Positions 1-64,000 of a stretch of DNA of 64,000 nucleotides are shown here, piece by piece. The number at the start of each line of letters is the position of its first letter. Within the stretch, counting starts at the first letter, position 1. The translations under genes and the position numbers were made by a program. The notes under the pieces were generated by a model, which was given only the letters and a program-made list of their open reading frames with translations, made no database searches and was not told the DNA's origin. The DNA comes from Terriglobia bacterium (lineage in GTDB: Bacteria; Acidobacteriota; Terriglobia; JAJPHL01): positions 186,001 through 250,000 of the forward strand of contig JAJPHL010000011.1 of the NCBI GenBank assembly GCA_021325275.1. Reading direction: 5' to 3'.

Positions 1-435
1 GACAACGGTGAAGTCACCGACTCGGGTTTCACGATTCAAGCCAACGGCAGCACGTATCGGCTGAATCCGCGCACAAAGCGCATTGCATTTTCGGGCGCCG
101 ACGGCAATGGCGAAAAGCTGTTGACCCCGCTGGAAGGCTTGACGGGACGCGTCTACCAAATTAAAGAAGAAACCGACGATGGGCGCGAGATGATTCTGCA
201 AACCGATCACGGCGACCAGCGATTGCTGGCGGATCAGGAGCCGGTGATGTGGAAACATTCCGGCCCGCCGATTCCGAAGTTCAAATACGATCGCTTTGAA
301 GAAGTGCTCGGCAAGACCACCACGCTGTGGCGCGGCCGCGACGGCGGAACGTACACGCTGGAAGTGATCGAGGAGCCCGAAGACATGGACATTCCCGCGC
401 GCCTTCCCAAGGAAGATAAGAAGAAAAAGAAGTAA
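1..435 (+). CDS. 3' end of an unidentified protein gene
   Basis: The frame is open from the first base of the window, so the start lies upstream; 144 residues are visible. I do not recognise the family. The visible part is hydrophilic, rich in charged residues and in short strand-like segments with no membrane helix, and ends in a tail of six lysines after an acidic stretch (EEPEDMD). It converges on the Tad operon, with about 80 bases between its stop and the small ORF at 517-621. No T-rich terminator hairpin is visible in that gap. Confidence 0.7.
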   Translation, partial: DNGEVTDSGFTIQANGSTYRLNPRTKRIAFSGADGNGEKLLTPLEGLTGRVYQIKEETDDGREMILQTDHGDQRLLADQEPVMWKHSGPPIPKFKYDRFEEVLGKTTTLWRGRDGGTYTLEVIEEPEDMDIPARLPKEDKKKKK

Positions 436-516
436 GCGGCCTTAGCGATGCCGTAGTTTGACTTTCTCGGAGCCTGTGCAGCCGGCGACCCAGCGTTTCA
501 GTCGCCCGCGTTGCCG

Positions 517-621
517 CTACCATTCTTCTTTCTTGGCTTTCGATTTCCGGCGCATCACGATCACCACCACAAACACCAACGCCAGCACGCCGCAGATAAT
601 TCGAATTGTCCCCGTATCCAT
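517..621 (-). CDS. 34-residue single-span membrane peptide at the end of the tad operon
   Basis: A 34-codon reading frame starts with ATG at 621 and ends with TAG. The product has a short polar N-terminus (MDTGTIR), one hydrophobic helix of about 16 residues (roughly 8-23) and a strongly charged tail (RRKSKAKKEEW), so a single-pass inner-membrane peptide with cytoplasmic C-terminus is likely by the positive-inside rule. The sequence just upstream on the minus strand reads GGGGAAGGAACC, giving a good Shine-Dalgarno core (AAGGA) about 7 bases before ATG. It starts 24 bases after the tadC stop, so it can be co-transcribed with the pilus genes. Function unknown; a TadC/TadB accessory or leader peptide are possibilities. 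Confidence 0.6.
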   Translation of the reverse strand: MDTGTIRIICGVLALVFVVVIVMRRKSKAKKEEW

Positions 622-645
622 TTAAGGTTCCTTCCCCAAGTAAGT

Positions 646-1554
646 TTACTGTCCGAACATGCTCCGCATGAAGCTTAGCACGCCCGGCGCAATCACCACG
701 ATAAACAACGCCGGGAGAATGAAAAGCACGATGGGAAAAATCATCTTCACGCCGGCCTTGGCGATGGCCGCTTCAATGTCCAAGCGGCGCTTTACGCGCA
801 GCGAATCGGAAAACACGCGCAGCGATTGCGCCAGGCCTGTTCCAAAGCGCTCTGCCTGAATGATCATGCCGGCGAGCGAGCGAATCTCGCTGAGTCCGGT
901 GCGGCGCGCCATGTGCTGAAACGCCACGCCGCGATCCTGGCCCGCTTGCACCTCCACGGTCATCAGATAAAACTCCTCCGCCAATTCCGGATACACGTAC
1001 TGAAGTTCGTCGCACACACGCGCGATCGCTTGATCGAGCGAGAGTCCCGCTCCGAGCACGATGCTCAGCAAGTCGGTGGTGTCGGGCAGCGCCGCGACCA
1101 AACTTTGCCGATGGCGCTTACGCAGCGAGAGCACGGCTTGCTCGGGCAGAAAATATCCCAGCACCAATCCGCCGATCACCGCGATCATGATCGTGCCGGT
1201 ATCGCCCCCATTCAACCACACCAGCGCACCGCCCGAAAGCATCAGCATGAACGCGAGCGTCAACATGCCATAGACTTTCACGGCTCCTTGGCGGCGGATA
1301 CCGGCACGCATCAACTCCAGTTCCTTTTCGCGGAACCACGATTCACCGAAGACCGTGCCGAAGGTCACACCGAGGATCACGTCCCAAATGTCTTCCTGGC
1401 GGCGCAGCGGAGCGCCGCCGCGCGCCTGCAACTCGGCGATGCGCAATTGCAACGGATTCCGTCGCGCTTCCAGCAAATACCATCCGCCGGCCAGCACGGC
1501 GCCGGCATTGGCGAGCGCCACGACAAACACCGCGAAAAGTAGCCACGGATTCAT
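646..1554 (-). CDS. tadC: TadC-like inner-membrane platform protein of the Tad pilus
   Basis: This 302-residue protein has an N-terminal membrane helix (about 4-28), two central helices (about 97-137), a cytoplasmic T2SSF-type domain and a terminal helix (about 270-296). That is the usual layout of the type II secretion F domain in TadB/TadC. In Tad systems the TadB/TadC pair forms the inner-membrane platform on which the CpaF/TadA ATPase assembles Flp pilin. It abuts tadB, with the start codon immediately after the tadB stop, and is the last large gene of the operon. Family assignment is firm; TadC rather than TadB follows from gene order. Confidence 0.9.
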   Translation of the reverse strand: MNPWLLFAVFVVALANAGAVLAGGWYLLEARRNPLQLRIAELQARGGAPLRRQEDIWDVILGVTFGTVFGESWFREKELELMRAGIRRQGAVKVYGMLTLAFMLMLSGGALVWLNGGDTGTIMIAVIGGLVLGYFLPEQAVLSLRKRHRQSLVAALPDTTDLLSIVLGAGLSLDQAIARVCDELQYVYPELAEEFYLMTVEVQAGQDRGVAFQHMARRTGLSEIRSLAGMIIQAERFGTGLAQSLRVFSDSLRVKRRLDIEAAIAKAGVKMIFPIVLFILPALFIVVIAPGVLSFMRSMFGQ

Positions 1555-2523
1555 TTACATCTTCACCGCGGAAATCCGCCGCATCACCAGGATGCCTACC
1601 ACTTCCGAAAGGACCGCGTAGGTGAACAGCTTCGACCCGAGTTCGGTGGTCCACAAGAGCGATACGTAGTTGTAGTTCACGAAATAGAAAACGATCAGCG
1701 TGAAAACCGGCAGTCCCGCGAGCAACGCGGCGGAAAAACGCTGCTGCGCCGTGTGCGCGCGCAGCTTGCTGCGCAATTGCAGGCGTTCGCGGATCACGCC
1801 GGCCATGCTTTCAAGCACGGTTACCAGGTTCGCGCCGGTTTCGCGCTGCAACACCAGGCCCGTAACGAAGAAGCGCATGTCCAGCAGCGGAATCCGCTCG
1901 CCCAAGCTGTGCAGCGCCGATTCCACCGACGATCCCAGCGCCAACTCTTCGGTGAGTTTCTTGAACTCCCCGGCTATTGGTTCAGGCGCTTCGCCCGCCA
2001 GCACCTCGAGGCCGCTGTGAATGTTGTGACCGGCGCGCATGGCGCGCGTGAAAAGGTCGATCGACTCCGGTAACCCTTCTTCGATCGCATGCATGCGCTT
2101 CGAACGCTGCCGGTACACCCAAAGAATCGGGATCGATCCGAACGCGATCGCCACAAGGACTTCGAGAAAACGAAACGGGAAAAACGCAAAGGCTTCCGAG
2201 ACGCCCGCGGTCACCACGGCGATCGCGACGCTCAACGCCAGCACCGATCCCGCCCGGTACGAGAGCGCCGCTTGGTCGACGGCTTTCTGCAACTGGCGGA
2301 TGAATCGCAATTGCACCAGAATCTCATCGAGGAATCCCACGCCCGAAATCGATTGCCGGCGCAACAATGGTCCCGAGCGCTGCTGCACGTGCGCCGCGCG
2401 TAGGCCGCGCACGCGCGCCTCGGCGGCCTCGCGAGCCTTGCGTTCCGGCCCCCAAATCGCCACCTCGCACGCGACGGCTGTGGCGCCCGTGAAGATCAGG
2501 AAGATCAGGATCGTCGCGCCCAT
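1555..2523 (-). CDS. tadB: TadB-like inner-membrane platform protein of the Tad pilus
   Basis: The 322-residue product begins with a membrane helix (residues 3-22), has a pair of helices near 90-135, a T2SSF cytoplasmic domain in the middle (charged helices including EEGLPESIDLFTRAMRAG) and a C-terminal hydrophobic hairpin. It is translationally tight with cpaF: ATG at 2523 directly follows the cpaF stop. It should form the assembly platform with TadC and contact the CpaF ATPase. No missing segment is apparent relative to normal TadB length (about 310-330). Confidence 0.9.
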   Translation of the reverse strand: MGATILIFLIFTGATAVACEVAIWGPERKAREAAEARVRGLRAAHVQQRSGPLLRRQSISGVGFLDEILVQLRFIRQLQKAVDQAALSYRAGSVLALSVAIAVVTAGVSEAFAFFPFRFLEVLVAIAFGSIPILWVYRQRSKRMHAIEEGLPESIDLFTRAMRAGHNIHSGLEVLAGEAPEPIAGEFKKLTEELALGSSVESALHSLGERIPLLDMRFFVTGLVLQRETGANLVTVLESMAGVIRERLQLRSKLRAHTAQQRFSAALLAGLPVFTLIVFYFVNYNYVSLLWTTELGSKLFTYAVLSEVVGILVMRRISAVKM

Positions 2524-3909
2524 TTACTTGACCTCAGTCGTTTCATGGAACATTTTTTCCGGCACATGGATCCCCGCCGCGCGCAGACGATCGAGAGAAT
2601 GCGGTTTCGCCCCGGTGGCGCGAAACTTGCCAGTGACCTTTCCAAGATCGGTGAGACCGCTGCGCTCGAACTCGAAAATGTCCTGCAGTTCGATCGAGTC
2701 CTCGCTCATGCCCACCACTTCCGAGACCTTCACCACGCGCCGCGCGCCGTCGGTGAGCCGCGTGATTTGCACGACAATCTGAATCGCCGACACGAGCTGT
2801 TGGCGAATGATGCGGTCCGGCAAATTCATGTCGGCCATCAGGATCATCGTTTCCAAGCGATGAAACGCATCCGTCGGCGAATTCGCATGAACCGTGGTCA
2901 TCGATCCGTCGTGACCGGTGTTCATCGCTTGCAGCATGTCGAGCGCCTCGGGCCCTCGCACTTCGCCGACCAAGATTCGATCGGGACGCATACGCAGCGC
3001 GTTAATCACCAGGTCGCGCTGAACGATCGCTCCCTGCCCTTCGATGTTCGGCGGTCGCGTTTCCAAGCGCACGACGTGGCGCTGCTGCAACCGCAATTCC
3101 GCCACGTCTTCGATCGTGACGACGCGCTCGGTTTCCGGAATGAATCGCGAGAGCGCGTTCAACAGTGTGGTTTTTCCCGTGCCGGTGCCGCCGCTGACCA
3201 CCATTGTGAGCCGCGCTTCGACGCACGCGCCCAGGAAATCGAGCATGGAACTGGTGAGCGTCAAGTTCTTGATCAGCTCTTCGTTGTTCATCACGCGGCG
3301 AGCGAAACGCCGGATCGCCAGCGTGGGACCGGCCAGCGCGAGCGGCGGAATCACCGCTGTCAGGCGCGACCCGTCGGTGAGCCGTGCGTCGACAATCGGC
3401 GACGCCTCGTCGATGCGCCGTCCGGCAGCGGCCACGATTTTTTCGATGATGTGGTGCAGGTGGCGATCGTCCTTGAAACGCGTCACGGTCTTTTGCAACA
3501 CGCCGCCGCGCTCCACGTACACCGTGCGAAAGTTGTTCACCAGGATGTCGGTGATCGACGGATCTTTCAAGAGCGGTTCGAGCGGCCCGAGACCGAACAC
3601 CTCATCGAGAATCTCCTCGATGATGCGGTCGCGCTCCTGCAAGTTCATCGGGATGTTTTCCTGCATCAGCAGGCTCTCCACAGCCACGCCGATCTCCATG
3701 CGCACGCGATCGCGGCTGATCAATTTGATTTGATCGGTGTTGATCGAGTTAAGGAGCTTTTGATGGACCAGCGATTTCAGTTCGAAGGTGCGATCGGTTT
3801 GGCGGGTGTCCGTTGGCGCGAATGCGCGGGGCCGCGCGTCGACAGGCGCCGCGCCGCTTGAAGAGGGCGCGCGCTGGGGAAGTGTCGGCCGCGGAGGAAT
3901 CGTTGGCAT
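2524..3909 (-). CDS. cpaF: CpaF/TadA secretion ATPase
   Basis: This 461-residue type II/IV secretion ATPase powers Tad pilus assembly. A proline-rich, low-complexity N-terminus (about 1-45) precedes the conserved core. The Walker A motif GGTGTGKTT lies at about 240-248, the Walker B region RILVGEVRG at about 311-319, and the histidine-containing segment TTVHANSP at about 338-345; the acidic box IEDVAEL is near 266. All elements expected of an active GspE-superfamily ATPase are present. It lies between cpaE (6-base gap) and tadB. The ATPase acts as a cytoplasmic hexamer against TadB/TadC. Confidence 0.95.
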
Positions 3910-3915
3910 CTTGCG

Positions 3916-5118
3916 TTAGATGATTCCGAGAAACTTCTTGCGCTCCGGCGGTGGAGCCGAAGCGGGTGTCGCGCTCGAAGCGCCATTTGCCAAAATCTTC
4001 TTCGCCATTCCCATATACGCCTGCTGCAGGTCGCCCGCGTAACTTACCGCCGGCCGCGATTGATGCACGGCTTGCATCGAGTCCTGGTAACGGTTCGGAA
4101 TCGCGTAGAAGATCTTCGTGCCGAGCGTTTGTTGGATCTGTTCCATCGACACCGCGGAATTCTGACCCTTGCCGTAACGATTCACGACGATCTTCAATTG
4201 CTCGGCGCTGAAACCGAGTTTGCCGAGCGCCGCCAAATACTGCTGCGCATTGCGGACCGCCAGGAACTCCTGCGTCAGTACGAGGAAGACGGACTCCGAA
4301 AGCTCCAAGCAACCCAGCAGCGCTTCGTCGAGGCCGCGCGAACCGTCGACAATCACGGCGTCGTACTTCTCGACGAGAAACGCCGCGATCTCCTTGATGT
4401 GATCGCCGCGAATCATGCGCGCCTTCTCGAGATCGTCGGGCGGGCTGAGGACGGAGAATCCTATGGCGTCGCGCGACGCGATGCCGTCGAGCATGGACTG
4501 GTCGAGGCGGTCGAGATTCTCGACGACGTCATAGATGGAATACTGCGGATTCAGTCCGAGGAAACTCGCGGCGTCGCCGGAATCGAGATCGAGGTCGACG
4601 AGAATCGTGCTTTTCTGCTGCCGCGCGCAGACCGCCGCGAAATTCACGGCGTCGGTTGTCGTTCCCACGCCGCCCTTCGCTCCCACAAACGTGTACAACT
4701 TGCCGAGCGGCTTGCCGTGCTGCTGGGCGCGCGCCATGTGTTGCTCCAGGCGCGTCATGGCGTCGCGAAATTCCGGACGCTTCAGCGGTTGCTGGATATA
4801 ATCGCTGGCCCCCGCGCGCATGCCGCGGATCAAAAACTCCGACGACGCCTGATACTCCGAGACGATCACGTACAGCCCGGGCATGGCGTTCTTCATGTGC
4901 TCGAGCGCGCGCAATCCCTGCTCGGGATCGCCGCCGATATCGAGCAGCACCGCCGCGTGCGGGTTGCGTTCCATGTCGTGAAGGATGCGGACGTACACGT
5001 TCAATCCCGCTTCGTCATGTTCCGCCACCACCTTCGCGCCCGGCGTGTGCGCCAGATGCTCGCGGACGAACTCCCGGAAGTGCGGCTCAGAACTGGCGAC
5101 GATGAGAGAAATCGGCAT
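3916..5118 (-). CDS. cpaE: CpaE/TadZ: receiver-like domain fused to a MinD/ParA-type ATPase
   Basis: Of 400 residues, the first 130 resemble a CheY-like receiver and the rest a MinD/ParA-type ATPase with the deviant Walker A motif GAKGGVGTTT near residue 147. In Tad loci such proteins place the pilus machine at its cellular site. The receiver-like part keeps LLDIGGD where the phosphoacceptor aspartate would sit. The tail (about 380-400) is Ala/Pro-rich. Start ATG at 5118 is 9 bases from the stop of the preceding TadE-like gene. Confidence 0.9.
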   Translation of the reverse strand: MPISLIVASSEPHFREFVREHLAHTPGAKVVAEHDEAGLNVYVRILHDMERNPHAAVLLDIGGDPEQGLRALEHMKNAMPGLYVIVSEYQASSEFLIRGMRAGASDYIQQPLKRPEFRDAMTRLEQHMARAQQHGKPLGKLYTFVGAKGGVGTTTDAVNFAAVCARQQKSTILVDLDLDSGDAASFLGLNPQYSIYDVVENLDRLDQSMLDGIASRDAIGFSVLSPPDDLEKARMIRGDHIKEIAAFLVEKYDAVIVDGSRGLDEALLGCLELSESVFLVLTQEFLAVRNAQQYLAALGKLGFSAEQLKIVVNRYGKGQNSAVSMEQIQQTLGTKIFYAIPNRYQDSMQAVHQSRPAVSYAGDLQQAYMGMAKKILANGASSATPASAPPPERKKFLGII

Positions 5119-5127
5119 GAGAACCTT

Positions 5128-5649
5128 TCAAGGAACGTATTGCCCAATGTCGTTGTTCGCACCCGCGCTCTCCACTTGAAACGTGGCGGAAAACGGCGGC
5201 ATCGGGATCGGCTGCAAACCGACGATCGACGTAACGACGTTGAATTGATAGCCGCTGACGCTGACGGTGACGGCGTCGGGCGCGCAGTCCGGCGAGCAGC
5301 TTGACCCGCACTGGAACGGAATGGTTTGATGGCCCACGGGATCTTGCGTCCAATACTGAACGGTGATGGTCGCCGGACCGCTGGTCAGTTGACTCGGATC
5401 GAGAATCGGCGGCAGATTCGCCTGCATAAATGCAATCACGTTGCTTCCTGCCGAATCCTGATAGCAATGCGTGGCGGCGTACTGCGCGCCGGCGCGCACG
5501 AGATGCACGACGCCCGACCAGGTCCATAGCGCGCCGGCCGTCATGATCGATCCAAACGTCACGGGGATCATGATGAACGCAAAGACCAGCGCCGTTTCAA
5601 ACGTCACCGAACCTTTTGGCGATCGACGGAATGTATTCCAGTCCTTCAT
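5128..5649 (-). CDS. TadE-like pseudopilin (second copy)
   Basis: I place the start at ATG 5649, giving 173 residues (MKDWNTFRRSPKGSVTFETALVF...). The upstream TGA stop and this ATG share a base, which supports translational coupling. The N-terminus has the TadE pattern: short basic leader, GSVTFETALVFAF, then a membrane helix, with glutamate at the position typical of prepilin-like TadE/TadF. The remaining domain is extracytoplasmic with five cysteines, three of them in SCSPDCAPD. TadE-like proteins are processed pseudopilins needed for pilus initiation. A longer in-frame extension upstream lies inside the previous gene and is unlikely to be used. Confidence 0.8.
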   Translation of the reverse strand: MKDWNTFRRSPKGSVTFETALVFAFIMIPVTFGSIMTAGALWTWSGVVHLVRAGAQYAATHCYQDSAGSNVIAFMQANLPPILDPSQLTSGPATITVQYWTQDPVGHQTIPFQCGSSCSPDCAPDAVTVSVSGYQFNVVTSIVGLQPIPMPPFSATFQVESAGANNDIGQYVP

Positions 5650-6161
5650 CAAGCTCCCAAAAACGGCAATCGCACCGACACCGGCAGATTCACGATACCG
5701 AACACGCCGAGCGGAAACGTCATGTCGAGCGGATAGCCCTGCCCAAGATTCGCGACAATGTAATCGGGCGGCGAGCCGCCGTTCTGCGTGTCGCAACTGC
5801 CCGTGCCGGCGCAGGGACACGCGGCGATCGTCGAGGTGGTGGGATCGCCGCGCTCGGCGAAAAAGAAAACCATGCTCGGCGTGAGGTTCGGCACCGTCGG
5901 GTTGCCGGTGCCTTGCAAGTTTCCGAACACCACGAAGTTTGTCGCGTCGGTAAACGCCGGATCGCTCAAATTGCAGAAGTCGACGCCTTGCGTGCGCTGC
6001 AAATACTCGACGCCGGATTTCAAATTGTTTTCGAGTCGGTTGTAGATGTACGCGAGGCGGCCGAGTTCGAAGATTCCGCCGAGCAAAAGAATCATCATCG
6101 GCAGCAGGAACGCGGTTTCCACCGCGGTTTGCGCTTGATCGTTGAGGAGGAAACGCCTCAT
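5649..6161 (-). CDS. tadE: TadE-like pseudopilin (first copy)
   Basis: Start ATG 6161 overlaps the stop of the TadG-like gene by four bases (ATGA). The product has 170 residues: RRFLLNDQAQTAVETAFLLP is the pseudopilin N-terminus (basic leader, AQTAVE with the conserved glutamate, then a hydrophobic helix ending near residue 32). The rest is extracytoplasmic and includes a cysteine-rich loop (ACPCAGTGSCD). With the following gene it makes a TadE/TadF-like pair. Which is formally TadE and which TadF cannot be settled by eye. Confidence 0.85.
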   Translation of the reverse strand: MRRFLLNDQAQTAVETAFLLPMMILLLGGIFELGRLAYIYNRLENNLKSGVEYLQRTQGVDFCNLSDPAFTDATNFVVFGNLQGTGNPTVPNLTPSMVFFFAERGDPTTSTIAACPCAGTGSCDTQNGGSPPDYIVANLGQGYPLDMTFPLGVFGIVNLPVSVRLPFLGA

Positions 6162-7462
6162 TGGTACAGCACCAGCCTCCCTACGCCCGACGTGATTCCG
6201 CATTGTCCCGCCGTCGAGCCGAGACGCACCGGAACCGGCGAGCCGATGTACTGCGCGCGCATTTCGCCGCGCGTGGCTTGCGCGCCCGTTACCACCAAGC
6301 CGGGCCCCGTTTGATCCGCTTGAATCAGAAATTGGCGAAAGTTCAAAACGTTCAGCGTCGATGACGCGTCGACCACGGCCGCGGTGATCACACGCCGCGC
6401 GTTGCCCATGTATTGCGTCGAAAAATCCTGGAGCGATCCGTCGGCGGTTGCGGTGTCGGTGTCCGCGGAGTACGAGGCGGCGAGCGTGGCGACACTCGGG
6501 ATCCCGTTGCACGCGTTCGTCGTGGGATCCACGGGATCCCCGAAGCGCGTGTTCATGCCGCAGAGAAAATCGCGGCCCGCCGCGACGGTCGGTGTTCCCG
6601 CCGCTTGAATCGCCATCGGCGCGTCGGGTGTGGCGACGGTCACCGTACCGGTGGTGCCGGCGGTCGTATCGCCCGCGGGATTGTCGGTGGTCGCGCCGAC
6701 CTCGAACAGTATGCTCGGCAGGTCCGTGGCGGTTCCGGTGGGCGTGTGATTCAACAGCGTGTATTCGATTTTGTCGCTGGTCCCCGTCAATAACGGCAAC
6801 GTGCGCACGGCCGCAACGCACGCCGCGGGGGCCGCCGCTTCCTGCGAGCACGTCAGGTACATCGTGTAGTACGCGCCGGGGACGAAGCCGTAATCCTGCG
6901 TGTCGCTTGAGTTCGCGGCAGTGACGGCGATATCGTCCGATCCCGAGACACTGCACAGCGGCGCGCCCGGTCCCGCGATGGCGTAGGCGTGCACTTGCGG
7001 TTTCGTCGTTTGCGTGGGCGCAAGGAACGGCAGAAAAATCGCCGGCGCTTCCACGTTTACGTCGACGCGCACGTAGCGCGCTTGAGCACCCGATTGTCCG
7101 CCGTTCGACGACGTTTGCGCGTCGGTGAGCAGCGTGAAGTAATCCTGATTGAACGTGGCGGCAAGATCGGTGGAAGAAATCACGCTGTTCGCGTGCAAGT
7201 TGAATCGATTGTCGTTGCCGGTGGTTTGATCGAGCGGCGCAAGACCGGTGACCAGCGCGTTGTCGGTGGAATTCGCCGTGCCGATGATGCGCGTAGCCGC
7301 CGACATCGCCGACGCCTCGGCGATCGTCTTGATCTCCGACTGAATCGTGTACATGCGTCCGAGGTCCACGGCCATCGCCGCGCCGCCGAGAATCATTCCC
7401 GTGAGCATGATCATGGTCCAAACGGTGGCGGTGCCGCGGCGGCTTGTTGCAAACATCCTCAT
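6158..7462 (-). CDS. TadG-like pilus-assembly protein
   Basis: The 434-residue product starts with MRMFATSRRGTATVWTMIML, a TadG-type N-terminus with RRG followed by a membrane helix and then MAVDLGRMYTIQSEIKTIAEASA. This is the pattern of Flp pilus-assembly TadE/G-like proteins that follow a single membrane anchor with a helical segment. The rest is a large extracytoplasmic beta-rich domain. It overlaps the secretin gene stop by four bases and the next TadE start by four, so the run is translationally coupled. A von Willebrand MIDAS motif, present in some TadG, was not obvious. Confidence 0.8.
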   Translation of the reverse strand: MRMFATSRRGTATVWTMIMLTGMILGGAAMAVDLGRMYTIQSEIKTIAEASAMSAATRIIGTANSTDNALVTGLAPLDQTTGNDNRFNLHANSVISSTDLAATFNQDYFTLLTDAQTSSNGGQSGAQARYVRVDVNVEAPAIFLPFLAPTQTTKPQVHAYAIAGPGAPLCSVSGSDDIAVTAANSSDTQDYGFVPGAYYTMYLTCSQEAAAPAACVAAVRTLPLLTGTSDKIEYTLLNHTPTGTATDLPSILFEVGATTDNPAGDTTAGTTGTVTVATPDAPMAIQAAGTPTVAAGRDFLCGMNTRFGDPVDPTTNACNGIPSVATLAASYSADTDTATADGSLQDFSTQYMGNARRVITAAVVDASSTLNVLNFRQFLIQADQTGPGLVVTGAQATRGEMRAQYIGSPVPVRLGSTAGQCGITSGVGRLVLYQ

Positions 7463-8952
7463 GGCTGCTTTGAATCGGGTTGGTTCGGAGGATCCTTCGG
7501 CTTCGCAGGCGCGGTCGCGTCCGGCACCGCGCCCTTGACCGGCGAAGGCGGATCTTCGTGTCCGCGCGGACCGACAAATTGGCCCTTCTTCCCCGGCTCC
7601 TTGCTGGGATTGTATTTATCGATGAAATCGGTCGGATACTTCGGCATCGGCGGCTTCTCGCCCACCGGCATGGGATGGACGAAGCGCGGCGTCACCACCA
7701 TCAGGAGCTCGGTGTTTGTTTTTTCCTGGCTGCGGCTCGAAAAAAACTTCCCGAGAATCGGAATTTGCCCGAGGATCGGCACTTTGTCCACCGTCGACGT
7801 CACGCGATTGTCGATCAGGCCGGCGATGGCAAAACTTTCACCGTCGCGCAAATCCACTTCCGTTTCGGCCTGGCGCGTGCTGATCGCGGGAATCACGAAT
7901 CCTTGGATCGTCAGCGCGTTGGTGAAATCCAAGTTGCTGACTTCCGGTTTCACCTTCAGGTGAATCAATCCGTTCGGCATCACCGTGGGCGTGAAATCGA
8001 GGCCCACGCCGAATTTGCGGAACTGAATCGTCACAACGGGCGCGGCCGTGCCGCCGGTGCCGCTGGTGGTGATCACAGGAAACGGAAATTCGCCGCCCGC
8101 GAGGAAACTCGCGGTCTTGCCGCTCACCGTGATCAGATTCGGCTCGGCGAGGATTTCCATCAAATTGTTTTCCTGTAGCGCTTGGATGGTGAGGCCGACG
8201 TTCAAGTCCGGACGGAACGCAAAAATGTTCAGCGCGTTGCTGACACTCACCGACGTCGGCTGCAGTTGCGGTTGTCCCAAGTTGTTGTTCTGAAATTCCA
8301 GATTGCCGAAGCGCGGGGGCGCGTATTGCTGCGTGCTCAAGGCGCCCACCAGCTTTGGGTTCGTGCTGAGGATGTTCATGCCCAATTGATTCAGCTTGTC
8401 GCGATCGACGGAGCCGAACTTTACTTGCAGCATGATCTGGCGATCTTCCTTCGGCGGCGCTTGCAGCAGATTTACGACTTGTTTCGAATGCAATCCCGCG
8501 ACGGAAACGGCGCGCTGCATCACTTCCGGCGAACTCACGACGCCCGAAAGCACCACGCCGTCCTTGCTGCTCGCGACGTGAATCGATTCGTTCGGGAACG
8601 AGTCTTTGAGTTGCTGTTCAAGGAGACTCAAATCGTCGCGAACCGTCACTTCGTACCGCGCCAGACCTCCCTTGAACCAAACCAGCGCGGTGGTCAGTCC
8701 CGGCGCTTTGGCGTTGATCATCACTTCCTGCGGACCGACAGCGACAATGTCCGCGACGTTGGGCTCGGAGATCGCCACGCGCTCCACGAAATCGGGAAAC
8801 TGTTTCAGTTCGCCGCGGCCCACGGACAATTCGATGGTGGAAACTTTTGCAGCGTACGGCTTCACCGGCACGGGCGGAGGCACGGCATCCTGCGCCGCGG
8901 AAGCGGCGGCGTTCTGTAGCGCGAAAAGCAAAATGGCCGTGAGCCAGAACAT
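7459..8952 (-). CDS. cpaC: CpaC/RcpA outer-membrane secretin of the Tad pilus
   Basis: This 497-residue protein has a signal peptide (cleavage likely near residues 17-20, AAASA), a pilus-secretin N-terminal domain and BON-like region (about 40-170), then the secretin barrel domain with the typical VPILGQIPILGKFF segment near 405-418. The C-terminus is proline- and lysine-rich (about 440-497). It should form the outer-membrane gate for the Flp pilus. Its start codon shares a base with the cpaB stop (TAATG), indicating coupling. Confidence 0.93.
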   Translation of the reverse strand: MFWLTAILLFALQNAAASAAQDAVPPPVPVKPYAAKVSTIELSVGRGELKQFPDFVERVAISEPNVADIVAVGPQEVMINAKAPGLTTALVWFKGGLARYEVTVRDDLSLLEQQLKDSFPNESIHVASSKDGVVLSGVVSSPEVMQRAVSVAGLHSKQVVNLLQAPPKEDRQIMLQVKFGSVDRDKLNQLGMNILSTNPKLVGALSTQQYAPPRFGNLEFQNNNLGQPQLQPTSVSVSNALNIFAFRPDLNVGLTIQALQENNLMEILAEPNLITVSGKTASFLAGGEFPFPVITTSGTGGTAAPVVTIQFRKFGVGLDFTPTVMPNGLIHLKVKPEVSNLDFTNALTIQGFVIPAISTRQAETEVDLRDGESFAIAGLIDNRVTSTVDKVPILGQIPILGKFFSSRSQEKTNTELLMVVTPRFVHPMPVGEKPPMPKYPTDFIDKYNPSKEPGKKGQFVGPRGHEDPPSPVKGAVPDATAPAKPKDPPNQPDSKQP

Positions 8953-9821
8953 TAAAAGATATCCTCGGACGCTTTGTTGCCGCGGAAAACCTTGATCACC
9001 ACTTTACCTTCCCTCGGGTCTTTCGGTTTCAGCGGCGCGGCAGGCCCGGCCACAGCCACCGGCTTCGCGACTTCAATCACCTGCGGCCGGACATTTCTCT
9101 CGGGTTCCGCGATACCCAAATCGTCGGCGTAAACTGCCGTGGTTTCCTCTTCCTTGTCGTCGAGCGGATTGCGCAGCGCCAACTGGATCTTGCCGCGCTG
9201 TACGGCCAGCGCGACGCGCTCGGCTTCTTCCTGCGTGACGAGCAGCGTGACCGTGACGCTCTGGCCGGGCGCCGGTTGGGCCTGTTGCTTCGCGTCGCCC
9301 GTGGCGGTACGTTGCAAGTTGCGTCCATACGCCAGCACCGACACGTTTTGTAAAATCGTTGTGGCCGCGGCGTCGCCGTTTTGCAATGAGCGCGTGAACA
9401 ACACGTCGACTTTGCTGCCGGGCTGCACGAATCCCGCCACGCCGATCGTCTCGTTCACCTGCACGCTTACGGCGCGCTTGCCCGGCTCGATCATCGCGGT
9501 CAAGCCTTCCCCGCCCTGCTTCGGCGCGAGTTTCGATTCCAGCACCGGCTCATTCGCTTCGAGTTGAAACAATACGGCCCGGCCAACCGCGTCGGTGCGA
9601 TGCAAGATCGCGCCGGCGGGCAAGTCTTTTCTCGCGACCTCGGCGATCTTCAGGTCGGCGTCCACGATGCGCTGTCCCGCGGGAATCGCGCGAGCCGCGG
9701 CGGCCACTTGGATCACGTCGCGCGACGACGGACTTGTAGCCGAGCGATAGACCATCCACGACACCAAGCCCGCAAAGAGCCAAGCGACGCCGAACATCAT
9801 CCACACGCGTTCACGTGTCAT
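8952..9821 (-). CDS. cpaB: CpaB/RcpC pilus-assembly protein with SAF domain
   Basis: I choose ATG 9821 (MTRERVWMM...), two bases after the cpaA stop, giving 289 residues; a longer form from 9863 would begin inside cpaA. One membrane helix at about 7-24 anchors a periplasmic part. A SAF domain (AARAIPAGQRIVDADL, about 40-105) is followed by the RcpC domain. CpaB proteins act in the periplasm with the CpaC secretin, possibly binding the cell wall. The tail is basic and proline-rich. Confidence 0.9.
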   Translation of the reverse strand: MTRERVWMMFGVAWLFAGLVSWMVYRSATSPSSRDVIQVAAAARAIPAGQRIVDADLKIAEVARKDLPAGAILHRTDAVGRAVLFQLEANEPVLESKLAPKQGGEGLTAMIEPGKRAVSVQVNETIGVAGFVQPGSKVDVLFTRSLQNGDAAATTILQNVSVLAYGRNLQRTATGDAKQQAQPAPGQSVTVTLLVTQEEAERVALAVQRGKIQLALRNPLDDKEEETTAVYADDLGIAEPERNVRPQVIEVAKPVAVAGPAAPLKPKDPREGKVVIKVFRGNKASEDIF

Positions 9822-9823
9822 TT

Positions 9824-10351
9824 TCAGCCTGCTTTCGCGCCAACCCAAATGAACAACAAGCATCCCACGCCGATCACCGCGCCGTACGGCAGCGGTGGTC
9901 CCGCCGATTCCATTTTTCCCGCTTCACTCACGCGCCCGCGCGCCAAGAGTCCCGCTAAGTAGCTCGTGTTTTTCACGACGTGCGAAAAGCGCGATGCCGT
10001 GATGGCGACCGCCAACGCCACGACACCGCCGAACAGTCCGAAATAAATAAGGATGCGCAGGACGCCAAACCATCCGGTGATCGCACCCGCCGCGCCCAGC
10101 ATCTTCACGTCGCCGGCGCCCGTTCCGCCGAGCGCAAAGAACGGAAGCAGAATCGCCACGCCGAGCAAAAGACCTTCCGCGGAATTCGCCGCGCCGTGCC
10201 AACCGCCTGAGTACGAATTCCACGCGAGTCCGGCAGCGGCGGCGGAGAACGTCAGCACATTAGGAATGCGGCGCTTCGCTAAGTCCCACACGCCGCCGAT
10301 GACGGCGAGCGCGAGCAGCAGCAACGTTCCGGGATTCGATAGTGCGGTCAT
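9824..10351 (-). CDS. cpaA: CpaA/TadV-type prepilin peptidase (A24 family)
   Basis: This short (175 residues) polytopic A24 peptidase has the two aspartates of the family: one in GGVWDLAKRRIPN near residue 23 and one in the GxGD motif of GTGAGDVKM near residue 80. It should cleave the leader of the Flp pilin and TadE-like pseudopilins at the inner membrane. It lacks the N-methylase domain of PilD, as expected for Tad-type enzymes. ATG 10351 overlaps the stop of the preceding membrane protein by four bases. Confidence 0.92.
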   Translation of the reverse strand: MTALSNPGTLLLLALAVIGGVWDLAKRRIPNVLTFSAAAAGLAWNSYSGGWHGAANSAEGLLLGVAILLPFFALGGTGAGDVKMLGAAGAITGWFGVLRILIYFGLFGGVVALAVAITASRFSHVVKNTSYLAGLLARGRVSEAGKMESAGPPLPYGAVIGVGCLLFIWVGAKAG

Positions 10352-11877
10352 TCCCCGGCCTTCCTGCGGCAGTAATCACGCTCGAAAATCTCGGCGACGC
10401 GATCGGTGCGCACAACCTTCCACTCCGGCGATGTGTGCAGCGCGGCGGCAAGCGGCTCTTCGGGGCCGATTATCACGTGCGTGACGCCCTCGGAGTCGAG
10501 CACGCGGTCCCAGCCGGGCCGGGCTTCGCGCGCAATGCCATAGCGTGTCAGAAAATCCGCGCCGTAGAAATCACTGCGGCCGTCGATAAAGACTCGCTGG
10601 TGTCCCGCTAAACGATAAATCAGATATCCACCCCACTGATCGGTGGAAAACACGCGCGCCTCAGGGAGGATGGCGGCGCGATCCGCGAAGAATCCCGCGG
10701 CTTGCACCGGAAACGTCTTGGGATCGAAACCGCGATCCGCAGGTTTCTCCGCGACGAGAAGGAATGCAGCAAGCGCCACCGCCGCCATCGCGGGAATCGC
10801 GCCGACAATGCGGCGGTCGATGGCGCGCAAGCGATCGGCGTACTGTGAGTCGAAGCGCAAGCGGCTCGCGGCGAGCGGAAGAATTAGCAACGCGGCGACA
10901 GGCCAGTGGCGCGCGGCGAAAAATCCTTGGTGGATCAGCGCGGCCGTGAGAATCGCGACAGGCCATTCGCGGCGGCGCAACGCATCGATCATGCACGCGA
11001 CGGCGGCCACGATGAATAGCTCCACCCAGATCGCGCCGGAGGCGTGAAAGTCGAAGCTATGGAACTCGCCGATGTGATCCATGATGTAGCTGTCGCGAAG
11101 GTACTCAAAGATGTGTTGATGCAAACGCCATCCATAAGGATTGGCGAACGTGGCGGCGAGGGAAAGCATCGAGGCCAGCAAGTAGTCGCGGCGTCCTGCG
11201 CGACGAAGCGCGTATATAAGAAGGATAGCGGGACCCAAGATAGAACTGCCGTGCATGTTGGCCCACGGGATCGCCAAGGCGGGCAGCAGCCACAAAAGCT
11301 TCCGTCCCGGCCGATGCGTTTCGGCAACCGCCAAGAACGCCAGCGCGAAGAGCCATCCGAAAATATGCGGACGCGCGAGCCAATGAACGCTGGTAACCGC
11401 GAGCAACAAAGCGGCGCTTCCGGCGGCGGCGAAAAAGTTCGCGCCGAGCCGCAACGCCAGCACCGTCGATCCCGCGACGGCCAAAGCGATCGCCAACGCC
11501 GCGAGCAATTCCACACCGCGCAGGCCCGCGGCGCGATTCGCTGCAGCGAACGCGACGTCCGAGAGCCATTCCCACGCCATCCAGGGACGTCCCGCGCGGG
11601 TGAATGAAAAATGATCGCTGGTGGGAACACTGCGCGTTTGGAGGATTGATTCGCCGGTGACGATATGCCATCCCGTATCGCTGTCGCGATAGAGCGCATG
11701 ACCGCCGGCGAAGAATAAAACTTGAAATAAAGTAACGGCGAAGACCGCCGCGCAAAGATTCGGCAACAACCAGCGCGCCACGGGTCCCACGCTCCCCTCG
11801 CGCGGCGACACTCCGTGCCCCACAACGGACGAATCCGTTCGGTGGAGAACGCTCCCGGGCGCGGCGGCAGCGGGCAT
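10348..11877 (-). CDS. Polytopic membrane protein, possibly GT39/ArnT-like, within the tad operon
   Basis: The 509-residue product has about ten predicted membrane helices up to residue ~370 and a soluble C-terminal domain of about 130 residues. A loop after the first helix carries YRDSDTGWHIVTGE, an acidic first loop reminiscent of GT-C glycosyltransferases, and the tail contains DQWGGYLIYRL and a DGRSDFYG motif often seen in bacterial GT-C-like proteins of unknown specificity. It sits 7 bases after the pilin gene and overlaps cpaA, so it is a true operon member. Pilin glycosylation is a reasonable inference but not shown. Not a standard Tad component. Confidence 0.65.
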   Translation of the reverse strand: MPAAAAPGSVLHRTDSSVVGHGVSPREGSVGPVARWLLPNLCAAVFAVTLFQVLFFAGGHALYRDSDTGWHIVTGESILQTRSVPTSDHFSFTRAGRPWMAWEWLSDVAFAAANRAAGLRGVELLAALAIALAVAGSTVLALRLGANFFAAAGSAALLLAVTSVHWLARPHIFGWLFALAFLAVAETHRPGRKLLWLLPALAIPWANMHGSSILGPAILLIYALRRAGRRDYLLASMLSLAATFANPYGWRLHQHIFEYLRDSYIMDHIGEFHSFDFHASGAIWVELFIVAAVACMIDALRRREWPVAILTAALIHQGFFAARHWPVAALLILPLAASRLRFDSQYADRLRAIDRRIVGAIPAMAAVALAAFLLVAEKPADRGFDPKTFPVQAAGFFADRAAILPEARVFSTDQWGGYLIYRLAGHQRVFIDGRSDFYGADFLTRYGIAREARPGWDRVLDSEGVTHVIIGPEEPLAAALHTSPEWKVVRTDRVAEIFERDYCRRKAGE

Positions 11878-11884
11878 GTGAGAA

Positions 11885-12052
11885 CTACAGCGTGCCGAGG
11901 GCCGTCGAAATGCTGGTGAAGACGCTGTTCAAGCCGGTCGCGAAACTTTGCACCGCGGCGACCAACGCGAGCGCGATGGCGGCCACCAGCAGCGCGTACT
12001 CCACGAGATCCTGGCCTTGTTCCTCCGCGATTAGACGACGAAGCAATTTCAT
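11885..12052 (-). CDS. flp: Flp/Fap-type pilin
   Basis: The start at ATG 12052 is preferred over ATG 12070 because the bases just upstream (GGAGGAAAAAGATAAA) form a strong ribosome binding site that the longer form would have to translate. The 55-residue prepilin has a short basic leader (MKLLRRLIAEEQG), then QDLVEYALL with glutamate at +5 after the predicted G/Q cleavage, and one hydrophobic helix. It is the major pilus subunit, to be cleaved by CpaA. The C-terminus (NSVFTSISTALGTL) matches the short Flp class. Confidence 0.93.
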   Translation of the reverse strand: MKLLRRLIAEEQGQDLVEYALLVAAIALALVAAVQSFATGLNSVFTSISTALGTL

Positions 12053-12089
12053 TTTATCTTTTTCCTCCATGATGAAACGTCGATGACGA

Positions 12090-13085
12090 CTACGGATTCT
12101 CCACCTGCGGCAAACGCATCCACTCGCGCGGCGACGGCAACGCCAGCGGCTCGGCGAAGGGTTTTGCGGCCAACCAGTCGCGGCGATCTTGGTCTTTCTC
12201 GAGCAGCAGCTTAAAATTTTCCAGCGCCGGTTCGAACAAATGCTTATTGCGCAGCGCCTCCAAAAGTTCCGCGCGACTTTCTTCCAAACGATCCTGCTCC
12301 ATCAACGCGACCGCGAGATTATTGTGCGCCGTGCCGCGATCCGCGCCTGTTTCTTCAAACACGCGCAACGCCGCGGGACGATCGCCGAGGCGTGCCAGTG
12401 CGACACCTAAATTGTTGCGCGCCGTCGCCGACGCCGGATTCAGTTTCACCGCGTGCCGCAATTCCGCGGCGGCATCGGCGAGCCGCGCCTGCAAGAGCAA
12501 GTTGAAGCCAAGATTGTTGTGCAGCCACGCGGCGTCAGGCTCCATCGCCAGCGCGCGGCGATACAACTTCTCGGCGCCGGCCAAGTCACCGGCGTCATCC
12601 AGCACCGACCCCACTAAGGAAAGCGCCGCGGCGCTATCGCCATGCTTTTCCGCGAAAGCGCGCGCCACCGGCTCCAGGTCGGCGAGTTGTTCAGGATGGC
12701 GGCGCGCCAAATGCGTGAGTCCCGTGAGCGCGTCGATACTTGCTGGATCCAAGTTCCGTGCACGCGTGAACTGATCCAGCGCCAGATCGTCGATGGAATA
12801 GTTCTCGTACGCCCGGCCCAGTTCTACATGTAACGCGGCATCCTGAGGACTTAATTTCAAGCGCGATTCGAGACCTTGCACCGGGCCGCCGGCGCGCGGA
12901 TCGTACGCGCCTTCCGTCTGCTTCTGCACCGCGTCGCGTACCGAATCACCCGGCGCGGATTGCGCGGCCGTCGCGGGAGGCGGGGCGCTCTTCCAGAACG
13001 TCAACGCGCGGCCAAAACGGCTTTGGCACGCCGCCGATGAAATCAGCAACGCTGCCAGGAATGCGATCTGCGAAAGTCTACGCAC
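12090..13085 (-). CDS. TPR-repeat lipoprotein (TadD-like)
   Basis: The N-terminal sequence VRRLSQIAFLAALLISSAAC is a lipoprotein signal with the cysteine as acylation site. I prefer GTG 13085 as start: GGAG lies 7 bases upstream and the reading frame overlaps the DUF192 stop by only 8 bases. ATG 13103 would add six residues. The rest (331 residues in all) consists of several TPR units, seen as repeated LxxxLGxxxxxxGxxxxAxxxF/Y patterns between about 95 and 290. Position and architecture fit TadD, the TPR lipoprotein thought to help secretin assembly in Tad systems. Confidence 0.8.
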   Translation of the reverse strand: MRRLSQIAFLAALLISSAACQSRFGRALTFWKSAPPPATAAQSAPGDSVRDAVQKQTEGAYDPRAGGPVQGLESRLKLSPQDAALHVELGRAYENYSIDDLALDQFTRARNLDPASIDALTGLTHLARRHPEQLADLEPVARAFAEKHGDSAAALSLVGSVLDDAGDLAGAEKLYRRALAMEPDAAWLHNNLGFNLLLQARLADAAAELRHAVKLNPASATARNNLGVALARLGDRPAALRVFEETGADRGTAHNNLAVALMEQDRLEESRAELLEALRNKHLFEPALENFKLLLEKDQDRRDWLAAKPFAEPLALPSPREWMRLPQVENP

Positions 13086-13491
13086 GTTGAAACTCCAGTT
13101 CATCGCCAGGCTCGGTGCCCGTGGCATCCGCCATGCCGGCGGGCAATTCCAACACACTCGACGATCCCCAAACGAGTCGCGTGAGCCGCCACGGACGTAG
13201 CCCGCGATACACGCGCCGCACTTTGCAGACGCGCGTTCGTTGCGCGCGCGCGCCCGGCTCGTCGCGCAATTCCGAAAGAAACACCGCATCGATGGGAAAG
13301 CGCATACCCACGGTGTGAATCGCGAAGGTCGGTGCGATCCACAAACCTTCGCCCGGCTCCATCGACGCGCGATCGAGCAGGCCGACCAAACGCGGCCATG
13401 TCCGATCGGCCACGCGCGCGCGCGCCGCCAACAATCCGCCCTTGGTGCGATTCCGAATGGAGAGATTGAATGCCACAAGCTTCCAGACCAT
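13078..13491 (-). CDS. DUF192 family protein
   Basis: 137 residues with the DUF192 signature: VADRTWPRLVGLL, GEGLWIAPTFAIHTVGMRFPIDAVFL and a C-terminal VLELPAG. DUF192 proteins are small single-domain proteins of unknown biochemical role, often exported elsewhere; this copy lacks an evident signal peptide. It is the first gene of the tad operon, directly downstream of a near-consensus promoter, and its stop overlaps the TPR lipoprotein start. The same pairing of DUF192 with Tad genes occurs in other bacteria to my knowledge, but I cannot state a mechanism. Confidence 0.85.
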   Translation of the reverse strand: MVWKLVAFNLSIRNRTKGGLLAARARVADRTWPRLVGLLDRASMEPGEGLWIAPTFAIHTVGMRFPIDAVFLSELRDEPGARAQRTRVCKVRRVYRGLRPWRLTRLVWGSSSVLELPAGMADATGTEPGDELEFQRA

Positions 13492-13493
13492 GC

Positions 13494-13522
13494 AGAATAT
13501 CCCTCGCTTCCGGCGCTGTCAA
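13494..13522 (-). promoter_or_regulatory. Near-consensus sigma-70 promoter for the tad operon
   Basis: On the minus strand TTGACA (13517-13522) is followed by a 17-base spacer and TATTCT (13494-13499). The -10 element ends only two bases before ATG 13491, so the predicted transcription start falls at or inside the first codons. Either the mRNA is leaderless or translation begins downstream. Confidence 0.55.
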
Positions 13523-13616
13523 TCTATCCTGTGGATATTTCACGCGTTCTCTCGAAGCGACACCTTTCGCGATCCGCGCGTTGACCCGGCCTTGGCAGGC
13601 TTGTCCGTAAGAAAGG

Positions 13617-13645
13617 TTGACTTGCGGCCAGCCTGCAAGTAAATT
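13617..13645 (+). promoter_or_regulatory. Sigma-70-like promoter for the large secreted propeller protein
   Basis: TTGACT (13617-13622), a 17-base spacer and TAAATT (13640-13645) on the plus strand. A start of transcription near 13652 would place GGGAG (13652-13656) at the very beginning of the message, nine bases before TTG 13666. This arrangement excludes the upstream TTG at 13648. Confidence 0.5.
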
Positions 13646-13665
13646 CTTTGCGGGAGAAATTCGCC

Positions 13666-16600
13666 TTGTTCCGAAATTTTTGTGCGCGCGCCGCCATGGC
13701 GGCCGTTGCCGCGGTCTGGGTTCCAGTGCTTTTGCCCGCGGCCAACATCGGTTCGGTGGTCAGCGTCATCGGTCAAGCCACCGATTTGGTGTACGACAGC
13801 CAGCGCAATCAGGTTTACATTTCGAACCTCACGCAAAACCGGATCGAAGTGTACTCGGTCTCGCAGGCGCGCCTGCTGAATCCCATCAACATCGGCAACT
13901 CACCGGCGGGGCTGGCGATTTCCGCCGACAACTCCACGCTGTACGTCGCCAACAACGTGGCAAACGGCAGCGTGACGCTCGTGAATCTCACAACGCAAGC
14001 GCTGGCCGACGACATTCCCGTGAACGCGCGGCCCGATTCCCTGGCCGTGGGCAACGACGGCAACGTGCTCGTCCTCGGCAGCGCGGGGCTTCAAGTGCTG
14101 AATCTCACGGCGCGCACCGTGACCGCCGTCCCGAACTCTCCCCCAGGTTCGGCCGCCGCGGGACCGTCGCTGGCCGGAACGCTGCCCATTCCCATGGGGT
14201 TCCGCGCGAGTCTCGCGGCTACGCCGGACGGCCGCTTGATTTTCGGAATCTCCACCAACAGTGCGACGGTCAGCCGCGTTTTCGTCTATCAAGTGGCATC
14301 GCAAACCGTGTTGGCCTCGCGCAACGTTCTGGGATTGAACGCCACCACCTCCGCCGCGCCCGACGGATCGAAGTTCATGGTGGGACCGTTCTTGTTCGAC
14401 GCGAACACGCTGGCGATTCTCGGCCGCACCGGATTACCCGCGGCCACGCTCACCGGCGGCAGCGTGTTTTCGCTGGACGGCAACTCGGTGTGGGCCAGTT
14501 TTTCCACGCAGCCGGCGATTTATCCCGCCAATCCGAACAATCCGCAAGTGGCAGGCCAAACGCGTCCCGCCGGCGCGACCATTTCCCTGGGCGTGCTGCA
14601 ACAACTGAAGGCATCGAACCTCGGCGCCAAACTGGGATTGCGTTTGCCCGACAACATCATCGGCAAAGCGATCATGTCGAACGATGGCAAGAACGTTTTC
14701 GCGCTGTCGGCGTCGGGCATGCTCATTGTCCCCGTGGGATCGCTGGCCTCGCAGCCGATCATCGGCGTGACTCAAAACAGTGTGGTGCTCTCGGCGGACA
14801 TCTGTAATCGCGGCGTGCAAACGGCGCAGGTGCAGATCACCAATTCCGGCGGGGGATCGCTCACCTACTCGGCGAACGCCACGGCTCCCACGGGTGCGCC
14901 GCCGGGAACCACTTCGCCCACCGCGATTCTTTCGTCGAACTCGGGAATCGCGCCGGCATCGCTGACCATCACGATGGATCCGCGCTCCGCCAACACCACG
15001 ATCACACCGTCGACGGTGGTGTCGAACGTTACGCTGCTCTCCTCGCAGGCCGTGAACATCGAGCCGACCATCACGGTGAACTTGAACTTCCGCGACGTCG
15101 ATCAAATCGGCACAATCGTGGCGCGGGCCGGAACGTTCACCGACATCCTGGCCGATCCGGCGCGTCCGCGTGTCTATCTTCTAGATAGCCTCAACAATCA
15201 GGTTCAGATTTTCGACACCAGCCAGCAGGCGTTCCTGCCGCCCATCGACGTGGGCGCGTCGCCGCGTTCGATGGCGCTGGCGGGATCGAACACGCTGGTG
15301 GTGGCGAACAGCGCGTCGGAAAACATTTCCGTCGTCGACTTGAATGCGCTCCAGCAAATTCAACTGATTCCGCTGGGGCCTTTCTCACTGATTGCGTCGC
15401 CGCTATTCCCCAACATCATTGCCGCGACTAACAACGCGATTCTCTTTACCACGATTCCGCTCGCCGCCAACGGCGCCACGCCCGGGAATGCCTCACCCGG
15501 CGTTTGGCAGGTGAATCTGGCAAGCAACACGGCGTATCCGCGGCAAAATTTGGGGACACTGAATAGCGTGGCGCAAGCCAATACCACGGATTCGCGCGCC
15601 ATGGTCGTCGCGGCGGGCAATGGATCGGGCGCGATCATCGCCACCACGCTGAACGGCGGCACGCTGATCCTGTACGATCCTTCCACCGACACTTTTCCGC
15701 TGGTAAAAACAGGATTGTTCGCCGCGCTGCGCGGATCGGCGTCAAGCGCGCCCGACGGCAGCTACTACGTGGTGGACAATTCGGTGTACAACAACACGCT
15801 GGCGCTGATCGGCACGATCGCCGCGAATCCCGCGGGAACGGTGACGCAAGGAAGCACGGGCACGGCCACGAATCAGGTTTTCCGCGTGCGCACCGGCGCC
15901 ACAACGCCCGGCGCGGACACGCGCGAGTTTCTGGAGCGGCTCTCCACGTCGTCGCTGACGGCCAATCAATCGTCGGCCATGGTGGAGTCGATGATCAATT
16001 CACCGTACGCGCCGAACGGCACAACGCAGGCGTTGCCGCGCGCCATCACGTTCGATTCGCCCACCGGCAACGCGTACATGCTTACGACCTCGGGCATGTC
16101 GATCATGTCCTTGACCGTGGCGTCGGGCGCGGTTCCTTCGTTCACCGCGAACGGCGTGGTAAACGGCGCGAGTTTCGCACCGCAAAACAGCGTCGCGCCG
16201 GGATCGCTGATCAGCATCTTCGGTTCGAACTTGGGCGCCACCGGCAGTGCGTCCACTACGCCGCTGCCGCTTTCCATCGGCGGCGCCTGCGTCACCGTGA
16301 ACAACACGTCGATCCCGCTGCTCTACGTTTCTCCTACGCAAATCAACGCGCAACTCCCCTTCGCCGTGGCGCCGGGCAACGCGACGGTTGCGATTCGCAA
16401 TCGCAACACCGGCAAGGTTTCAAACGGCGTCACGGTGCGAGTGGTGCAGTCGACGCCGGCGATTTTCACGGCGGTGGATAACATCGGAGAAACGGTGGCG
16501 GCGATCTTTCACGCGTCCAACAACACGCTTGTGACGCCGGCGAATCAAGCCACGCGCGACGAAGTGCTGACCATGTATCTCACCGGACTCGGCGCGGTAA

Positions 16601-16881
16601 CGCCGAGCGTCACGACGGGTGCCGCCACGCCACTCGCGCCACTCTCGGAGACCCCGGCGAAGCCGCAAGTCTGCATCGGGCAATTCAGCAACGGAACGCT
16701 GGAATCGGATTACGTGGTCAGTTTCTCGGGACTCGCGCCCGGCTTCGTGGGACTCTACCAAATCAACTTCACGGTTCCCGGCGACCGCGTGCAGAGCCAG
16801 GCCGCTCCCGTCGTGGTGACCTTGGGAACCAGTTGCAGCACCGCATCCACGGTCGGAGCGCCGGTTACGGCGATTCGCTGA
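13666..16881 (+). CDS. Large secreted beta-propeller-like protein with TIGR03437 C-terminal domain
   Basis: With TTG 13666 as start (GGGAG nine bases upstream) the product has 1071 residues and a signal peptide ending near PVLLPAA. The first ~330 residues contain YVTN-type propeller units (VYDSQRNQVYISNL, LAISADNSTLYVANN); a second set recurs near 480-570 (SPRSMALAGSNTLVVANS). The last ~230 residues are the TIGR03437 domain (NGASFAPQNSVAPGSLISIFG ... LYVSPTQINAQLPF ... LAPGFVGLYQINFTVP). TIGR03437 is a Solibacter-type domain of unknown function found at the end of exported repeat proteins. It is followed after one base by a second giant protein, so the two are co-expressed. Confidence 0.8.
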   Translation: MFRNFCARAAMAAVAAVWVPVLLPAANIGSVVSVIGQATDLVYDSQRNQVYISNLTQNRIEVYSVSQARLLNPINIGNSPAGLAISADNSTLYVANNVANGSVTLVNLTTQALADDIPVNARPDSLAVGNDGNVLVLGSAGLQVLNLTARTVTAVPNSPPGSAAAGPSLAGTLPIPMGFRASLAATPDGRLIFGISTNSATVSRVFVYQVASQTVLASRNVLGLNATTSAAPDGSKFMVGPFLFDANTLAILGRTGLPAATLTGGSVFSLDGNSVWASFSTQPAIYPANPNNPQVAGQTRPAGATISLGVLQQLKASNLGAKLGLRLPDNIIGKAIMSNDGKNVFALSASGMLIVPVGSLASQPIIGVTQNSVVLSADICNRGVQTAQVQITNSGGGSLTYSANATAPTGAPPGTTSPTAILSSNSGIAPASLTITMDPRSANTTITPSTVVSNVTLLSSQAVNIEPTITVNLNFRDVDQIGTIVARAGTFTDILADPARPRVYLLDSLNNQVQIFDTSQQAFLPPIDVGASPRSMALAGSNTLVVANSASENISVVDLNALQQIQLIPLGPFSLIASPLFPNIIAATNNAILFTTIPLAANGATPGNASPGVWQVNLASNTAYPRQNLGTLNSVAQANTTDSRAMVVAAGNGSGAIIATTLNGGTLILYDPSTDTFPLVKTGLFAALRGSASSAPDGSYYVVDNSVYNNTLALIGTIAANPAGTVTQGSTGTATNQVFRVRTGATTPGADTREFLERLSTSSLTANQSSAMVESMINSPYAPNGTTQALPRAITFDSPTGNAYMLTTSGMSIMSLTVASGAVPSFTANGVVNGASFAPQNSVAPGSLISIFGSNLGATGSASTTPLPLSIGGACVTVNNTSIPLLYVSPTQINAQLPFAVAPGNATVAIRNRNTGKVSNGVTVRVVQSTPAIFTAVDNIGETVAAIFHASNNTLVTPANQATRDEVLTMYLTGLGAVTPSVTTGAATPLAPLSETPAKPQVCIGQFSNGTLESDYVVSFSGLAPGFVGLYQINFTVPGDRVQSQAAPVVVTLGTSCSTASTVGAPVTAIR

Positions 16882-16882
16882 T

Positions 16883-19800
16883 ATGCGCGCCCGCAGGCGT
16901 TTTGCCGTGGCAACTTGCGGCGTTGTTGTCTTCGCGGCGATGGCGCACGCGCAATTCGGCGCCGGTGGATTTTCCTTTAGTCCCGGCGGACCGTACGGCA
17001 CGCCGGCGCGACTTTCCTCTGTGGTCTACCAATCCGCCACAAATATCCTTGCGGCGTCGCCGGAAGGCGGCTTGTGGATCACCGCCAACGGCGGCGGCGC
17101 ATGGATCGCGCTTACCGACTCCGCGCCGTCATCGCAGATTTGCACGGTAGTGTACAACGGCAACGCGTTGTTCGCCGGCACCGGCGACGACCTAAGCCTG
17201 CGCGCCAATCCCGGCGTGATGCGATCGCTCGACGGCGGGCAAACTTGGTCGCTGAGCGCGGGATTTTCCACCTACGCGGTGTGCGCGCTCGCCGTCGATC
17301 CCGCGAATGCGCAAGCCCTGCTCGCCGGATCGCTCTCGGGAATCTTCCGCTCCATCGATCAAGGCGCGACGTGGACACAAGTGTCGACGCAACCGGCGCA
17401 AGCGCTGGTTTTCGATCCCGCGGGAAACGGCGTGGTCTATGCATGTTTCAGTTCGCCGGCGTTTCTTACGTCCTCCTCGGCCTCGACCTCGCCGTTGATG
17501 AAGTCGACCGACGGCGGCGTTACTTGGAACGTGGTGCCGATCACCCCGCCGTTTCCGCAATTCAGCGGCGAAGCGCGAACATTCGCGCGCGCCAACATCG
17601 CGCTGGGTGCGGCGGGGACGCTTTATCTCGCCGTCGCGTATCTGGAGACTAAGTCAGTAGGTTCGGTGGACGTTTTTGTCTCGAACGACAACGGCAACAC
17701 GTGGAATGTCACGCAAGGCGCGATCGCGCTGTCGCCGAACGTCGCGGGCACCGGGCGACTGCCGATGTTTTTCGACGCCGCGCGCGGCAACCTTTATATC
17801 GGCGGCGCGACACTTCAAGTTTCCACTGCGGCGGCGCAGACTTTTTCGGCCGTGACATACCCGCCGGTTGGAAACGTGCAAGCGATTTCCGCGAACTTGA
17901 CGCTGAGTCCTCCGGCGTTGCTGGTCGCCGGAGATTTGGGACTTGCCACCATTCCCCTCCCAACGGGAACGGCGGCGGCGGTGAGTAATCCGCCCGTTTC
18001 GTTGCTCGAAAGTTCGGGATTCGATCCCGTGACCGCGCAAAACGAATTTGTCTCCGGCGAATCGGGCCTGTCAATGTACTCGGCGTTCTTCGGCACGTGG
18101 ACCACGCCGATCTCGACGCCGGTGGGATTCACGAGCGCCGTCGCGACGAATCCCGAAGACATTTTCGCGCTCGCCGGCAACGGCACGCTGTACGAATCGA
18201 CCAACGCCGGCGTGAAGTTTTCCAGTTTCACGGCGATTCCCTCGACTGAATCGCACGCGCCGTATCCGCCGCTGATGGGCGATCCGCTGTTGCTCACCAC
18301 GTTGTACACAGCGGGCCAGCGATTCTATCGCTCGACCAACGGCGGACAAACTTGGTCCGCGCTCAGCACCACCATCGATCCGAAGGGCGTCGTAACGGCG
18401 CTCGCTATGTCGCCACTGCTGCGCCAAGTGATGTACGCGGCGACCGCCTGCCTGGGAACTACGGTGCCGCCTGAGTCCACGTGCCCGGCAACCTCGCGCG
18501 TCTACATGAGCACGAACACCGGAACCACATGGACGCTGATGGCCACGGTGTCCGGATACGTTTCGCGGCTCGCCGTCGATCCCGGCGTCGTCACGGCGGT
18601 CTACGCGACAATCGGCGCATTTCCCGGCGGACCGAATCCCGCGGCGGGCCTCGAGGGCGGCGACGTTTTGGTAATCCGATCGACGGGCACAACGTCGACG
18701 CAAACCAGCGTGAAAGGCAATTTGCCAAGCGTGCCGATCAACGCGATTTTGGTTAAAGGAAATTCCGGCCCCATCATCACAACGACCCTCGCGCAAACGT
18801 ATTTCGTGGGCGCGGACACGGGCATCTACGCCACCACCAACGGCGGAATTACATGGATCAACTTGAGTATCGGCCTGCCGCCATCGCCGGTGACCGACTT
18901 GGTGCTGAGCGGCACGACGCTGCATGTCTCGACCTACGGACGCGGCGTGTACACGGCGGATATTTCGCAGATTTCAGCGTCGCTCGTGGCGTCGCCGTTG
19001 AGCGTCAGCGTGACCGTCCAGCAAGGACAAACCGCCAGCGTGCCGCTGACGATCGGAAATTTGGGAACCACGGGTATCAGCTACCAGGTTCAACTGAATA
19101 ATTCCTGGCTCAGCACCACCACGCCATCGGGAACGCTCGGCGCCGGTTCATCGCAAAACATCACGATTAGTGTGAACTCCGCGAGTCTCGCGCCCGGGAG
19201 TTACCGCACCACATTTCAGGTGATTCAAAACGCCGGCGGCACCAACGCGTTTCCGTTTTCGCAGAATATCGCGCTGACGGTGAAAGTAACTTCTCCGCCG
19301 GCGAATCTTGTGGCGGTGTCGGGCGGCGGCGCGACGGTCAATGCGGGATCGCAAGTGACGCTGGTGGCCGAGACGCTCGACGCCTCGAACGCGCCGCTCG
19401 GCGGCGCCTCCGTGCAATTCGCGATCGTCTCGGGCGGCGGCCAGTTGAGCTCGGCTTCTGTTACAACAAACTCGCAGGGGCTAGCCAGCGTGACGCTGAC
19501 GCTGCCTTCGCAGGCGGCCACGGTGAACGTGTCGGCATCGTCGGGAAGTTTGAGCGTCGCATATACGGTGACGGCGGTTGTGTTGCCGGCGCCGACGCTG
19601 AACGCCGGCGCGGTGGTGAACGCGGCGACGTTTGTGGCGGGCGCGAGTCTCGCACCCGGCAGCATCGTTTCGCTTTTCGGAACGCAACTCGCCAACGGAT
19701 TGACGAATGCAGGATCGCTGCCCCTGCCGACGACGCTCGGCGGCACGCAAGTATTGATCAACGGCACGGCGATGCCGCTCTTCTATGTCTCGCTGACGCA

Positions 19801-20296
19801 GATCAACGCGCTGCTGCCGTTCTCCACGGCCGCGGGCACAAATCAGATTTCGGTGAACTATCCGGGACCGAATGGCGCGATCGCCAGCAACGCCGTGACG
19901 ATCAACGTAACGCCGGCCGCGCCGGGAATTTTCGCGGATCCTTCGGGCGCGGGCATTTTCCTGAAGTCGAATAACACGGTGGTGAGCGCCGCAAATCCCG
20001 CGGCTCGCGGTAGTTTCGTCACGTTCTACGCCACAGGACTCGGTGCTGTGTCGCCCGCGGTCCCCGACGGTGCGGCGGCGCCTGCGGCGCCGTTGAGCAC
20101 GGCCGTTGTGACGCCCAGCGTGAACATCGGCGGCGTCGACGCCAGCGTGCAATTCGCGGGACTCGCGCCCGGCTTCGCAGGATTATTCCAGATCAACGCG
20201 TTCGTGCCGGCGTCGATTCCGCCGGACACCAGCACGCCGGTGACCCTCCGCGTAGGATTGCTCGTTTCGAATACGGTCACGTTGCCGGTGAACTAA
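16883..20296 (+). CDS. Giant secreted BNR-repeat / Ig-like protein with TIGR03437 domain
   Basis: 1137 residues starting with a clear signal peptide (VATCGVVVFAAMAHAQ). Residues ~30-690 contain many BNR/sialidase-type turns (SLDGGQTWSL, SIDQGATWTQV, STNGGQTWSAL, TNGGITWINL), which indicate one or two propellers similar to photosynthesis-assembly or VPS10-type BNR proteins. A beta-sandwich (about 700-790, VTVQQGQTASVPLTIGNLG) is followed by a Big_1-like Ig domain (about 810-900) and by TIGR03437 (about 905-1135). No sialidase catalytic set was identified, so binding or adhesion is more likely than catalysis. The start ATG lies directly after the TGA of the previous gene. Confidence 0.8.
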   Translation: MRARRRFAVATCGVVVFAAMAHAQFGAGGFSFSPGGPYGTPARLSSVVYQSATNILAASPEGGLWITANGGGAWIALTDSAPSSQICTVVYNGNALFAGTGDDLSLRANPGVMRSLDGGQTWSLSAGFSTYAVCALAVDPANAQALLAGSLSGIFRSIDQGATWTQVSTQPAQALVFDPAGNGVVYACFSSPAFLTSSSASTSPLMKSTDGGVTWNVVPITPPFPQFSGEARTFARANIALGAAGTLYLAVAYLETKSVGSVDVFVSNDNGNTWNVTQGAIALSPNVAGTGRLPMFFDAARGNLYIGGATLQVSTAAAQTFSAVTYPPVGNVQAISANLTLSPPALLVAGDLGLATIPLPTGTAAAVSNPPVSLLESSGFDPVTAQNEFVSGESGLSMYSAFFGTWTTPISTPVGFTSAVATNPEDIFALAGNGTLYESTNAGVKFSSFTAIPSTESHAPYPPLMGDPLLLTTLYTAGQRFYRSTNGGQTWSALSTTIDPKGVVTALAMSPLLRQVMYAATACLGTTVPPESTCPATSRVYMSTNTGTTWTLMATVSGYVSRLAVDPGVVTAVYATIGAFPGGPNPAAGLEGGDVLVIRSTGTTSTQTSVKGNLPSVPINAILVKGNSGPIITTTLAQTYFVGADTGIYATTNGGITWINLSIGLPPSPVTDLVLSGTTLHVSTYGRGVYTADISQISASLVASPLSVSVTVQQGQTASVPLTIGNLGTTGISYQVQLNNSWLSTTTPSGTLGAGSSQNITISVNSASLAPGSYRTTFQVIQNAGGTNAFPFSQNIALTVKVTSPPANLVAVSGGGATVNAGSQVTLVAETLDASNAPLGGASVQFAIVSGGGQLSSASVTTNSQGLASVTLTLPSQAATVNVSASSGSLSVAYTVTAVVLPAPTLNAGAVVNAATFVAGASLAPGSIVSLFGTQLANGLTNAGSLPLPTTLGGTQVLINGTAMPLFYVSLTQINALLPFSTAAGTNQISVNYPGPNGAIASNAVTINVTPAAPGIFADPSGAGIFLKSNNTVVSAANPAARGSFVTFYATGLGAVSPAVPDGAAAPAAPLSTAVVTPSVNIGGVDASVQFAGLAPGFAGLFQINAFVPASIPPDTSTPVTLRVGLLVSNTVTLPVN

Positions 20297-20345
20297 CGAA
20301 ACGACAGGCAATTCGACACAGAGCACACAGAGAAGAAGCGGGAGG

Positions 20346-20431
20346 ACACAGAGACGTTCAGCCTAAGGTAAACGTTCTCTGTGTTCTCAGTGATTCTCTG
20401 TGTTCTCAGTGATTCTCTGTGTTCTCGGTGG
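20346..20431. repeat. Hairpin followed by three 19-bp tandem repeats in a gene-free spacer
   Basis: An inverted repeat pairs 20346-20358 with 20371-20384 (ACACAGAGACGTT against AACGTTCTCTGTGT, one bulge, 12-base loop). It runs into three 19-bp tandem units of TTCTCTGTGTTCTCAGTGA type at 20375-20393, 20394-20412 and 20413-20431, the last with two changes. A further CACAGAG-rich stretch at 20316-20334 is complementary to them. The whole spacer 20297-20452 has no plausible gene and separates two convergent genes, so a bidirectional terminator role is possible. Confidence 0.85.
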
Positions 20432-20452
20432 TTAACCTCTTAGTTTTAACGT

Positions 20453-23119
20453 TTACGGTTCGGGACGAACAACGTAATCCGGCCAGCAACTATCCGGCGG
20501 CAACAGGAATCGCAATTCATCTTCCGTCAACGCGCGACCCGCCGGGTTCGCGGCCGCCGCTGGAACCGTCGCAGCAAATTTCGGATCGAGAATTTTTGCG
20601 ATCTCGTCCTTCACTGCTTCGAGATGCGCCTTGGTGGCGCGATCACCCGACTTGGCGACCGCCGCCGAAACCGCCGCACTCAGCGAACGCAGTTCACTGC
20701 GGTACATCGCGCGCTCGTCGTCGCTGGGAGGAGCGAAATTCGCAAAGCCACCGCCGCCTCCACCGCCACCCGCGGGAGCCGCGGTAGCTGTCGAGTTGAT
20801 CTTTGCGTTCACGGCTGTCAAGTATGCTTGCTGCAAGTTCCGCCGATACGCGTTCACCTTCACCTGCGGGGCGTCGAGTTCGCTGAAGATGCCCTTGCGA
20901 ACATCGCTGACAAATTCCGCCGGCGAGTACGCAGCCGCGCCGTCAAGCGCTTCTTGCTCCACCAAGCGATTGAAGCGCGCACTGTTCAGCAAACTTGTCA
21001 GTACACCACTCTGCGCCGATCGCACTTGGCTGATCACGCCAATTGGCTCGATGCGCCGCAAGATCTCCGGCTTGATCGCCCACGCCGGCGTCGGGAACGC
21101 GCGCTCGTTCAGGAATTTCACCGCCGCCTGTTGGCGCGCCTTCGACACCGGCGTAAAGCGCACGCCGTCTTGTCCGATGTGCTTCTGCTGCGAATCGAAA
21201 CCGCCGACAATCGCCGCGACGTGGCCCATCTCCAAGCGCCACTGTCCCCACATGCGGCCGTAGAGTTCGGTGAGATCTTCGTACGGCTTACCCGGCTCCG
21301 TGGTCGTCGCCGGAAGCAGCATGTTCACAAGGCGCTCGAGATTTTTCAACCCGGCCGTCGTCGATTTCACGGCGTCCGCGTCGCCCACGGCTTCGGTTTC
21401 ATCGCCGGGATCGGATCCCGCTTGTCCCGCGGTCGAGAAACGGAACCACGGCGTCTTGTCCTGCTCGCGCGCCCACGCGTCGAGTGTTTTCTCTTCATCT
21501 TCCGGAGTCTTCGCGCCGGGAATCGGCGCGTAGCCCCAATGCGTCGCCCAAACGTCGTAGGGACCGATGCGCGGCATCAAATCTTCCGCTGGAATTTTGT
21601 CTTCCGGTTGCGCCGTGTAGTTGAAGCGCGAGTAATCCATGATCGACGGCGCGTGACCCATTTTGTGAACCCACGCGGCATCGTGAACTTTTTCCGCCGG
21701 ATACTCGGAGCTGGCCTTCATGTTGTGCTGAAATCCCAGTGTGTGGCCCACTTCATGCGCCACCACAAATTCCATCAAGCGCCCCATCAATTCGTCGGAC
21801 AACGGCAACTTCGCGGCGCGCGGATCGAGCATGCCCACTTGCACGAAATACCAATCGCGCGCCAGATTCATCACATTGTGGTACACCTGAATGTCCGCGT
21901 TCAGAATCTCGCCCGTGCGCGGATCGTGAATGTGCGGGCCGACGGCGTTTTCGGTGGTTGACGGCAGCCACATGATCACCGAATTGCGCGCGTCGTCCTT
22001 GCTCCACTCGGGATCTTCCTCCGGCTTCGGTCCATACTTCGCGATGATCGCGTTCTTGAAGCCGGCCGCTTCGAATGCGGGCTGCCAATCTTCCACCGCC
22101 TTCTTGATCCAAGGCGCCCACTTTGCCGGCGTGGCGGGATCCACCCAGTAGACGATCGGGTGCACCGGCTCGGAGAGCGCGGCGTTGGGGTCTTTCTTTT
22201 CCAAGCGCCAACGTGTCACCAGCTGGCGATTCGGAACGCGCTGTTCGTTCTTGCTGAAATTCTCCTGGCGCGCGGTGAAGTAGCCGACGCGCTCGTCGAA
22301 GTAGCGCGGCATCATCGGTTTTTCGGGCAGTTTCACCATGCTGTAATGCATCACCAGTGTCGCGGAACCGATCGCCATTCCCGCGCCCGCTTGTCCGCCG
22401 CGACCGGGACCCGGGGCCGGCGCGGCCCCGCCTCCGCCCTGCGGGGGATTACGCACGTAGGTTTGCGTGGATTCCACTTCCACGTTCTGCGGAAACGTGG
22501 AAATCTTCTCGATAAACGAGCGATTCGGATCCATCGTCGTGGCGCTCAGGCGTTGACGCGCACTCAATTCCGGCACGTCCGATGCGAAGAAGCGCGTCAC
22601 GTCGATCACCGCGGCGTCGTCTTTGCCCCACGCCGCCACCGGGAACGATTGAATGATCGTGGCGTTGTTGGCGTCGCGCACAGCCAGTGCGATGGGATCT
22701 TTCGGATCGGCCACCATGCTGTAGTTCACGCTGCGCAGCAGAATGCGATTGCCGTGGCGCTCCCAACGCACCACGCGATTCGCCAGTTCCTGCCCGCCGT
22801 ATCCTTGGCCGAGCGTCGTGCGGGCAATTTGATTCACCCACAGGAAGTCCTTGTCCAATTCGCTCTTAGGGATTTCATAGAACCAACTGTTCCTCACCTG
22901 ATGAACCGTGAAGACACCGGTCTTCGACTTGGCCTCACGCGTGATCACGCGATCGTAGGGACGCGGTTCTTGATCCTGCGCGGCGAGTCCGCCGCCTTGG
23001 CCGCCGCGGCCCGGCGCGCCCGCACCTTGTCCAGCAGGCGGCTGTTCAGGCGGATCTTGTGCCGCAACCATCGCGGCGGCCAGGAACACAAATAGAGTGA
23101 GAGCGATGAGACGTTTCAT
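20453..23119 (-). CDS. Secreted zinc-dependent metalloprotease (DUF5117/DUF5118 type)
   Basis: ATG 23119 is chosen because GGAGG lies five bases upstream and the following 20 residues form a signal peptide ([21 protein letters not shown]). The 888-residue protein has a glycine/proline linker, a large N-terminal beta-rich region, and the zinc-binding motif [12 protein letters not shown] near residue 450. This HExxHxxGxxH-type motif marks metzincin-like metallopeptidases, and the overall layout fits the DUF5117/DUF4953 family of exported proteases common in Acidobacteria and Bacteroidetes. The C-terminal ~250 residues contain a glycine stretch ([13 protein letters not shown]) and no recognised domain. 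Substrate unknown. Confidence 0.85.
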
Positions 23120-23180
23120 AGGACCTCCGAGCTTTTGCGAAACACAGCGTAGCACGTTCGTGGAGACTACCAATAGACCA

Positions 23181-24302
23181 TCACAAAACTTGACGATAGA
23201 TCGCGCGCATCTCGGCCTCGCCGCACGGGCGTGGATTCGAGAGGCGGCAGCCGTCTTCCATCGCCTTCACGAGCATTGGTTCGATCATTTCTTCGGTGAT
23301 TCCGTAGTCGCGAAGACGCGGATCGATGCCGACGCGCTGATTCAATTCCCGAAGCGCGTTGGGGACGTTGGTCGTCCCCATGATTTGCTCAAGAACTTTC
23401 AAGTGCTCGGGGATCGCCGGCGTGTTGAACTCAGTGACCGCCGGCAACAACACGGCGTTCGACGTCCCGTGATGCATTCGGCCTATTGTCGATAACGGGT
23501 GCGATAGCGAGTGCACCGCGCCCAATCCTTTTTGAAACGCGGTGGCGCCCATGATGGCCGACATCATCATGTTCGTGCGCGCGGTGAGATTCTGCGGATG
23601 CGTCACGGCGCGCTCGATCGACGACCACGCCAGCCGCAGACCTTCCACGGCGATCGCATCGCACATGGGATGATAGCCGACCGCGAGATACGCTTCGAAG
23701 TTGTGCGTGAACGCGTCCATGCCCGTGCCCGCCGTGATTTTCGCGGGCATATCGACGGTGAGCGCCGGGTCGGAAATCGACGCCGACGGAATCAAGTACG
23801 GACTGAAGAGCACCGTCTTGCGCTGTGTGGCGTCTAAAGTGATCACGGTGGATCGCCCGACATCGGAGCCTGTGCCCGCGGTCGTCGGCACGGCGAGAAG
23901 CGGCGGCAAGTTCGCGGTGATCAAGTCGCCGCCATTCTTCACGTCGTCGTAATCGACGAGCGGACGCGTGTGCGTGACGGCCAGGCGAATCGCTTTCGCC
24001 GCATCGATCGCGCTGCCGCCGCCCGCCGCGACCAAGCTGTCGCATTTGGATTCGCGATACGCCGCGAGTCCGTCGTGCACGTTTTTCTCCCTGGGATTCG
24101 GATCGACGCCCGAGAAAACCGGGAAGTCGCTTGGCATCGCCTTCTGAATCTCTGCGAAAACCGGCAACGTCACGAGCGCGCGATCCGTGACAACGAGTGG
24201 TCGCTTCATCCCGCGCGTACGCATTTGCTCAGCCAGTGTGGACACCGCGCCGACGCCGAAAATAATCGTGGTTGGAAAGCTAAAGGTATAAACCTGATTC
24301 AT
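23181..24302 (-). CDS. Iron-containing alcohol dehydrogenase
   Basis: The 373-residue group III alcohol dehydrogenase starts at ATG 24302 with GAGG six bases upstream. It shows the NAD-binding segment [13 protein letters not shown] near 95-107, [11 protein letters not shown] near 139, and metal ligands in [26 protein letters not shown] and RMHHGTSNA. All four expected Fe(II)/Zn ligands are present. It starts 13 bases after the stop of the glutamine-synthetase-like gene, so both should be co-transcribed. The substrate is not given by sequence; an amino-alcohol or hydroxyaldehyde produced by the pathway of the partner ligase is an inference. Confidence 0.9.
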
Positions 24303-24315
24303 CCCGAGCCTCGAA

Positions 24316-25644
24316 TCAAATGATTTCAAAATACCGTTCCAACTCCCAACTCGTGACCGCGGCTTGCGCTTGTCGCACTTCCCACTCGCGCGTGGCGGTG
24401 AAGTGATCGACAAAGGCGTCGCCGAGCAGCGCACGAACGGTGGCGCTTGATTTCATGCGCGCCGCTGAATCTTCCAACGTCCGGGGCAGCGCCGGCAGCG
24501 ATCCTTCGTAGGCATTGCCCTTCACCGGCGGCGGCGGTTCTATTTTCTTCTCGACGCCGTGGAGTCCCGAGGCCAGCGCCGCGGACATCGTGACATACGG
24601 ATTGCCGTCCGCTCCCGCGAGCCGATACTCCACGCGCGACGATTTCGCGCCGCCAGGGATCGCGCGCAGCGCCGTGGTGCGATTCTCCACTCCCCACGAC
24701 GCGTTGATGGCCGCCCAAGTGCCGGGCACCGTGCGCTTGTAGGAATTGATCGTGGGACAAATCATCGCCATCACTTCCGGCATCAACGCGATCTGTCCGC
24801 CGATGTAGTGGCGCATCAGCGCCGACATGTCTTTTCCTTCTTCGTGGAAAAGATTGCGATGACCTTCGGTGTCCCACAAACTTTGATGCAAGTGTCCACT
24901 GCATCCCGGCAGCGAGGCGTTCCACTTCGCCATGAACGTGACGATCAATCCGTTGCGCGCCGCGATTTCCTTGATGGCCGTTTTGAAAAGCGCGGCCTTG
25001 TCGGCCGCTTTCAGCACGGGCGCGTAGCGGATGGCCGCTTCGTACACGCCGGGACCGGTCTCGGTGTGCAGGCCTTCCAACTCCACATCGTATTCGCGCA
25101 ACGAATCGAGAATCTGATGCAAAAACTCCGCGTTGGTGGAAGCGCGCAAGGCGCTGTAGCCGAACATGCCGGGGGAAAGCGGCGTCATGTTGCGATAGTT
25201 TTTCTCGCGCGCGCTCTGCGCGGTTTCGCGGAAAAAGAAAAACTCGTATTCCGCGGAGAAATACGCGCGGTATCCCATGGTGCGCGCTTTTTCCTCCACA
25301 TGTCGAAGCAGTGTGCGCGGCGCGACGGGCACATCCATATCCAGCAGCAGGAGCGCCGTGTCGCGCTCCCACGGGACCACGCGAAACGTCGTGGGATCGA
25401 CGCGCGCCGCGGCGTCCGGATAGCCGGTGTGCCATCCGGTGACTTTCACGTTGTCGTAAAGCGCGTCGGAGGAGTCCCAGCCGAAAATCACATCGCAAAA
25501 TCCCAAGCCGCTCTCCGCCGCGGAAAAAAACTTTTCGGGACTCACGTATTTTCCGCGCAGCACGCCGTCGAGATCGAAGACGCCGAGCTTGACGTGACGG
25601 ATGCCGCGTTCATGAAAGACTTGCTTGAGCTGTTCGATGGTCAT
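24316..25644 (-). CDS. Glutamine-synthetase-family ligase (probable gamma-glutamyl-amine ligase)
   Basis: 442 residues starting at ATG 25644 (MTIEQLKQVF). The protein has the GS beta-grasp N-terminus (residues 1-100) and the catalytic barrel with NSYKRTVPGTWA, SWGVENRTTALRAIPGG and SSRVEYRLAGADGNPY. The loop residues usually seen in primary nitrogen-assimilation GlnA are changed. Together with the adjacent alcohol dehydrogenase this argues for a PuuA/GlnA3-type gamma-glutamylation of an amine rather than ammonia assimilation. True glutamine synthetase activity cannot be excluded by eye. Confidence 0.8.
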   Translation of the reverse strand: MTIEQLKQVFHERGIRHVKLGVFDLDGVLRGKYVSPEKFFSAAESGLGFCDVIFGWDSSDALYDNVKVTGWHTGYPDAAARVDPTTFRVVPWERDTALLLLDMDVPVAPRTLLRHVEEKARTMGYRAYFSAEYEFFFFRETAQSAREKNYRNMTPLSPGMFGYSALRASTNAEFLHQILDSLREYDVELEGLHTETGPGVYEAAIRYAPVLKAADKAALFKTAIKEIAARNGLIVTFMAKWNASLPGCSGHLHQSLWDTEGHRNLFHEEGKDMSALMRHYIGGQIALMPEVMAMICPTINSYKRTVPGTWAAINASWGVENRTTALRAIPGGAKSSRVEYRLAGADGNPYVTMSAALASGLHGVEKKIEPPPPVKGNAYEGSLPALPRTLEDSAARMKSSATVRALLGDAFVDHFTATREWEVRQAQAAVTSWELERYFEII

Positions 25645-25654
25645 GATTCGAAGT

Positions 25655-25671
25655 ATGGAGCGACACTCCAT
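25655..25671. promoter_or_regulatory. Inverted repeat upstream of the glutamine-synthetase-like gene
   Basis: ATGGAG (25655-25660), five-base centre, CTCCAT (25666-25671): a perfect 6-bp inverted repeat ending 11 bases before ATG 25644 on the minus strand. It could be a repressor operator or an mRNA hairpin that masks the ribosome binding site. No matching regulator gene is nearby. Confidence 0.35.
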
Positions 25672-25753
25672 CGTACTCTGGATCGCGCGCGCGGCTCAAG
25701 CCGGTTGCGCCTCGGCGTGCTAAGATACCATCTTTACCGATAAAGAGGCCGCT

Positions 25754-27955
25754 ATGCGCCGTGCTCTGATCTTACTTTTCATCGCTGCCGCGCTGACCGC
25801 GCAAACGCGCCGTGAACCGCGGAATCCATTGACCATTCGTACCGAGGAAATCCAAGTGGTGCTGGATGGATCGGATGGCCTTCCCTACGCCTATCACTTG
25901 TCACGCGTCTATCTGCCGCGGCTTGGCCCGACGGCACAGCCCGCAACACTGCGCGGCGAAGACGCGGGCCGCCCCATCGAGGTAACGATTTATGACCAGT
26001 CGACGCACAAGTTTGAAGTGCTGCATGTAGCGCCGTCGAACGCGGACGTCTCACCGAACGAGGTCGACTTTCATTTCAAAGTGCGCGACGCCGCGTCATT
26101 CACCCTGCGTTACTCGGCCAAGAGCACGACGCTCACGGTGTCGCTTGAAGAGGTCAGCGAAAGATCGGGGTGGGAGTTGATCGACGTTTCCCTGCCCGAT
26201 CTGGTGACTCTTCACGAAGAAGACGGCGCGGGTTGGATCGCGCACGGCGATTCCGGCGGCAGTGTGGTGTCGCTGGCGAAAGCAACGCCTGGACGACTCG
26301 CGCCGAATCGCTTTTGGCGCGGCGTGGCGGCCACTCTGCCAGTGGCGATGCTCGGCACCGACAAAATGCTCTGCGTCGAGGAAGTCACGGCCTACATGGA
26401 CTATCTCGAACTGGCAGTCGACGGCGAGCCGGGACACAAACGCGCCAAGCTCGGCACTGTGAAGATGTATCGCATCGACGGCAGTCTTCCGCAAGACATG
26501 AACTTGGCGGGCGATAATCCGAAGGTCGCCGGCAACGACCGCACGCCGAACTTACTCGTAGGTCAGAAATCGACCGTGCGCCTCGACTTCATCGCTGACT
26601 ACGATCACAACGGCGTGGTCGATTGGCTCGACGGCGCGAAATTCACACGCGCGCACATGCCGCCGATCCCCACGCATTATTTCGACGACAAGTTTCAATA
26701 CTCGGTGCATTCCGACGAACCAAGATTCCCCAAGGCCGGCGCGACGTTCAAGGAGACCGAGCGCATCGTGCAACAAGTGGCGAATCTCACTGCGGGACAG
26801 GCGCAAACTGTTTACCTATGGGGATGGCAGTACGCAGGCAAGGACACGGGCTATCCGGCGGTCGACAAGTTGAATCCGCGCGTGGGAACGTCGGAAGACT
26901 TGCAGCATCTGCTCACATTCGCGCGCGGAGTGAATGCCACGGTGAGTTTCTCCGATAATTTCGACGACGCCTACCGATCGAGTCCCGCGTGGGATGAAAG
27001 ATACATCGCGCGGCGTCCCGATGGCGAATTGTGGAAGAGCCGCAACTGGACCGGTGAAGATTCCTACATCCTCGGTATGGCCAAGTACATGGCCGGTCCC
27101 GGCGCCGAGCGCGTGCGCTACACGTGCGATCACTACGGGCTTCGCGATACGTATCTGGTCGACGTGCTTTCCTATTACGCAATCCGTAACGATTGGGATC
27201 CCGCGCATCCGGCGAGCGGCATCCAGAATCTTGCCGCGCGGCTCAAAGTTCTCGATGGATTTAAGGCCTGCGGACTCCATATGGTCTCGGAGGAATTGCG
27301 CTATCCCTTCATCGGCAAGCTCGCGGTGGCCGACAACGGTCCGGTGGGTGGAAAGGATCCGTTCGGCGGCGACGACATTCCGCTCGCCGCGACGATCTAT
27401 CGCAAGTCGGCGATCTGGGGATTGCGTGGGCCGCAGAAACGCGACAACTCCGCCGTCGCGACGTTCTTCTACAACGGTCACGGATTCCCGTGGATCACCG
27501 CGGAAACGAACCTTGAGGAATTCACGGAGTTTTTCTGGCAGACGATTGTGCCCTGGTATCAAGTGCACTACAAGAATGTTGAGACGTTCCGCCGCGACGG
27601 CGAACGCGCGATCATTGGTCTCGAAGGAAACTCGCGGATCGAAGTGAACGCCAAGGAAAATCGCTACTCGGTCGTGGTGAACGGGGTGGAAGTGGCGCGC
27701 GATGGCGATACGTTTTGCCCCATTGGCGACGATCGCATTGGATTTTACTCGAAGAACGGCGGCGAGCGATCCGCGCCGATGCCCAAAGGCTGGGATGCTG
27801 CGAAACTATCGGCGCAGGCGTTGTTCGCTGATCGCGCGGAGCCCGTGACAATCCGAGCCGACAATAAGCAAATCCGACTTACGACGAAGGCGAGACGCGC
27901 CATTTTGGTTTTCCGGCACGGTCCCGCACAGACCGTGCGATTGCCGGTGCGCTAG
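25754..27955 (+). CDS. Secreted GH101-like glycoside hydrolase
   Basis: A signal peptide (LILLFIAAALTAQ) leads a 733-residue protein. The N-terminal ~270 residues are a beta-sandwich and the centre looks like a TIM barrel. Motifs such as VYLWGWQYAGKDTGYP (near 352), SFSDNFDDAY, TYLVDVLSYY (aspartate near 469) and LHMVSEELRY (glutamate near 511) resemble the nucleophile and acid/base sites of GH101 endo-alpha-N-acetylgalactosaminidases, although the spacing between the two acids (about 43) is longer than I recall for pneumococcal GH101. A small beta domain ends the protein. An enzyme acting on glycans of mucin type or related polymers is a reasonable hypothesis. Confidence 0.6.
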   Translation: MRRALILLFIAAALTAQTRREPRNPLTIRTEEIQVVLDGSDGLPYAYHLSRVYLPRLGPTAQPATLRGEDAGRPIEVTIYDQSTHKFEVLHVAPSNADVSPNEVDFHFKVRDAASFTLRYSAKSTTLTVSLEEVSERSGWELIDVSLPDLVTLHEEDGAGWIAHGDSGGSVVSLAKATPGRLAPNRFWRGVAATLPVAMLGTDKMLCVEEVTAYMDYLELAVDGEPGHKRAKLGTVKMYRIDGSLPQDMNLAGDNPKVAGNDRTPNLLVGQKSTVRLDFIADYDHNGVVDWLDGAKFTRAHMPPIPTHYFDDKFQYSVHSDEPRFPKAGATFKETERIVQQVANLTAGQAQTVYLWGWQYAGKDTGYPAVDKLNPRVGTSEDLQHLLTFARGVNATVSFSDNFDDAYRSSPAWDERYIARRPDGELWKSRNWTGEDSYILGMAKYMAGPGAERVRYTCDHYGLRDTYLVDVLSYYAIRNDWDPAHPASGIQNLAARLKVLDGFKACGLHMVSEELRYPFIGKLAVADNGPVGGKDPFGGDDIPLAATIYRKSAIWGLRGPQKRDNSAVATFFYNGHGFPWITAETNLEEFTEFFWQTIVPWYQVHYKNVETFRRDGERAIIGLEGNSRIEVNAKENRYSVVVNGVEVARDGDTFCPIGDDRIGFYSKNGGERSAPMPKGWDAAKLSAQALFADRAEPVTIRADNKQIRLTTKARRAILVFRHGPAQTVRLPVR

Positions 27956-27969
27956 TTTTTGGGACGCTC

Positions 27970-28629
27970 TCACATAGCTTTCGAGGGACGTGCTTCCTCC
28001 GCGATGGTCCCAGGGAGTTGAACGCCGAGAAATCTCTCGATTTCGCGCTGCGAATCGGTTTGGTACGCCCCCTGCCATACTTTAAGAACCTTGCCCTCGG
28101 GCGAAACAACAATAGTTTGAGGAGTCGCCGTAAGTTGATAATCCGAGAGAACGCCCGGAGATACGTCAAAAACTAGATCCACGTTGGGTCCTGAGATGTG
28201 GTTCCTTTCCGCATATTCACGCAGTCCGTCACCTGTAACTGACAGACAAAGAAGATGAAACTTGCCGCCGCCCTGCTTGATCAGCGCACCGAGATTCACG
28301 CGATTCCTGGAGCACCATACGCAATGTGGCGAAAGCACGTAAATCACGGTGGGAAGGTTCGCATCCCCGTACCTAATCGCTGCCGCAGACCCGTCCAGAT
28401 GTTTACCGACAATCTGCGGGAAAGCGGTACCAACACCCAGGACCGGGGGTCGCCGGGCAGCAGGCCTTGCACCAGCCAGCGCGATTCGGTGCCACGAAAT
28501 GGCCTTCCAGGCAAGAAGAACGTTACAAGCGACGGAAAGCGACAGGAAAACAAACAGTATGCCAGTGGTTGCACGCGCTCCCACCGATCCGTCAGTTGCC
28601 GGTCCAAAAGCAGGCCATCTTGGCTTCAT
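27970..28629 (-). CDS. Membrane-anchored TlpA/MauD-like thioredoxin
   Basis: The 219-residue product has an N-terminal membrane helix (about 22-43) followed by a thioredoxin-fold domain with the active-site motif SPHCVWCSRN near residue 103. The cis-proline strand reads TATPQTIVV near 172 and the following strand GKVLKVWQGAY. A periplasmic orientation is expected, so the CVWC pair should act on exported disulfides. It is the last gene of a three-gene operon and starts 24 bases after the stop of the propeller-like gene; the obvious client is the cysteine-rich product of the first gene. TlpA versus MauD type cannot be decided. Confidence 0.8.
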   Translation of the reverse strand: MKPRWPAFGPATDGSVGARATTGILFVFLSLSVACNVLLAWKAISWHRIALAGARPAARRPPVLGVGTAFPQIVGKHLDGSAAAIRYGDANLPTVIYVLSPHCVWCSRNRVNLGALIKQGGGKFHLLCLSVTGDGLREYAERNHISGPNVDLVFDVSPGVLSDYQLTATPQTIVVSPEGKVLKVWQGAYQTDSQREIERFLGVQLPGTIAEEARPSKAM

Positions 28630-28653
28630 ACCAACCGATACCTCCTTTATTCT

Positions 28654-29718
28654 TTATGGCTCATTAAACCAAACAACACTCTTGGAATCTGGTACCGGCC
28701 CTCCCTTGAAAAGCAGGAGGTTTCCGTCGCAGCCGATAAAGTCGCGCAGGGTAAATTCAGGCGTCACCATCGGGCTGGTGCCGGAGATCGGCTGCCACGT
28801 AGCGGTTCCGCGATTGAGGACGTAGAGCGTCGTCGGATTCACAGACCAATTCGCATATATGCTTCCCGAATCGGTAATGGCAAGATGGCCGAGTCGCGCC
28901 GCCTTGGCGGAGGTCGAGGACGGGGGCTGCACGCTTAGCCTGCTTACCCCATTCCCGTTATTCTGAATCTCGATCCATTCGCGAGATGCCGGAACGTAGG
29001 CACCGATGCTCGTCGCTGAAGCGCGCAGCGCGCAAAGGCTACCTTCTGCAATCGCGTGAGGCAATGGTTGCCTCGGAAGGGTGGAGCGCATCACGAACTC
29101 GCCAGCGAGTTGGCCGTCAAGCGTGTATTCCTGGAAGACTCCATAGTCTTTCTGCGGGCCACGAGTTGGCAGGGTCCCGGGCCACGGCACGTTCGCTTCG
29201 GCCCCCGGATTCCAGCCTAAAGCCCACACGTGCCCGTCCTGAGAAAGGACGATGCGAATCGGCACAAAAGGGTCCGTCCGGATAACCACGCTTGGCGGTC
29301 CCGGCTGAGTGAACAGCATAATCAAGGAGGCCCGGCTACCGTCGGCATTGAGCGCTCCCGCGGAGGCCGCCAGAAGGCCGCTTCGGGATATCGACATGTC
29401 CATCGGATGTATGTCTACGGAACCAGGAACGCCGAGATCATTTGTCCGTAGAACAGTCCCGTTTGAGCGATAGATCGTAATTGTCGGGGCGCTGAGGTCG
29501 TGGACTAGGCAGAATCCGTTTTCGCATCGTGGTTCTCTTCCGGCAATCTCTGCGGCAAACTGTGCCGAGCGAACAGGCTGACCAAGCGTTTTCGAGGTCT
29601 GTGCCATGCCGCTGGAGCCAACACAAGTCACAATGATCAGCAGCCCAGCGTCACGCACGGTGTCTTTCATAAGGCGCCAGGCTACTTCAAGTTTTTCGCG
29701 TCGCAAACGTGGGTTCAT
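28654..29718 (-). CDS. Exported beta-rich protein, probably a beta-propeller
   Basis: The 354-residue protein begins with an unusually long basic region and a hydrophobic helix (about 24-38) ending in SSGMAQ, compatible with a signal peptide. ATG 29718 has GAGG six bases upstream; ATG 29670 would give a more standard signal peptide. The rest is a series of beta-strand/turn units (RIVLSQDGHVWALGW, LAITDSGSIYANW, TIYRSNGTVLRTN) like a six- or seven-bladed propeller of NHL type, but I recognise no named family. Four cysteines are visible in the mature part, two of them close together (RCENGFC). It lies between the cysteine-rich gene (12-base gap) and the thioredoxin gene. Confidence 0.65.
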   Translation of the reverse strand: MNPRLRREKLEVAWRLMKDTVRDAGLLIIVTCVGSSGMAQTSKTLGQPVRSAQFAAEIAGREPRCENGFCLVHDLSAPTITIYRSNGTVLRTNDLGVPGSVDIHPMDMSISRSGLLAASAGALNADGSRASLIMLFTQPGPPSVVIRTDPFVPIRIVLSQDGHVWALGWNPGAEANVPWPGTLPTRGPQKDYGVFQEYTLDGQLAGEFVMRSTLPRQPLPHAIAEGSLCALRASATSIGAYVPASREWIEIQNNGNGVSRLSVQPPSSTSAKAARLGHLAITDSGSIYANWSVNPTTLYVLNRGTATWQPISGTSPMVTPEFTLRDFIGCDGNLLLFKGGPVPDSKSVVWFNEP

Positions 29719-29730
29719 GCGAGACCTCGC

Positions 29731-30498
29731 CTAGTAATATGGTGGATAACAATACCAATAACCCGGGTAAACACAAGTTGCTCTTTGTTCCGGGTAGCAT
29801 TCGAGGTACGGGTCGCCACCGCAACTCAGACACGTATGGCTATCCCCGCAATACTCGGTATCCCCGCAATCGTCATCGTAATTGCAGCAGCCGGGGGCGC
29901 TATTCCAACAAGTGCTTGAATCGTGGCAGCTACTGCAGTTGCCGGAATTCATGGAATTGCTACAGCCCGAACAATACTCTGACACGTCGGCATCGGTCTG
30001 GTAACACGTTATGTCTTCGTTTCCCGGGTAGGTGTTGCATTCGGCGTGACAGCTCGAACTATAGTTCGGATCGCATTCGCAGTCCGGTACGATGGTTGTT
30101 GAAGAATCGCTGTAGACAGTGGTGTCACACGCACCAACGGAAGTGTCAAAAAGTCCAACTAGGTCTGCCCAGATTTGCGAGAATCCGCTACGTCGTTGTG
30201 CTAACGACCTGACTTGACAACTCGAGTCTCCATCGGCACGGTGGGAAAGCCAGTATAACCCGCCGGTTGAGGGTCTCAGGCCGTCGAACACACCGCGAAG
30301 CGCACCGCCATTTGCCGCGCTCACGACTCGGACGTGCGACCACTGCGCCCGCCTATAAATGTCTCGAAGATCCGGGAGGGCAAGTACTGCTGCGATGCAC
30401 ACGATTGCCCAGACACAGGCTCTGAATAGGACAAGGCCCGCCGCAGCCCCTATTTCACCAATTTCACGACTCTTGTCGGTTCTGGAGGAAAGAAACAC
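29731..30498 (-). CDS. Membrane-anchored cysteine-rich protein of unknown family
   Basis: A GTG start at 30498 is supported by AAGGGAG about six bases upstream. Of 255 residues, about 18-41 form a membrane helix. The C-terminal ~135 residues contain some 20 cysteines in patterns such as DCECDP, YCSGC, NCSSC, GCCNYDDDC and an aromatic end (YPGYWYCYPPYY). The composition (Cys, Ser, Asp, Tyr, Gly, few hydrophobics) suggests a disulfide-bonded exported domain. I do not recognise the family. It heads an operon with a propeller-like protein and a membrane thioredoxin. The row 30001-30060 has 31 G+C of 60 against 40 of 60 in row 31021-31080, so composition is lower than in the neighbouring gene. Confidence 0.7.
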   Translation of the reverse strand: MFLSSRTDKSREIGEIGAAAGLVLFRACVWAIVCIAAVLALPDLRDIYRRAQWSHVRVVSAANGGALRGVFDGLRPSTGGLYWLSHRADGDSSCQVRSLAQRRSGFSQIWADLVGLFDTSVGACDTTVYSDSSTTIVPDCECDPNYSSSCHAECNTYPGNEDITCYQTDADVSEYCSGCSNSMNSGNCSSCHDSSTCWNSAPGCCNYDDDCGDTEYCGDSHTCLSCGGDPYLECYPEQRATCVYPGYWYCYPPYY

Positions 30499-30645
30499 GG
30501 GCTACTCCCTTCTGACGCGGAGGCTAACATCAAACATGTGGTGTGTCAATTAGGAAATGCGGTGAAATGGAGTGTTTATTTGAACAATCTGCCAGAGCTC
30601 GCTCTGATTTCTTGCATTCCGGCCAATTGTATTAAGATCTCCATG

Positions 30646-31680
30646 CTAAGCCCTTTTCTTGTGACTCAAATAAAACACGCCGCCCAAAATGTTCATGAGC
30701 AGCGTCATCAGGAGATAGAGCGAGAAGAGATTTCCGCCTTGATCGCTGTGCGCCAGCTTGAATAATTCGAGAAATACAACCTGCCCGACACCGAGACCCA
30801 TCGGCGCGACCGGTAGGATCGTCGAGAGCATTCCGCACGGCGCATACACGACGTAATCGAGCACCGTGACGTTGCTCATCCCCAGCGTCAGTCCCAAGCA
30901 GAAGAAGCCCGCGATCATGAACGCTTGATTGAAAATCGTCAACGCAACGGCCCACAAGAGTAGCGGAATGTTCAGCGCGTAGTGACGCCCTTCGGCGTAC
31001 ATCGAGTCGATGGCGACATGCAAATGCAGCCGTGCGGCGAGACTCAGCACAAAGGCAGGCGGACGCGCGACCATGCGCAGGAAGAAAATCCCCGCCAGCG
31101 TCGCGGCCATCGCGCCCGAGCAAATCAGAAACAATCCGCGGATGCGGACATCGCCCATGAGCGAGGGTTGCAACAAAATCCCGGCGGCGCCGAAAAAGAG
31201 CATCGTGAAAACGCCCGCGGCGCGATCGACCAGCAGGCTGCCGATCACGCGGGAACGCAATGCGTCGTGCGACCGGATCGCGCGCAGGCCGCGGACAAAA
31301 TCCTCGCCGACGTTGGCAGGAACGATCAGGTTGAAGAATTTTCCTTCCATCAAATACGTGAAGGCATTCCACAGCGGGACGCGAATACCGCGCGAGCGCA
31401 ACAGCGCCAGCCAACGGATTCCTTGCGTGTAATAGGCGATGAGCGTGATGAAGCAAACGAACAGGAACATCGGCCAATGTTCCAGCGCTCGCGTCAATTC
31501 GGCGGGTTTCAGGCTTCCGCGATGATACAGCCACCAAAGGATGAGCGCCGCGAAGACAAACTTCGCGACTTCGGCGATCTTGCCCTTGGTTGATGTTTTG
31601 GGCGGTTCCAGTTCTTCCGGCGTCTCGGCGATTTCTACCGCGGCCAGATCCGGGACGGGAACCTGCTGTTCTTCATCCAT
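30646..31680 (-). CDS. Lysylphosphatidylglycerol-synthase-TM / flippase-like membrane protein
   Basis: 344 residues: an acidic proline-rich N-terminus (about 1-35) followed by seven to eight membrane helices and the conserved segments QGIRWLALLRSRG, FNLIVPANVGEDFVRG and LLVDRAAGVFTML. These are features of the LPG_synthase_TM / flippase-like family (TIGR00374 type), which includes MprF N-terminal domains and many proteins of unknown lipid substrate. No MprF aminoacyltransferase domain is attached. It lies 15 bases after the ornithine cyclodeaminase family gene and may be its co-transcribed partner. Confidence 0.8.
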   Translation of the reverse strand: MDEEQQVPVPDLAAVEIAETPEELEPPKTSTKGKIAEVAKFVFAALILWWLYHRGSLKPAELTRALEHWPMFLFVCFITLIAYYTQGIRWLALLRSRGIRVPLWNAFTYLMEGKFFNLIVPANVGEDFVRGLRAIRSHDALRSRVIGSLLVDRAAGVFTMLFFGAAGILLQPSLMGDVRIRGLFLICSGAMAATLAGIFFLRMVARPPAFVLSLAARLHLHVAIDSMYAEGRHYALNIPLLLWAVALTIFNQAFMIAGFFCLGLTLGMSNVTVLDYVVYAPCGMLSTILPVAPMGLGVGQVVFLELFKLAHSDQGGNLFSLYLLMTLLMNILGGVFYLSHKKRA

Positions 31681-31695
31681 TCAGACTTACCCCAG

Positions 31696-32634
31696 TTACT
31701 TCGCAGCGTGCTTGTACAGCCAACCGGCCAGCGCAATATCTTCGAGGGCCACGCCGTTCGATTTGAACAACGTGACCTCTTGCGCCGTTGCTCGCCCCGG
31801 CTTCTTGCCCGCCACCACGTCTCGCAACTCTATCACTTCCTCCCAACGCCGGGCATCCGGACGAAAGGCGGTGATCAACTCGCCCGATTCAATCTTGGAT
31901 TGTTCGATCGAGTCGACAACAATACGTTCGGCGCGGTCCACCGCCGCTTCGTCGAGCTCGCGGCGCGACGCCGCATTTCCGCCGATGGCGTTGATGTGCA
32001 TGCCCGGTTCGATCCATTCGCCGAGGAAGACGGGGTGAGTGGAAGAAGTGGCCGTGACCACGATATCCGCGCCGCGCACCGTGTCGCGCGCGGATTCGCA
32101 GGTGCGGATTTCGGCGTTCACGTGGTCACGCAGGCGGCTCGCAAAGTCCGCACGACGCGCCGCATCGCGCGAGAATACGCGAACTTCCGCCAGCTTTCGC
32201 GCACAATCCACCGCCAGCACTTGCGTGAACGCCTGAAGGCCCGAGCCGACGATCGCCAGCGTACGCGCGTCGTCGCGCGCCATGCACTTGGTCGCGAGAC
32301 CACTCGCTGCGGCGGTGCGAACTTGCCCGAGGTAATCCGCTTCGATCGTAGCGAGGGGCCGCGCGGTTTCGGCATCGAACAGCAGGACGAAAAAGTACAC
32401 CCCGTCCTTCGACGAAGCGTAGGCCTTGCATCCCAGAAATCCCGCCGCCGAATCCCCTGCGCCCATCAAGTGCAACATCGCGCCATTCGGCGCGCGGACG
32501 CGTCTCCGCGGTTCGTTGGCGGCCGTGCCGGACGACCAACTGCGAAAAGCCTCTTCCACGAGGCGGATCGCTTGGTCCATCATTCCCGCTGGAGACAGCA
32601 GTTCGCGGACTTGAGCCTCGGAAAGATACAGCAC
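31696..32634 (-). CDS. Ornithine cyclodeaminase / mu-crystallin family dehydrogenase
   Basis: A 312-residue NAD(P)-dependent protein with the family N-terminus (MLYLSEAQVRELL, from a GTG codon), a conserved KAYASSKDGVYF segment near 75, a Rossmann motif LAIVGSGLQAFTQ near 124 and EWIEPGMHINAIGGNAASRRELD near 212. Members include ornithine cyclodeaminase, ketimine reductase and alanine dehydrogenase; which reaction is catalysed here cannot be read from sequence. It is 12 bases downstream of the winged-helix gene and shares its probable promoter. Confidence 0.88.
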   Translation of the reverse strand: MLYLSEAQVRELLSPAGMMDQAIRLVEEAFRSWSSGTAANEPRRRVRAPNGAMLHLMGAGDSAAGFLGCKAYASSKDGVYFFVLLFDAETARPLATIEADYLGQVRTAAASGLATKCMARDDARTLAIVGSGLQAFTQVLAVDCARKLAEVRVFSRDAARRADFASRLRDHVNAEIRTCESARDTVRGADIVVTATSSTHPVFLGEWIEPGMHINAIGGNAASRRELDEAAVDRAERIVVDSIEQSKIESGELITAFRPDARRWEEVIELRDVVAGKKPGRATAQEVTLFKSNGVALEDIALAGWLYKHAAK

Positions 32635-32646
32635 AATGAAGGGAAT

Positions 32647-32862
32647 TTACCGCAGCGCGACTTTGACGGTGTTACGTTCTTTGCGCAGAACGAGTTTGTT
32701 CTCGCGGGCCAGCCAACCAATCGCCCAGTCGGCGGTCAACTCGCGTGTCCCGAGAGATTTTTTCAGCGCGGCCAGGCTCATTTCACCCTTGGTTTCGAGA
32801 GTGTGCCAGACCTTTCCGGCCATCACACCGATCTCTTGCGTCATGGGAAGTTCTTGAGTCAT
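32647..32862 (-). CDS. Small winged-helix protein (DUF2582 type)
   Basis: 71 residues with the pattern GVMAGKVWHTLETKGEMSLAALKKSL followed by ADWAIGWLARENKLVL, a winged-helix fold of the DUF2582 kind. The wing strand ends in KVALR. ATG 32862 is used here; the internal ATG at 32844 (MTQEIGVMAG) would give 65 residues and fits the family start better. A perfect extended -10 hexamer sits seven bases upstream of ATG 32862. DNA binding is probable from the fold, but the target is unknown. Confidence 0.75.
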   Translation of the reverse strand: MTQELPMTQEIGVMAGKVWHTLETKGEMSLAALKKSLGTRELTADWAIGWLARENKLVLRKERNTVKVALR

Positions 32863-32869
32863 GAGGAAA

Positions 32870-32878
32870 ATTATATCA
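32870..32878 (-). promoter_or_regulatory. Extended -10 promoter element (TG-N-TATAAT)
   Basis: On the minus strand the sequence reads TGATATAAT, a perfect extended -10. No good -35 is visible at the right distance. It ends seven bases before ATG 32862, so transcription would begin on or next to the start codon. It overlaps the space after the creatininase stop. Confidence 0.5.
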
Positions 32879-32884
32879 TCGCCG

Positions 32885-33814
32885 TCACGAACCCGCCGTT
32901 ATACGTCCGATCAAAATTCCAATAAGCAACGCGGCGAGAATCGCGAAAATCACGTTCATCGTCCGGCGCCATCCCGGACGCAGGAACGGCCAGCGCGTAA
33001 TCGCGGACCATTTTTCGCGCCGCGGATTTTCCATCGCCGCCATCATGCGCTCGTACGCGACGTCGACGAACGCTTCGAGCGCCGCCGCGCCGAATTCCAC
33101 ACTGGCCGCCGCGGGATAGCCAACGTATCCGCCGCGTCCTTCCTTCATCGCGAAATCGGTCTGCAGCCGCGTGAGAAGCGGAGGATCGAAAGGCTCTAAC
33201 TTCGAATGATCCGCGACCAGGTCCGGCCGCAATTTCAGCATGAACGACGTTTCGAGTAATCCGCCGTGAGTGTCCCCCTTGAGCATCCGCCGCTCGGACT
33301 CGGCGAGCGCGCGACCCAGCCGTTCTTCCACGCGATGCCACAGGCGTCCACTGAGCACTTCGGGAATCAGCGTGCTCGAAAGAGAGACCATCTTCATGCC
33401 GTAGCGCGATTCGATGGCGTGCGCCGCTTCTTCGAGCGCGATCAAATGTCCGACGGCGCCGTGACCGCTTGCCAGGAACAAATACTTGAAGCCGTGACGC
33501 GCCAGCGACCGCCCGGTGTCGTAGATGACGTCGCGGATCGCCGTGCCGCGCACGGAAATCGTGCCGGGCGCGGTGAACGCGTTGCATCCCAGCACGAGCG
33601 ACGGCAAAACCACAACGGTCCAGTCGGAATGTTCGGCGGCGTATCGCTCAGAGAGCCGCGCGGAAAAGTATTCGGCGTCCCAAATGTCCACGCCGCACGG
33701 CAAATGCGGTCCATGCTCTTCGATGGGGCTCACGGGCTGAAGCAAGAGCGTGCGCGCGCGATCGAGCGCGCCGATTTGCGGCCACGAAAGGTTTTCGAGA
33801 CGAATGAGCGGCAT
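32885..33814 (-). CDS. Creatininase-family amidohydrolase with C-terminal membrane helix
   Basis: 309 residues. The metal-binding pattern of the creatininase family is intact: EEHGPHLP near 32, VDIWDAEY near 42, LASGHGAVGH near 114 and GDTHGGLLETS near 180. Family members hydrolyse creatinine or cyclic amides or act in mycofactocin and riboflavin pathways; no context gene selects one. Unusually, residues about 282-304 form a hydrophobic helix, suggesting a C-terminal membrane anchor. The start ATG 33814 lies just upstream of a 28-bp tandem repeat. Confidence 0.85.
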   Translation of the reverse strand: MPLIRLENLSWPQIGALDRARTLLLQPVSPIEEHGPHLPCGVDIWDAEYFSARLSERYAAEHSDWTVVVLPSLVLGCNAFTAPGTISVRGTAIRDVIYDTGRSLARHGFKYLFLASGHGAVGHLIALEEAAHAIESRYGMKMVSLSSTLIPEVLSGRLWHRVEERLGRALAESERRMLKGDTHGGLLETSFMLKLRPDLVADHSKLEPFDPPLLTRLQTDFAMKEGRGGYVGYPAAASVEFGAAALEAFVDVAYERMMAAMENPRREKWSAITRWPFLRPGWRRTMNVIFAILAALLIGILIGRITAGS

Positions 33815-33830
33815 TGAGTCGGACTATATT

Positions 33831-33914
33831 CTAGTCCGAACGGAGCACGACTCTGTTTCTAGTCCGCGCGCAGCGCGTCCATGTTGCTAGTCCGCGCGGA
33901 GCGCGTCCATTACA
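33831..33914. repeat. Three 28-bp tandem repeats overlapping the 3' end of the ADOP permease gene
   Basis: Units begin with CTAGTCCG at 33831, 33859 and 33887 (period exactly 28). The two units nearest the gene differ at one of their first 24 bases; the outer one is more diverged. Read on the minus strand, each good unit carries the coding end ATGGACGCGCT(C/G)CGCGCGGACTAG, i.e. MDALRAD plus stop. The repeat therefore consists of duplicated copies of the gene's own last codons. Confidence 0.9.
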
Positions 33915-36331
33915 TCAACCCGCGCGGCGCGGCGCGCCGGCATCGCCGAAGCGACCACCGCGGCCGTGAGCAACACCAGCGCCGACGCGACGACCGTCAG
34001 CACGCCGGGCATTCGGACGTCCTGCACGTAACTGGCGGCGATTTTCGCGAGCGCAAATCCGGCGACGACGCCCGCCACCACGCCCGACCCCGCCATCACC
34101 GCGCCTTGCGATACAACCTGTGTGATTAGGTTCATCGGCTTCGCGCCGATCGCCAGACGAATGCCGAACTCGCGGGTGCGCGCGCTCACCGAAAACGCCA
34201 GTACGCCCGCCACGCCGACCACCGCGATCAGCAGGGCGACGGCCGCGAATCCGCCGAACACAAACGTGTTCAAGCGATCGGGCGTCAGCACTTCGGCGCG
34301 CACGTCCTCGAGCGTCGCGGCCTTCTCCACCGGTTGGTCGGAGGAGCGTTCCCGAATCAATTTCGTGATCGGCGTCACCAGCGCATAGGGATCGCCGTGC
34401 GCGTGCACGAACAGCCGGCCGCCGAAAAAGCCTTCCTGTTGGAACGGCTGATAGATGGTCAGTTGCTGGCCGGGCGTAACGTGTTGGTCGTCGATATCGG
34501 CCGCGACACCCACGATGCGGCGCGGTTCGGTCGAGATGTCAACGAACTTCATCACCGGATCGGTCCAAAAGATGTGGCGATTGATGGCGTCTTGGTTCGG
34601 AAACATTCGCTGCGCCACGCTTTGACTGATGATGACGACTTTTTCGCTGCCCTTCTTGTCGCGATCGTCGAAATCGCGCCCCGCGATGAGCGGCACGCCG
34701 AGCGCGTTGAAGAATCCGCCGGAAATGTAACGCAGCGCCGAGCGCTGATCGTCTTCACCCGCGCCGCGTTGATAGCCATCGGCCGAGAACGTAAAGTTGA
34801 AACCAAACAAGTCACGCCACGGAACCAGCAAACCCACGGCCACGCGATCGACGCCCGGCAGCGCGGAGACATCGCGAATGACATCCTGATAGAAATCGAC
34901 GACCTGTTCCGGCTTCTTCTGGTAGCTCATCACCGGAACATTGATCGCCAGCACATGGCGCGTGTCCATTCCTGTTTGCACGCGTTGCAAGTCGATCAGC
35001 GTCTTTAAGAGCATGCTCGCGCCGGCCAGCAGCACGAACGATGCGGCGATTTGCACCACGGCGAAAGCGCGCAAACGCGCGTTGGTCGAACCGGTGATGC
35101 GTACACCGCCGCTGCTGGAAATTCCGCGCGACGCCCCCGTGCCCGGCAAGCGCGGCACAAACGCGAGCAACACGGACGCCGCAACGGCCAAGCCCGCGCC
35201 CACCCACAGCATGCTCGAGTCGACGGTGAGGTCGAGCGCGCGCACCGAGAATCGCGAGGCGTAGCGGGCCAGAACCGCGACCGCCGGCCGCGCGATGATC
35301 ACCCCCAGCAACGCGCCCGCGCCGCACAACAAAACGCTTTCGGCCAGCAACGTGCGCCGCAGCGCGGCGGCGCTCGCGCCCAGCGCCGCGCGGATCGTCA
35401 GTTCACCTTCCCGGCGAACGCTTCTCGCGAGAATCAAGTTCGCGACGTTTGAGACGGCGATAATAAAGACCAATCCGGACGCCGCCAGCAAAACCCATAA
35501 AACGGTGCTGGCTTTCGAAGTAATTTGCTCGCGCAGCAAGTTGGCGTGAATGCGGAAATCCGCTTTCTGCGAGTACGCCTCGGGATGCTGCTTCACCATC
35601 GAGCCGTGGACGGTCTCGAGTTCCGCACGCGCTTGTTCCACCGTCGCGCCCGGCGCCAGGCGTCCGAACAACTGCGTCATGCGATGGACGCGTCCCTGCA
35701 CCATGGTCGCCGAGAGATGATGCGGGCTGCAAACGATGTTGGCGATGATTTCAGTTTCGGATGGATACGGCACCGAAGGCTCGAGCACTCCCACAACCGT
35801 CGCGGAACGCGAACCGAGGCGCACCACTCTTCCGAGCACCGTGGGATCGCTCTTCAGCGTCGTCGACCAGAAGCGATACGTCAGCACCATCGCGCCGGCG
35901 GCGTTCGGTCCGTCGTCATGCGCGTCAAGTAATCGGCCGATCACCGGATGCAAGCCCACCACGTCGAAATACGCGCCGTCGACCACGCCGGCGGTTACTT
36001 CGCGCGGCTCGCCGAGTCCGACCATGGTGAAACCGATGGACGAAAACTCGCCGAGCTTCGTGATCGTCCTTAAGGCCGGGCGGATATCTTCGATTTCGGG
36101 CACCGAGAAATTGGCGTTCTCCGTGCCGATGCCCATGGCGCTCTGGCGGATGAAGATCAAACGATCTTCTTCGCGATTCACGAGCGGCCGCAGCAAGACG
36201 CCGCGTACCAGAGAAAAAATGGCCGCATTCGCGCCAATGCCGAGCGCGAGCGTGAGGATCACGGTGATCGCCAAACCCTTGGTCCGTGAGAGCGAACGGA
36301 TTGCAAACTTAACGTCATTGAAGAAATTCAT
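33887..36331 (-). CDS. ADOP-type ABC transporter permease (MacB_PCD/FtsX)
   Basis: ATG 36331 is preceded by AAGGAG at good distance and gives 814 residues; upstream extension would run into the divergent YceH gene. The layout is that of the acidobacterial duplicated orphan permeases: MacB_PCD periplasmic domain after the first helix (about 25-260), FtsX-type helices (about 290-420), a second periplasmic domain and a final FtsX block (about 690-800). The start NDVKFAIRSLSRTKGLAITVILTLALGIGANAAIF is typical in its parts. No ATPase is adjacent, as usual for ADOPs. Substrate unknown; family members are often controlled by PadR regulators, none of which is seen here. Confidence 0.9.
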   Translation of the reverse strand: MNFFNDVKFAIRSLSRTKGLAITVILTLALGIGANAAIFSLVRGVLLRPLVNREEDRLIFIRQSAMGIGTENANFSVPEIEDIRPALRTITKLGEFSSIGFTMVGLGEPREVTAGVVDGAYFDVVGLHPVIGRLLDAHDDGPNAAGAMVLTYRFWSTTLKSDPTVLGRVVRLGSRSATVVGVLEPSVPYPSETEIIANIVCSPHHLSATMVQGRVHRMTQLFGRLAPGATVEQARAELETVHGSMVKQHPEAYSQKADFRIHANLLREQITSKASTVLWVLLAASGLVFIIAVSNVANLILARSVRREGELTIRAALGASAAALRRTLLAESVLLCGAGALLGVIIARPAVAVLARYASRFSVRALDLTVDSSMLWVGAGLAVAASVLLAFVPRLPGTGASRGISSSGGVRITGSTNARLRAFAVVQIAASFVLLAGASMLLKTLIDLQRVQTGMDTRHVLAINVPVMSYQKKPEQVVDFYQDVIRDVSALPGVDRVAVGLLVPWRDLFGFNFTFSADGYQRGAGEDDQRSALRYISGGFFNALGVPLIAGRDFDDRDKKGSEKVVIISQSVAQRMFPNQDAINRHIFWTDPVMKFVDISTEPRRIVGVAADIDDQHVTPGQQLTIYQPFQQEGFFGGRLFVHAHGDPYALVTPITKLIRERSSDQPVEKAATLEDVRAEVLTPDRLNTFVFGGFAAVALLIAVVGVAGVLAFSVSARTREFGIRLAIGAKPMNLITQVVSQGAVMAGSGVVAGVVAGFALAKIAASYVQDVRMPGVLTVVASALVLLTAAVVASAMPARRAARVDVMDALRAD

Positions 36332-36404
36332 TTGCGGGCTCCTTATGACACTCCGTTTTTCCACAACGGACGCGGTACCCCCCCCGCGGCCAGTTCGCTT
36401 GCAA

Positions 36405-36434
36405 TTGCAACCAAGTATATACCCGATGTAAGAT
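36405..36434 (+). promoter_or_regulatory. Promoter-like sequence for yceH, overlapping a palindrome
   Basis: TTGCAA (36405-36410), 18-base spacer, TAAGAT (36429-36434), giving a leader of about 26 bases to ATG 36467. The -35 hexamer is half of the 12-bp palindrome TTGCAATTGCAA (36399-36410), a possible operator between the divergent ADOP and yceH genes. Confidence 0.4.
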
Positions 36435-36466
36435 TTTTTCGCGGCCTCCACGTCGCCTTTTGTTCG

Positions 36467-37108
36467 ATGGAAATCGCTCTTACACTTTCGCCCGTCGAAG
36501 TCCGCATCCTCGGCGCGCTCATCGAGAAGGATATGAGCACGCCGGAATACTATCCGCTGTCGCTGAACGCGCTGACCAACGCGTGCAATCAGAAAAACAA
36601 TCGCGACCCGATCGTGTCGTATGACGAAGCCACGGTGCGTGACGGACTCGAGTCGCTGCACCGCCGCGAACTGGCGCGGCCGTCGCGAGGGGAAAGCCGG
36701 GTCTACAAGTACGAGCACAGTCTCGCCGAGGTTTTCAATTTTGGACGCGGCGAAATGGCGGTGATCGCGGCCCTCTTGCTGCGTGGCGCGCAGACGCTGG
36801 CGGAGATTCACACCCGCACTGAGCGAATGCATCGCTTTGACGATGCGGAACAAGTGGAATCGTGCTTGCGGCGGCTGAGCGAACACGATCCGCCGTTGGT
36901 AATCAAGCTGGCCAAGCAGCCCGGATGGCGCGACGTGCGATACACGCACTTGTTTTCAGGTGAACCCGCGATATCCGCCATGCCCGAGGTGCACGCCGAT
37001 GCACCAACCGCTGCTCATGCAGGAGCGGAAAGCCGTTTGGATAAGCTGGAGCGTGAAATCGCCGAATTGCGCGACGCCTTCGAGCAATTCAAGAAAAGTT
37101 TCGAGTAA
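36467..37108 (+). CDS. yceH: YceH family protein (DUF480)
   Basis: 213 residues from ATG 36467. The sequence LSPVEVRILGALIEKDMSTPEYYPLSLNAL is a strong DUF480/YceH signature, followed by NQKNNRDPIVSYDEATV and two winged-helix-like segments. A C-terminal coiled-coil (about 185-213, LDKLEREIAELRDAFEQF) ends the protein. The biochemical function of YceH is not established. A longer in-frame start at 36332 would overlap the divergent promoter and is rejected. Confidence 0.88.
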   Translation: MEIALTLSPVEVRILGALIEKDMSTPEYYPLSLNALTNACNQKNNRDPIVSYDEATVRDGLESLHRRELARPSRGESRVYKYEHSLAEVFNFGRGEMAVIAALLLRGAQTLAEIHTRTERMHRFDDAEQVESCLRRLSEHDPPLVIKLAKQPGWRDVRYTHLFSGEPAISAMPEVHADAPTAAHAGAESRLDKLEREIAELRDAFEQFKKSFE

Positions 37109-37153
37109 TAGGCGTGCGGTTGTCGGAACCTACCGCGAGCGGTTCTGACCATA

Positions 37154-37568
37154 CTAGCTTTCGCCGAGCACCGTCACCACAACCTGGCGCTCGCGCGGGC
37201 GCGAATCGAAATCGCAGAGGACAATTTGCTGCCACTGGCCGATGGCCAGTTGTCCGTCGAAAATCGGAAAGCCTTTGGTCGTACCGACGAGTGAACTGCG
37301 CAGATGCGCGTAGCCGTTGTCGTCGTTCCAGCGCGAATTGTGCGCGTAGTCGTTGGTGGGCGGCGCGATTTGGTCGAGGGCGCGCTGTAAGTCGGCGATG
37401 CAGCCCGGCTCGTATTCAGTGGTAGTGATTCCCAGCGTAGAACCGACGCCCGACACGTTCACGATCCCCTGCTTCACGCCCGACGATGCGCGCCACGTCC
37501 GGCGTGATGTCGATCACGTGGCAGTCGCCGTGTGTCTTCAAGCGAATCGTTTGTTGAAAAACGTTCAT
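37154..37568 (-). pseudogene. Frameshifted YjbQ/UPF0047 family gene
   Basis: The family N-terminus starts at ATG 37568 (MNVFQQTIRLKTHGDCHVIDITPDVARIV), seven bases after the TIGR03435 stop. The conserved continuation (GVKQGIVNVSGVGSTLGITTTEYEPG ... RERQVVVTVLGES) is in a different frame. The two frames meet at a run of three C on the plus strand (37479-37481). YjbQ proteins are about 130-140 residues and act as secondary thiamine-phosphate synthase in vitro. A real indel or a sequencing error are both possible. The downstream part alone has a GTG that could give a 107-residue fragment. Confidence 0.75.
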
Positions 37569-37575
37569 GTGCACC

Positions 37576-38319
37576 TCAGTTTTCTCCAGGCTTCTCGATG
37601 TGGTCCACGACGAGAACGTCGACCATAGCCTTCTGCGGTTCGAGCTTCAAACCAAGCTGCTTCTGAACCGCTTCAAGGATATTGATGTCGCTAGGATCCG
37701 GGTCGGCATCGTTCGCTCTCGTGCGCGGCGTATACGTGAGTTTCAAATCATACGTGCCCGTCAGACCAGTTTGGTCCACGACCGGGCGATCCAAGAAGCC
37801 GGCCTGGAGAAGTTGGCCGACGATGTCTTCCAACGTCGCGGCAACCATTGTGATTTCGTAGTTGCGTCCCACCACATTCAGTCGCGATTGCCACTTCGCG
37901 TCATCGGACGCGGGCTTGAGCTTGGCGCCGGATTTTCCAACGACGAGCCCGTAAACCCGAATTTCCCGCTGTTCATGATGCACCTTCAAATGGAAGCGCT
38001 CCGCGAGCAGGGCTTGCAGCATGGGCCTGAAGTCTGCCTCTTTTAACGGCGTGTCGCCTTCCGCCTTCGCCGCGACATCAAAGTAGGCGTCCTCCCATGG
38101 TCCGAGCGAAGGACCAACCATCTGATAGGGTTTGAGATTGTATGCATACATCACTAAGGCCGGGGTCATGAACGCCTCTAAGGTGAGCCTCGATCCCGAA
38201 ACCTTCACAACATGCTGTTCATGAATTGGCGGAGGATGCACCTTCACCGACGCGACCTCGAACTGTTGGGGCGTCGCCGTTAAAAGCAAGATGAGACTGG
38301 CGATGAGTTGGGGGTTCAT
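37576..38319 (-). CDS. TIGR03435 family secreted protein (second of the pair)
   Basis: 247 residues with a short signal peptide (LIASLILLLTATPQ). Family motifs: FEVASVKVHPP near 20, a SRLTLEAFMTPALVMYAYNL segment, LLAERFHLKVHHEQREIRVYGLVV near 110 and LVVDHIEKPGEN at the end. TIGR03435 is an acidobacterial family of unknown function, typically encoded in many copies. ATG 38319 overlaps the stop of the substrate-binding protein gene (ATGA), so it belongs to the anmK operon. Confidence 0.88.
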   Translation of the reverse strand: MNPQLIASLILLLTATPQQFEVASVKVHPPPIHEQHVVKVSGSRLTLEAFMTPALVMYAYNLKPYQMVGPSLGPWEDAYFDVAAKAEGDTPLKEADFRPMLQALLAERFHLKVHHEQREIRVYGLVVGKSGAKLKPASDDAKWQSRLNVVGRNYEITMVAATLEDIVGQLLQAGFLDRPVVDQTGLTGTYDLKLTYTPRTRANDADPDPSDINILEAVQKQLGLKLEPQKAMVDVLVVDHIEKPGEN

Positions 38320-39791
38320 TTAAGAAAATCGTAGTCGCCGCCGGGTGCGACCGTGACTCCTTTCAGACGCGGCGAGTGTACAACAATGTTGTCGTAATAC
38401 CAAAGGTGCAGATACGGCAAGTCCTGGTTCAAGGTCTTCTGGATTTCCCAAAGTTGCGCGCGGCGCTTGTCGCGGTCCATTTCCTGGCGCGATTGTTCGA
38501 TGAGCGCATCGACGCGAGCGTTCGCGTAGTGCCCGCGATTCGCACCGGCCGGCGGCGTGCGCTTCGAGTGAAAGCAGTACTCGAAAATACCGGGATCGTT
38601 GTTCACGCGAATCCAGCGCAGGGTGTACATCTCGAATGCACCTTTCACGATGTCGGAGTAAAACGTGGCGAATTCGTTCGACCGTAATTCCATCGCGATG
38701 CCTACGTCGCGCAGTTGCTGCTGCACCACCGCCGCGAGTAACCGGCTGGTTTCCTCCGTGGACGTCTTCATGGTCAGGCGCAGACGCACGCCGTCGGGAC
38801 CGGGGCGAAATCCCGCGGCGTCGAGCAGCGCGCGGGCCCGCGCGGGATCGTGCGGATACGTAGCAGCGCCGGGGCAGAACGCCCAATGATTCGGCGGCAG
38901 TACGCTCGACGCCGGCCGCGCCTGATTGCGCCAGAGATATTCGATCATCGGCTGGCGGTCGATGGCGTGGGCAAGCGCCTGGCGAACTTCCACGCGCGCG
39001 AGAACAGGGTCGCGCATATTCAGCGCGATGTATTGATACACCGTGCCGGGCGATTGCGTTACCTGCAAGCGAGGCTCGCGTTCGAGGGCGCGCACCATGT
39101 CGGCCGTCAGTGCGTTGATCTCGACGTCGGCGGAACCCTTGCGTAATTCGAGCGCGCGAACGGTGGTGTCGGGTGCGACTTTGAATCGGACGCGTTTCGC
39201 GCCGCGCTCCAGAAGGACGTACTCATCGGTCGATTCGCCGACGAACCGAAATGGTCCCGAGCCGATCGGCGCGCGTGCCAACTCTTTTCCGGCGCCATTC
39301 GGAACGATGCCGATCGCGCCCTGCGAAACGCTCGCGAGAAATCCAGCGTCGGGCTGCTTGAAATGGAAGATCACCACACGATCGTTGGGCGTTTCAATGC
39401 CTGAGATTCCCCGGAAGGTCGAGGCTTTGGTGCTCGTTACCGTGCCGTCGAGAATGCTTTCGAATGTGTACCGTACATCCCGCGAAGTAAGCGGGCGGCC
39501 ATCATGGAATTGCGCGTTTCTCAGGTGAAAGACGCACGTGAGCGGATCGGGAACCTCCCAGCGTTCGGCGAGCGCCGGCCGTTGCTCGAACGTGTCGTCC
39601 AATTCCACCAGCGGATCGAAAATCAATTGGTTGATTCGCTCCGATTGCGCGTCCGACTCGATACGCGGATCGAGCGCCGTGGGGCTGCTTTCGATGAGGA
39701 ACACAATCTCGCCAGGCTGGTGCGCGCCACCGCATCCGGCGAGCAACGCCGCGCCCGCCGTGGCGAGAAATCCGCGGCGGCTACTTCGCAT
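38316..39791 (-). CDS. Oligopeptide-type ABC substrate-binding lipoprotein (SBP_bac_5)
   Basis: 491 residues starting at ATG 39791, which overlaps the end of anmK by 11 bases. The signal has a twin-arginine pair and a lipobox (SSRRGFLATAGAALLAGC). The remainder has the cluster-C solute-binding fold of DppA/OppA/MppA: ALAERWEVPDPLTCVFHLR near 80, FHDGRPLTSRDVRYTFE near 105 and YLHLWYYDNIVVHSP near 465. No permease or ATPase genes are adjacent. With anmK next to it, a muropeptide or anhydro-muropeptide ligand is an attractive inference, similar in idea to MppA. Confidence 0.88.
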   Translation of the reverse strand: MRSSRRGFLATAGAALLAGCGGAHQPGEIVFLIESSPTALDPRIESDAQSERINQLIFDPLVELDDTFEQRPALAERWEVPDPLTCVFHLRNAQFHDGRPLTSRDVRYTFESILDGTVTSTKASTFRGISGIETPNDRVVIFHFKQPDAGFLASVSQGAIGIVPNGAGKELARAPIGSGPFRFVGESTDEYVLLERGAKRVRFKVAPDTTVRALELRKGSADVEINALTADMVRALEREPRLQVTQSPGTVYQYIALNMRDPVLARVEVRQALAHAIDRQPMIEYLWRNQARPASSVLPPNHWAFCPGAATYPHDPARARALLDAAGFRPGPDGVRLRLTMKTSTEETSRLLAAVVQQQLRDVGIAMELRSNEFATFYSDIVKGAFEMYTLRWIRVNNDPGIFEYCFHSKRTPPAGANRGHYANARVDALIEQSRQEMDRDKRRAQLWEIQKTLNQDLPYLHLWYYDNIVVHSPRLKGVTVAPGGDYDFLK

Positions 39792-40872
39792 AACAGATTT
39801 TGCCGAGGATCGCCGGACGCTTGGCGCCGGTGGCCGAAGGAATATTCGAAGGACGGCGATGAAATGTTTCGTAGGCGAGTAGCGCGAAGAGCACCGCCTC
39901 CTTGGCGTCGCCGGAAAGATCAAAGTCCTCCGCGCGCAACACGCGGACGCCGGGCAATTCGGCCTTCAGTAGCTGCATCAGAAACTCGTTGTGGACGCCG
40001 CCGCCCGACACCACGAGATCGTCGCAGTGCTTGATTGCTTGCGCAATGGTCCGCGCGGTGAGCGCGGTAACGGTTGCGAGCAAATCTCCTTTGGCCAGTC
40101 CTCGCGAAAGCAGCGCCTCGACGAACTCGCGGCCGTATTGCTCGCGCCCCGACGTTTTCGGTGGACGCCTCGCGTAGTAGCGATCGCGCATCAACTCCGC
40201 CAGCAGCGCGGAATCCACACGCCCGCGCGAGGCCCACACGCCGCCGCGATCGTATTTGCGCTTCCCGCCGGAGAATCGCTCGATCAATGCATCGATCACC
40301 ATGTTGCCCGGCCCGGTGTCGAACGCGATCACCTGATCGGCGCGCGCGCTGGCGGGAATCACCGTGATGTTCGCGATGCCGCCGATATTGAGCGCCACAC
40401 GCTTGCGGCTCGGATGGCGATATAGCAGGAAATCGAAAAACGGCGCGAGCGGCGCGCCCTGACCACCAACGGCCATGTCGGCGACGCGAAAATCCCCGAT
40501 GGTGGTGACACCGCTGCGCGCGGCAATCACCGCGGGCTCGCCGATTTGCAGCGTGGAGGCCGGCGCCAGTCCCTGATGAAAAATGGTTTGACCGTGCGAG
40601 CCAATCAGCGCCGGCGTGCGTTTGCCGCACACTTTCGCAACGGCGGCTGCAAACGCCTCGCCGATCGCGAAATTCAGCGCGCTGATTTCCGCCACCGCAA
40701 TCGACTTCGCGTTCGACGCCTCCAGAATCCGCCGGCGGAGGGCGCGCGAGTACGGAACGGTCGCGAATTTCTGCACGCCGAGACGCGCTCGCGCGCCGCG
40801 TCCGGAAATCTCCACCAGCGCGACATCAATTCCGTCGGCAGATGTTCCGCTGATGAGTCCGGCAACCCGCAT
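39781..40872 (-). CDS. anmK: Anhydro-N-acetylmuramic acid kinase
   Basis: The 363-residue product opens with MRVAGLISGTSADGIDVALVE, the ATP-binding signature of AnmK, and contains IGSHGQTIFHQ near 92, NIGGIANITVIP near 161, FDTGPGNMVIDAL near 183 and VVSGGGVHNEFLM near 286. AnmK cleaves and phosphorylates 1,6-anhydro-MurNAc to MurNAc-6-P in cell wall recycling. Start codon and the stop of the upstream TIGR03435 gene share one base. Etherase MurQ was not found in the window. Confidence 0.95.
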   Translation of the reverse strand: MRVAGLISGTSADGIDVALVEISGRGARARLGVQKFATVPYSRALRRRILEASNAKSIAVAEISALNFAIGEAFAAAVAKVCGKRTPALIGSHGQTIFHQGLAPASTLQIGEPAVIAARSGVTTIGDFRVADMAVGGQGAPLAPFFDFLLYRHPSRKRVALNIGGIANITVIPASARADQVIAFDTGPGNMVIDALIERFSGGKRKYDRGGVWASRGRVDSALLAELMRDRYYARRPPKTSGREQYGREFVEALLSRGLAKGDLLATVTALTARTIAQAIKHCDDLVVSGGGVHNEFLMQLLKAELPGVRVLRAEDFDLSGDAKEAVLFALLAYETFHRRPSNIPSATGAKRPAILGKICYAK

Positions 40873-41690
40873 TAATTTGCCGTAGGACGCTCGGCGCGGT
40901 CGATGACCAGCGTGTCGACCATCGCGCGCGTCGATTCGATTTTCAAACCGAGTTGCTGTTGAATGGCCGTAAAGAGTCCCGGCTTCGGCGCGTTGTCGGG
41001 GCGTGGCAGCGCGCCGGCCATAACGGCTTCATCGGGAGAAAACGCCAGATCGAAATCGTAGCGGGCCGCCAAGCCGGTATGGTCGACCACGGGATCGTCC
41101 AGCATGGCGCGCTGCATCACCCCCGCCAGTTCGGCCATCGTCGCGCTGCGGGCGGGCAAGCGAATCTCGTCCGGCGCGACCACGAAGATCAAAGGCGGCG
41201 GTCCTTCCGGCGTCGCGTCCGGCGAAACGGTCGTCTCTTTCAACTTGGGTCCGCCCTTGGCGACCGTGAGCACATAGGCGCGCATTTCCTTTTGCTCGCG
41301 ATGAAAGGTGAGACTGAACCGGTCGTTGAGGAGTTTTCGGAGCATGGCCATTTGCTCGTTGAGATTCGGCCGCACTGACCCCGGCGTTCGCGCGACGATG
41401 TCGTAACGATCGTCATTGACCCACGACGCCCCGCCCGAAATGGCTTTGGGACTGACATTGTAGGCCGCGGCAATGAGCGTCTTCACCGAGTGATTCCGCG
41501 CCGCCAACTCGTTCGCGCTCAGCATCCTGATCCAGCGGCCTTGATAGGCGGGGTCCGCCAGTTTGATGGTCGCGACTTCGAATTCATCGAATTTCGGCCG
41601 TGTCTCTTGGCCCGGCGGCGCCGTTTGCGCAGCGATCGAGATCGCTGCCAGGAAAACTATGGCGGCGGTTCGTTTGATAATTGACTTCAT
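40872..41690 (-). CDS. TIGR03435 family secreted protein (first of the pair)
   Basis: 272 residues from ATG 41690, which has GGAGAGGT directly upstream. A signal peptide (SIIKRTAAIVFLAAISIAAQ) leads into FDEFEVATIKLADP, a VKTLIAAAYNVSPKAISGG segment, RKLLNDRFSLTFHREQKEMRAYVLTV and the terminal TLVIDRAERPTAN, all diagnostic of TIGR03435. Function unknown. It is the first gene of a five-gene operon with anmK, a binding lipoprotein, a second TIGR03435 gene and the broken yjbQ. Confidence 0.88.
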   Translation of the reverse strand: MKSIIKRTAAIVFLAAISIAAQTAPPGQETRPKFDEFEVATIKLADPAYQGRWIRMLSANELAARNHSVKTLIAAAYNVSPKAISGGASWVNDDRYDIVARTPGSVRPNLNEQMAMLRKLLNDRFSLTFHREQKEMRAYVLTVAKGGPKLKETTVSPDATPEGPPPLIFVVAPDEIRLPARSATMAELAGVMQRAMLDDPVVDHTGLAARYDFDLAFSPDEAVMAGALPRPDNAPKPGLFTAIQQQLGLKIESTRAMVDTLVIDRAERPTAN

Positions 41691-41698
41691 ACCTCTCC

Positions 41699-41728
41699 AG
41701 AATGTCCTTAGCGCTGCGACGTTGTCAA
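41699..41728 (-). promoter_or_regulatory. Possible promoter of the TIGR03435-anmK operon
   Basis: On the minus strand TTGACA (41723-41728), 18-base spacer, CATTCT (41699-41704). The -35 is perfect, the -10 weak. The expected start of transcription is within about two bases of ATG 41690, so the good ribosome binding site upstream of that ATG would not be in the message unless another promoter exists. Confidence 0.35.
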
Positions 41729-42037
41729 ACGTTCGTTCTGTCATGCAGCAACGCCGGCGTATCTCGGCCACGATCCGCTCCCAGAGCTACGGTATCTCAA
41801 AGGACTCGTGAAGTCTGTGGGCAGCCTAGATCGCTTTCCGCGTCGAAGATGAAGCTTGTGAGTCCCGCCATCCGGCGTGGGTTCGATCCGGATTCGCCTG
41901 TATGGACTGAACCACAAAGGAATCAATTAGTTAGTGATGCAAACGCAGGCCTGCGGGCCTGGCCAACCGACCGGGTCTATCTTTCGGACATTATTCTGTG
42001 TTACTCTAATCATCTGGACCCTTGAATGGCGAAACGG
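41729..42037. other. Gene-free spacer between the anmK operon and rimP
   Basis: I see no convincing gene on either strand. A 6-bp hairpin with a TGCG loop (CAGGCC/GGCCTG, 41946-41961) lies on the plus strand, followed 75 bases later by the terminator-like hairpin at 42038-42062. The interval may be the transcribed leader of the rimP operon. A GGTTCGATCC string at 41879-41888 is not part of a tRNA. Confidence 0.5.
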
Positions 42038-42062
42038 AAGTGGGCGAAAAGCCCACTTTTTT
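42038..42062 (+). terminator. Rho-independent terminator-like hairpin before rimP
   Basis: AAGTGGGC, loop GAAAA, GCCCACTT, then a run of six T in all. It lies 48 bases upstream of the rimP ATG with no plus-strand gene before it, so it is best explained as an attenuator in the leader of the rimP-nusA-infB operon rather than the end of a gene. Confidence 0.75.
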
Positions 42063-42109
42063 ATTGCGCGAGTTTTGCGCAATTCTTCGCCGGCGTGGGT
42101 TGATGAATT

Positions 42110-42604
42110 ATGACGGATAGCAAAATCCGCCAGATCGTTGAGCGTGTCGCCGCTTCGGAAGGATTGGAAGTGGTGGAAGTAGATTTGCGCGGCGGCAAGC
42201 AGGGCATGTTGCGGATCGTGATCGACAAAATGAATTCAAGCGAAGGCGTTACGCATCACGATTGCGAAACGGTCAGCCGTCAGGTTGGCGCAATTCTCGA
42301 CGTCGAGGATTTGATTCCGTTTCACTACACGCTGGAGGTTTCTTCGCCGGGAGCCGAACGGAAGCTCTCGAGTGCGGGCGACTTCCAGCGCTTCACCGGC
42401 AAGCTGGCCAAAGTAGTTCTGCGAGAGCCGTTGGGCGGCGACCAAGCCGCCGAACTGGCGGGCCAAGGCAGCTTGCGCGGACGCCTGGCCGGTGTTCACG
42501 ACGGCGTGGTCACGCTGGAAGTGAACGGCAAGGGCGGCGCGGTTCGATCCATCCAAGTGGATTTGGAGAACGTGTCCCGGGCGCAGTTAGTTTTGGAGTG
42601 GTAA
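42110..42604 (+). CDS. rimP: Ribosome maturation factor RimP
   Basis: 164 residues: IRQIVERVAASEGLEVVEVDL near 6, MLRIVIDKM, THHDCETVSRQVGAILD and the conserved YTLEVSSPGAERKL segment near 78, which is the RimP hallmark. RimP assists 30S subunit assembly. It opens the standard rimP-nusA-infB-DUF503-rbfA-truB operon. A possible attenuator precedes it. Start ATG 42110 is the only sensible choice. Confidence 0.95.
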   Translation: MTDSKIRQIVERVAASEGLEVVEVDLRGGKQGMLRIVIDKMNSSEGVTHHDCETVSRQVGAILDVEDLIPFHYTLEVSSPGAERKLSSAGDFQRFTGKLAKVVLREPLGGDQAAELAGQGSLRGRLAGVHDGVVTLEVNGKGGAVRSIQVDLENVSRAQLVLEW

Positions 42605-42685
42605 GCGCACCGTAGACTCCGGGCGGCGAAGCAAGGCCGGACCAAGTCGCCATCGGGCGTCGTGCGCTTTTGAAAAGGAAAACTT

Positions 42686-44227
42686 ATGTCTTCCACAGCC
42701 ACGCTGAATCAGATTATCGAGCAGCTCAGTCGCGAAAAAGGCATTGACGCGTCCATCATCGTCAGCGCTCTTGAAGACGCCATGCTGGTGGCCACGCGCA
42801 AATACTACAAGTCGACCGAAGACCTGAAGGCGCAGATGGATAAAGACGGCGTGAAGATTTTCGCCGTAAAAAAGGCCGTCGAGGAAGTGGTAAACCCGGT
42901 GAAGGAGATCGCGCTGAGCGAGGCGCGCAAGTACAACCCCTCGGCGGAAATCGATAGCGAAGTGTTGATCCCGAAACCCACCGATGTTCTGGGACGCATC
43001 GCCGCGCAGACCGCCAAACAAGTGATTTTCCAGAAAGTGCGTGAAGCCGAGCGCGACACCGTCTACGGCGAGTACAGCGGACGCGTCGGCGAGTGCGTGA
43101 ATTGCACCATCAAGCGCATCGAGGGTCCCGACTTGATCGTGGACCTGGGAAAGACCGAAGGCCGCCTGCCGCGCAAGGAACAATCGCGCTTGGAAAGCTT
43201 CGAATTGGGCGAGCGTGTGCGCGTGGTGATCCTCAAGGTCGACAAAGCCGCCAAGGGACCGCAAGTGATCGTCTCGCGCGCCGACGCCACGTTGGTCACG
43301 CGCTTGTTCGAGATGGAAGTGCCGGAGATTTACGATTCGACGGTCGTTATCAAAGCGTGCGCCCGTGAAGCCGGTGAACGTACCAAGATCGCCGTGCTGT
43401 CGCGCGATCGCGATGTGGATTGCGTGGGCGCGTGCGTCGGGTTGAAGGGAATGCGTGTGGAGTCGATCCGCCGCGAATTGCGCGGGGAAAAGATCGACAT
43501 TGTGGAATTCAGCGAAGACGCCGTGGTGTTCGCCACGCACGCGTTGAGTCCCGCGAAAATCAGCCGCGTCACCGTGCTCGACGCGCCATCGAAGCACCTG
43601 GAAGTGATCGTCGACGACACGCAGTTGTCGCTGGCCATCGGCAAGAAGGGTCAAAACGTGCGGCTCGCCGCGAAATTGATGGGCTGGAAGATCGACATCA
43701 AGAGCGAGGAAGAAAAACGCCAGGAAGTGGAGCAGCAGATGTCGCAGTTGGTCGACTCCGGCACGCCGCTCTCGGAGTTGAAGGACATCACCGACAGTTT
43801 GCGCGAGAAATTGACGGCGGCGGGCGTCACGTCCATCGAGCGCCTCGGCGAAATGACCGGCGACGAGCTCGAGAATATCCCCGGTGTCGGGCCGAAAATG
43901 GTGGAAAAGATCAGCGCGGCAGTGCAGAATTACTGGGAAGGCGGCGGTGAGGGTGGGGCCGCGGCCGATGCCGAAAGTCCCAGCGCAGAAGCAAGCGAAA
44001 CAACCGAGAGCAAGGCGGAAGCGGTTGCCGAGGTAAGCGAGCCGGCACCGGCGACTGGCGAAGCGGCGGCAGCCGTTGAGCCGGAGAACTCGGTCGCCTC
44101 CGCGCCGGAAGGCGAATCGCCAAAAGCTGAATCGCACGAAGCAAAGCAAGCCGAAGAAGGCCGCGAAGCAGAGTCAGGTCGCGAAGCAGAGTTAAGTCGC
44201 GAAGCAGAGTCAAGTAAGGAGAACTAA
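42686..44227 (+). CDS. nusA: Transcription termination/antitermination factor NusA
   Basis: 513 residues: the N-terminal RNA-polymerase-binding domain (1-130), S1 domain (about 135-200), two KH domains (about 230-345, with GSKG-like VGLKGMRVESIRREL and AIGKKGQNVRLAAKL), and a helix-hairpin-helix segment (ENIPGVGPKMVEKI near 395-408). The last ~95 residues are an Ala/Glu/Ser-rich, probably disordered tail ending in three six-residue repeats. The tail is longer than in most NusA. AAAAGGAAAA provides the ribosome binding site. Confidence 0.95.
   Translation: MSSTATLNQIIEQLSREKGIDASIIVSALEDAMLVATRKYYKSTEDLKAQMDKDGVKIFAVKKAVEEVVNPVKEIALSEARKYNPSAEIDSEVLIPKPTDVLGRIAAQTAKQVIFQKVREAERDTVYGEYSGRVGECVNCTIKRIEGPDLIVDLGKTEGRLPRKEQSRLESFELGERVRVVILKVDKAAKGPQVIVSRADATLVTRLFEMEVPEIYDSTVVIKACAREAGERTKIAVLSRDRDVDCVGACVGLKGMRVESIRRELRGEKIDIVEFSEDAVVFATHALSPAKISRVTVLDAPSKHLEVIVDDTQLSLAIGKKGQNVRLAAKLMGWKIDIKSEEEKRQEVEQQMSQLVDSGTPLSELKDITDSLREKLTAAGVTSIERLGEMTGDELENIPGVGPKMVEKISAAVQNYWEGGGEGGAAADAESPSAEASETTESKAEAVAEVSEPAPATGEAAAAVEPENSVASAPEGESPKAESHEAKQAEEGREAESGREAELSREAESSKEN
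44159..44212 (+). repeat. Three 18-bp tandem repeats at the 3' end of nusA
   Basis: Units at 44159-44176, 44177-44194 and 44195-44212 share the core TCGCGAAGCAGAGT (CCGCG in the first). They encode GREAES, GREAEL, SREAES in frame. The unit length is a multiple of three, so copy number can change without frameshift. Confidence 0.9.
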
Positions 44228-44234
44228 CATCGCA

Positions 44235-47141
44235 GTGATGCGCATCAACGATCTCGCACGAGAACTGGAAGTGAAATCCAAAGAAGTTCTCGATTACCTC
44301 GCCGAAATTGGCGTGGAGGGCAAACGCTCGCACTCCAGTTCGCTCGAAGAGGACCAGATCGCCAAGGTCAAGGCTCATTTCGCGGGCGAGAAAGCGCGTC
44401 GAGGCGCGACGTCCAAACGCGCCGCGCGGCACGAAGAGCCCGTTGAGGTTCCAGAGGAAACGCACGAGCCCGAACCTGTAGTTGAGGAACCCGCACCTGC
44501 GCCGCCTCCATCTCCCCGCGTAGCCGAAAAACCTGCGACGCCAGTGGCCGCGGCCCCCGCGCCGCCGGCCTCCGCCGCACCCGCGCGTGCGCTTGTTCCT
44601 CCGGGAGCACGCCCCGGTGGTCGCGCCGTATTGCGTCCCCCGATGCGCAGCGCCGCCGCTCCCGCGCCTCCAACTGCGCCCACACCGGCCGCGCCTCCTA
44701 GCGCGCCGCCCAAAGAAGCAGCTCCCGTCGCACCCGTGACGCCTCCACCGGCCCCGGTTCCGCCCCCGCAGGCCGCGCCGGAAGTTGTGGTGGAACCGCC
44801 GACGGCTCCGCCTGCGCCACCCGCTGTACCTGGAACACCTGGAAATCCGTTGCGCCGTCCGCCGATGTCGCCCGATCGTTTCGCCGGCCGGCCGTCGCTG
44901 GTCCAAGGCGTGCCCGCGCGCGGCACCGTTCCGCCCGGCACGATCATTCGCCGGCCCGATCAAGTTCCGCATCTGAATCAACCGCGACCTGCGCCTGTTT
45001 CCGCGGCGCCCGGCGCCGCGCGACCCGGTAGTCGTCCGATTTATCAGCGCCCCGGTGGACCATCGTCCGCACCCGGAGGTCGCCCAGGAGGATCCGCCGC
45101 ACCCGGCGCACGCCCGGGATTCTCGCGTCCCGGTGGACCACCGTCGGGAGCGCCCGGCGCGCGGCCCTACGAGCGTCGCCCGATGCATCCCACACGCGCC
45201 CGCCCGGTGGGTCCCGGTGGACCCGTGTTGGCGCCGCCGCCCGGCGCACCGCTGCCCCCTGGACCGTCGCGGGGACGCCCGCGTCCGGCCGCGCAGCAAA
45301 CGCGCGATAAGGAACGTCCGCAAGGACGCCGCGGTGGCCCGGTCCGCGAACCGGTCGCCGCCATGGCTCCGCGCGAAATCAATCGCACGATCACCATCAC
45401 TGAAGGAGTCACGGTGAAGGAACTCGCCGAAAAACTCGGCGAAAAGGCCAAGGACTTGATCCAGATGATGCTGCTGCGCCGCGGCATTATGGCCAACATC
45501 AACCAGGCGCTGGACAATACGGTGGCCATCGACATCGCCAAGCACTTTGGTGCGGAAGCCAGCGTGGTGACCTTCGAGGAACAGGAAGTCACCGAAACAA
45601 CCGAGACCGAAAACGCCGCCGATCTCGTCAAGCGGGCCCCCGTGGTCACCATCATGGGCCACGTCGATCACGGAAAAACGTCGCTCCTCGATGCCATCCG
45701 CTCCACCAACGTGACGGCGTCGGAAGCCGGCGGAATCACGCAGCATATCGGTGCATATTCGGTGGAAATCAACAACCGCCGGATCGCCTTCATCGATACA
45801 CCGGGTCACGAGGCGTTCACGCGCATGCGCGCGCGTGGCGCGAAGGTCACCGACATTGTGGTTCTTGTGGTCGCGGCCGACGACGGCGTGATGCCGCAGA
45901 CGGTCGAAGCCATCGATCACGCGCGGGCCGCAAAGGTGCCCATCATCGTGGCGGTGAACAAGATCGACAAAGAAGGCGCGATGCCCGAGCGGGTGAAAAA
46001 GCAACTCGCCGATCGCGGATTGATGTCGGAAGAGTGGGGCGGGCAGACCGTCACTGTGGAAGTTTCCGCCAAGCAGCATAAGAACATCGAACTGCTTCTG
46101 GAAATGATTTTGCTCGTCGCCGACATTCAGGACCTCAAGGCGAATCCGAAACGTCCAGCCTCGGGCACGGTGCTGGAAGCGAAACTCGATCGCGGCCGCG
46201 GTCCGGTCGCCACGGTGCTGGTGCAAAACGGCACGCTGCACGTCGGCGATCCGTTCATCGTTGGCCCGGTGTTTGCGAAGGTCCGCGCCTTGATGGACGA
46301 TCGCGGGCGCGTGGTGGAGGAAGCAGGCCCCGCGACGCCGGTGGAAGTGCTCGGTCTCTCCAGCGTTCCGCAGGCCGGCGATCAGTTCCAAGTGATCACC
46401 GACATCATCAAGGCCAAGCAAACCGCGCTCTATCGCGAACAGCGTCTACGCGAGCAGCAACTCGCGGCGTCGTCGCGCGTGACGCTCGAACAATTGCACG
46501 AACAATTGAAGAGCGGCCAGATGCGCGAACTGCCATTGGTGCTGAAGGCAGACGTGCAAGGTTCGGCCGAAGTGTTGGCCGAAGCGCTGCAAAAGATCCC
46601 ATCGGACAAGGTGAAGGTGAAGATTATTCGCGCCGGCGTCGGTGCGATCTCGGAATCGGACGTGGTGCTGGCGATGGCCTCGAACGCCGTGATCATCGGC
46701 TTCAACGTGCGTCCCGAGCGCAAGGCGCAGGAACTGGCGGAGCACGAAAAGGTCGACATCCGCCTGCACACGATCATCTATACGGTGACCGAAGAAGTCA
46801 CCAAGGCGCTCACGGGACTGCTGGAACCGACGGTGAAAGAAGTCCACATGGGACGCGCCGACGTTCGCCAAACCTTCCGCATCTCGAAGGTGGGCGCGGT
46901 AGCGGGCTGCTTCGTTTCCGAAGGCAAGCTCACGCGCAACTCCGACGCGCGGCTGGTCCGCGACGGCGCGGTCGTGTACACCGGAAAAATTTCCTCGCTG
47001 CGGCGTTTCAAGGACGACGCCAGCGAAGTGCGCTCCGGCTTTGAGTGCGGCGTCACGCTCAGCAATTACAGCGACCTGAAACCGGGCGACGTGATCGAAG
47101 CGTACACCATCGAAAAAGTGCAAGCAACTTTAACTTCGTAG
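44235..47141 (+). CDS. infB: Translation initiation factor IF-2
   Basis: About 968 residues. An IF2_N helix ([20 protein letters not shown]) is followed by a ~300-residue Pro/Ala/Gly/Arg-rich linker (about 60-370), a second IF2_N domain, the GTPase domain with GHVDHGKTS near 475, DTPGHE near 520 and NKID near 575, then domains II-IV. The length is at the upper end for IF-2 because of the linker. Possible starts are GTG 44235, ATG 44238 or an ATC at 44229; the last has the best spacing to AAGGAG (44216-44221, seven bases). The nusA stop lies only 7 bases before the GTG. Confidence 0.95.
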
Positions 47142-47142
47142 T

Positions 47143-47211
47143 TCTGAGTGCTGAGTGCTGAGTCCTGAGTTTTCCACTCAGCACTCAGGACTCAGGACTC
47201 AGGACTTTTTT
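47143..47211 (+). terminator. Large heptamer-built hairpin with T-run between infB and DUF503
   Basis: Four heptamers of NCTGAGT type (47143-47170), loop TTTCC, and four heptamers of ACTCAGN type (47176-47203) can form a stem of about 28 bp with mismatches mainly at heptamer joints, followed after GA(C) by six T. It looks like a strong intrinsic terminator or a partial attenuator inside the operon. It fills nearly the whole spacer. Confidence 0.75.
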
Positions 47212-47216
47212 GCGCC

Positions 47217-47513
47217 ATGCCGTCCATCGGACTACTGACGCTCGATCTGCAATTGCCTTACGCGCATTCGCTCAAGGACAAGCGCCACACGCTTTCGCGC
47301 GTGAAAGACCGCCTGCGGCAGCGCTTCAACGTGGCCGTTTCCGAACTCGATCATCAGGACGTATGGCAGCGCGCGACCCTCGGCGTCACGTCGATTTCGT
47401 CGAGTGAAACGAATTTGCGGCAGGTCCTGGAAGGCGCGCAGCGCGAAGCGGAGACACTGACCGAAGAAGCCGGCGGCATGGTAAATTCCACCATTGAGCT
47501 AATGGAACTCTAG
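47217..47513 (+). CDS. DUF503 (YlxP-like) protein
   Basis: 98 residues with MPSIGLLTLDLQLPYAHSLKDKRHTL, RLRQRFNVAVSELDHQDVWQRA and TLGVTSISSS, the pattern of the DUF503/YlxP family. The family is small, with a ferredoxin-like fold, and lies in the infB-rbfA interval in many bacteria, which suggests a role tied to ribosome assembly or initiation; the biochemical role is not known. Its TAG stop is part of the first 14-bp repeat that leads into rbfA. Confidence 0.9.
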   Translation: MPSIGLLTLDLQLPYAHSLKDKRHTLSRVKDRLRQRFNVAVSELDHQDVWQRATLGVTSISSSETNLRQVLEGAQREAETLTEEAGGMVNSTIELMEL

Positions 47514-47552
47514 GATTTACAGCGTAGGATTTACAGCGTAGGACTTACAGCA
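47511..47552 (+). repeat. Three 14-bp tandem repeats joining DUF503 to rbfA
   Basis: TAGGATTTACAGCG at 47511-47524 and 47525-47538 is exact; the third unit, TAGGACTTACAGCA (47539-47552), has two changes, the last making the rbfA ATG. The first unit contains the DUF503 stop codon. Each unit contains AGGA, so the rbfA ribosome binding site appears in three copies, of which only the last is well spaced. Confidence 0.9.
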
Positions 47553-47896
47553 TGAGGTCACATCGCAGCGAACGATTAGCCGAAGAATTGCGAGTGGAAC
47601 TGAGCCGCCTGATCGAAAGCGAATTGCGCGATCCGCGAATCGGCTCGGCCACCGTCACTGAAGTGCGCCTGGCGCCCGACGGCCGGAGCGCGCGTGTGTT
47701 CGTCAACGTGCTGGGCGGCGAGGAAGAAGAGCATTCCACGATGAAAGGCTTGGTCGCCGCGGCGTATTTCTTGCGCCACGCGCTGGCGGAGGAACTTTCC
47801 TTGCGGCACACGCCAGAGCTTTCGTTTGAGATCGATCGCGGGGAAGCGAATAGCGCGCGGGTGGATGAGCTTCTGAAACGGATCAACAAAAAATGA
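47552..47896 (+). CDS. rbfA: Ribosome-binding factor A
   Basis: 114 residues: MRSHRSERLAEELRVELSRLIESELRDPRIG, then the KH-like core TVTEVRLAPDGRSARVFVNVLG and PELSFEIDRG near the end. RbfA is a late 30S maturation factor; the gene position between DUF503 and truB is standard. The ATG lies within the last of three 14-bp repeats, with AGGA seven bases upstream. Confidence 0.95.
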   Translation: MRSHRSERLAEELRVELSRLIESELRDPRIGSATVTEVRLAPDGRSARVFVNVLGGEEEEHSTMKGLVAAAYFLRHALAEELSLRHTPELSFEIDRGEANSARVDELLKRINKK

Positions 47897-47914
47897 GAGA
47901 AAACCAAGGCAAAG

Positions 47915-48005
47915 GGCAACGGTTCGAACGATCGCGTATCAAAAAACGACGCCTTCCTACCTTCCTTTTGCCTTTTGACTTTTGCCTTTTGCCTTTTGCC
48001 TTGCG
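47915..48005 (+). repeat. Heptamer array (CCTTTTG) with an inverted partner before truB
   Basis: From 47964 the spacer is a run of 7-bp units: CCTTTTG twice, ACTTTTG, CCTTTTG twice and CCTTGCG (to 48005). Upstream, CAAGGCAAAGGGCAA (47915-47929) is complementary to 47989-48003 with one mismatch, so a long stem with a ~59-base loop can form. No gene is present between 47897 and 48023. Confidence 0.85.
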
Positions 48006-48023
48006 TTCTCTTCCTTCCTGCTA

Positions 48024-48896
48024 ATGGACGGCGTCCTCGTTATCGACAAGCCCGCCGGTTGCACCTCCCACGACGTCGTGGCACGCACACGCCGAATCCT
48101 GGGATTAAAGCGCATCGGTCACCTGGGCACGCTCGATCCTCTGGCGACGGGCGTGTTGCCGCTCGTCGTCGGCCGCGCGACGCGTCTGGCGCAGTTTTTT
48201 CGCGGCCGCGACAAAGTCTACGAAGGACGCATGCGCCTTGGCTTCGCGACGGACTCGTACGATCGCTCCGGCGCATGCATCGGCGAAATAACCGATGACC
48301 TGCCCGATCGCGCCGAGCTGGAGTTGATTTGCCGCGAATTCACCGGCGCGTTGCAACAAGTGCCGCCGCCTGTGTCCGCGAAAAAAATCGGCGGCGTGGA
48401 AGCGTACAAGCTGGCGCGCAAGAAAATGGACGTGGATCTTCCGCCATCGAGCGTCCACGTGATGGAATTCACGATCCTCGACTTCGATGCGCCGTTCGCG
48501 CGTTTCCGCGTGCATTGTTCGGGTGGCACGTACGTGCGGTCGCTGGTGCACGACCTGGGACGCCGCGCCGGATGCGGCGCCCACGTCGACGAACTGCGGC
48601 GTACGGCGTCGGGCGAGTTTCTTGACGAGCAGGCCGTGACGCTCGAGCGTCTCGCGGAGTTGGTGGCGGAGAATCGTGTGGCCGAAGCGCTGGTGCCGGC
48701 GGAAAAAATGCTGCCGGAAATTCCCTGCTACAAAGTTCCGCCGATGGTTGTGCCCGCGGTCTTGAGCGGCCGAGACTTTCGCACCGTGCCGCCGATGAAC
48801 TCGCCGGTGATCAAAGTGCTATCACATGAAGGCAAACTAATCGCCATGGCCGATCGCGCCGACATGGGATTCTTCCATCCCTCGATTGTTTTGTAG
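48024..48896 (+). CDS. truB: tRNA pseudouridine(55) synthase TruB
   Basis: 290 residues from ATG 48024. MDGVLVIDKPAGCTSHDVV, then the catalytic GTLDPLATGVLPL with aspartate 38, the RAPPxxSA-like QQVPPPVSAKKIGG and CSGGTYVRSLVHDLG near 168. All TruB motifs are intact; the C-terminal PUA-like part is of normal length. An upstream in-frame ATG at 47982 falls in the heptamer array and is rejected. Its TAG is directly followed by the stop of the convergent NrfD gene. Confidence 0.95.
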   Translation: MDGVLVIDKPAGCTSHDVVARTRRILGLKRIGHLGTLDPLATGVLPLVVGRATRLAQFFRGRDKVYEGRMRLGFATDSYDRSGACIGEITDDLPDRAELELICREFTGALQQVPPPVSAKKIGGVEAYKLARKKMDVDLPPSSVHVMEFTILDFDAPFARFRVHCSGGTYVRSLVHDLGRRAGCGAHVDELRRTASGEFLDEQAVTLERLAELVAENRVAEALVPAEKMLPEIPCYKVPPMVVPAVLSGRDFRTVPPMNSPVIKVLSHEGKLIAMADRADMGFFHPSIVL

Positions 48897-50063
48897 TTAG
48901 ACCGGGAGAGATTCGTCGTCCGACCACGGCGGCAGCAGCTTGATCAATCCCCAAAGAATTCCCAGCGGCATGAGCACCAATACAATCGCCGTCAGCAACC
49001 CTTCGCGCGTGGCGAAACCCATCTTGTAGGTGGTGTATCCAAGAAAGCTCTTCGAAAAAAGCTGGCCGCCGATCACCACGTTCCAACGCATCGCAAAGAT
49101 GCCGATCAGCGTCAGCACGCCGGCCACCGCGTACGTGCGCAGGCGGACTTTTTCGCTGAGGTGTAACACCTGCGTCAAGGCCAGCAAGCCGATGGGCAGC
49201 ACGGTGCCGCACAGAATCTGGATCACCACGTGCGACGTGTAGAGCCGCGAATGCACCATGAAGTCGAGACTGCGAAACGATTCGTCGGCTTCATAGATCC
49301 GGTGGATCAGGTCGAGCATCTCCAGGCTGAAGTCGATGATGAAGGCGTAAAAAAGATAGCGTGCGATGGTGTCCACGCAGCGCGTGTCCAAGCGGTGGCG
49401 GCGGCTTCCCGTAAACATGTACAACAGCATCACTGCGGCGATTCCGGAAACGATCGCCGAGAACAGAAACACCACCGGCATCAGCGGCGTGGACCACCAG
49501 GGATTCGCCTTGACCGAACCGAAAATAAATCCTACGTAACCATGCAGCAGGAATGCCGAGGGAATGCCAACCACGGTGACGATCCAACCGGCGTGATTGT
49601 CCACCGCCAACGCCGCTTCACTGATGTTGTCCGAACCCAGCGCCAACACGCGATACAGTCGCTTTTTCCAACCGGAATTTGCGCGCGCCATCACCACGAT
49701 GTCTTTGCGATAGTCGAGCCAAATTTCCAGCAACAGCACTGCCATCAAGTACCACAGATAAACGAATCCGAACATGGCCATCGCCGAGGAGCGGTGCGGC
49801 GTCAGGTACATTTCGAACGACCGCTCGGGATGCCCCAAGTGCAGTTGCAACGGCAGCGGAGCCACCAACAGGAACGCGAGCGCCGTCAGCAACGCCAGCC
49901 GGTACGTTGGCTTTACTTCTTCCACGCGAAAGACGCGTTCGAGCGACGCCAAAATAAAAGCCCCGGCCACCAAGCCCGTGAGAAACGGATAGAGCACGAT
50001 CAGCACGCTCCACTGCAGCTCGATTTCGTTCGGATACATGAAGCCGTCAACTGGAATTTGCAT
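48897..50063 (-). CDS. NrfD/PsrC-type membrane quinone-interacting subunit
   Basis: 388 residues from ATG 50063, with GAGGA about five bases upstream; a longer frame would overlap the ferredoxin gene. It has eight to ten membrane helices. Segments such as ELQWSVLIVLYPFLTGLVAGAF and the HRTIYEADESFRSLDF-type loop (here LIHRIYEADESF) are typical of NrfD/PsrC. It should exchange electrons between quinones and the FeS protein encoded upstream. Stop codon abuts truB with no base between. Confidence 0.85.
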   Translation of the reverse strand: MQIPVDGFMYPNEIELQWSVLIVLYPFLTGLVAGAFILASLERVFRVEEVKPTYRLALLTALAFLLVAPLPLQLHLGHPERSFEMYLTPHRSSAMAMFGFVYLWYLMAVLLLEIWLDYRKDIVVMARANSGWKKRLYRVLALGSDNISEAALAVDNHAGWIVTVVGIPSAFLLHGYVGFIFGSVKANPWWSTPLMPVVFLFSAIVSGIAAVMLLYMFTGSRRHRLDTRCVDTIARYLFYAFIIDFSLEMLDLIHRIYEADESFRSLDFMVHSRLYTSHVVIQILCGTVLPIGLLALTQVLHLSEKVRLRTYAVAGVLTLIGIFAMRWNVVIGGQLFSKSFLGYTTYKMGFATREGLLTAIVLVLMPLGILWGLIKLLPPWSDDESLPV

Positions 50064-50074
50064 CGTGTTCCTCG

Positions 50075-50806
50075 CTAGCGCACCGAGCCATCCAATCCGT
50101 AATAAAAACCCTTGGAGCCGGTGGCCATTTGCGGCTTCAAAATCTGCACCGAGTGAGTCCGCAAGAATTCGTGAATGGGATCGGCGGGATTCTTCAGATC
50201 GGCGAGCTGCCGCGCTCCGGTGGGACATTCCTCGCAGCACGCCGTGGTCAGGCCCTTGGTGATGCGGTGATAACAAAGCGTACACTTCTGGGCCGTCTCG
50301 CGCTCGGGATGCAGGAAGCGGCAACCGTAGGGACACGCCTGAATGCAGTAGCGGCAGCCCAGGCAATATTTCTCATCCACCAACACCACGCCGTCGGGAC
50401 TCACAAAGGTCGCGCCCACCGGACACACCTGCACGCACGGCGAGTCTGCGCAGTGATTGCAAAGTTTCGGTACGAAGAACGACTTCACCGTGGTCCCGGA
50501 TTTCGACGGCGGAAAACCGTCCTTGCCTCCGTTGGGCGAATCGACGCGGGGATCTTGAATCTCCCAATCGGGCACTTCGTAGCGTTCCACCCAAGTGCGG
50601 AAGAAACCTTCCGGCACGTTATTCTCCTTGGCGCAAGCGCGGACGCAATTGCCGCATCCGATGCACTTGGTGATATCGATCAACATGCCCCACCAGTGAT
50701 CGGTCATGCGATAGTTGGGCGCATTCTCCGGCGTGCCCGCCAGCACGGAGTCCCATGCCAAAGCGGCCGCGCCGGTCAGCATGAGCATTTTTCTTCGGGT
50801 GATCAC
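50075..50806 (-). CDS. Exported four-cluster ferredoxin-like FeS subunit (NrfC/PsrB type)
   Basis: 243 residues beginning with a twin-arginine signal (MITRRKMLMLTGAAALA). Four cysteine groups are visible: CIGCGNCVRAC, CNHCADSPCVQVC, CLGCRYCIQACPYG and CTLCYHR with CCEECPTGA, which together bind four [4Fe-4S] clusters as in NrfC/PsrB. It starts with a four-base overlap (ATGA) to the cytochrome gene and ends 11 bases before the NrfD ATG. It should shuttle electrons between the cytochrome and the NrfD subunit in the periplasm. Confidence 0.92.
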   Translation of the reverse strand: MITRRKMLMLTGAAALAWDSVLAGTPENAPNYRMTDHWWGMLIDITKCIGCGNCVRACAKENNVPEGFFRTWVERYEVPDWEIQDPRVDSPNGGKDGFPPSKSGTTVKSFFVPKLCNHCADSPCVQVCPVGATFVSPDGVVLVDEKYCLGCRYCIQACPYGCRFLHPERETAQKCTLCYHRITKGLTTACCEECPTGARQLADLKNPADPIHEFLRTHSVQILKPQMATGSKGFYYGLDGSVR

Positions 50807-51288
50807 TTTTTGACCTCCGAATGCGCGGGCGCCGGCGCATCGCCGATCCGAGGATTGTGCGGAACGTGGCAGGTGTTGCAGGCAACGTCGCCGGCGTGAT
50901 CTTTCGCCACGATCTGCGGAAAACTGCGCGGCTTAGCGGCATTCGCCTCGTGACACGTGACGCACAACTTGGCCGGATCGGGCAGCGGCGGCTTCACCGA
51001 CATCGGATCATTGGCGTGTTGCCCTTGCGGCCCATGACACGCTTCGCAATTCACGTGTGCGTGCTTCCCTTTGTTTTTCAGGTCCGCCACATCGCTATGG
51101 CAACCCTCGCACGCCTCGTGACCGGCGTGGACCACCTGCAGCGCGGCCACATCCTTGATGGCGTCGGCGCGATAGTGTCCGTATAAACCGAATGAGGAGG
51201 GAACAAAAAAGCTGCGGATGACAACAAAAAATAGCAGACCGCCTGCGAACACAGCGGCTAACCGGATGAGGTGTTCTGAGTCCTTCAC
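50803..51288 (-). CDS. Membrane-anchored tetraheme cytochrome c
   Basis: Start set at GTG 51288 because GAGG lies five bases upstream (161 residues); GTG 51315 would add nine residues without a ribosome binding site. A membrane helix at about 9-28 is followed by four heme motifs: CEGCH, CEACH, CVTCH and CNTCH, with additional histidines (HAGHEACEGCH, KHAHVNCEACH, KDHAGDVACNTCH) suited as distal ligands. It resembles small NapC/NrfH-type or class III multiheme proteins. It is the first gene of the cytochrome-FeS-NrfD module. Confidence 0.88.
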   Translation of the reverse strand: MKDSEHLIRLAAVFAGGLLFFVVIRSFFVPSSFGLYGHYRADAIKDVAALQVVHAGHEACEGCHSDVADLKNKGKHAHVNCEACHGPQGQHANDPMSVKPPLPDPAKLCVTCHEANAAKPRSFPQIVAKDHAGDVACNTCHVPHNPRIGDAPAPAHSEVKK

Positions 51289-51461
51289 GCAAGCCTCGGC
51301 GATTCTGTGTTGCACGCCGGGGACCAGAGGAGAATTCCCTCAGAATGTCCAATCAATGTACGGTTTTGGCCGTCGCGGCGACGTTTCGACACCGCGGCTG
51401 CGGCATTTGGCCCTACCGTTGCGTTATTCCACGCAGAACTTGCCGCGATACTCCCACGTTG

Positions 51462-52301
51462 TCAGGAACAGCGCCAGTGCGGAACGTAAGGATCTCGGAT
51501 CAATCCCAGGATTTCGAAACAGCGAATCTGCACCCAGGTTAGATCGAGTTCGTACCATGCCAATCCATGTCGTGCCGACACTGGATGCGCATGGTGGTTG
51601 TTGTGCCATCCTTCACCGAAGGTCAGCAGCGCGACCCAAAAACTGTTGCGGGAATCGTCGTGAGTCGGGAAACGCCGGCTGCCCCACATGTGCGTCGCGG
51701 AGTTCACAAACCACGTGCCATGCCATCCCAGCACGACGCGGACTCCCAGTCCCCACAGGACCATCGACCATCCACCGAACGCCAGCAGCACCAATCCTAA
51801 AATCACGGTGGGCGCCCAATGGTAGGTGTTCAGCAAAAGGTAGAAGCGATCACTGGCCAAGTCCGGGCAGAACCGCTTCATCAGTTGCGTATCACAGTGA
51901 TTGGCATTGCCGGTCATCACCCAGCCGGCGTGCGACCACCAACGGCCGTCGTTCGGCGTGTGGGGATCGCCCTCTTTGTCCGCGAACTGGTGATGAACGC
52001 GATGCGTTGCCACCCACGAGATCGGCCCGCCTTCCAGTGCCAGGGTTCCGCACACGGCAAGGAAGTACTCGAAGGCCTTCGATGTCTTGAATCCCCGGTG
52101 CGTCAGCAAGCGGTGATAACACATGCCGATGCCCCAACTCATCGCCACCCAATAGAGCGCCCCGGCGACGGCGATATCCCACCAGTGAAAATTTAAAAGC
52201 GCCGCCAGTGCCGCCAAATGGAAACCAACCAGCGTAACGATAATGCCGGCGTTGCGCCGGTCGGATTTCTTAAAAGCGTCGAGAGCGTTAGAAGGCCTCA
52301 C
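51462..52301 (-). CDS. Membrane fatty acid desaturase (acyl-CoA delta-9 type)
   Basis: 279 residues with the three histidine boxes of di-iron desaturases: HRLLTHR near 65, HRVHH near 101 and HNNHH near 233. Four membrane helices frame them. Oxygen-dependent introduction of a double bond in acyl chains is expected. The only possible start is GTG 52301; an ATG just upstream is followed by a stop. The first 51 codons are duplicated 1.8 kb away in a broken copy, and the sequence just upstream of this gene is a remnant of a TIGR03437 gene. Confidence 0.92.
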   Translation of the reverse strand: MRPSNALDAFKKSDRRNAGIIVTLVGFHLAALAALLNFHWWDIAVAGALYWVAMSWGIGMCYHRLLTHRGFKTSKAFEYFLAVCGTLALEGGPISWVATHRVHHQFADKEGDPHTPNDGRWWSHAGWVMTGNANHCDTQLMKRFCPDLASDRFYLLLNTYHWAPTVILGLVLLAFGGWSMVLWGLGVRVVLGWHGTWFVNSATHMWGSRRFPTHDDSRNSFWVALLTFGEGWHNNHHAHPVSARHGLAWYELDLTWVQIRCFEILGLIRDPYVPHWRCS

Positions 52302-52364
52302 GTATTCATGCTAGCAGGACCGGCAAACGAATCGCGTAACGGTTGTGTAATAGCGGATGCCGCG

Positions 52365-52404
52365 CTATTGCACGGCGATCGTAACAGTATTCGAGGTGAC
52401 GCGC
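52365..52404 (-). pseudogene. Remnant of a TIGR03437-domain gene (last codons)
   Basis: Read on the minus strand this encodes VTSNTVTIAVQ and a TAG stop, identical in protein sequence to the end of the intact gene at 54115. Only about 40 bases remain. A 7-bp hairpin (AATAGCG/CGCTATT, 52349-52369) overlaps the stop. The rest of the former gene has been replaced by the response-regulator fragment. Confidence 0.75.
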
Positions 52405-52411
52405 CGACGAC

Positions 52412-52861
52412 ATGCAAGAAAACCGCGAGATGTATGCCCTCCTCCTTCGGAACGAGGGATATCGAGTGGTCTTAGCCGCGGACGGCGAAGAAGCCTTGGA
52501 ACTGCTGGCCACCGGCCCCATTGACATCGCCTTGGTCGATGTGTTGATGCCGCGACGCACCGGCTTCAGCGTATGCCGTCAGATCAAGAGCACCGCACAG
52601 ACGCGGTTGCTGCCGGTCGTCTTAATCACGGGTCTGAGCAACACGGACGACCGCGTCCAGGGAATTGAGTGCGGAGCGGATGATTTCCTTTGCAAGCCGA
52701 TCAAGAAGGAAGAGCTGATCGCGAGAGTCAAGTTTCTTCTGAGAATCAAGCACGTCACCGACGAACTGGAGCACGCCGAAACCGTCCTATTCAGTCTGGC
52801 TCTCGGCATTGAAGCGAAAGACCCCTACACCGAAGGGCATTGCCACCGGCTGGGACATCAG
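52412..52861 (+). pseudogene. Response regulator / HD-GYP fragment, truncated at both ends
   Basis: From ATG 52412 the sequence NREMYALLLRNEGYRVVLAADGEEALELL, the phosphoacceptor region IALVDVLMPRRTGF, ITGLSN and CKPIKKEEL belong to a receiver domain. It continues into LGIEAKDPYTEGHCHRL, the start of an HD-GYP domain. The receiver lacks its first strand; the two acidic residues of the active site (DD) are encoded directly before ATG but preceded by a TGA. After residue ~150 homology stops, and the frame runs on antisense to a pilin fragment. The intact family degrades cyclic di-GMP. A translated receiver-only protein is possible. Confidence 0.75.
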
Positions 52862-53071
52862 GCTCTTCCGGATCGTGAGCACCTTCGGAGCGGAAATGGC
52901 GCTCAGAACCAATGTCGCCGCCACCACGAACAGTATCTCCAGCAGCGATACTCCCCGGGAGCGCGTCCCCGCCCACCCAAGACGAGGCTGGCGCTTGCCT
53001 TCGAGAGCTGTCTCTATTTTCGCGGGCACCGAGCGGTTCATCACTACGTGTGAGAGCATGACAAGGGCCAC
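52862..53071 (-). pseudogene. Type IV pilin N-terminal fragment
   Basis: The minus-strand frame contains TRSRG followed by VSLLEILFVVAATLVLSAI, a prepilin cleavage site with glutamate at +5 and the hydrophobic pilin helix, then SAPKVLTIRKSLM. The frame beyond about 52862 is only the antisense of the HD-GYP fragment, so the pilin's globular domain is missing. A long leader before the cleavage site may be spurious. 53072-53205 holds nothing I can identify. Confidence 0.6.
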
Positions 53072-53205
53072 AGAGGCCGCCCTGGGGAACCCATCCGGAC
53101 GCGAGGAACGGTGGGTCTATCGGTTTACAGTCCATGGTTGCCTCTGCGTATGCCACGCAATAAGGCAAATTGTGCAATGCTAACTGCAGATATTGCAGGC
53201 ATTCC

Positions 53206-53927
53206 CTATGCACTTGCCAAAACGGCATGTGACGAGCCAGGGTTGGTAATTTCTTTGCAGTTTGGATAACGAGAGCAAATCAGCAGTGGCTCTCCACTGC
53301 GGCTTACCGACTCGATCTGCGGAGATCCGCAACTACATTTGCTGAGCCGTAGGCCGCCAACGTTGATAGGTTTTACCGAAGTCAATACATCATCCACGTG
53401 AGAAACGCTTGGCCTGTCAGAACCTCAAGACCTGGGTAACAGCTGGGGGGAGCGTCCGCAAATGGCGAGAATATAATGGCGAGTTCCGCCCTGCATTTGT
53501 TCTTGAGCTGGTAAATACTTGCCAGGTCTTCCTCTTTCAGGGCGCGCTCCAGCCGCATGACCACCACGGCTTTTTTTCCATTGAGTCACGCATACCCCTG
53601 AACCGGCGCACGCCCGAGAACGGGATCTCCGAGCAAGTGGAAGCCGCGGGAAGTCAGCGCCGTGCACACCCAATTCTCTAGAGGTAGCTTCGGAATGCGA
53701 CGAAAATAATCGATTGATGCGATTTCTGAAACAGAACGGGCCGGTTGCGGTAACTTCGGTCGTTTGTAGCGCTGGATTGCCCAGCGCGTTCCGATCCATA
53801 GCCCTCCCCATAACGCAACCAAGCTGAGAAAGACAGATACGGCGGGGGGTGCTAGGGCCACAGCAAGGCCGAAGATCACCACGCTGGCCGCGATCTTGAC
53901 TTTCCTCGACTTCACATCTAGAGACAA
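53206..53927 (-). pseudogene. Broken membrane-anchored restriction-endonuclease-like protein with C4 zinc finger
   Basis: Three pieces line up. The first (from TTG 53927) has two membrane helices (about 10-48), then IDYFRRIPKLPLENWVCTALTSRGFHLL, as in proteins with an Mrr-type domain. It stops at TGA 53586-53588 in GYA-stop-LNGKKAVVVM, where a tryptophan codon is likely lost. The same frame continues with VVMRLERALKEEDLASIYQL to TWMMY. A frameshift near 53385-53397 then joins a topoisomerase-type zinc ribbon (CSCG ... CSRYPNCKEI). The Mrr catalytic D/QxK residues are not evident, so the domain may have been inactive before the mutations. Confidence 0.65.
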
Positions 53928-53945
53928 GCAATTCGGGGTCCATTA

Positions 53946-54099
53946 CCCAATAGAGCGCCGCGGCGGCGGCGATATCCCACCGGTGAAAGTGAAGAAGTGC
54001 CGCCAGCGCCGCCAAATGGAAACACACCAGAGTCGCGATAATGCCGCTATTGGGCCGGTCGGATTTCTTGAAGGCGTCGAAGATGGTACAAACCCTCGT
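53946..54099 (-). pseudogene. 5' fragment of a second desaturase gene
   Basis: Minus-strand translation gives IFDAFKKSDRPNSGIIATLV and then HLAALAALLHFHRWDIAAA, closely matching the first ~51 residues of the intact desaturase at 51462-52301. The start codon is changed from GTG to ACG, and similarity ends abruptly after ALYWV, before all histidine boxes. The fragment follows the TIGR03437 gene end by 15 bases; in the intact copy the spacing is 63. Confidence 0.85.
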
Positions 54100-54114
54100 G
54101 TATCGGATTTTGGA

Positions 54115-57100
54115 CTATTGCACGGCGATCGTAACCGTATTCGAAGTGACCCCGCCGATGGTGAGAATGACCGGCACAGCGGAACCCGCCGGCGTGCCGG
54201 GCGGCACCTGGACATTCACCTGATAGAGACCCACGAACCCGGGAGCCAGCCCCGAGAAACTCACTTGGGCCGCCAGTCCCCCAATGGTCACAAGCGGCGT
54301 TGTCGGAGTGTACGACAGCGGATTGCCTTGAGCGGCCGTGCCGGTGGCCGGTTGGTTGGAAACCGCTCCCAGACCCGTACAATAAATCGAGATGACTTGG
54401 CCTGGGCTCACTGGCTGACTACCAGAGACGCTTTGAGGCGCGGCAAACAGCAAGGTGTTGGCCAGCAGAATCGCGCCCTGGGTGGAACCCGCTATGTTGA
54501 GCGTGAAGATGCCGGGAGCAAATGGTGCGATGCTCATCGGTTCCTTGTTGGAACTCATGGTTCCCACCGTTGCAGTGACTCCTGACTGTGACCGTCCCGC
54601 GAGTGCCCAAGGGATCTGCACATTCACTTGGCTGGGTGAAGCGTAAAAGATAGGCGCAGCTTGACCCCCGATTTGCATACTGGCTGACGCCAGCGCCATG
54701 GGCAGAGGCACAGTGCTCGCCGCCGTCGTCCCGACCGAAAGGTTCTTCCCGAAGACCGATGCGACGCTGCCGGCGGCTACGGTCGGCCGATAACTGGCGG
54801 CGTTGACCGTGCCAGCCGGATTAGTTGCCGGCGCGCCGGATGGAACGGGCGGATTGATTGTGGTCGTGTCGCTCGCCGAGTCGTTGCTGATATTCGACTC
54901 GCCGCCGCCCGCAACCGTCGCGAGGTTTGTCACAATGATGGTGAAAATGTTCTTGGGGATGACAATCCGCTTGACCATGAATCCAACCGGGCTGACCACG
55001 TGGGTCTCGATCAGGTTCCCCGTAGCGATGTCAAAGCGCGTTACCGACGACGCGCACCAGTCGCTGGCCCAGAACGAAATTCCGTCCGGATCGAGCGCCA
55101 GGCCGAGCCAACAAGCGTTGCCGAACCCACCGTAAATGCGAACGAAATTGCCGGATCCGTCGAGGCGGGTAATCACGCTGGTGTTGGCGATCAACATTCC
55201 ACCGCCGGGAAGCAGCGCAAAAGCGCCGGCCACCGCGTCGGGAAGAGGAGCCGCGTTGAAGTTGGACATCTGCGTGTTGGTGCAGACGTTGAAGCGCAAC
55301 ACATCCTGACCCTCCGAGGTGTAATACAGCGTGCATTGGTTGTTATCGAGACCAATGTCATACGTCCCGCGATTCTCCACCTGAGCACTATATTGGGCGA
55401 GCAGATTGCCCGAGGGACCGAACTTCAGGATTTGGTTGCTGCAATCCGCCTGACCGACGTAAGCGTTGCCGCCGTTATCAAATACCACGGACGACGGATT
55501 GCAATTGTAGCCGCTTCCAAAAAGCGCGGTGCTGTCGCCGTACTGATTGAACGTCGCGACATCGTTGCCGGACAACAACCCGGTCGCATACCAATGCGTC
55601 ACATACAGGTTGTTAGAAGTGTCGAAGGCCATGCCTTTGGCTTCGCCAGTCGTGACGCTGGGAAGCACTGCGATCAGCATCCAGGGCTCGCGCCACCATT
55701 GAACGGTTCCGTCGGCCATGGAAATCAAAACGTCACCGGTCTGGAATACAGGGCGACCCACCACCGGCGGGAAAGCCGAAGGCGTGTTGGCCACATTGAC
55801 CGTCACGGTGATCACCGGATAGCTAGCCCCGGACGCAAGAACATCGCTGCGAGTACACGATAAAGTGGCCAGCGTGCAACTCCAACCGGTCCCGCCGATG
55901 GCCGTGGCCGTTAATCCTGCCGGAAGGGTGTCGGTAGCCGTTACCATGCCCACTGTCGGACCGGGACCAATGTTGCTCACCGAGAGAATGTAGTTGTCCC
56001 CGGTATCTCCCTGTGTGAAGTTCCCCACGTGGCTCTTGGTGATGATCAAATCCGGAGGTAAGGCGGCTTTGGTGTTCGTAATGGTGCAGGTGGTCGTCGC
56101 TCCGGCCACTACGACAATGGCAGTGGGTGTCCCATTCGTGCAAACGGCGCTGGTTTGAGTCCAACCGGAAGGTATTGTCTCGACCAGACTATAAGCGACG
56201 CCTGGCGCGAGGTTGTTAAATGCCTGGATCGCCGTTCCGCTGCTGGTCGTCAGAGATGTCAGCCCGAAATTGCTGGCGAACGCGAATGTGCCGTTCCCGC
56301 CCACGGTGTTCTTCACAACCGTGATCGATCCGGTGGTGGGCGGCAAGGCGAAGCTGTTGGTGAATGTGCAAACGGTGTTCACGCCGGCCACCACTGTGAT
56401 CGCCGAAGGTGTTCCGTTGCTGCAAACGGCGCTGGTTTGCGTCCAGCCGGCAGGCGCGGTTTCACTGACCATGTAATTGCTGCCCGGAGTTAGGTTCATG
56501 ACCCAGGGGCTGGATGCCGAGCCATTCACGGTAGTCATCTGCGCGACGAGCCCGAAGTTGCTGGTAAACGCGAATTTGGCGTCTGGGCTTCCCGCGGTAA
56601 CATTCTTCACTACCTGGATGGACCCGGCTGTCGGTGGAGGCGGCGGAGGGATCGGCGCGCAAGCCGACGTTATGACTTGGTCGTCGTCCAGTGTTGTTGC
56701 GCCACTGGGCGCCACAGCGCCGGCCAACAGTCTGCCGGCCACGGTTACGCTATTTCCCACCGTGATGGATGTATGGGCCATGATGTTACCGACAAAAGTA
56801 GATGCGGCCCCAAGAGTCGCCGACGAGCCGACTTGCCAAAAAACGTTGCACGCTTGAGCTTGGCGCGCGAGAAGAATATGAGTCGCCCCTGCGGTGATTA
56901 GAGTGGTGCCGGGAATCTGGAATATGAAGACAGCACCCGGAACGTTACCGGCGTCGAGCGTGAGAATTCCTGCCGCGAGTTGCGCGGTCGTGGCTGACCC
57001 GATCCTATATACGCCAGGACCCAAAGTCAGATTGTTCAGTTGTCCGTCGCCGTTCGGAAAAGTTTGAGTCGGTCCCATGGCGGCCACCGCAGCGTAGGCG

Positions 57101-57402
57101 GTTCCCAAATCGTTGTTGGCTTGCGCGGTAACAGGATTAGCGGCTAGATACAGAATCCCGGGCGGGGTTACGACGCCCGGCCCGGCCGGGGGAGTAAAAC
57201 CGGTAATCGCAGGAGTTGTTGGACCCGATCCAACATTTCCGCCGACAACCACGGTAGGGCCGGTATTGGTAATTCCTGCGTTGGCCAGAACCGCGAAATT
57301 GGCGGCCGTTCCGAGCGAGGGCTGCGCTGCCACATTCGCAACCATCAGAACAAGCGCGATCATGGCCGCGAGGAAGTATGCAGAAATTCGATTCAGATTC
57401 AT
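54115..57402 (-). CDS. Giant exported ice-binding-like (DUF3494) multidomain protein with TIGR03437 end
   Basis: 1095 residues. After a signal peptide (ending near VANVAAQ) a DUF3494 ice-binding-like beta-helix fills about 28-248 (NFAVLANAGITNTG ... GNVGSGP ... AHTSITVGNSVTVAGRLLAG). A proline run leads to two prealbumin/SpaA-like repeats (about 261-350 and 358-445, both with TQTSAVC.NGTP), a DUF11 repeat from about 450, a propeller-like block (about 549-823), and TIGR03437 (about 860-1095). The DUF11 domain is interrupted by the propeller block and resumes at 824. AAGGA precedes ATG 57402. Adhesion or surface binding is more likely than ice binding as such. Confidence 0.85.
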   Translation of the reverse strand: MNLNRISAYFLAAMIALVLMVANVAAQPSLGTAANFAVLANAGITNTGPTVVVGGNVGSGPTTPAITGFTPPAGPGVVTPPGILYLAANPVTAQANNDLGTAYAAVAAMGPTQTFPNGDGQLNNLTLGPGVYRIGSATTAQLAAGILTLDAGNVPGAVFIFQIPGTTLITAGATHILLARQAQACNVFWQVGSSATLGAASTFVGNIMAHTSITVGNSVTVAGRLLAGAVAPSGATTLDDDQVITSACAPIPPPPPPTAGSIQVVKNVTAGSPDAKFAFTSNFGLVAQMTTVNGSASSPWVMNLTPGSNYMVSETAPAGWTQTSAVCSNGTPSAITVVAGVNTVCTFTNSFALPPTTGSITVVKNTVGGNGTFAFASNFGLTSLTTSSGTAIQAFNNLAPGVAYSLVETIPSGWTQTSAVCTNGTPTAIVVVAGATTTCTITNTKAALPPDLIITKSHVGNFTQGDTGDNYILSVSNIGPGPTVGMVTATDTLPAGLTATAIGGTGWSCTLATLSCTRSDVLASGASYPVITVTVNVANTPSAFPPVVGRPVFQTGDVLISMADGTVQWWREPWMLIAVLPSVTTGEAKGMAFDTSNNLYVTHWYATGLLSGNDVATFNQYGDSTALFGSGYNCNPSSVVFDNGGNAYVGQADCSNQILKFGPSGNLLAQYSAQVENRGTYDIGLDNNQCTLYYTSEGQDVLRFNVCTNTQMSNFNAAPLPDAVAGAFALLPGGGMLIANTSVITRLDGSGNFVRIYGGFGNACWLGLALDPDGISFWASDWCASSVTRFDIATGNLIETHVVSPVGFMVKRIVIPKNIFTIIVTNLATVAGGGESNISNDSASDTTTINPPVPSGAPATNPAGTVNAASYRPTVAAGSVASVFGKNLSVGTTAASTVPLPMALASASMQIGGQAAPIFYASPSQVNVQIPWALAGRSQSGVTATVGTMSSNKEPMSIAPFAPGIFTLNIAGSTQGAILLANTLLFAAPQSVSGSQPVSPGQVISIYCTGLGAVSNQPATGTAAQGNPLSYTPTTPLVTIGGLAAQVSFSGLAPGFVGLYQVNVQVPPGTPAGSAVPVILTIGGVTSNTVTIAVQ

Positions 57403-57776
57403 GACTATCCTTCAACCCCTCTCTTCGTGATCAAAAGAAAAGAATGCACGCGTGGAACCAAACGCTAAGCCCAATTTGGAAATGCATTTGTTTCGCAAGG
57501 CATTGATACGCAAGGTGGGGCAGTGCGGACGGTGCGCTATTACGAAATCAATTCCTCGAAAAATCGATGCAAATGCAGAATTTGCACAAAGGAATTGATC
57601 CGCCAGCTTTCTAAATCAAGCGAAAAAGAGCCCAGTATCGGGATCTTCCAGCGTCAAGCTGTGCACTCTCATCCGCTGGGGCGAGCGAAAGAGAACGGAC
57701 AAGCCATTCGCGTTCGTTCCAACATGGCGGGTGACGTCACAGTTATGAAGCAATTCCTGTTTGGTTTCGGATAGAA
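57403..57776. other. Gene-free spacer upstream of the DUF3494 gene
   Basis: No credible gene on either strand; a short plus-strand frame of 83 codons has no recognisable product and overlaps the downstream end of the AI-2E gene. The stretch should hold the promoter of the DUF3494 gene and the end of the AI-2E transcript, but I found no clear -35/-10 pair or T-run hairpin. It is visibly richer in A+T than its surroundings. Confidence 0.5.
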
Positions 57777-59633
57777 TCAAACGTCCAGCTCCTTGGCCAT
57801 CAGAACATCGCTGGCCCGCCGGATCCGTTCCAGAGCGCCCGCCAAACTGATCGCCACAAAATCGATGGAGATGTTTTGAAATCGTTCCCGAGCCTTGACG
57901 ATCCCGCCGTCGTAGTTCCACAGGCCGACCATCACCTTCACGTCCGGGTAGGAAGCGCGCAGACGCTTGCAGAGCGACCGAGCCTGTCCAACAGCAAAAG
58001 GTGGAAGAGCCGAAACGCACACGATCTGTGCATCTCGCAAAGAGACTTCCTTCAACATGTCGTCCACCGCGCCGATCGCTAGAGCTTGCGCGCGATAGCC
58101 GGAGCGTTGCAACAACTGCGCCAACATTCGGCCCACCAGTCCGTCGGATGGATCGCGGGCAGGCACACAGAGAATGACCTCGCCAGACACCTCGGCAGAA
58201 ACGCCGCCAGGAAGTTCGTTCAGTTCCTCGATTAAATCGTCGGTGCAGTCGTAGATAAACCTTTCTTTGTCGGCATCGAGAACGTCGTTGTGGCGATCTT
58301 GCTCCGCAAAACCAAGGGCTGGAATCAGGACCGCGTCGTAGAGGTCACCCAGCTTCCGTTCTTTCAGGTAGGTGCGCGCGATCTCGCCGACTTCTTCGTG
58401 ATCCGTCGCCAAGAGACGCTGATACAGATGAGCCTCCGGTGTGAGAACCGGCTCGTCACCCAAGGCGATTTCCAAGAATTTGAATTGCAGAACGTGGCGG
58501 CCCATCACCATCAGGCAGAGCGTAAGAGGTGTGGAAAGGATCAGGCCCGCTGGTCCCCATAACTCTGCCCAGAACACGGCGGCCACCAGAATGGCCAGCG
58601 GCGAAACGCCAGTGTGGGAGCCATACAACATCGGTTCCACGAGGTTGGCAAGCGTGAGTTCAAGAACCAGGAAAAGCGCCAGCACCATTCCTACTTCCTT
58701 CCAACCAGGAAACACGGCGATCGACAAGGCAATGGGGAAGGCAGCACCAATCACCGTGCCGAGATAGGGGATATACCGCAGCACTCCGCCCATCGCGCCG
58801 AACAAAAGGGCGTGAGGCACTTTCAAGAAATAAAGACCGAGACCAAAGAGAATTCCGTAAGTCGCGTTGACAACAAACTGCACCAGCAAAAAACGGCTGA
58901 GGCGCTGTGTTCCATCGTCGAGCGCCTTGGTGATGTTATGCAGGCGATCGTGTCCCGTGAGGCGAATTACGCGATCCCTCAGGTCTTCTCGCTTTATCAA
59001 CATGAAGAGAGTAAAAATGACGATCACGCCGGTGGTTTCGAACGGGCCCAGCAGCGAGCCCAGGAGCGTTTCCGCTTGTTGAACAATATTCAGCCGAGGC
59101 TCGGCCACATTGACGGTGAAGGGATGGTCTTGCGAACCCGGTGCGTCCGCGGCCGACTCTTTCTTGGCTGCCTGGCGGCGAGGCGGGGCGGGAATTGACT
59201 GCGTCGGCGGTGGGACCGCAGGTGTGTCGGGCGGCTTGGTCAGCTCTTTGTTGAGTTCTCCGAGAGTAGTGGCGGCTTTTGTAAAATCTCCATTTGCATT
59301 ACCGCGGATCGATTCCAGTTTCGCACGGATGTTGGCTTTGTACCCCGGCAGTTGCCGCGTGATTTCCACTAACTGATTCGCGGCTAACCAACCCACGGAA
59401 CCGATCGCGGTGAATCCAATCAGCAAGACCAGGAAAACCGAAAGAACCCGGCCGAGGCGAAGTTTTTCAAGACCGCTGACGATGGGAGTCAGCAAGAAGG
59501 TCAGGATGACCGCCGACGCAAGCGGGATCAGGACTTGGCGGCCAAAGTAGAGCGTGGCGATCACCAGGGCGGTGGCGCCGAGCGTCGTCAGGTGACTGGA
59601 ACTGGTCGCAAGCTTGGAGCGAAGCGTAGTCAT
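57777..59633 (-). CDS. AI-2E/PerM family transporter fused to a B12-binding-like domain
   Basis: 618 residues. The first ~390 form an AI-2E-family (UPF0118/PerM) permease: N-terminal helices 18-85, a variable hydrophilic loop (about 110-200, with a proline stretch), and the conserved core FGAMGGVLRYIPYLGTVIG and VEPMLYGSHTGVSPLAILVAAVFWAELWGPAGLILSTPL in parts. The last ~140 residues (from about 475) look like a Rossmann-type cobalamin-binding-like domain (ILCVPARDPSDGLVGRMLAQLLQRSG ... IVCVSALPPF) without the DxHxxG motif. Such permeases export small molecules; the added domain may be regulatory. Confidence 0.85.
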   Translation of the reverse strand: MTTLRSKLATSSSHLTTLGATALVIATLYFGRQVLIPLASAVILTFLLTPIVSGLEKLRLGRVLSVFLVLLIGFTAIGSVGWLAANQLVEITRQLPGYKANIRAKLESIRGNANGDFTKAATTLGELNKELTKPPDTPAVPPPTQSIPAPPRRQAAKKESAADAPGSQDHPFTVNVAEPRLNIVQQAETLLGSLLGPFETTGVIVIFTLFMLIKREDLRDRVIRLTGHDRLHNITKALDDGTQRLSRFLLVQFVVNATYGILFGLGLYFLKVPHALLFGAMGGVLRYIPYLGTVIGAAFPIALSIAVFPGWKEVGMVLALFLVLELTLANLVEPMLYGSHTGVSPLAILVAAVFWAELWGPAGLILSTPLTLCLMVMGRHVLQFKFLEIALGDEPVLTPEAHLYQRLLATDHEEVGEIARTYLKERKLGDLYDAVLIPALGFAEQDRHNDVLDADKERFIYDCTDDLIEELNELPGGVSAEVSGEVILCVPARDPSDGLVGRMLAQLLQRSGYRAQALAIGAVDDMLKEVSLRDAQIVCVSALPPFAVGQARSLCKRLRASYPDVKVMVGLWNYDGGIVKARERFQNISIDFVAISLAGALERIRRASDVLMAKELDV

Positions 59634-59721
59634 GACCTTCCGCGATCATCTGCTCCGCGAAATCTTGCGGTGGCCGGTTTTCATTTCATGATCGCTCCGG
59701 CCGGGCCAGCCTTGGTTCGGT

Positions 59722-60006
59722 TCAGCCAACCTTGGCAGAGTCTCGATAAGCCTCTCGACCTGCTTCCAAGGCGCTGCCGATCTTCGCTTTTCCGCGGGCA
59801 GTCAATTCCGTGGCCTGATCGCCTAGATCGCGCAGATGCCCGCCGATTTTTTTTCCGCCGGCGCCGAGCCGGTCCAAACCCTGCCGAGTTTTCTGTTTTA
59901 CGAGAGCCTGAGTCTGTTTACCTGATCGTGGGGCAAACGCCAAGGCCAAGAAGACGCCGGCGGCGAGACCCGCCAAACCAGCGCAGACCGCTCGTGATGT
60001 CGTCAT
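59722..60006 (-). CDS. YtxH-domain small membrane protein
   Basis: 94 residues: one N-terminal membrane helix (about 6-26, AVCAGLAGLAAGVFLALAFAPRSG) and a helical, lysine-rich tail with the TRQGLDRLG...KKIGGHL pattern of YtxH proteins. Similar proteins are general-stress or envelope-associated in Firmicutes, but their function is unknown. It lies 88 bases upstream of the AI-2E gene on the same strand. Confidence 0.75.
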   Translation of the reverse strand: MTTSRAVCAGLAGLAAGVFLALAFAPRSGKQTQALVKQKTRQGLDRLGAGGKKIGGHLRDLGDQATELTARGKAKIGSALEAGREAYRDSAKVG

Positions 60007-60119
60007 GCGATTCTCCCGTGCGTACCGAGACTCTTACGCAGCCTAACTAACTGTTGCACGGGGAGCGGTTGGCGTCTGCTTCCTATTGACCACGGACGAG
60101 TGTGTCTGATTTGAGATCC

Positions 60120-61526
60120 CTATGCGCGCACCCACTTCGCGTCTTCGCGAAGCTTCTTCTTGAGGATTTTGCCGCCCGGATTGCGCGGCAACAGTTCTTC
60201 GCGAATCTCGACGTACTGCGGAATCTTGAAATCGGCAATCCGCTCGCGGGCAAACGCGAGGATTTCGCGCACTTCCGCTATCATGCCGGGTTTCGTCACA
60301 ATCACCGCGCCGACTTTCTCGCCCATCATCGCGTCGGGCACGCCTAGGACCGCCACCTCGAAGACCGCCGGATGCGCGGCCAGCGCGTTTTCCACCTCGC
60401 AGCAGTAAACGTTCTCGCCGCCGCGATTCACCATGTCCTTCTTGCGATCGAGAATCTGCACATAGCCGTCCGCGTCGATGCGCGCGATGTCGCCCGAGCG
60501 CAGCCAGCCGTCGACGAAGGTCTCGCGCGTCGCTTCCGGCTTGTTCCAGTATCCCGGCACGACGTTCGGTCCGCGAATCAGGAGTTCGCCCTCGCCCGAT
60601 CCCTTCTCGAATTCGTCGAGTTGTAGGTCGACCACGGGCGCGGCGAACCCCACCGTCTCGGGTCGCAACTTGGAGTGTTCGTGAGGGAGATAGGTCGCCA
60701 CCGACGACGTCTCCGAGAGTCCAAAACCGTTGCCGACGCGGGCATTCGGAAACGCGTCCATGATGCGGCCCACAAGATCAGGCGCGATCGGCGCGCCGCC
60801 GTATCCGAGCCAACGAACGCCGCTGGTATCGACCTGCGCAAAGTTTTTCTGATTCAACGCCAGCCAATAGACCGCCGGCACCGACGTCAGCGACGAGATC
60901 CGTTCGTCGCCAATCAGCCGCAGGAATTCCTGCACGTCAAACTTCGGCATGATCACCGTACAACCCCCGCCCGCGCAGCACACCAGAAACTGGCTGTTGC
61001 ATCCGGTCACGTGAAACAGCGGCACCGAGACGAGCGATCGCGTTTCGCCGTCGAACGGCAGCGGGACCATGCGGCGGCAAGTTTCGACGTTAGAAAGAAA
61101 ACCTTCCTGTGTGGTGATCGCGCCCTTGGGAAATCCCGTGGTGCCGGAGGTGTAGAAAATCGCCGCCGCGTCGGAGTGTCGCGAGTGGCCGTCGACAAAA
61201 GGCGCGCCGTCGGGTAGCGCCGAGCCCGTTTGGAAGACAAACTTGCTGCCCGAATCGGTGATCACGTATTCAGCTTCGGCTTCGGTGAACCGCGTGTTCA
61301 CCGGCACGGCGATCGCGCCGGCGACGCGCGCCGCGAGGTCCCACATTTTGCGATACGTCACTCGCCGCGTCTCGGACGCGCTGACAATTTCCACTACGGC
61401 TTCGTGATCGCCCCACGTCTCGACGGTCGCGCGCAACATTTCCACGAGCGACGCCGCGAGTCCGTCGTAGCGCGCGATTTGATCCGCGCCGCGCGTGATT
61501 CCAGATTGGTCGAACGGCCGAATCAT
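60120..61526 (-). CDS. Acyl-CoA synthetase-like AMP-binding enzyme with internal deletion
   Basis: 468 residues from ATG 61526, overlapping the galT stop by four bases. ANL motifs present: [11 protein letters not shown] near 153, [11 protein letters not shown] near 270, [17 protein letters not shown] near 322, [26 protein letters not shown] near 345 and a C-terminal [16 protein letters not shown] with the catalytic lysine. Between residues ~70 and 75, AARVAGA runs directly into IAVPVNTRF; in homologues about 40 residues (the RGVxxGDRV...xxP region) lie between these. The substrate is unknown; a medium/long-chain or aromatic acid is typical. Confidence 0.85.
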
Positions 61527-62509
61527 ATGGCGGGTTTGATCTCGCGCAAACGTGCCGCGGCGGTTTCCGGCGTCAAATCGCGCTGCGGCATGGCGAGCAT
61601 CTCGTATCCCACCATGAATTTTCGCACTGTCGCCGACCGCAAAAGCGGCGGATAGTAGTGCGCGTGAAAATGCCACTTCGTCCGCGCTAACTGATGCAAT
61701 CCCATCGTGTACGGGAACGGTGTGCCGAACAGCGCGTCGTAGCGTCGCGTGATTTCCAGCATGATGCCGGCGAGATCGCCGCGCTCGTTCTCGCCGAACG
61801 ACTCAAGATCCGCCACGTGTCGCCGCGCGATCACCAGGATCTCGAACGGCCACACGGCCCAATACGGCACGAGCGCCAAGAAACCCGTGTTTTCGCAAAC
61901 GATGCGCTCGCGCCGGCGTGCTTCCAGTGCGGCGTACTCGCACAACACACAAGTCGAGCGATTCTCAAACGCGGCGAGTTCCTTCACCGCTTCGTTCGGC
62001 AACTCGGACGTAGCCCAGATTTGCCCATGCGGATGCGGATTGCTGCATCCCATCATTTCGCCGCGATTCTCGAAGATTTGCACCCAGCGGACGAAGTCGC
62101 GCGCGCGCAAATCGGTGTACTGCGACGCCCACGTGTCGACCACGCCGCGCACCGCGTCGGCGGACATGCGGGAAATCGTCAGGTCGTGGCGCGGTGAGAA
62201 GCAAACCACGCGGCAAATGCCGCGCTCCGGCTGTGATTGCAGCAACTCATGCTCAAAGGGTTCGCCGGCGCCGGCTTCCGGCCGGAGAGCTGCAAAATCA
62301 TTGTCGAAGACAAACGTTCCCGTGTAGGCGGAATTCCGCGCGCCGCCCGCCCGGCTGTTGCCGGGACACAAGTAGCACGCCGGATCATACGATTGCGCGG
62401 CGGCGGCCGTGATTTTCTCGACCTGTCCGCTCCACGGCCGTTGATCGCGGCCCGGCGACACCAGTACCCATTCGCGGGTCAGCGGATTGAATCGGCGATG
62501 AGACGACAC
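61523..62509 (-). CDS. galT: Galactose-1-phosphate uridylyltransferase
   Basis: With GTG 62509 as start the product has 328 residues ([25 protein letters not shown]). Zinc-ligand cysteines appear in CYLCPGN, and the catalytic His-Pro-His motif is intact in [10 protein letters not shown] near 170. The C-terminal HIT-like repeat includes YPPLLRS. GalT transfers UMP between UDP-glucose and galactose-1-P in the Leloir pathway. A TTG at 62545 would add 12 residues. It overlaps the acyl-CoA ligase start, an odd pairing. No galK or galE is in the window. Confidence 0.92.
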
Positions 62510-62620
62510 GCGTTCCAGAATATCTTGCCCACTAGAGTGTGGCAAGCTGAACCGAACCTAACGCGCAAGCTGCCGATTCATAAGTTCTAGTCGCTCTTAC
62601 CCTTAAGAATATGCTTCCGG

Positions 62621-63055
62621 CTAGCCGTGCAATGGATTCACGATCTTCACGCCGGTAAACCGCGAGAAGTCGCGATCCGCCGACCAAAACGTGGTCACGC
62701 CGTGCTGTTTGCAGATAGCCATGATTCGTGCGTCATGCACCATCGGGCCGGCTATCTTGCCAGCAATCAGCAATTGGGTCAGTGTGCTCCAATGCGCTTC
62801 CGTCTCTCCAATGATCGACATGGTGGGACACTCGAGCCAGAGGTCGATCTGACCAATCGCTACCGAAAGGGGCGATGGCGTCTTGTAAATCCGCGGACTC
62901 GTGACCACCGACAGGAACTCATGCACGCACGGCCACGGAATTGCCCATGGCGCCGAGCTTTCCGCCAGCGATTGCATGCACCGAAATGCTGCGTGATGCC
63001 AAGGCGTCTCGTGGAGGTGCGCGTACACCAGAATGTTCGTATCGACGCCGGTCAA
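62621..63055 (-). CDS. vapC: VapC-type PIN-domain toxin ribonuclease
   Basis: 144 residues beginning TGVDTNILVYAHL from a TTG codon that overlaps the antitoxin stop (TTGA). PIN-domain acidic residues are visible: aspartate 5, a central glutamate in CVHEFLSVV near 46, aspartate in MVHDARIMAIC near 107 and aspartates in WSADRDFSRF near 126. It should cleave RNA in the absence of its antitoxin. GAGG lies seven bases before the TTG. A weak TTG start may keep toxin output below antitoxin output. Confidence 0.9.
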   Translation of the reverse strand: MTGVDTNILVYAHLHETPWHHAAFRCMQSLAESSAPWAIPWPCVHEFLSVVTSPRIYKTPSPLSVAIGQIDLWLECPTMSIIGETEAHWSTLTQLLIAGKIAGPMVHDARIMAICKQHGVTTFWSADRDFSRFTGVKIVNPLHG

Positions 63056-63324
63056 CGAGAACCTCGCTCTAAATCCTCACGGGTGGGCTCGCCGCGGCCT
63101 TCGTAGATCAATGCGCTAACGTTCGGCCAGGTATAATCGATCAGCAATCCGCCGCCCTTAAACGAGCCGTCCTTCAGCCGAAACGGTTTGCGCGGAGCCT
63201 TTTCCTTCGCCAGAAATTCCCGGACCGAGCGCTCCAGCACCTGGCGGAGTGTAAGATCATGCTCCCGGGCATATCGCTTGGTATCGCGAAGCAAAGCGTC
63301 GGGCATCTCGACTGTCGTCTTCAT
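63052..63324 (-). CDS. vapB: VapB-type ribbon-helix-helix antitoxin
   Basis: 90 residues starting MKTTVEMPDALLRDTKRYAREHDLTL, a ribbon-helix-helix N-terminus, followed by RQVLERSVREFL and a C-terminal extension (about 45-90) that would wrap the toxin. It precedes vapC with a four-base overlap. An upstream region with a palindrome and three TATGGGT repeats could be the autoregulatory operator. Confidence 0.85.
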   Translation of the reverse strand: MKTTVEMPDALLRDTKRYAREHDLTLRQVLERSVREFLAKEKAPRKPFRLKDGSFKGGGLLIDYTWPNVSALIYEGRGEPTREDLERGSR

Positions 63325-63336
63325 AACGACAGGATA

Positions 63337-63372
63337 CCATATCTATGGGTGCTGCAATATGGGTGTATGGGT
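63337..63372. promoter_or_regulatory. Probable vapBC operator
   Basis: CCATA-TC-TATGG (63337-63348) is a perfect inverted repeat 13 bases upstream of the vapB ATG. TATGGGT recurs at 63344, 63358 and 63366. On the minus strand TTGCAG (63352-63357) may be a -35. VapBC modules are normally autoregulated at such sites. Confidence 0.5.
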
Positions 63373-63417
63373 CACGATTTTCCGGCTGGCTTCGTGATAG
63401 GTTAGACACTTACGAAT

Positions 63418-64000
63418 ATGTTCCTAAGCTATCAATCCCGCGTCCGCGACGCGGTACGCGCATTCCTGAAGACTGAATACAGCGCCGAGCCGCGCATCGT
63501 CGTGGAGCAGCCGCCGCGACCCGAGTTCGGCGACCTCGCCTTGACGTTCGCGTTCGAACTGGCGAAGACCTTGCGCCGGCCGCCGCGTAAGATCGCCGAA
63601 GAAGTGGCCGCGAAATTGCCGCCCGTGCCGGGCGTCGCGAAACTCGAAGCCGCCGGTGCGGGATACCTGAACGTTTTCTTCCACCGCTCGGCGTACGCCG
63701 CCGATCTGCTCTCGGGATCTTCCGATTCGACACCGGACGCTGTTCCCGCGGGAAAAATCATCGTCGAACACACCAATATCAATCCCAACAAGGCGGCGCA
63801 CATCGGCCACCTGCGGAACGCGGCGCTCGGCGACACATTCGTGCGCATCCTCCGCGGCGTGGGGTCGCGTGTGGAAGTACAGAATTACATTGACAACACC
63901 GGCGTGCAGGTCGGCGACGTGGTTGTGGGCTTTGAACATCTGGAACACAAGAACGCGGCGGACGTCGAGGCGCTGATCACCGATCACAACGTGCGTCTCG
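63418..64000 (+). CDS. argS: Arginyl-tRNA synthetase, 5' part
   Basis: The open frame starts with ATG 63418 and runs off the window after 194 codons. The additional N-terminal tRNA-recognition domain of ArgS is visible (PRPEFGDLALTFAFELAKTL near 31, GYLNVFF near 87), followed by the class I signature HIGHLRNAALGD near 125 and NYIDNTGVQVGD near 151. Catalytic KMSK-type region lies beyond the window. ATP-dependent charging of tRNA-Arg is expected. It is divergent from vapBC, and their promoters share the interval 63325-63417. Confidence 0.93.
   Translation, partial: MFLSYQSRVRDAVRAFLKTEYSAEPRIVVEQPPRPEFGDLALTFAFELAKTLRRPPRKIAEEVAAKLPPVPGVAKLEAAGAGYLNVFFHRSAYAADLLSGSSDSTPDAVPAGKIIVEHTNINPNKAAHIGHLRNAALGDTFVRILRGVGSRVEVQNYIDNTGVQVGDVVVGFEHLEHKNAADVEALITDHNVRL

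What the first reader, a model, noticed from the sequence alone, without database searches (positions are those of the whole stretch)
27970..30498. Three-gene island: cysteine-rich anchored protein, exported propeller-like protein and membrane thioredoxin
Three minus-strand genes with gaps of 12 and 24 bases encode a membrane-anchored protein with ~20 cysteines in its outer domain, a beta-rich exported protein, and a membrane thioredoxin with CVWC. The first gene has a strong ribosome binding site at a GTG. Composition is less G+C-rich in sampled rows than in neighbours. The logic recalls two known types of locus: mau genes (cysteine-rich MauA, propeller MauB, thioredoxin MauD) and Bacteroides loci that pair small cysteine-rich NVEALA proteins with six-bladed propellers and redoxins. 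I see no direct homology to either. The inference is that the thioredoxin folds the cysteine-rich domain, which works with the propeller-like protein.
Basis: partly seen in the sequence, partly recalled or inferred. Interest (0 to 1): 0.75.

Follow-up and report, generated by a model that had tools for sequence, protein, structure and literature searches.

The report
Cysteine-rich secreted protein with dedicated thioredoxin
Three neighbouring genes encode an exported cysteine-rich protein, a propeller-shaped exported protein and a membrane thioredoxin; gene pairs of this kind recur across the Acidobacteriota, which suggests an apparently undescribed way in which soil bacteria make disulfide-bonded secreted proteins.

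Summary
The three minus-strand genes are real and as described. They form a low-G+C island: a 255-aa protein with 21 cysteines outside its membrane segment, a 354-aa exported beta-propeller (AlphaFold plus Foldseek), and a 219-aa membrane-anchored TlpA/ResA-like thioredoxin with CVWC. No curated family matches them. Related thioredoxins in Acidobacteriota form one well-supported clade in which every active site reads C-x-W-C. In 13 of 17 such loci an exported Cys-rich ORF lies nearby; ordinary redoxins of the same genomes have one in 2 of 30, both shadow-like. The Cys-rich partners are hypervariable, but 9 of 14, the window included, share CC-x-[YFLWI]-x2-[DEQS]-C (0.09 expected). The third gene is modular: a ~500-aa helical-solenoid protein in nine loci, a 159-aa protein in a second cassette of this genome, a propeller here. 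Propeller homologs also sit beside Cys-rich ORFs without the thioredoxin. No second locus with the exact trio was found. Best reading: a dedicated thiol-disulfide oxidoreductase matures the exported disulfide-rich protein, which works with an exported scaffold. Mau and NVEALA membership is not supported. The pairing is strongly supported; direction of catalysis and purpose are unknown.

The parts
29731..30498 (-). Exported/anchored Cys-rich protein, 255 aa, 23 Cys; carries CCNYDDDC, the motif shared with Cys-rich partners of related thioredoxins
   Evidence: ORF, ribosome site and Cys positions; motif test; segment around VFDGLRP shared with the propeller-linked Cys-rich protein of L071, shuffle p = 0.003; no Pfam or NCBIfam match above cut-off
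28654..29718 (-). Exported beta-propeller, 354 aa, founder of a small Acidobacteriota family
   Evidence: AF2 model with 5-row alignment, pLDDT 64, pTM 0.64; Foldseek PDB top matches NHL-type 6-bladed propellers, best E 5e-8; homologs L033, L071-L073, L103-L106
27970..28629 (-). Membrane-anchored thioredoxin, 219 aa, active site CVWC; member of the CxWC clade of TlpA/ResA-like thioredoxins
   Evidence: Tree: CxWC clade 17 rows, support 100/98; profile matches ResA structures, best E 7e-11; AAAGGAGGT ribosome site
29719..29730 (-). 12-base gap between Cys-rich and propeller genes
28630..28653 (-). 24-base gap between propeller and thioredoxin genes, with AAAGGAGGT

Best explanation
The three genes are one operon-like cassette that makes an exported disulfide-rich protein. 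The Cys-rich protein is exported with its cysteine domain outside the cytoplasm (inferred). The membrane-anchored CxWC thioredoxin, facing the same compartment, acts as its dedicated thiol-disulfide oxidoreductase, making, breaking or reshuffling its disulfides until the native set is reached (inferred from a strong, clade-specific gene association). The propeller is the exported scaffold that works with the finished Cys-rich protein, as the helical-solenoid P500 protein does in most sister cassettes (inferred; the folds are predicted). The cassette is accessory: sparse among genomes, compositionally foreign, and with hypervariable Cys-rich sequences, which suits a secreted effector, ligand or surface-binding protein more than a housekeeping enzyme (inferred).
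For: CxWC thioredoxin clade (100/98 support) with an exported Cys-rich ORF nearby in 13/17 loci; the four without include two cut by contig ends. Control redoxins 2/30, both shadow-like; Fisher p 1.7e-4 (core) and 7.8e-7 (wider set) at equal flanks. Background: 2 such ORFs in 140 kb. Shared motif in 9/14 Cys-rich partners, 0.09 expected, and in none of the Cys-rich ORFs linked to the wider thioredoxins or to propellers only. A second cassette in the same genome with the same order Cys-rich / exported partner / thioredoxin. P500 partner in 9 loci, helical solenoid. Propeller homologs beside Cys-rich ORFs. Propeller-N-terminus/Cys-rich chimera next to a CxWC cassette. Purifying selection on Cys-rich and propeller relatives (dN/dS 0.23-0.40). 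Cassette genes have lower GC3 than most neighbours checked in nearly every locus examined. The genome has a CcdA/DsbD-type membrane reductase.
Against: No biochemical evidence. The exact trio is known from this window only. The window Cys-rich protein has no significant full-length homolog: with L024, shuffle p 0.01-0.03; with L071, one short segment. Two complete core loci (L020, L026) show no Cys-rich ORF by these criteria, and in L024 it lies on the opposite strand. Propeller loci L071 and L073 have the Cys-rich gene but no thioredoxin nearby, so that pair does not always need one in cis. Membrane orientation is not resolved. Propeller model confidence is moderate.
Confidence: 0.6

Rival explanations
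1. The Cys-rich proteins are secreted antimicrobial or signalling peptides (bacteriocin- or RiPP-like); the thioredoxin is a PedC/BdbA-like accessory, and the propeller or solenoid protein a receptor, immunity or delivery protein. This is a narrower form of the best explanation.
For: Small size (66-130 aa) and hypervariability of most Cys-rich partners; AraC-type regulators beside several cassettes; MacB/FtsX-like permeases beside L021 and L026; precedent of PedC with pediocin (PMC4919988) and of candidate RiPP families with mauE/mauD homologs and precursors of at least 8 Cys in Streptomyces (PMC7794033).
Against: The window member is large and membrane-anchored; no double-glycine leader or C39 peptidase-type exporter noted in the window cassette; P500 and propeller have no immunity-protein precedent known to me; no activity data.
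Confidence: 0.25
2. The Cys-rich protein is a periplasmic metal- or redox-buffering protein kept reduced by the thioredoxin (copper chaperone or metallothionein logic, as TlpA does for ScoI).
For: TlpA/ResA-type thioredoxins are often reductants (established knowledge); a CcdA/DsbD-type reductase is present in the genome.
Against: Spacing of the cysteines recalls disulfide-rich extracellular domains (CCNYDDDCGDTEYC) and varies freely among loci; no metal transport or cytochrome genes noted in the cassettes.
Confidence: 0.1
3. The cassette makes a two-subunit periplasmic enzyme of the methylamine-dehydrogenase type: Cys-rich small subunit, propeller large subunit, thioredoxin as MauD-like maturation factor.
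For: Same three kinds of part as MauA, MauB and MauD; 4 of 11 thioredoxins match the NCBIfam MauD model weakly, best E 3.9e-9, and the family reads SP-x-C-x-W-C.
Against: No match of the window proteins to MauA or MauB models at E up to 1; the window thioredoxin itself does not match MauD at 0.01; no MauE or MauG gene noted beside it; Cys-rich sequences hypervariable, unlike an enzyme core; partner usually not a propeller but a solenoid.
Confidence: 0.06
4. Chance neighbours in a low-G+C, loosely coding region.
For: The exact trio is seen once; low GC3 lowers coding scores.
Against: Clade-specific association, shared motif, a second cassette in the same genome, and purifying selection in relatives.
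Confidence: 0.04

Closest known systems
MauD (with MauA/MauB/MauE), methylamine dehydrogenase maturation
   Same: Membrane thioredoxin beside a Cys-rich subunit and a propeller subunit; weak model match for 4 of 11 family members
   Different: No MauA/MauB homology, no MauE or MauG noted, hypervariable Cys-rich partner, partner protein usually a solenoid
PedC / BdbA / BlpGst bacteriocin thiol-disulfide oxidoreductases (PMC4919988)
   Same: Thioredoxin-fold CXXC protein encoded beside a disulfide-bonded exported peptide, believed to set its disulfides
   Different: Different phylum; no dedicated ABC exporter noted in the window cassette; extra exported scaffold; much larger Cys-rich protein here; direct sequence comparison with PedC not done
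decRiPPter candidate families with mauE/mauD homologs and precursors of at least 8 Cys in Streptomyces (PMC7794033)
   Same: Cys-rich small protein with a MauD-like thioredoxin gene in one family and no mau metabolism
   Different: Streptomyces, defined by MauE; no propeller or solenoid partner mentioned in the passages read
ResA/TlpA/StoA thioredoxins
   Same: Fold and N-terminal membrane anchor; best PDB profile matches
   Different: Active site CxWC, whereas the control redoxins have CGPC, CPPC or CEPC; separate clade
Bacteroides NVEALA peptides with 6-bladed propellers and redoxins
   Same: Kind of parts and apparent logic
   Different: No Pfam NVEALA match among the eight cassette Cys-rich proteins tested at E up to 10 nor, at E up to 1, for the window proteins; no paper with the name in the library
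NHLRC2 (Trx-like domain fused to six-bladed NHL propeller; PMC6107167)
   Same: Thioredoxin-like domain plus propeller; an NHLRC2-like gene sits beside the propeller homolog of L105
   Different: One fused protein with CCINC; human NHLRC2 reported inactive in an insulin reduction assay; no Cys-rich partner

Membership tests
Methylamine dehydrogenase (mau) system | MauA small subunit and MauB large subunit homology | tested here: not met
   No Pfam or NCBIfam match for the window proteins at E up to 1
Methylamine dehydrogenase (mau) system | MauD homology of the thioredoxin | tested here: not met
   Window protein: no match at 0.01 and only ResA at 0.011; 4 of 11 relatives match MauD weakly, best 3.9e-9
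NVEALA / Bacteroides propeller loci | NVEALA Pfam domain in the Cys-rich protein | tested here: not met
TlpA/ResA-like thioredoxin superfamily | Thioredoxin fold, CXXC, cis-Pro loop, N-terminal membrane anchor | tested here: met
   Invariant C103, W105, C106, T169, P170; ResA structures E 7e-11; hydrophobic N-terminal segment in the translation
CxWC thioredoxin clade with Cys-rich partner (defined here) | CxWC active site and position in the clade | tested here: met
   100/98 support, all 17 members CxWC
CxWC thioredoxin clade with Cys-rich partner (defined here) | Exported Cys-rich gene with CC-x-[YFLWI]-x2-[DEQS]-C nearby | tested here: met
   Window CCNYDDDC; 9 of 14 partners, 0.09 expected
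Six-bladed/NHL-type beta-propeller | Propeller fold | tested here: met
   blade number not certain at pLDDT 64
Bacteriocin with thiol-disulfide oxidoreductase accessory | Secreted peptide with antibacterial activity | not testable with these tools
   needs an assay
Bacteriocin with thiol-disulfide oxidoreductase accessory | Dedicated peptidase-containing ABC exporter and immunity gene | not tested
   None noted in the ORFs listed around the cassette; no domain search was made for them

The most novel reading that the evidence does not exclude
Acidobacteriota possess an undescribed modular secretion cassette in which a CxWC thioredoxin clade matures fast-diverging disulfide-rich exported proteins that are loaded on interchangeable exported scaffolds (solenoid P500 or propeller), possibly serving as secreted effectors or ligands in soil communities.
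Probability: 0.3. Interest if true: 0.8.

Novelty: new variant of a known kind. Interest (0 to 1): 0.58.

Why it matters
A peptide or protein with its own thiol-disulfide oxidoreductase is a known principle (pediocin/PedC, MauD), but this CxWC clade, its hypervariable Cys-rich partners, the P500 solenoid family and the propeller family have no curated model that fits them, and I found no paper describing them. If confirmed, the thioredoxin gives a handle for mining many exported disulfide-rich proteins in a phylum that is abundant in soil and poorly studied, and it makes the folding of such proteins testable outside model bacteria.

Tried and rejected
Mau and NVEALA homology: no matches. Phage and defence families: none. 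Homology between P500 and the 563/569-aa proteins beside propellers in L072/L106: rejected (hhalign probability 0.2 of 100). Full-length homology of the window Cys-rich protein with L024 or L005: BLASTP none for L024; shuffles weak for L024 (p 0.01-0.03) and not significant for L005. A loose CC-x(4-7)-C motif was too common by chance and was replaced by a stricter one, which was defined after looking at the sequences. Plasmid search with a relative of the thioredoxin: no match. Promoter/terminator scan near chance. PDB sequence search with the Cys-rich protein: one chance-level match. Empty-site check: the same-order genome G001 keeps the HTH and flippase genes of the flank and has no thioredoxin match at 1e-12, but its contig ends too soon to show the joint.

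Full report
OBSERVATION. The three ORFs exist where stated, on the minus strand, with gaps of 12 and 24 bases. The Cys-rich protein has 255 residues and 23 Cys, 21 of them after the hydrophobic segment. Ribosome sites are AGAAGGGAG before GTG and AAAGGAGGT before the thioredoxin gene. Third-position G+C is 0.56, 0.63 and 0.53 in the three genes and 0.72-0.75 in five neighbours.

WHAT THE PARTS ARE. No Pfam, NCBIfam, PHROG or PADLOC family is matched at a meaningful level. The thioredoxin belongs to the TlpA/ResA superfamily: the profile of 11 relatives matches ResA structures (best E 6.8e-11), and Cys-x-Trp-Cys and Thr-Pro are invariant. The middle protein, modelled with four homologs, is an all-beta propeller (pLDDT 64, pTM 0.64); Foldseek gives 224 PDB matches at E<0.001, with NHL-type and other propellers at the top. 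The Cys-rich protein has no structural relative by sequence.

RELATIVES OF THE THIOREDOXIN. Its relatives occur in 13 of 396 sampled genomes of the phylum by single sequence and in 30 of 396 by profile. Named records among the relatives are Acidobacteriaceae and Granulicella sp. S156, so the phylum is Acidobacteriota. In a tree with control redoxins, 17 sequences including the window form one clade (100/98), and all have CxWC, whereas the controls in the tree have a proline before the second cysteine: CGPC, CPPC or CEPC.

ASSOCIATION WITH CYS-RICH PROTEINS. ORFs with a hydrophobic N-terminal segment and at least 6 Cys at 7% or more were scored by script. In 13 of 17 core loci one lies within 2.5 kb of the thioredoxin gene; outside these zones 140 kb held two, both unconvincing. 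Two of the four negatives start at a contig end. In L024 the Cys-rich ORFs are on the opposite strand. With flanks cut to 1.5 kb the counts are 10/17 core and 16/22 wider relatives, against 2/30 for PF08534 redoxins from the same genomes (Fisher p 1.7e-4 and 7.8e-7). The window itself fails the 1.5 kb cut because its propeller gene lies between. Loci were not corrected for relatedness, but the tree shows mostly long, separate branches.

SHARED MOTIF. Cys-rich partners of the CxWC clade are otherwise too divergent to align, yet 9 of 14 contain CC-x-[YFLWI]-x2-[DEQS]-C (window CCNYDDDC) where shuffling predicts 0.09, and none of the Cys-rich ORFs of the wider thioredoxin loci or of the propeller-only loci do. 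The motif was defined after inspection, so the figure is descriptive.

THE THIRD GENE IS MODULAR. Nine core loci have a homologous exported protein of about 500 residues (P500), which AlphaFold models as a helical solenoid (pLDDT 86, pTM 0.84; weak ARM/HEAT-like matches). Seven of these nine also have the Cys-rich ORF; the other two are cut by contig ends. The second cassette in this genome has a 159-aa exported protein between Cys-rich and thioredoxin genes (L005). The window has the propeller.

THE PROPELLER HAS ITS OWN LINK. Nine further propeller matches in seven other genomes were seen, one of them marginal. In L071 and L073 a Cys-rich ORF lies directly upstream on the same strand, in L103 directly downstream, in L072 next to it but divergent; in L033, L104, L105 and L106 none. 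The L071 Cys-rich protein shares VMDVRGQTIKSVFDGIKP with the window's VSAANGGALRGVFDGLRP (shuffle p 0.003). In G390, 0.5 kb downstream of a Cys-rich/thioredoxin/P500 cassette, an ORF joins the first ~50 residues of the propeller family (tblastn E 5e-7 within that locus) to a 14-Cys domain (L019:10304-10696). So the two links meet in a second genome, though as a chimera and not as an intact trio.

SELECTION AND MOBILITY. In the pair L072/L103 the Cys-rich gene has dN/dS 0.40 and the propeller 0.32; in L104/L105 the propeller has 0.23. Cassette genes have lower GC3 than most neighbours checked in nearly every locus examined (in L036 the thioredoxin gene is an exception). The only other genome of the order held here keeps the HTH and flippase genes of the flank (57% and 40% identity) and has no such thioredoxin at 1e-12. 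This fits an accessory, exchanged island.

MECHANISM. Shown: gene structure, association, motif, predicted folds. Inferred: export of the Cys domain, catalysis of its disulfides by the thioredoxin, binding to propeller or P500. The genome has a DsbD/CcdA-type membrane reductase, so a reducing supply is possible; whether the thioredoxin oxidises, reduces or isomerises is open.

COMPARISON. The principle is known: PedC improves pediocin potency and is thought to set its disulfides (PMC4919988); MauD and MauE serve methylamine dehydrogenase, and candidate RiPP families with mauE/mauD homologs have precursors with at least 8 Cys (PMC7794033). Searches of the paper library for an Acidobacteriota system of this kind found nothing. 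I therefore call it a new variant of a known kind.

Noticed in passing
L005:4936-6560 (G000:C55): Second cassette in the same genome: 18-Cys exported protein, 159-aa exported protein, CGWC thioredoxin, same order and strand.
   Followed up: partly
L019:10304-10696: ORF joining a propeller-family N-terminus to a 14-Cys domain, 0.5 kb downstream of a Cys-rich/thioredoxin/P500 cassette; possibly a deletion fusion of neighbouring genes.
   Followed up: partly
L019:6568-7017, L021:314-652, L030:5231-5578, L072:5-382: Small single-domain AraC-type regulators beside cassettes.
   Followed up: partly
L021:2585-4933 and L026:5231-7510: MacB/FtsX-like permeases next to the thioredoxin gene; L021 continues with HlyD-like and ABC ATPase-like genes by eye.
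   Followed up: no
L024:5527-6858: A DsbA-like CPYC thioredoxin gene next to a 22-Cys exported protein whose sequence recalls the window Cys-rich domain (DITCY).
   Followed up: partly
L075-L095: Wider, non-CxWC membrane thioredoxins also sit beside small exported Cys-rich ORFs of quite different sequence; the principle may be broader than the CxWC clade.
   Followed up: partly
L105:4047-7298: NHLRC2-like protein (thioredoxin-like domain plus NHL propeller) encoded beside a propeller-family gene.
   Followed up: no
window 33887-36949: Large FtsX/MacB-like permease reminiscent of the acidobacterial duplicated orphan permeases; not tested.
   Followed up: no

Follow-up and report, generated by a model that had tools for sequence, protein, structure and literature searches.

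The oligopeptide-type binding lipoprotein (SBP) encoded directly after anmK in the window, which is the whole 64,000-nucleotide stretch of DNA that was analysed, is probably the receptor component of a split ABC importer that takes up muropeptides and thereby does the job of AmpG. As part of the same explanation, the anmK-SBP pair probably belongs to a conserved murein-recycling gene set of Terriglobia. The SBP lipoprotein would capture wall fragments in the periplasm, most likely anhydro-muropeptides, and would pass this cargo to an orphan DppBC permease whose genes lie at another site, on contig C57 in the window genome and next to a corC-like gene in relatives; an unlinked DppD/F-type ATPase would power the import. 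Once imported, the fragments would be cut by NagZ and amidases to yield anhydroMurNAc in the cytoplasm. By the established pathway, this sugar is then phosphorylated by AnmK, and MurQ removes the lactyl group. In part of one genus, the split importer appears to have been exchanged for AmpG in place. We infer the transport, the ligand, the docking of the SBP with DppBC and the ATPase as parts of this explanation.

It is also fairly likely, although a little less so, that much of Terriglobia carries such an unrecognised split importer, with ampG displacing the permease perhaps more than once and the unlinked receptor gene decaying. The results name a candidate receptor and a candidate permease for a widespread soil group, and the natural gene replacement points to the role of SBP and DppBC. 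Passages of PMC9790009 present the import of fragments without AmpG in Gram-negatives as worked out in few lineages, such as Alphaproteobacteria.

The operon is on the minus strand and consists of TIGR03435-A (40872-41690, ATG at 41690; TIGR03435 model 217.6 bits, cut-off 40), anmK (39781-40872; NF007148 469.6 bits, cut-off 387; PF03702), the SBP_bac_5 lipoprotein gene (38316-39791, ATG at 39791; PF00496 256.7 bits, cut-off 32.4), TIGR03435-B (37576-38319; TIGR03435 model 218 bits, cut-off 40) and yjbQ (37154-37568), in this order. Consecutive genes overlap by 1, 11 and 4 nt, and a gap of 7 nt precedes the ATG of yjbQ at 37568; therefore, the five genes are very likely co-transcribed. An earlier note had described five overlapping or nearly touching genes in which a pair of TIGR03435 genes surrounds anmK and the lipoprotein gene, and the coordinates and family matches agreed with this description. 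The SBP carries a cysteine in the motif LLAGCGG close to its N-terminus (read by eye). Genes resembling rimP, nusA and infB (named by eye) lie divergently upstream of the operon, and a DUF480/yceH gene lies downstream on the opposite strand. A scan for promoters and terminators gave results at chance level. The solved structures related to the AnmK protein include levoglucosan kinases as well as AnmK, and the gene context favours a putative AnmK over, for example, a levoglucosan kinase.

The window genome had a single AnmK match and one MurQ over the cut-off, whose neighbour is a GH3-beta-lactamase fusion and which has an SSF symporter in its vicinity, while no AmpG (TIGR00901) match was found at E 0.001. 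It also had four SBP_bac_5 matches and 13 binding-protein-dependent permease domains. Within the window, no permease or ATPase gene adjoins the anmK-linked SBP gene, so the SBP would have to borrow one. A dppB-dppC pair homologous to that of the relatives was found on contig C57 (L201), where it is cut by the contig start and has no corC adjoining. Another Dpp pair of the same genome, on contig C62 beside yvcK, was rejected as the partner because the distribution of its dppB, which matched 57 of the 200 class genomes at E 1e-35, did not follow that of the SBP when the two were compared by eye.

Among 200 Terriglobia genomes, anmK was found in 179 and the SBP in 88 (SBP threshold E 1e-60). Both genes were among the matches listed for 64 genomes, and in 63 of these the SBP gene was the next one downstream of anmK and shared its strand, with a spacing of -8 to 855 bp; in the one exception, G023, the two genes were on separate contigs and anmK was about 600 bp from the contig end. 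The other 24 SBP-bearing genomes comprised eight of family f3 in which anmK was not detected and 16 without anmK among the matches listed. Upstream of anmK, mutS was present within three genes in 64 of the 78 loci having enough sequence and nagZ within two genes in 16 of the 78, and some relatives had the cluster mutS-nagZ-anmK-SBP. In the window, the anmK-SBP pair adjoins neither mutS nor nagZ. The only other examined genome of the same order had mutS-nagZ-anmK (L111) on a contig that ends 193 bases further on, and no SBP match was found in that genome. Families f4, f5 and f12 had no SBP among the matches listed and no AmpG over the cut-off, and many of these genomes had anmK; other routes therefore exist.

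In family f3, anmK was found in none of the 11 genomes, and the SBP was kept in eight of them. A NagZ-like gene, named by resemblance, lay directly before the SBP gene in six of the seven f3 loci read; one of these genes was confirmed as GH3, with 205 bits against the NagZ-type model (cut-off 207). The proposal of the earlier note that the lipoprotein is a muropeptide receptor gained support from the linkage to anmK, from the presence of nagZ in some loci and from the exchange of the permease for AmpG described below, while the exported TIGR03435 partners that it had attached to this receptor did not hold against the check that the note itself had set.

The candidate permease genes were found at a site unlinked to anmK. 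It was predicted beforehand that G005, a genome with SBP and without AmpG, holds an intact dppBC between corC and samAT, and this arrangement was found in that one genome (L316). The genes were corC (15545-16933), dppB (17121-18041), dppC (18038-18907) and, on the opposite strand, samAT (19109-19903), and no SBP or ATPase was flagged in the L316 stretch. The names corC and samAT are used loosely, since the CorC-type and SAM-hydrolase models match these proteins with scores under their cut-offs. In family f10, a homologous dppB lay beside corC in five of six loci and dppC lay near in five of six (L256-L261); all six genomes had the SBP, and the loci, having been chosen for dppB, inform on the arrangement and not on its frequency.

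In genus g6, corC was followed by ampG at the unlinked site in seven genomes, G063, G105, G145, G149, G057, G121 and G153 (L244-L248, L250, L254). The next gene after ampG was samAT in L244, L245 and L247; samAT came after extra genes in L246 and L248, and in L250 and L254 the contig stops before samAT is reached. With a score of 429 bits, the protein displacing DppBC clears the cut-off of the AmpG model (350). In G063 and G121, remnants of dppB were present in the stretch from corC to ampG, and remnants of dppC followed ampG in G063, G145 and G057, so that remnants of either gene were found at the ampG site in four of the seven genomes; none was found at this site in G105, G149 and G153. The same remnant queries gave zero matches in 1.13 Mb of other loci. 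Comparison of these loci shows what is evidently an in-place replacement of dppBC by ampG, from corC-dppB-dppC-samAT to corC-ampG-samAT. When AmpG was placed as a label on the MutS tree of g6, three changes were required, at least two of which were forced by well-supported branches. These changes may be gains, losses or transfers of the segment between relatives, so the replacement occurred perhaps more than once.

At the anmK site, eight g6 genomes without AmpG over the cut-off had the order mutS-anmK-SBP followed by a sua5-like gene (L317-L324); this gene, which owes its name to inspection by eye, is truncated in L322 and went uncalled in L323. The anmK sites of seven AmpG-bearing g6 genomes were read (G063, G145, G153, G057, G195, G121 and G177; the sites of G105 and G149 were outside this reading). 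No SBP gene was called at this site in G063, G145, G153, G057 and G195. Searches with tblastn detected SBP remnants beside anmK in G145, G153 and G195 and none at the anmK site of G063 or G057, and in G121 the SBP beside anmK was in three pieces with no common frame. Genome G177 retained an intact SBP along with AmpG. In total, the SBP gene, which is unlinked to ampG, was missing or broken in eight of the nine ampG-bearing g6 genomes. The comparison thus shows decay of the receptor gene in genomes that bear ampG.

The nature of the ligand was considered at the residue equivalent to Asp408 of DppA, which, like its OppA and MppA equivalents, contacts the free amine of the peptide. In 63 rows of anmK-linked SBPs, which include some near-duplicate loci, this column contained Ala in 32, Gly in 24, Asp in 5, Val in 1 and Ser in 1, and the residue in the window SBP was Val. 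The absence of Asp would fit a ligand with a blocked L-Ala amine, as in anhydroMurNAc-peptides, although receptors for other ligands could lack it too. The structure model of the SBP (pLDDT 72, pTM 0.51) gave an rmsd near 21 in the comparison, its overall arrangement being unreliable, and the comparison supported the broad family only; dipeptide, glutathione, nickel, oligopeptide and MppA receptors were all matched and were not separated.

A possible but rather doubtful alternative, which overlaps with the best explanation, is that the same machine takes up free murein tri- or tetrapeptide, as MppA does, while the sugar for AnmK arrives by another route. MppA was among the structures matched both by sequence and by fold, and the retention of the SBP in family f3 without detected anmK is consistent with such a ligand. 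Against it, the Asp that contacts the amine is replaced by Ala or Gly in 56 of the 63 SBPs and by Val in the window.

The importer might instead carry another cargo, such as ordinary peptides, a metallophore or glutathione; the insertion of ampG would then be due to chance, the SBP would have decayed once it had no permease, and the linkage to anmK would be a matter of convenience. Nickel, glutathione and dipeptide systems are among the nearest curated models for the SBP and the permease, and each of these models scored below its cut-off. AmpG was over the cut-off in 19 of the 200 class genomes, and there was no class-wide anti-correlation between the two, the SBP being present in 8 of 19 genomes with AmpG vs 80 of 181 without it (p = 1.0). 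In addition, six f3 genomes held the SBP and AmpG together. These points, along with the intact SBP of G177, the sites without remnants and the five SBPs that keep the Asp, weigh against the best explanation. Within g6 (19 genomes), the SBP was present in 2 of 7 genomes with AmpG vs 9 of 12 without it (p = 0.07), or in 2 of 9 vs 9 of 10 (p = 0.005) when two partial AmpG genes (G153 and G195) were counted, and one of the two genomes with both SBP and AmpG is G121, whose SBP is broken; as the g6 genomes are related and not independent, these p values are descriptive more than tests. The other-cargo reading is nevertheless unlikely, and slightly more so than the free-peptide one: it has to account for the linkage of the SBP to anmK in nearly all genomes with both genes, for the NagZ-like gene before the SBP in f3 loci where anmK is missing, and for the membership of the gene that displaced dppBC in the AmpG family of muropeptide transporters.

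Taken as a muropeptide receptor with a borrowed DppBC permease, the Terriglobia SBP was compared with the closest known systems. In Agrobacterium tumefaciens, the gene of the SBP YepA lies away from those of its permease YejBEF, YepA serves muropeptide import without AmpG, and some species hold both YejBEF-YepA and AmpG, according to passages of PMC9790009. The same passages report that ampG of E. coli K-12 can reverse the effect of losing this import in Agrobacterium. The Terriglobia system is similar in that the receptor gene is separate from the permease genes, muropeptide import is proposed and AmpG was undetected in the window genome; it differs in having DppBC as its candidate permease and an SBP gene that follows anmK. 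Against the YejB model, which has a cut-off of 445, the candidate DppB proteins reached 151 and 139 bits, their best model being Opp2B, just under its cut-off. The Terriglobia system may work like YejBEF-YepA and is best regarded as a candidate analogue, since the type of the candidate permease and the gene context differ. YepA is described in the passages of PMC9790009 as exclusive to Alphaproteobacteria.

In the K-12 annotation, MppA/OppBCDF of E. coli likewise has an SBP_bac_5 receptor encoded away from its permease; however, MppA keeps the amine-contacting Asp, where the window SBP has Val, and in the part of K-12 that was examined its gene does not adjoin anmK, whereas that of the window SBP does. 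AmpG would perform the same task and occupies the dppBC slot in g6, but it is an MFS permease that acts without an SBP and is not homologous to the ABC parts. Apart from one general review, a full-text search of the open-licence literature returned no paper describing an importer of this kind in Acidobacteriota.

The two proteins flanking the anmK-SBP pair are both members of the TIGR03435/DUF3738 family, for which the earlier note had suggested a role as exported partners in murein recycling or murein predation. A full-text search of the open-licence literature found no paper under the name TIGR03435 or DUF3738, and a scan of viral_contigs found no relative. The AlphaFold model made from the two window sequences had a pLDDT of 31. 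When 50 copies were scanned against Pfam at lax thresholds, no support emerged for DUF3738 as an STN/secretin-like domain, a result that is not decisive against it. The window genome has 53 TIGR03435 matches over the cut-off, some of them in tandem, so the pair is less remarkable than at first sight. TIGR03435-A and TIGR03435-B are not sisters, being mutually the 8th and 14th nearest of 49 by tree distance.

Around other anmK genes, no TIGR03435 was found in the six-frame ORFs of 80 GTDB loci (two-sequence profile, E up to 10), nor in any of 102 distinct other loci covering 1.47 Mb (larger profile), a count that was not weighted by the abundance of TIGR03435 and omits 16 loci where the simple gene caller missed anmK. 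The gene order was thus conserved for anmK-SBP and not for the TIGR03435 bracket. For the neighbour survey, 50 TIGR03435 genes were called in the window and other stretches of the genome, and 150 of 156 neighbours within two genes were scanned; six window neighbours were left out, neighbours cut by stretch ends were dropped, and the three batches gave 91, 67 and 103 families, of which the 25 commonest in each were considered. Those that recurred included MacB/FtsX permeases (7 proteins), BlaI (5), response regulators (4), PadR (3) and TPR proteins, and single matches included MreB and a SIS-domain protein; no murein enzymes recurred among these 150 neighbours and commonest families. BlaR1-type M56 peptidases are a family known to sense wall-active antibiotics, and a fusion to such a peptidase was found in 4 of the 50 TIGR03435 proteins of the genome.

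In spite of these fusions and of the tight co-transcription with anmK and SBP in this genome, a murein partnership of the TIGR03435 proteins is very improbable and was rejected on the 102 anmK loci without a copy, the lack of murein enzymes among the recurring neighbour families considered and the non-sister relationship, which takes TIGR03435 out of the murein story. TIGR03435-A, TIGR03435-B and yjbQ look like co-transcribed bystanders of the murein function. The last of these, the fifth gene of the operon, had been left unnamed in the earlier note; PF01894 and TIGR00149 matched it at window positions 37154-37477 (UPF0047 97.6 bits, cut-off 27). Its N-terminus, from 37568, is in one reading frame and the remainder in another, so yjbQ is frame-shifted or mis-assembled.

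Further arrangements of recycling genes were noted in the class sample (200 Terriglobia genomes). In family f3, the gene of the SBP_bac_5 lipoprotein (SBP), the candidate muropeptide receptor, lay directly after a NagZ-like gene in six of the seven loci read (L191-L197), and the muropeptide permease AmpG scored over the cut-off in 9 of 11 genomes; anmK was not detected in f3 genomes in the class-sample search. In families f4, f5, and f12 of the same sample, anmK was common, no SBP was among the matches listed, and AmpG over the cut-off was absent. In genome G053, a DUF1697 gene (L206:7231-7794, minus strand) was located between anmK and the SBP gene.

In the genome that carries the window, a stretch of contig C13 (L203:3343-9555) held murQ, which adjoined a gene fusing a GH3 (NagZ-like) domain to a beta-lactamase domain, whose product looks secreted. 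An SSF symporter gene lay close by on the opposite strand. Together, these genes represent a possible second route for wall sugars. On contig C62 (L199:1495-6671, minus strand), a Dpp permease pair was found near yvcK, whose product binds UDP-GlcNAc; a gene that appeared glmU-like by eye was also nearby.

A single stretch of this genome (L164, C43:8500-21199) contained six TIGR03435 genes, one encoding a 610-aa protein and overlapping a gene of about 130 aa. Further long TIGR03435 proteins were encoded on L162, L177, and L186, their genes likewise overlapping similar genes of about 130 aa. BlaI repressors and M56 fusions were present among these sets.

In the window, yjbQ/UPF0047 (37154-37568, minus strand) was split into two reading frames near 37480, suggesting a pseudogene or an assembly error. 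The minus-strand genes at 646-13491 look like a Tad/Flp pilus cluster, judged from protein N-termini alone.
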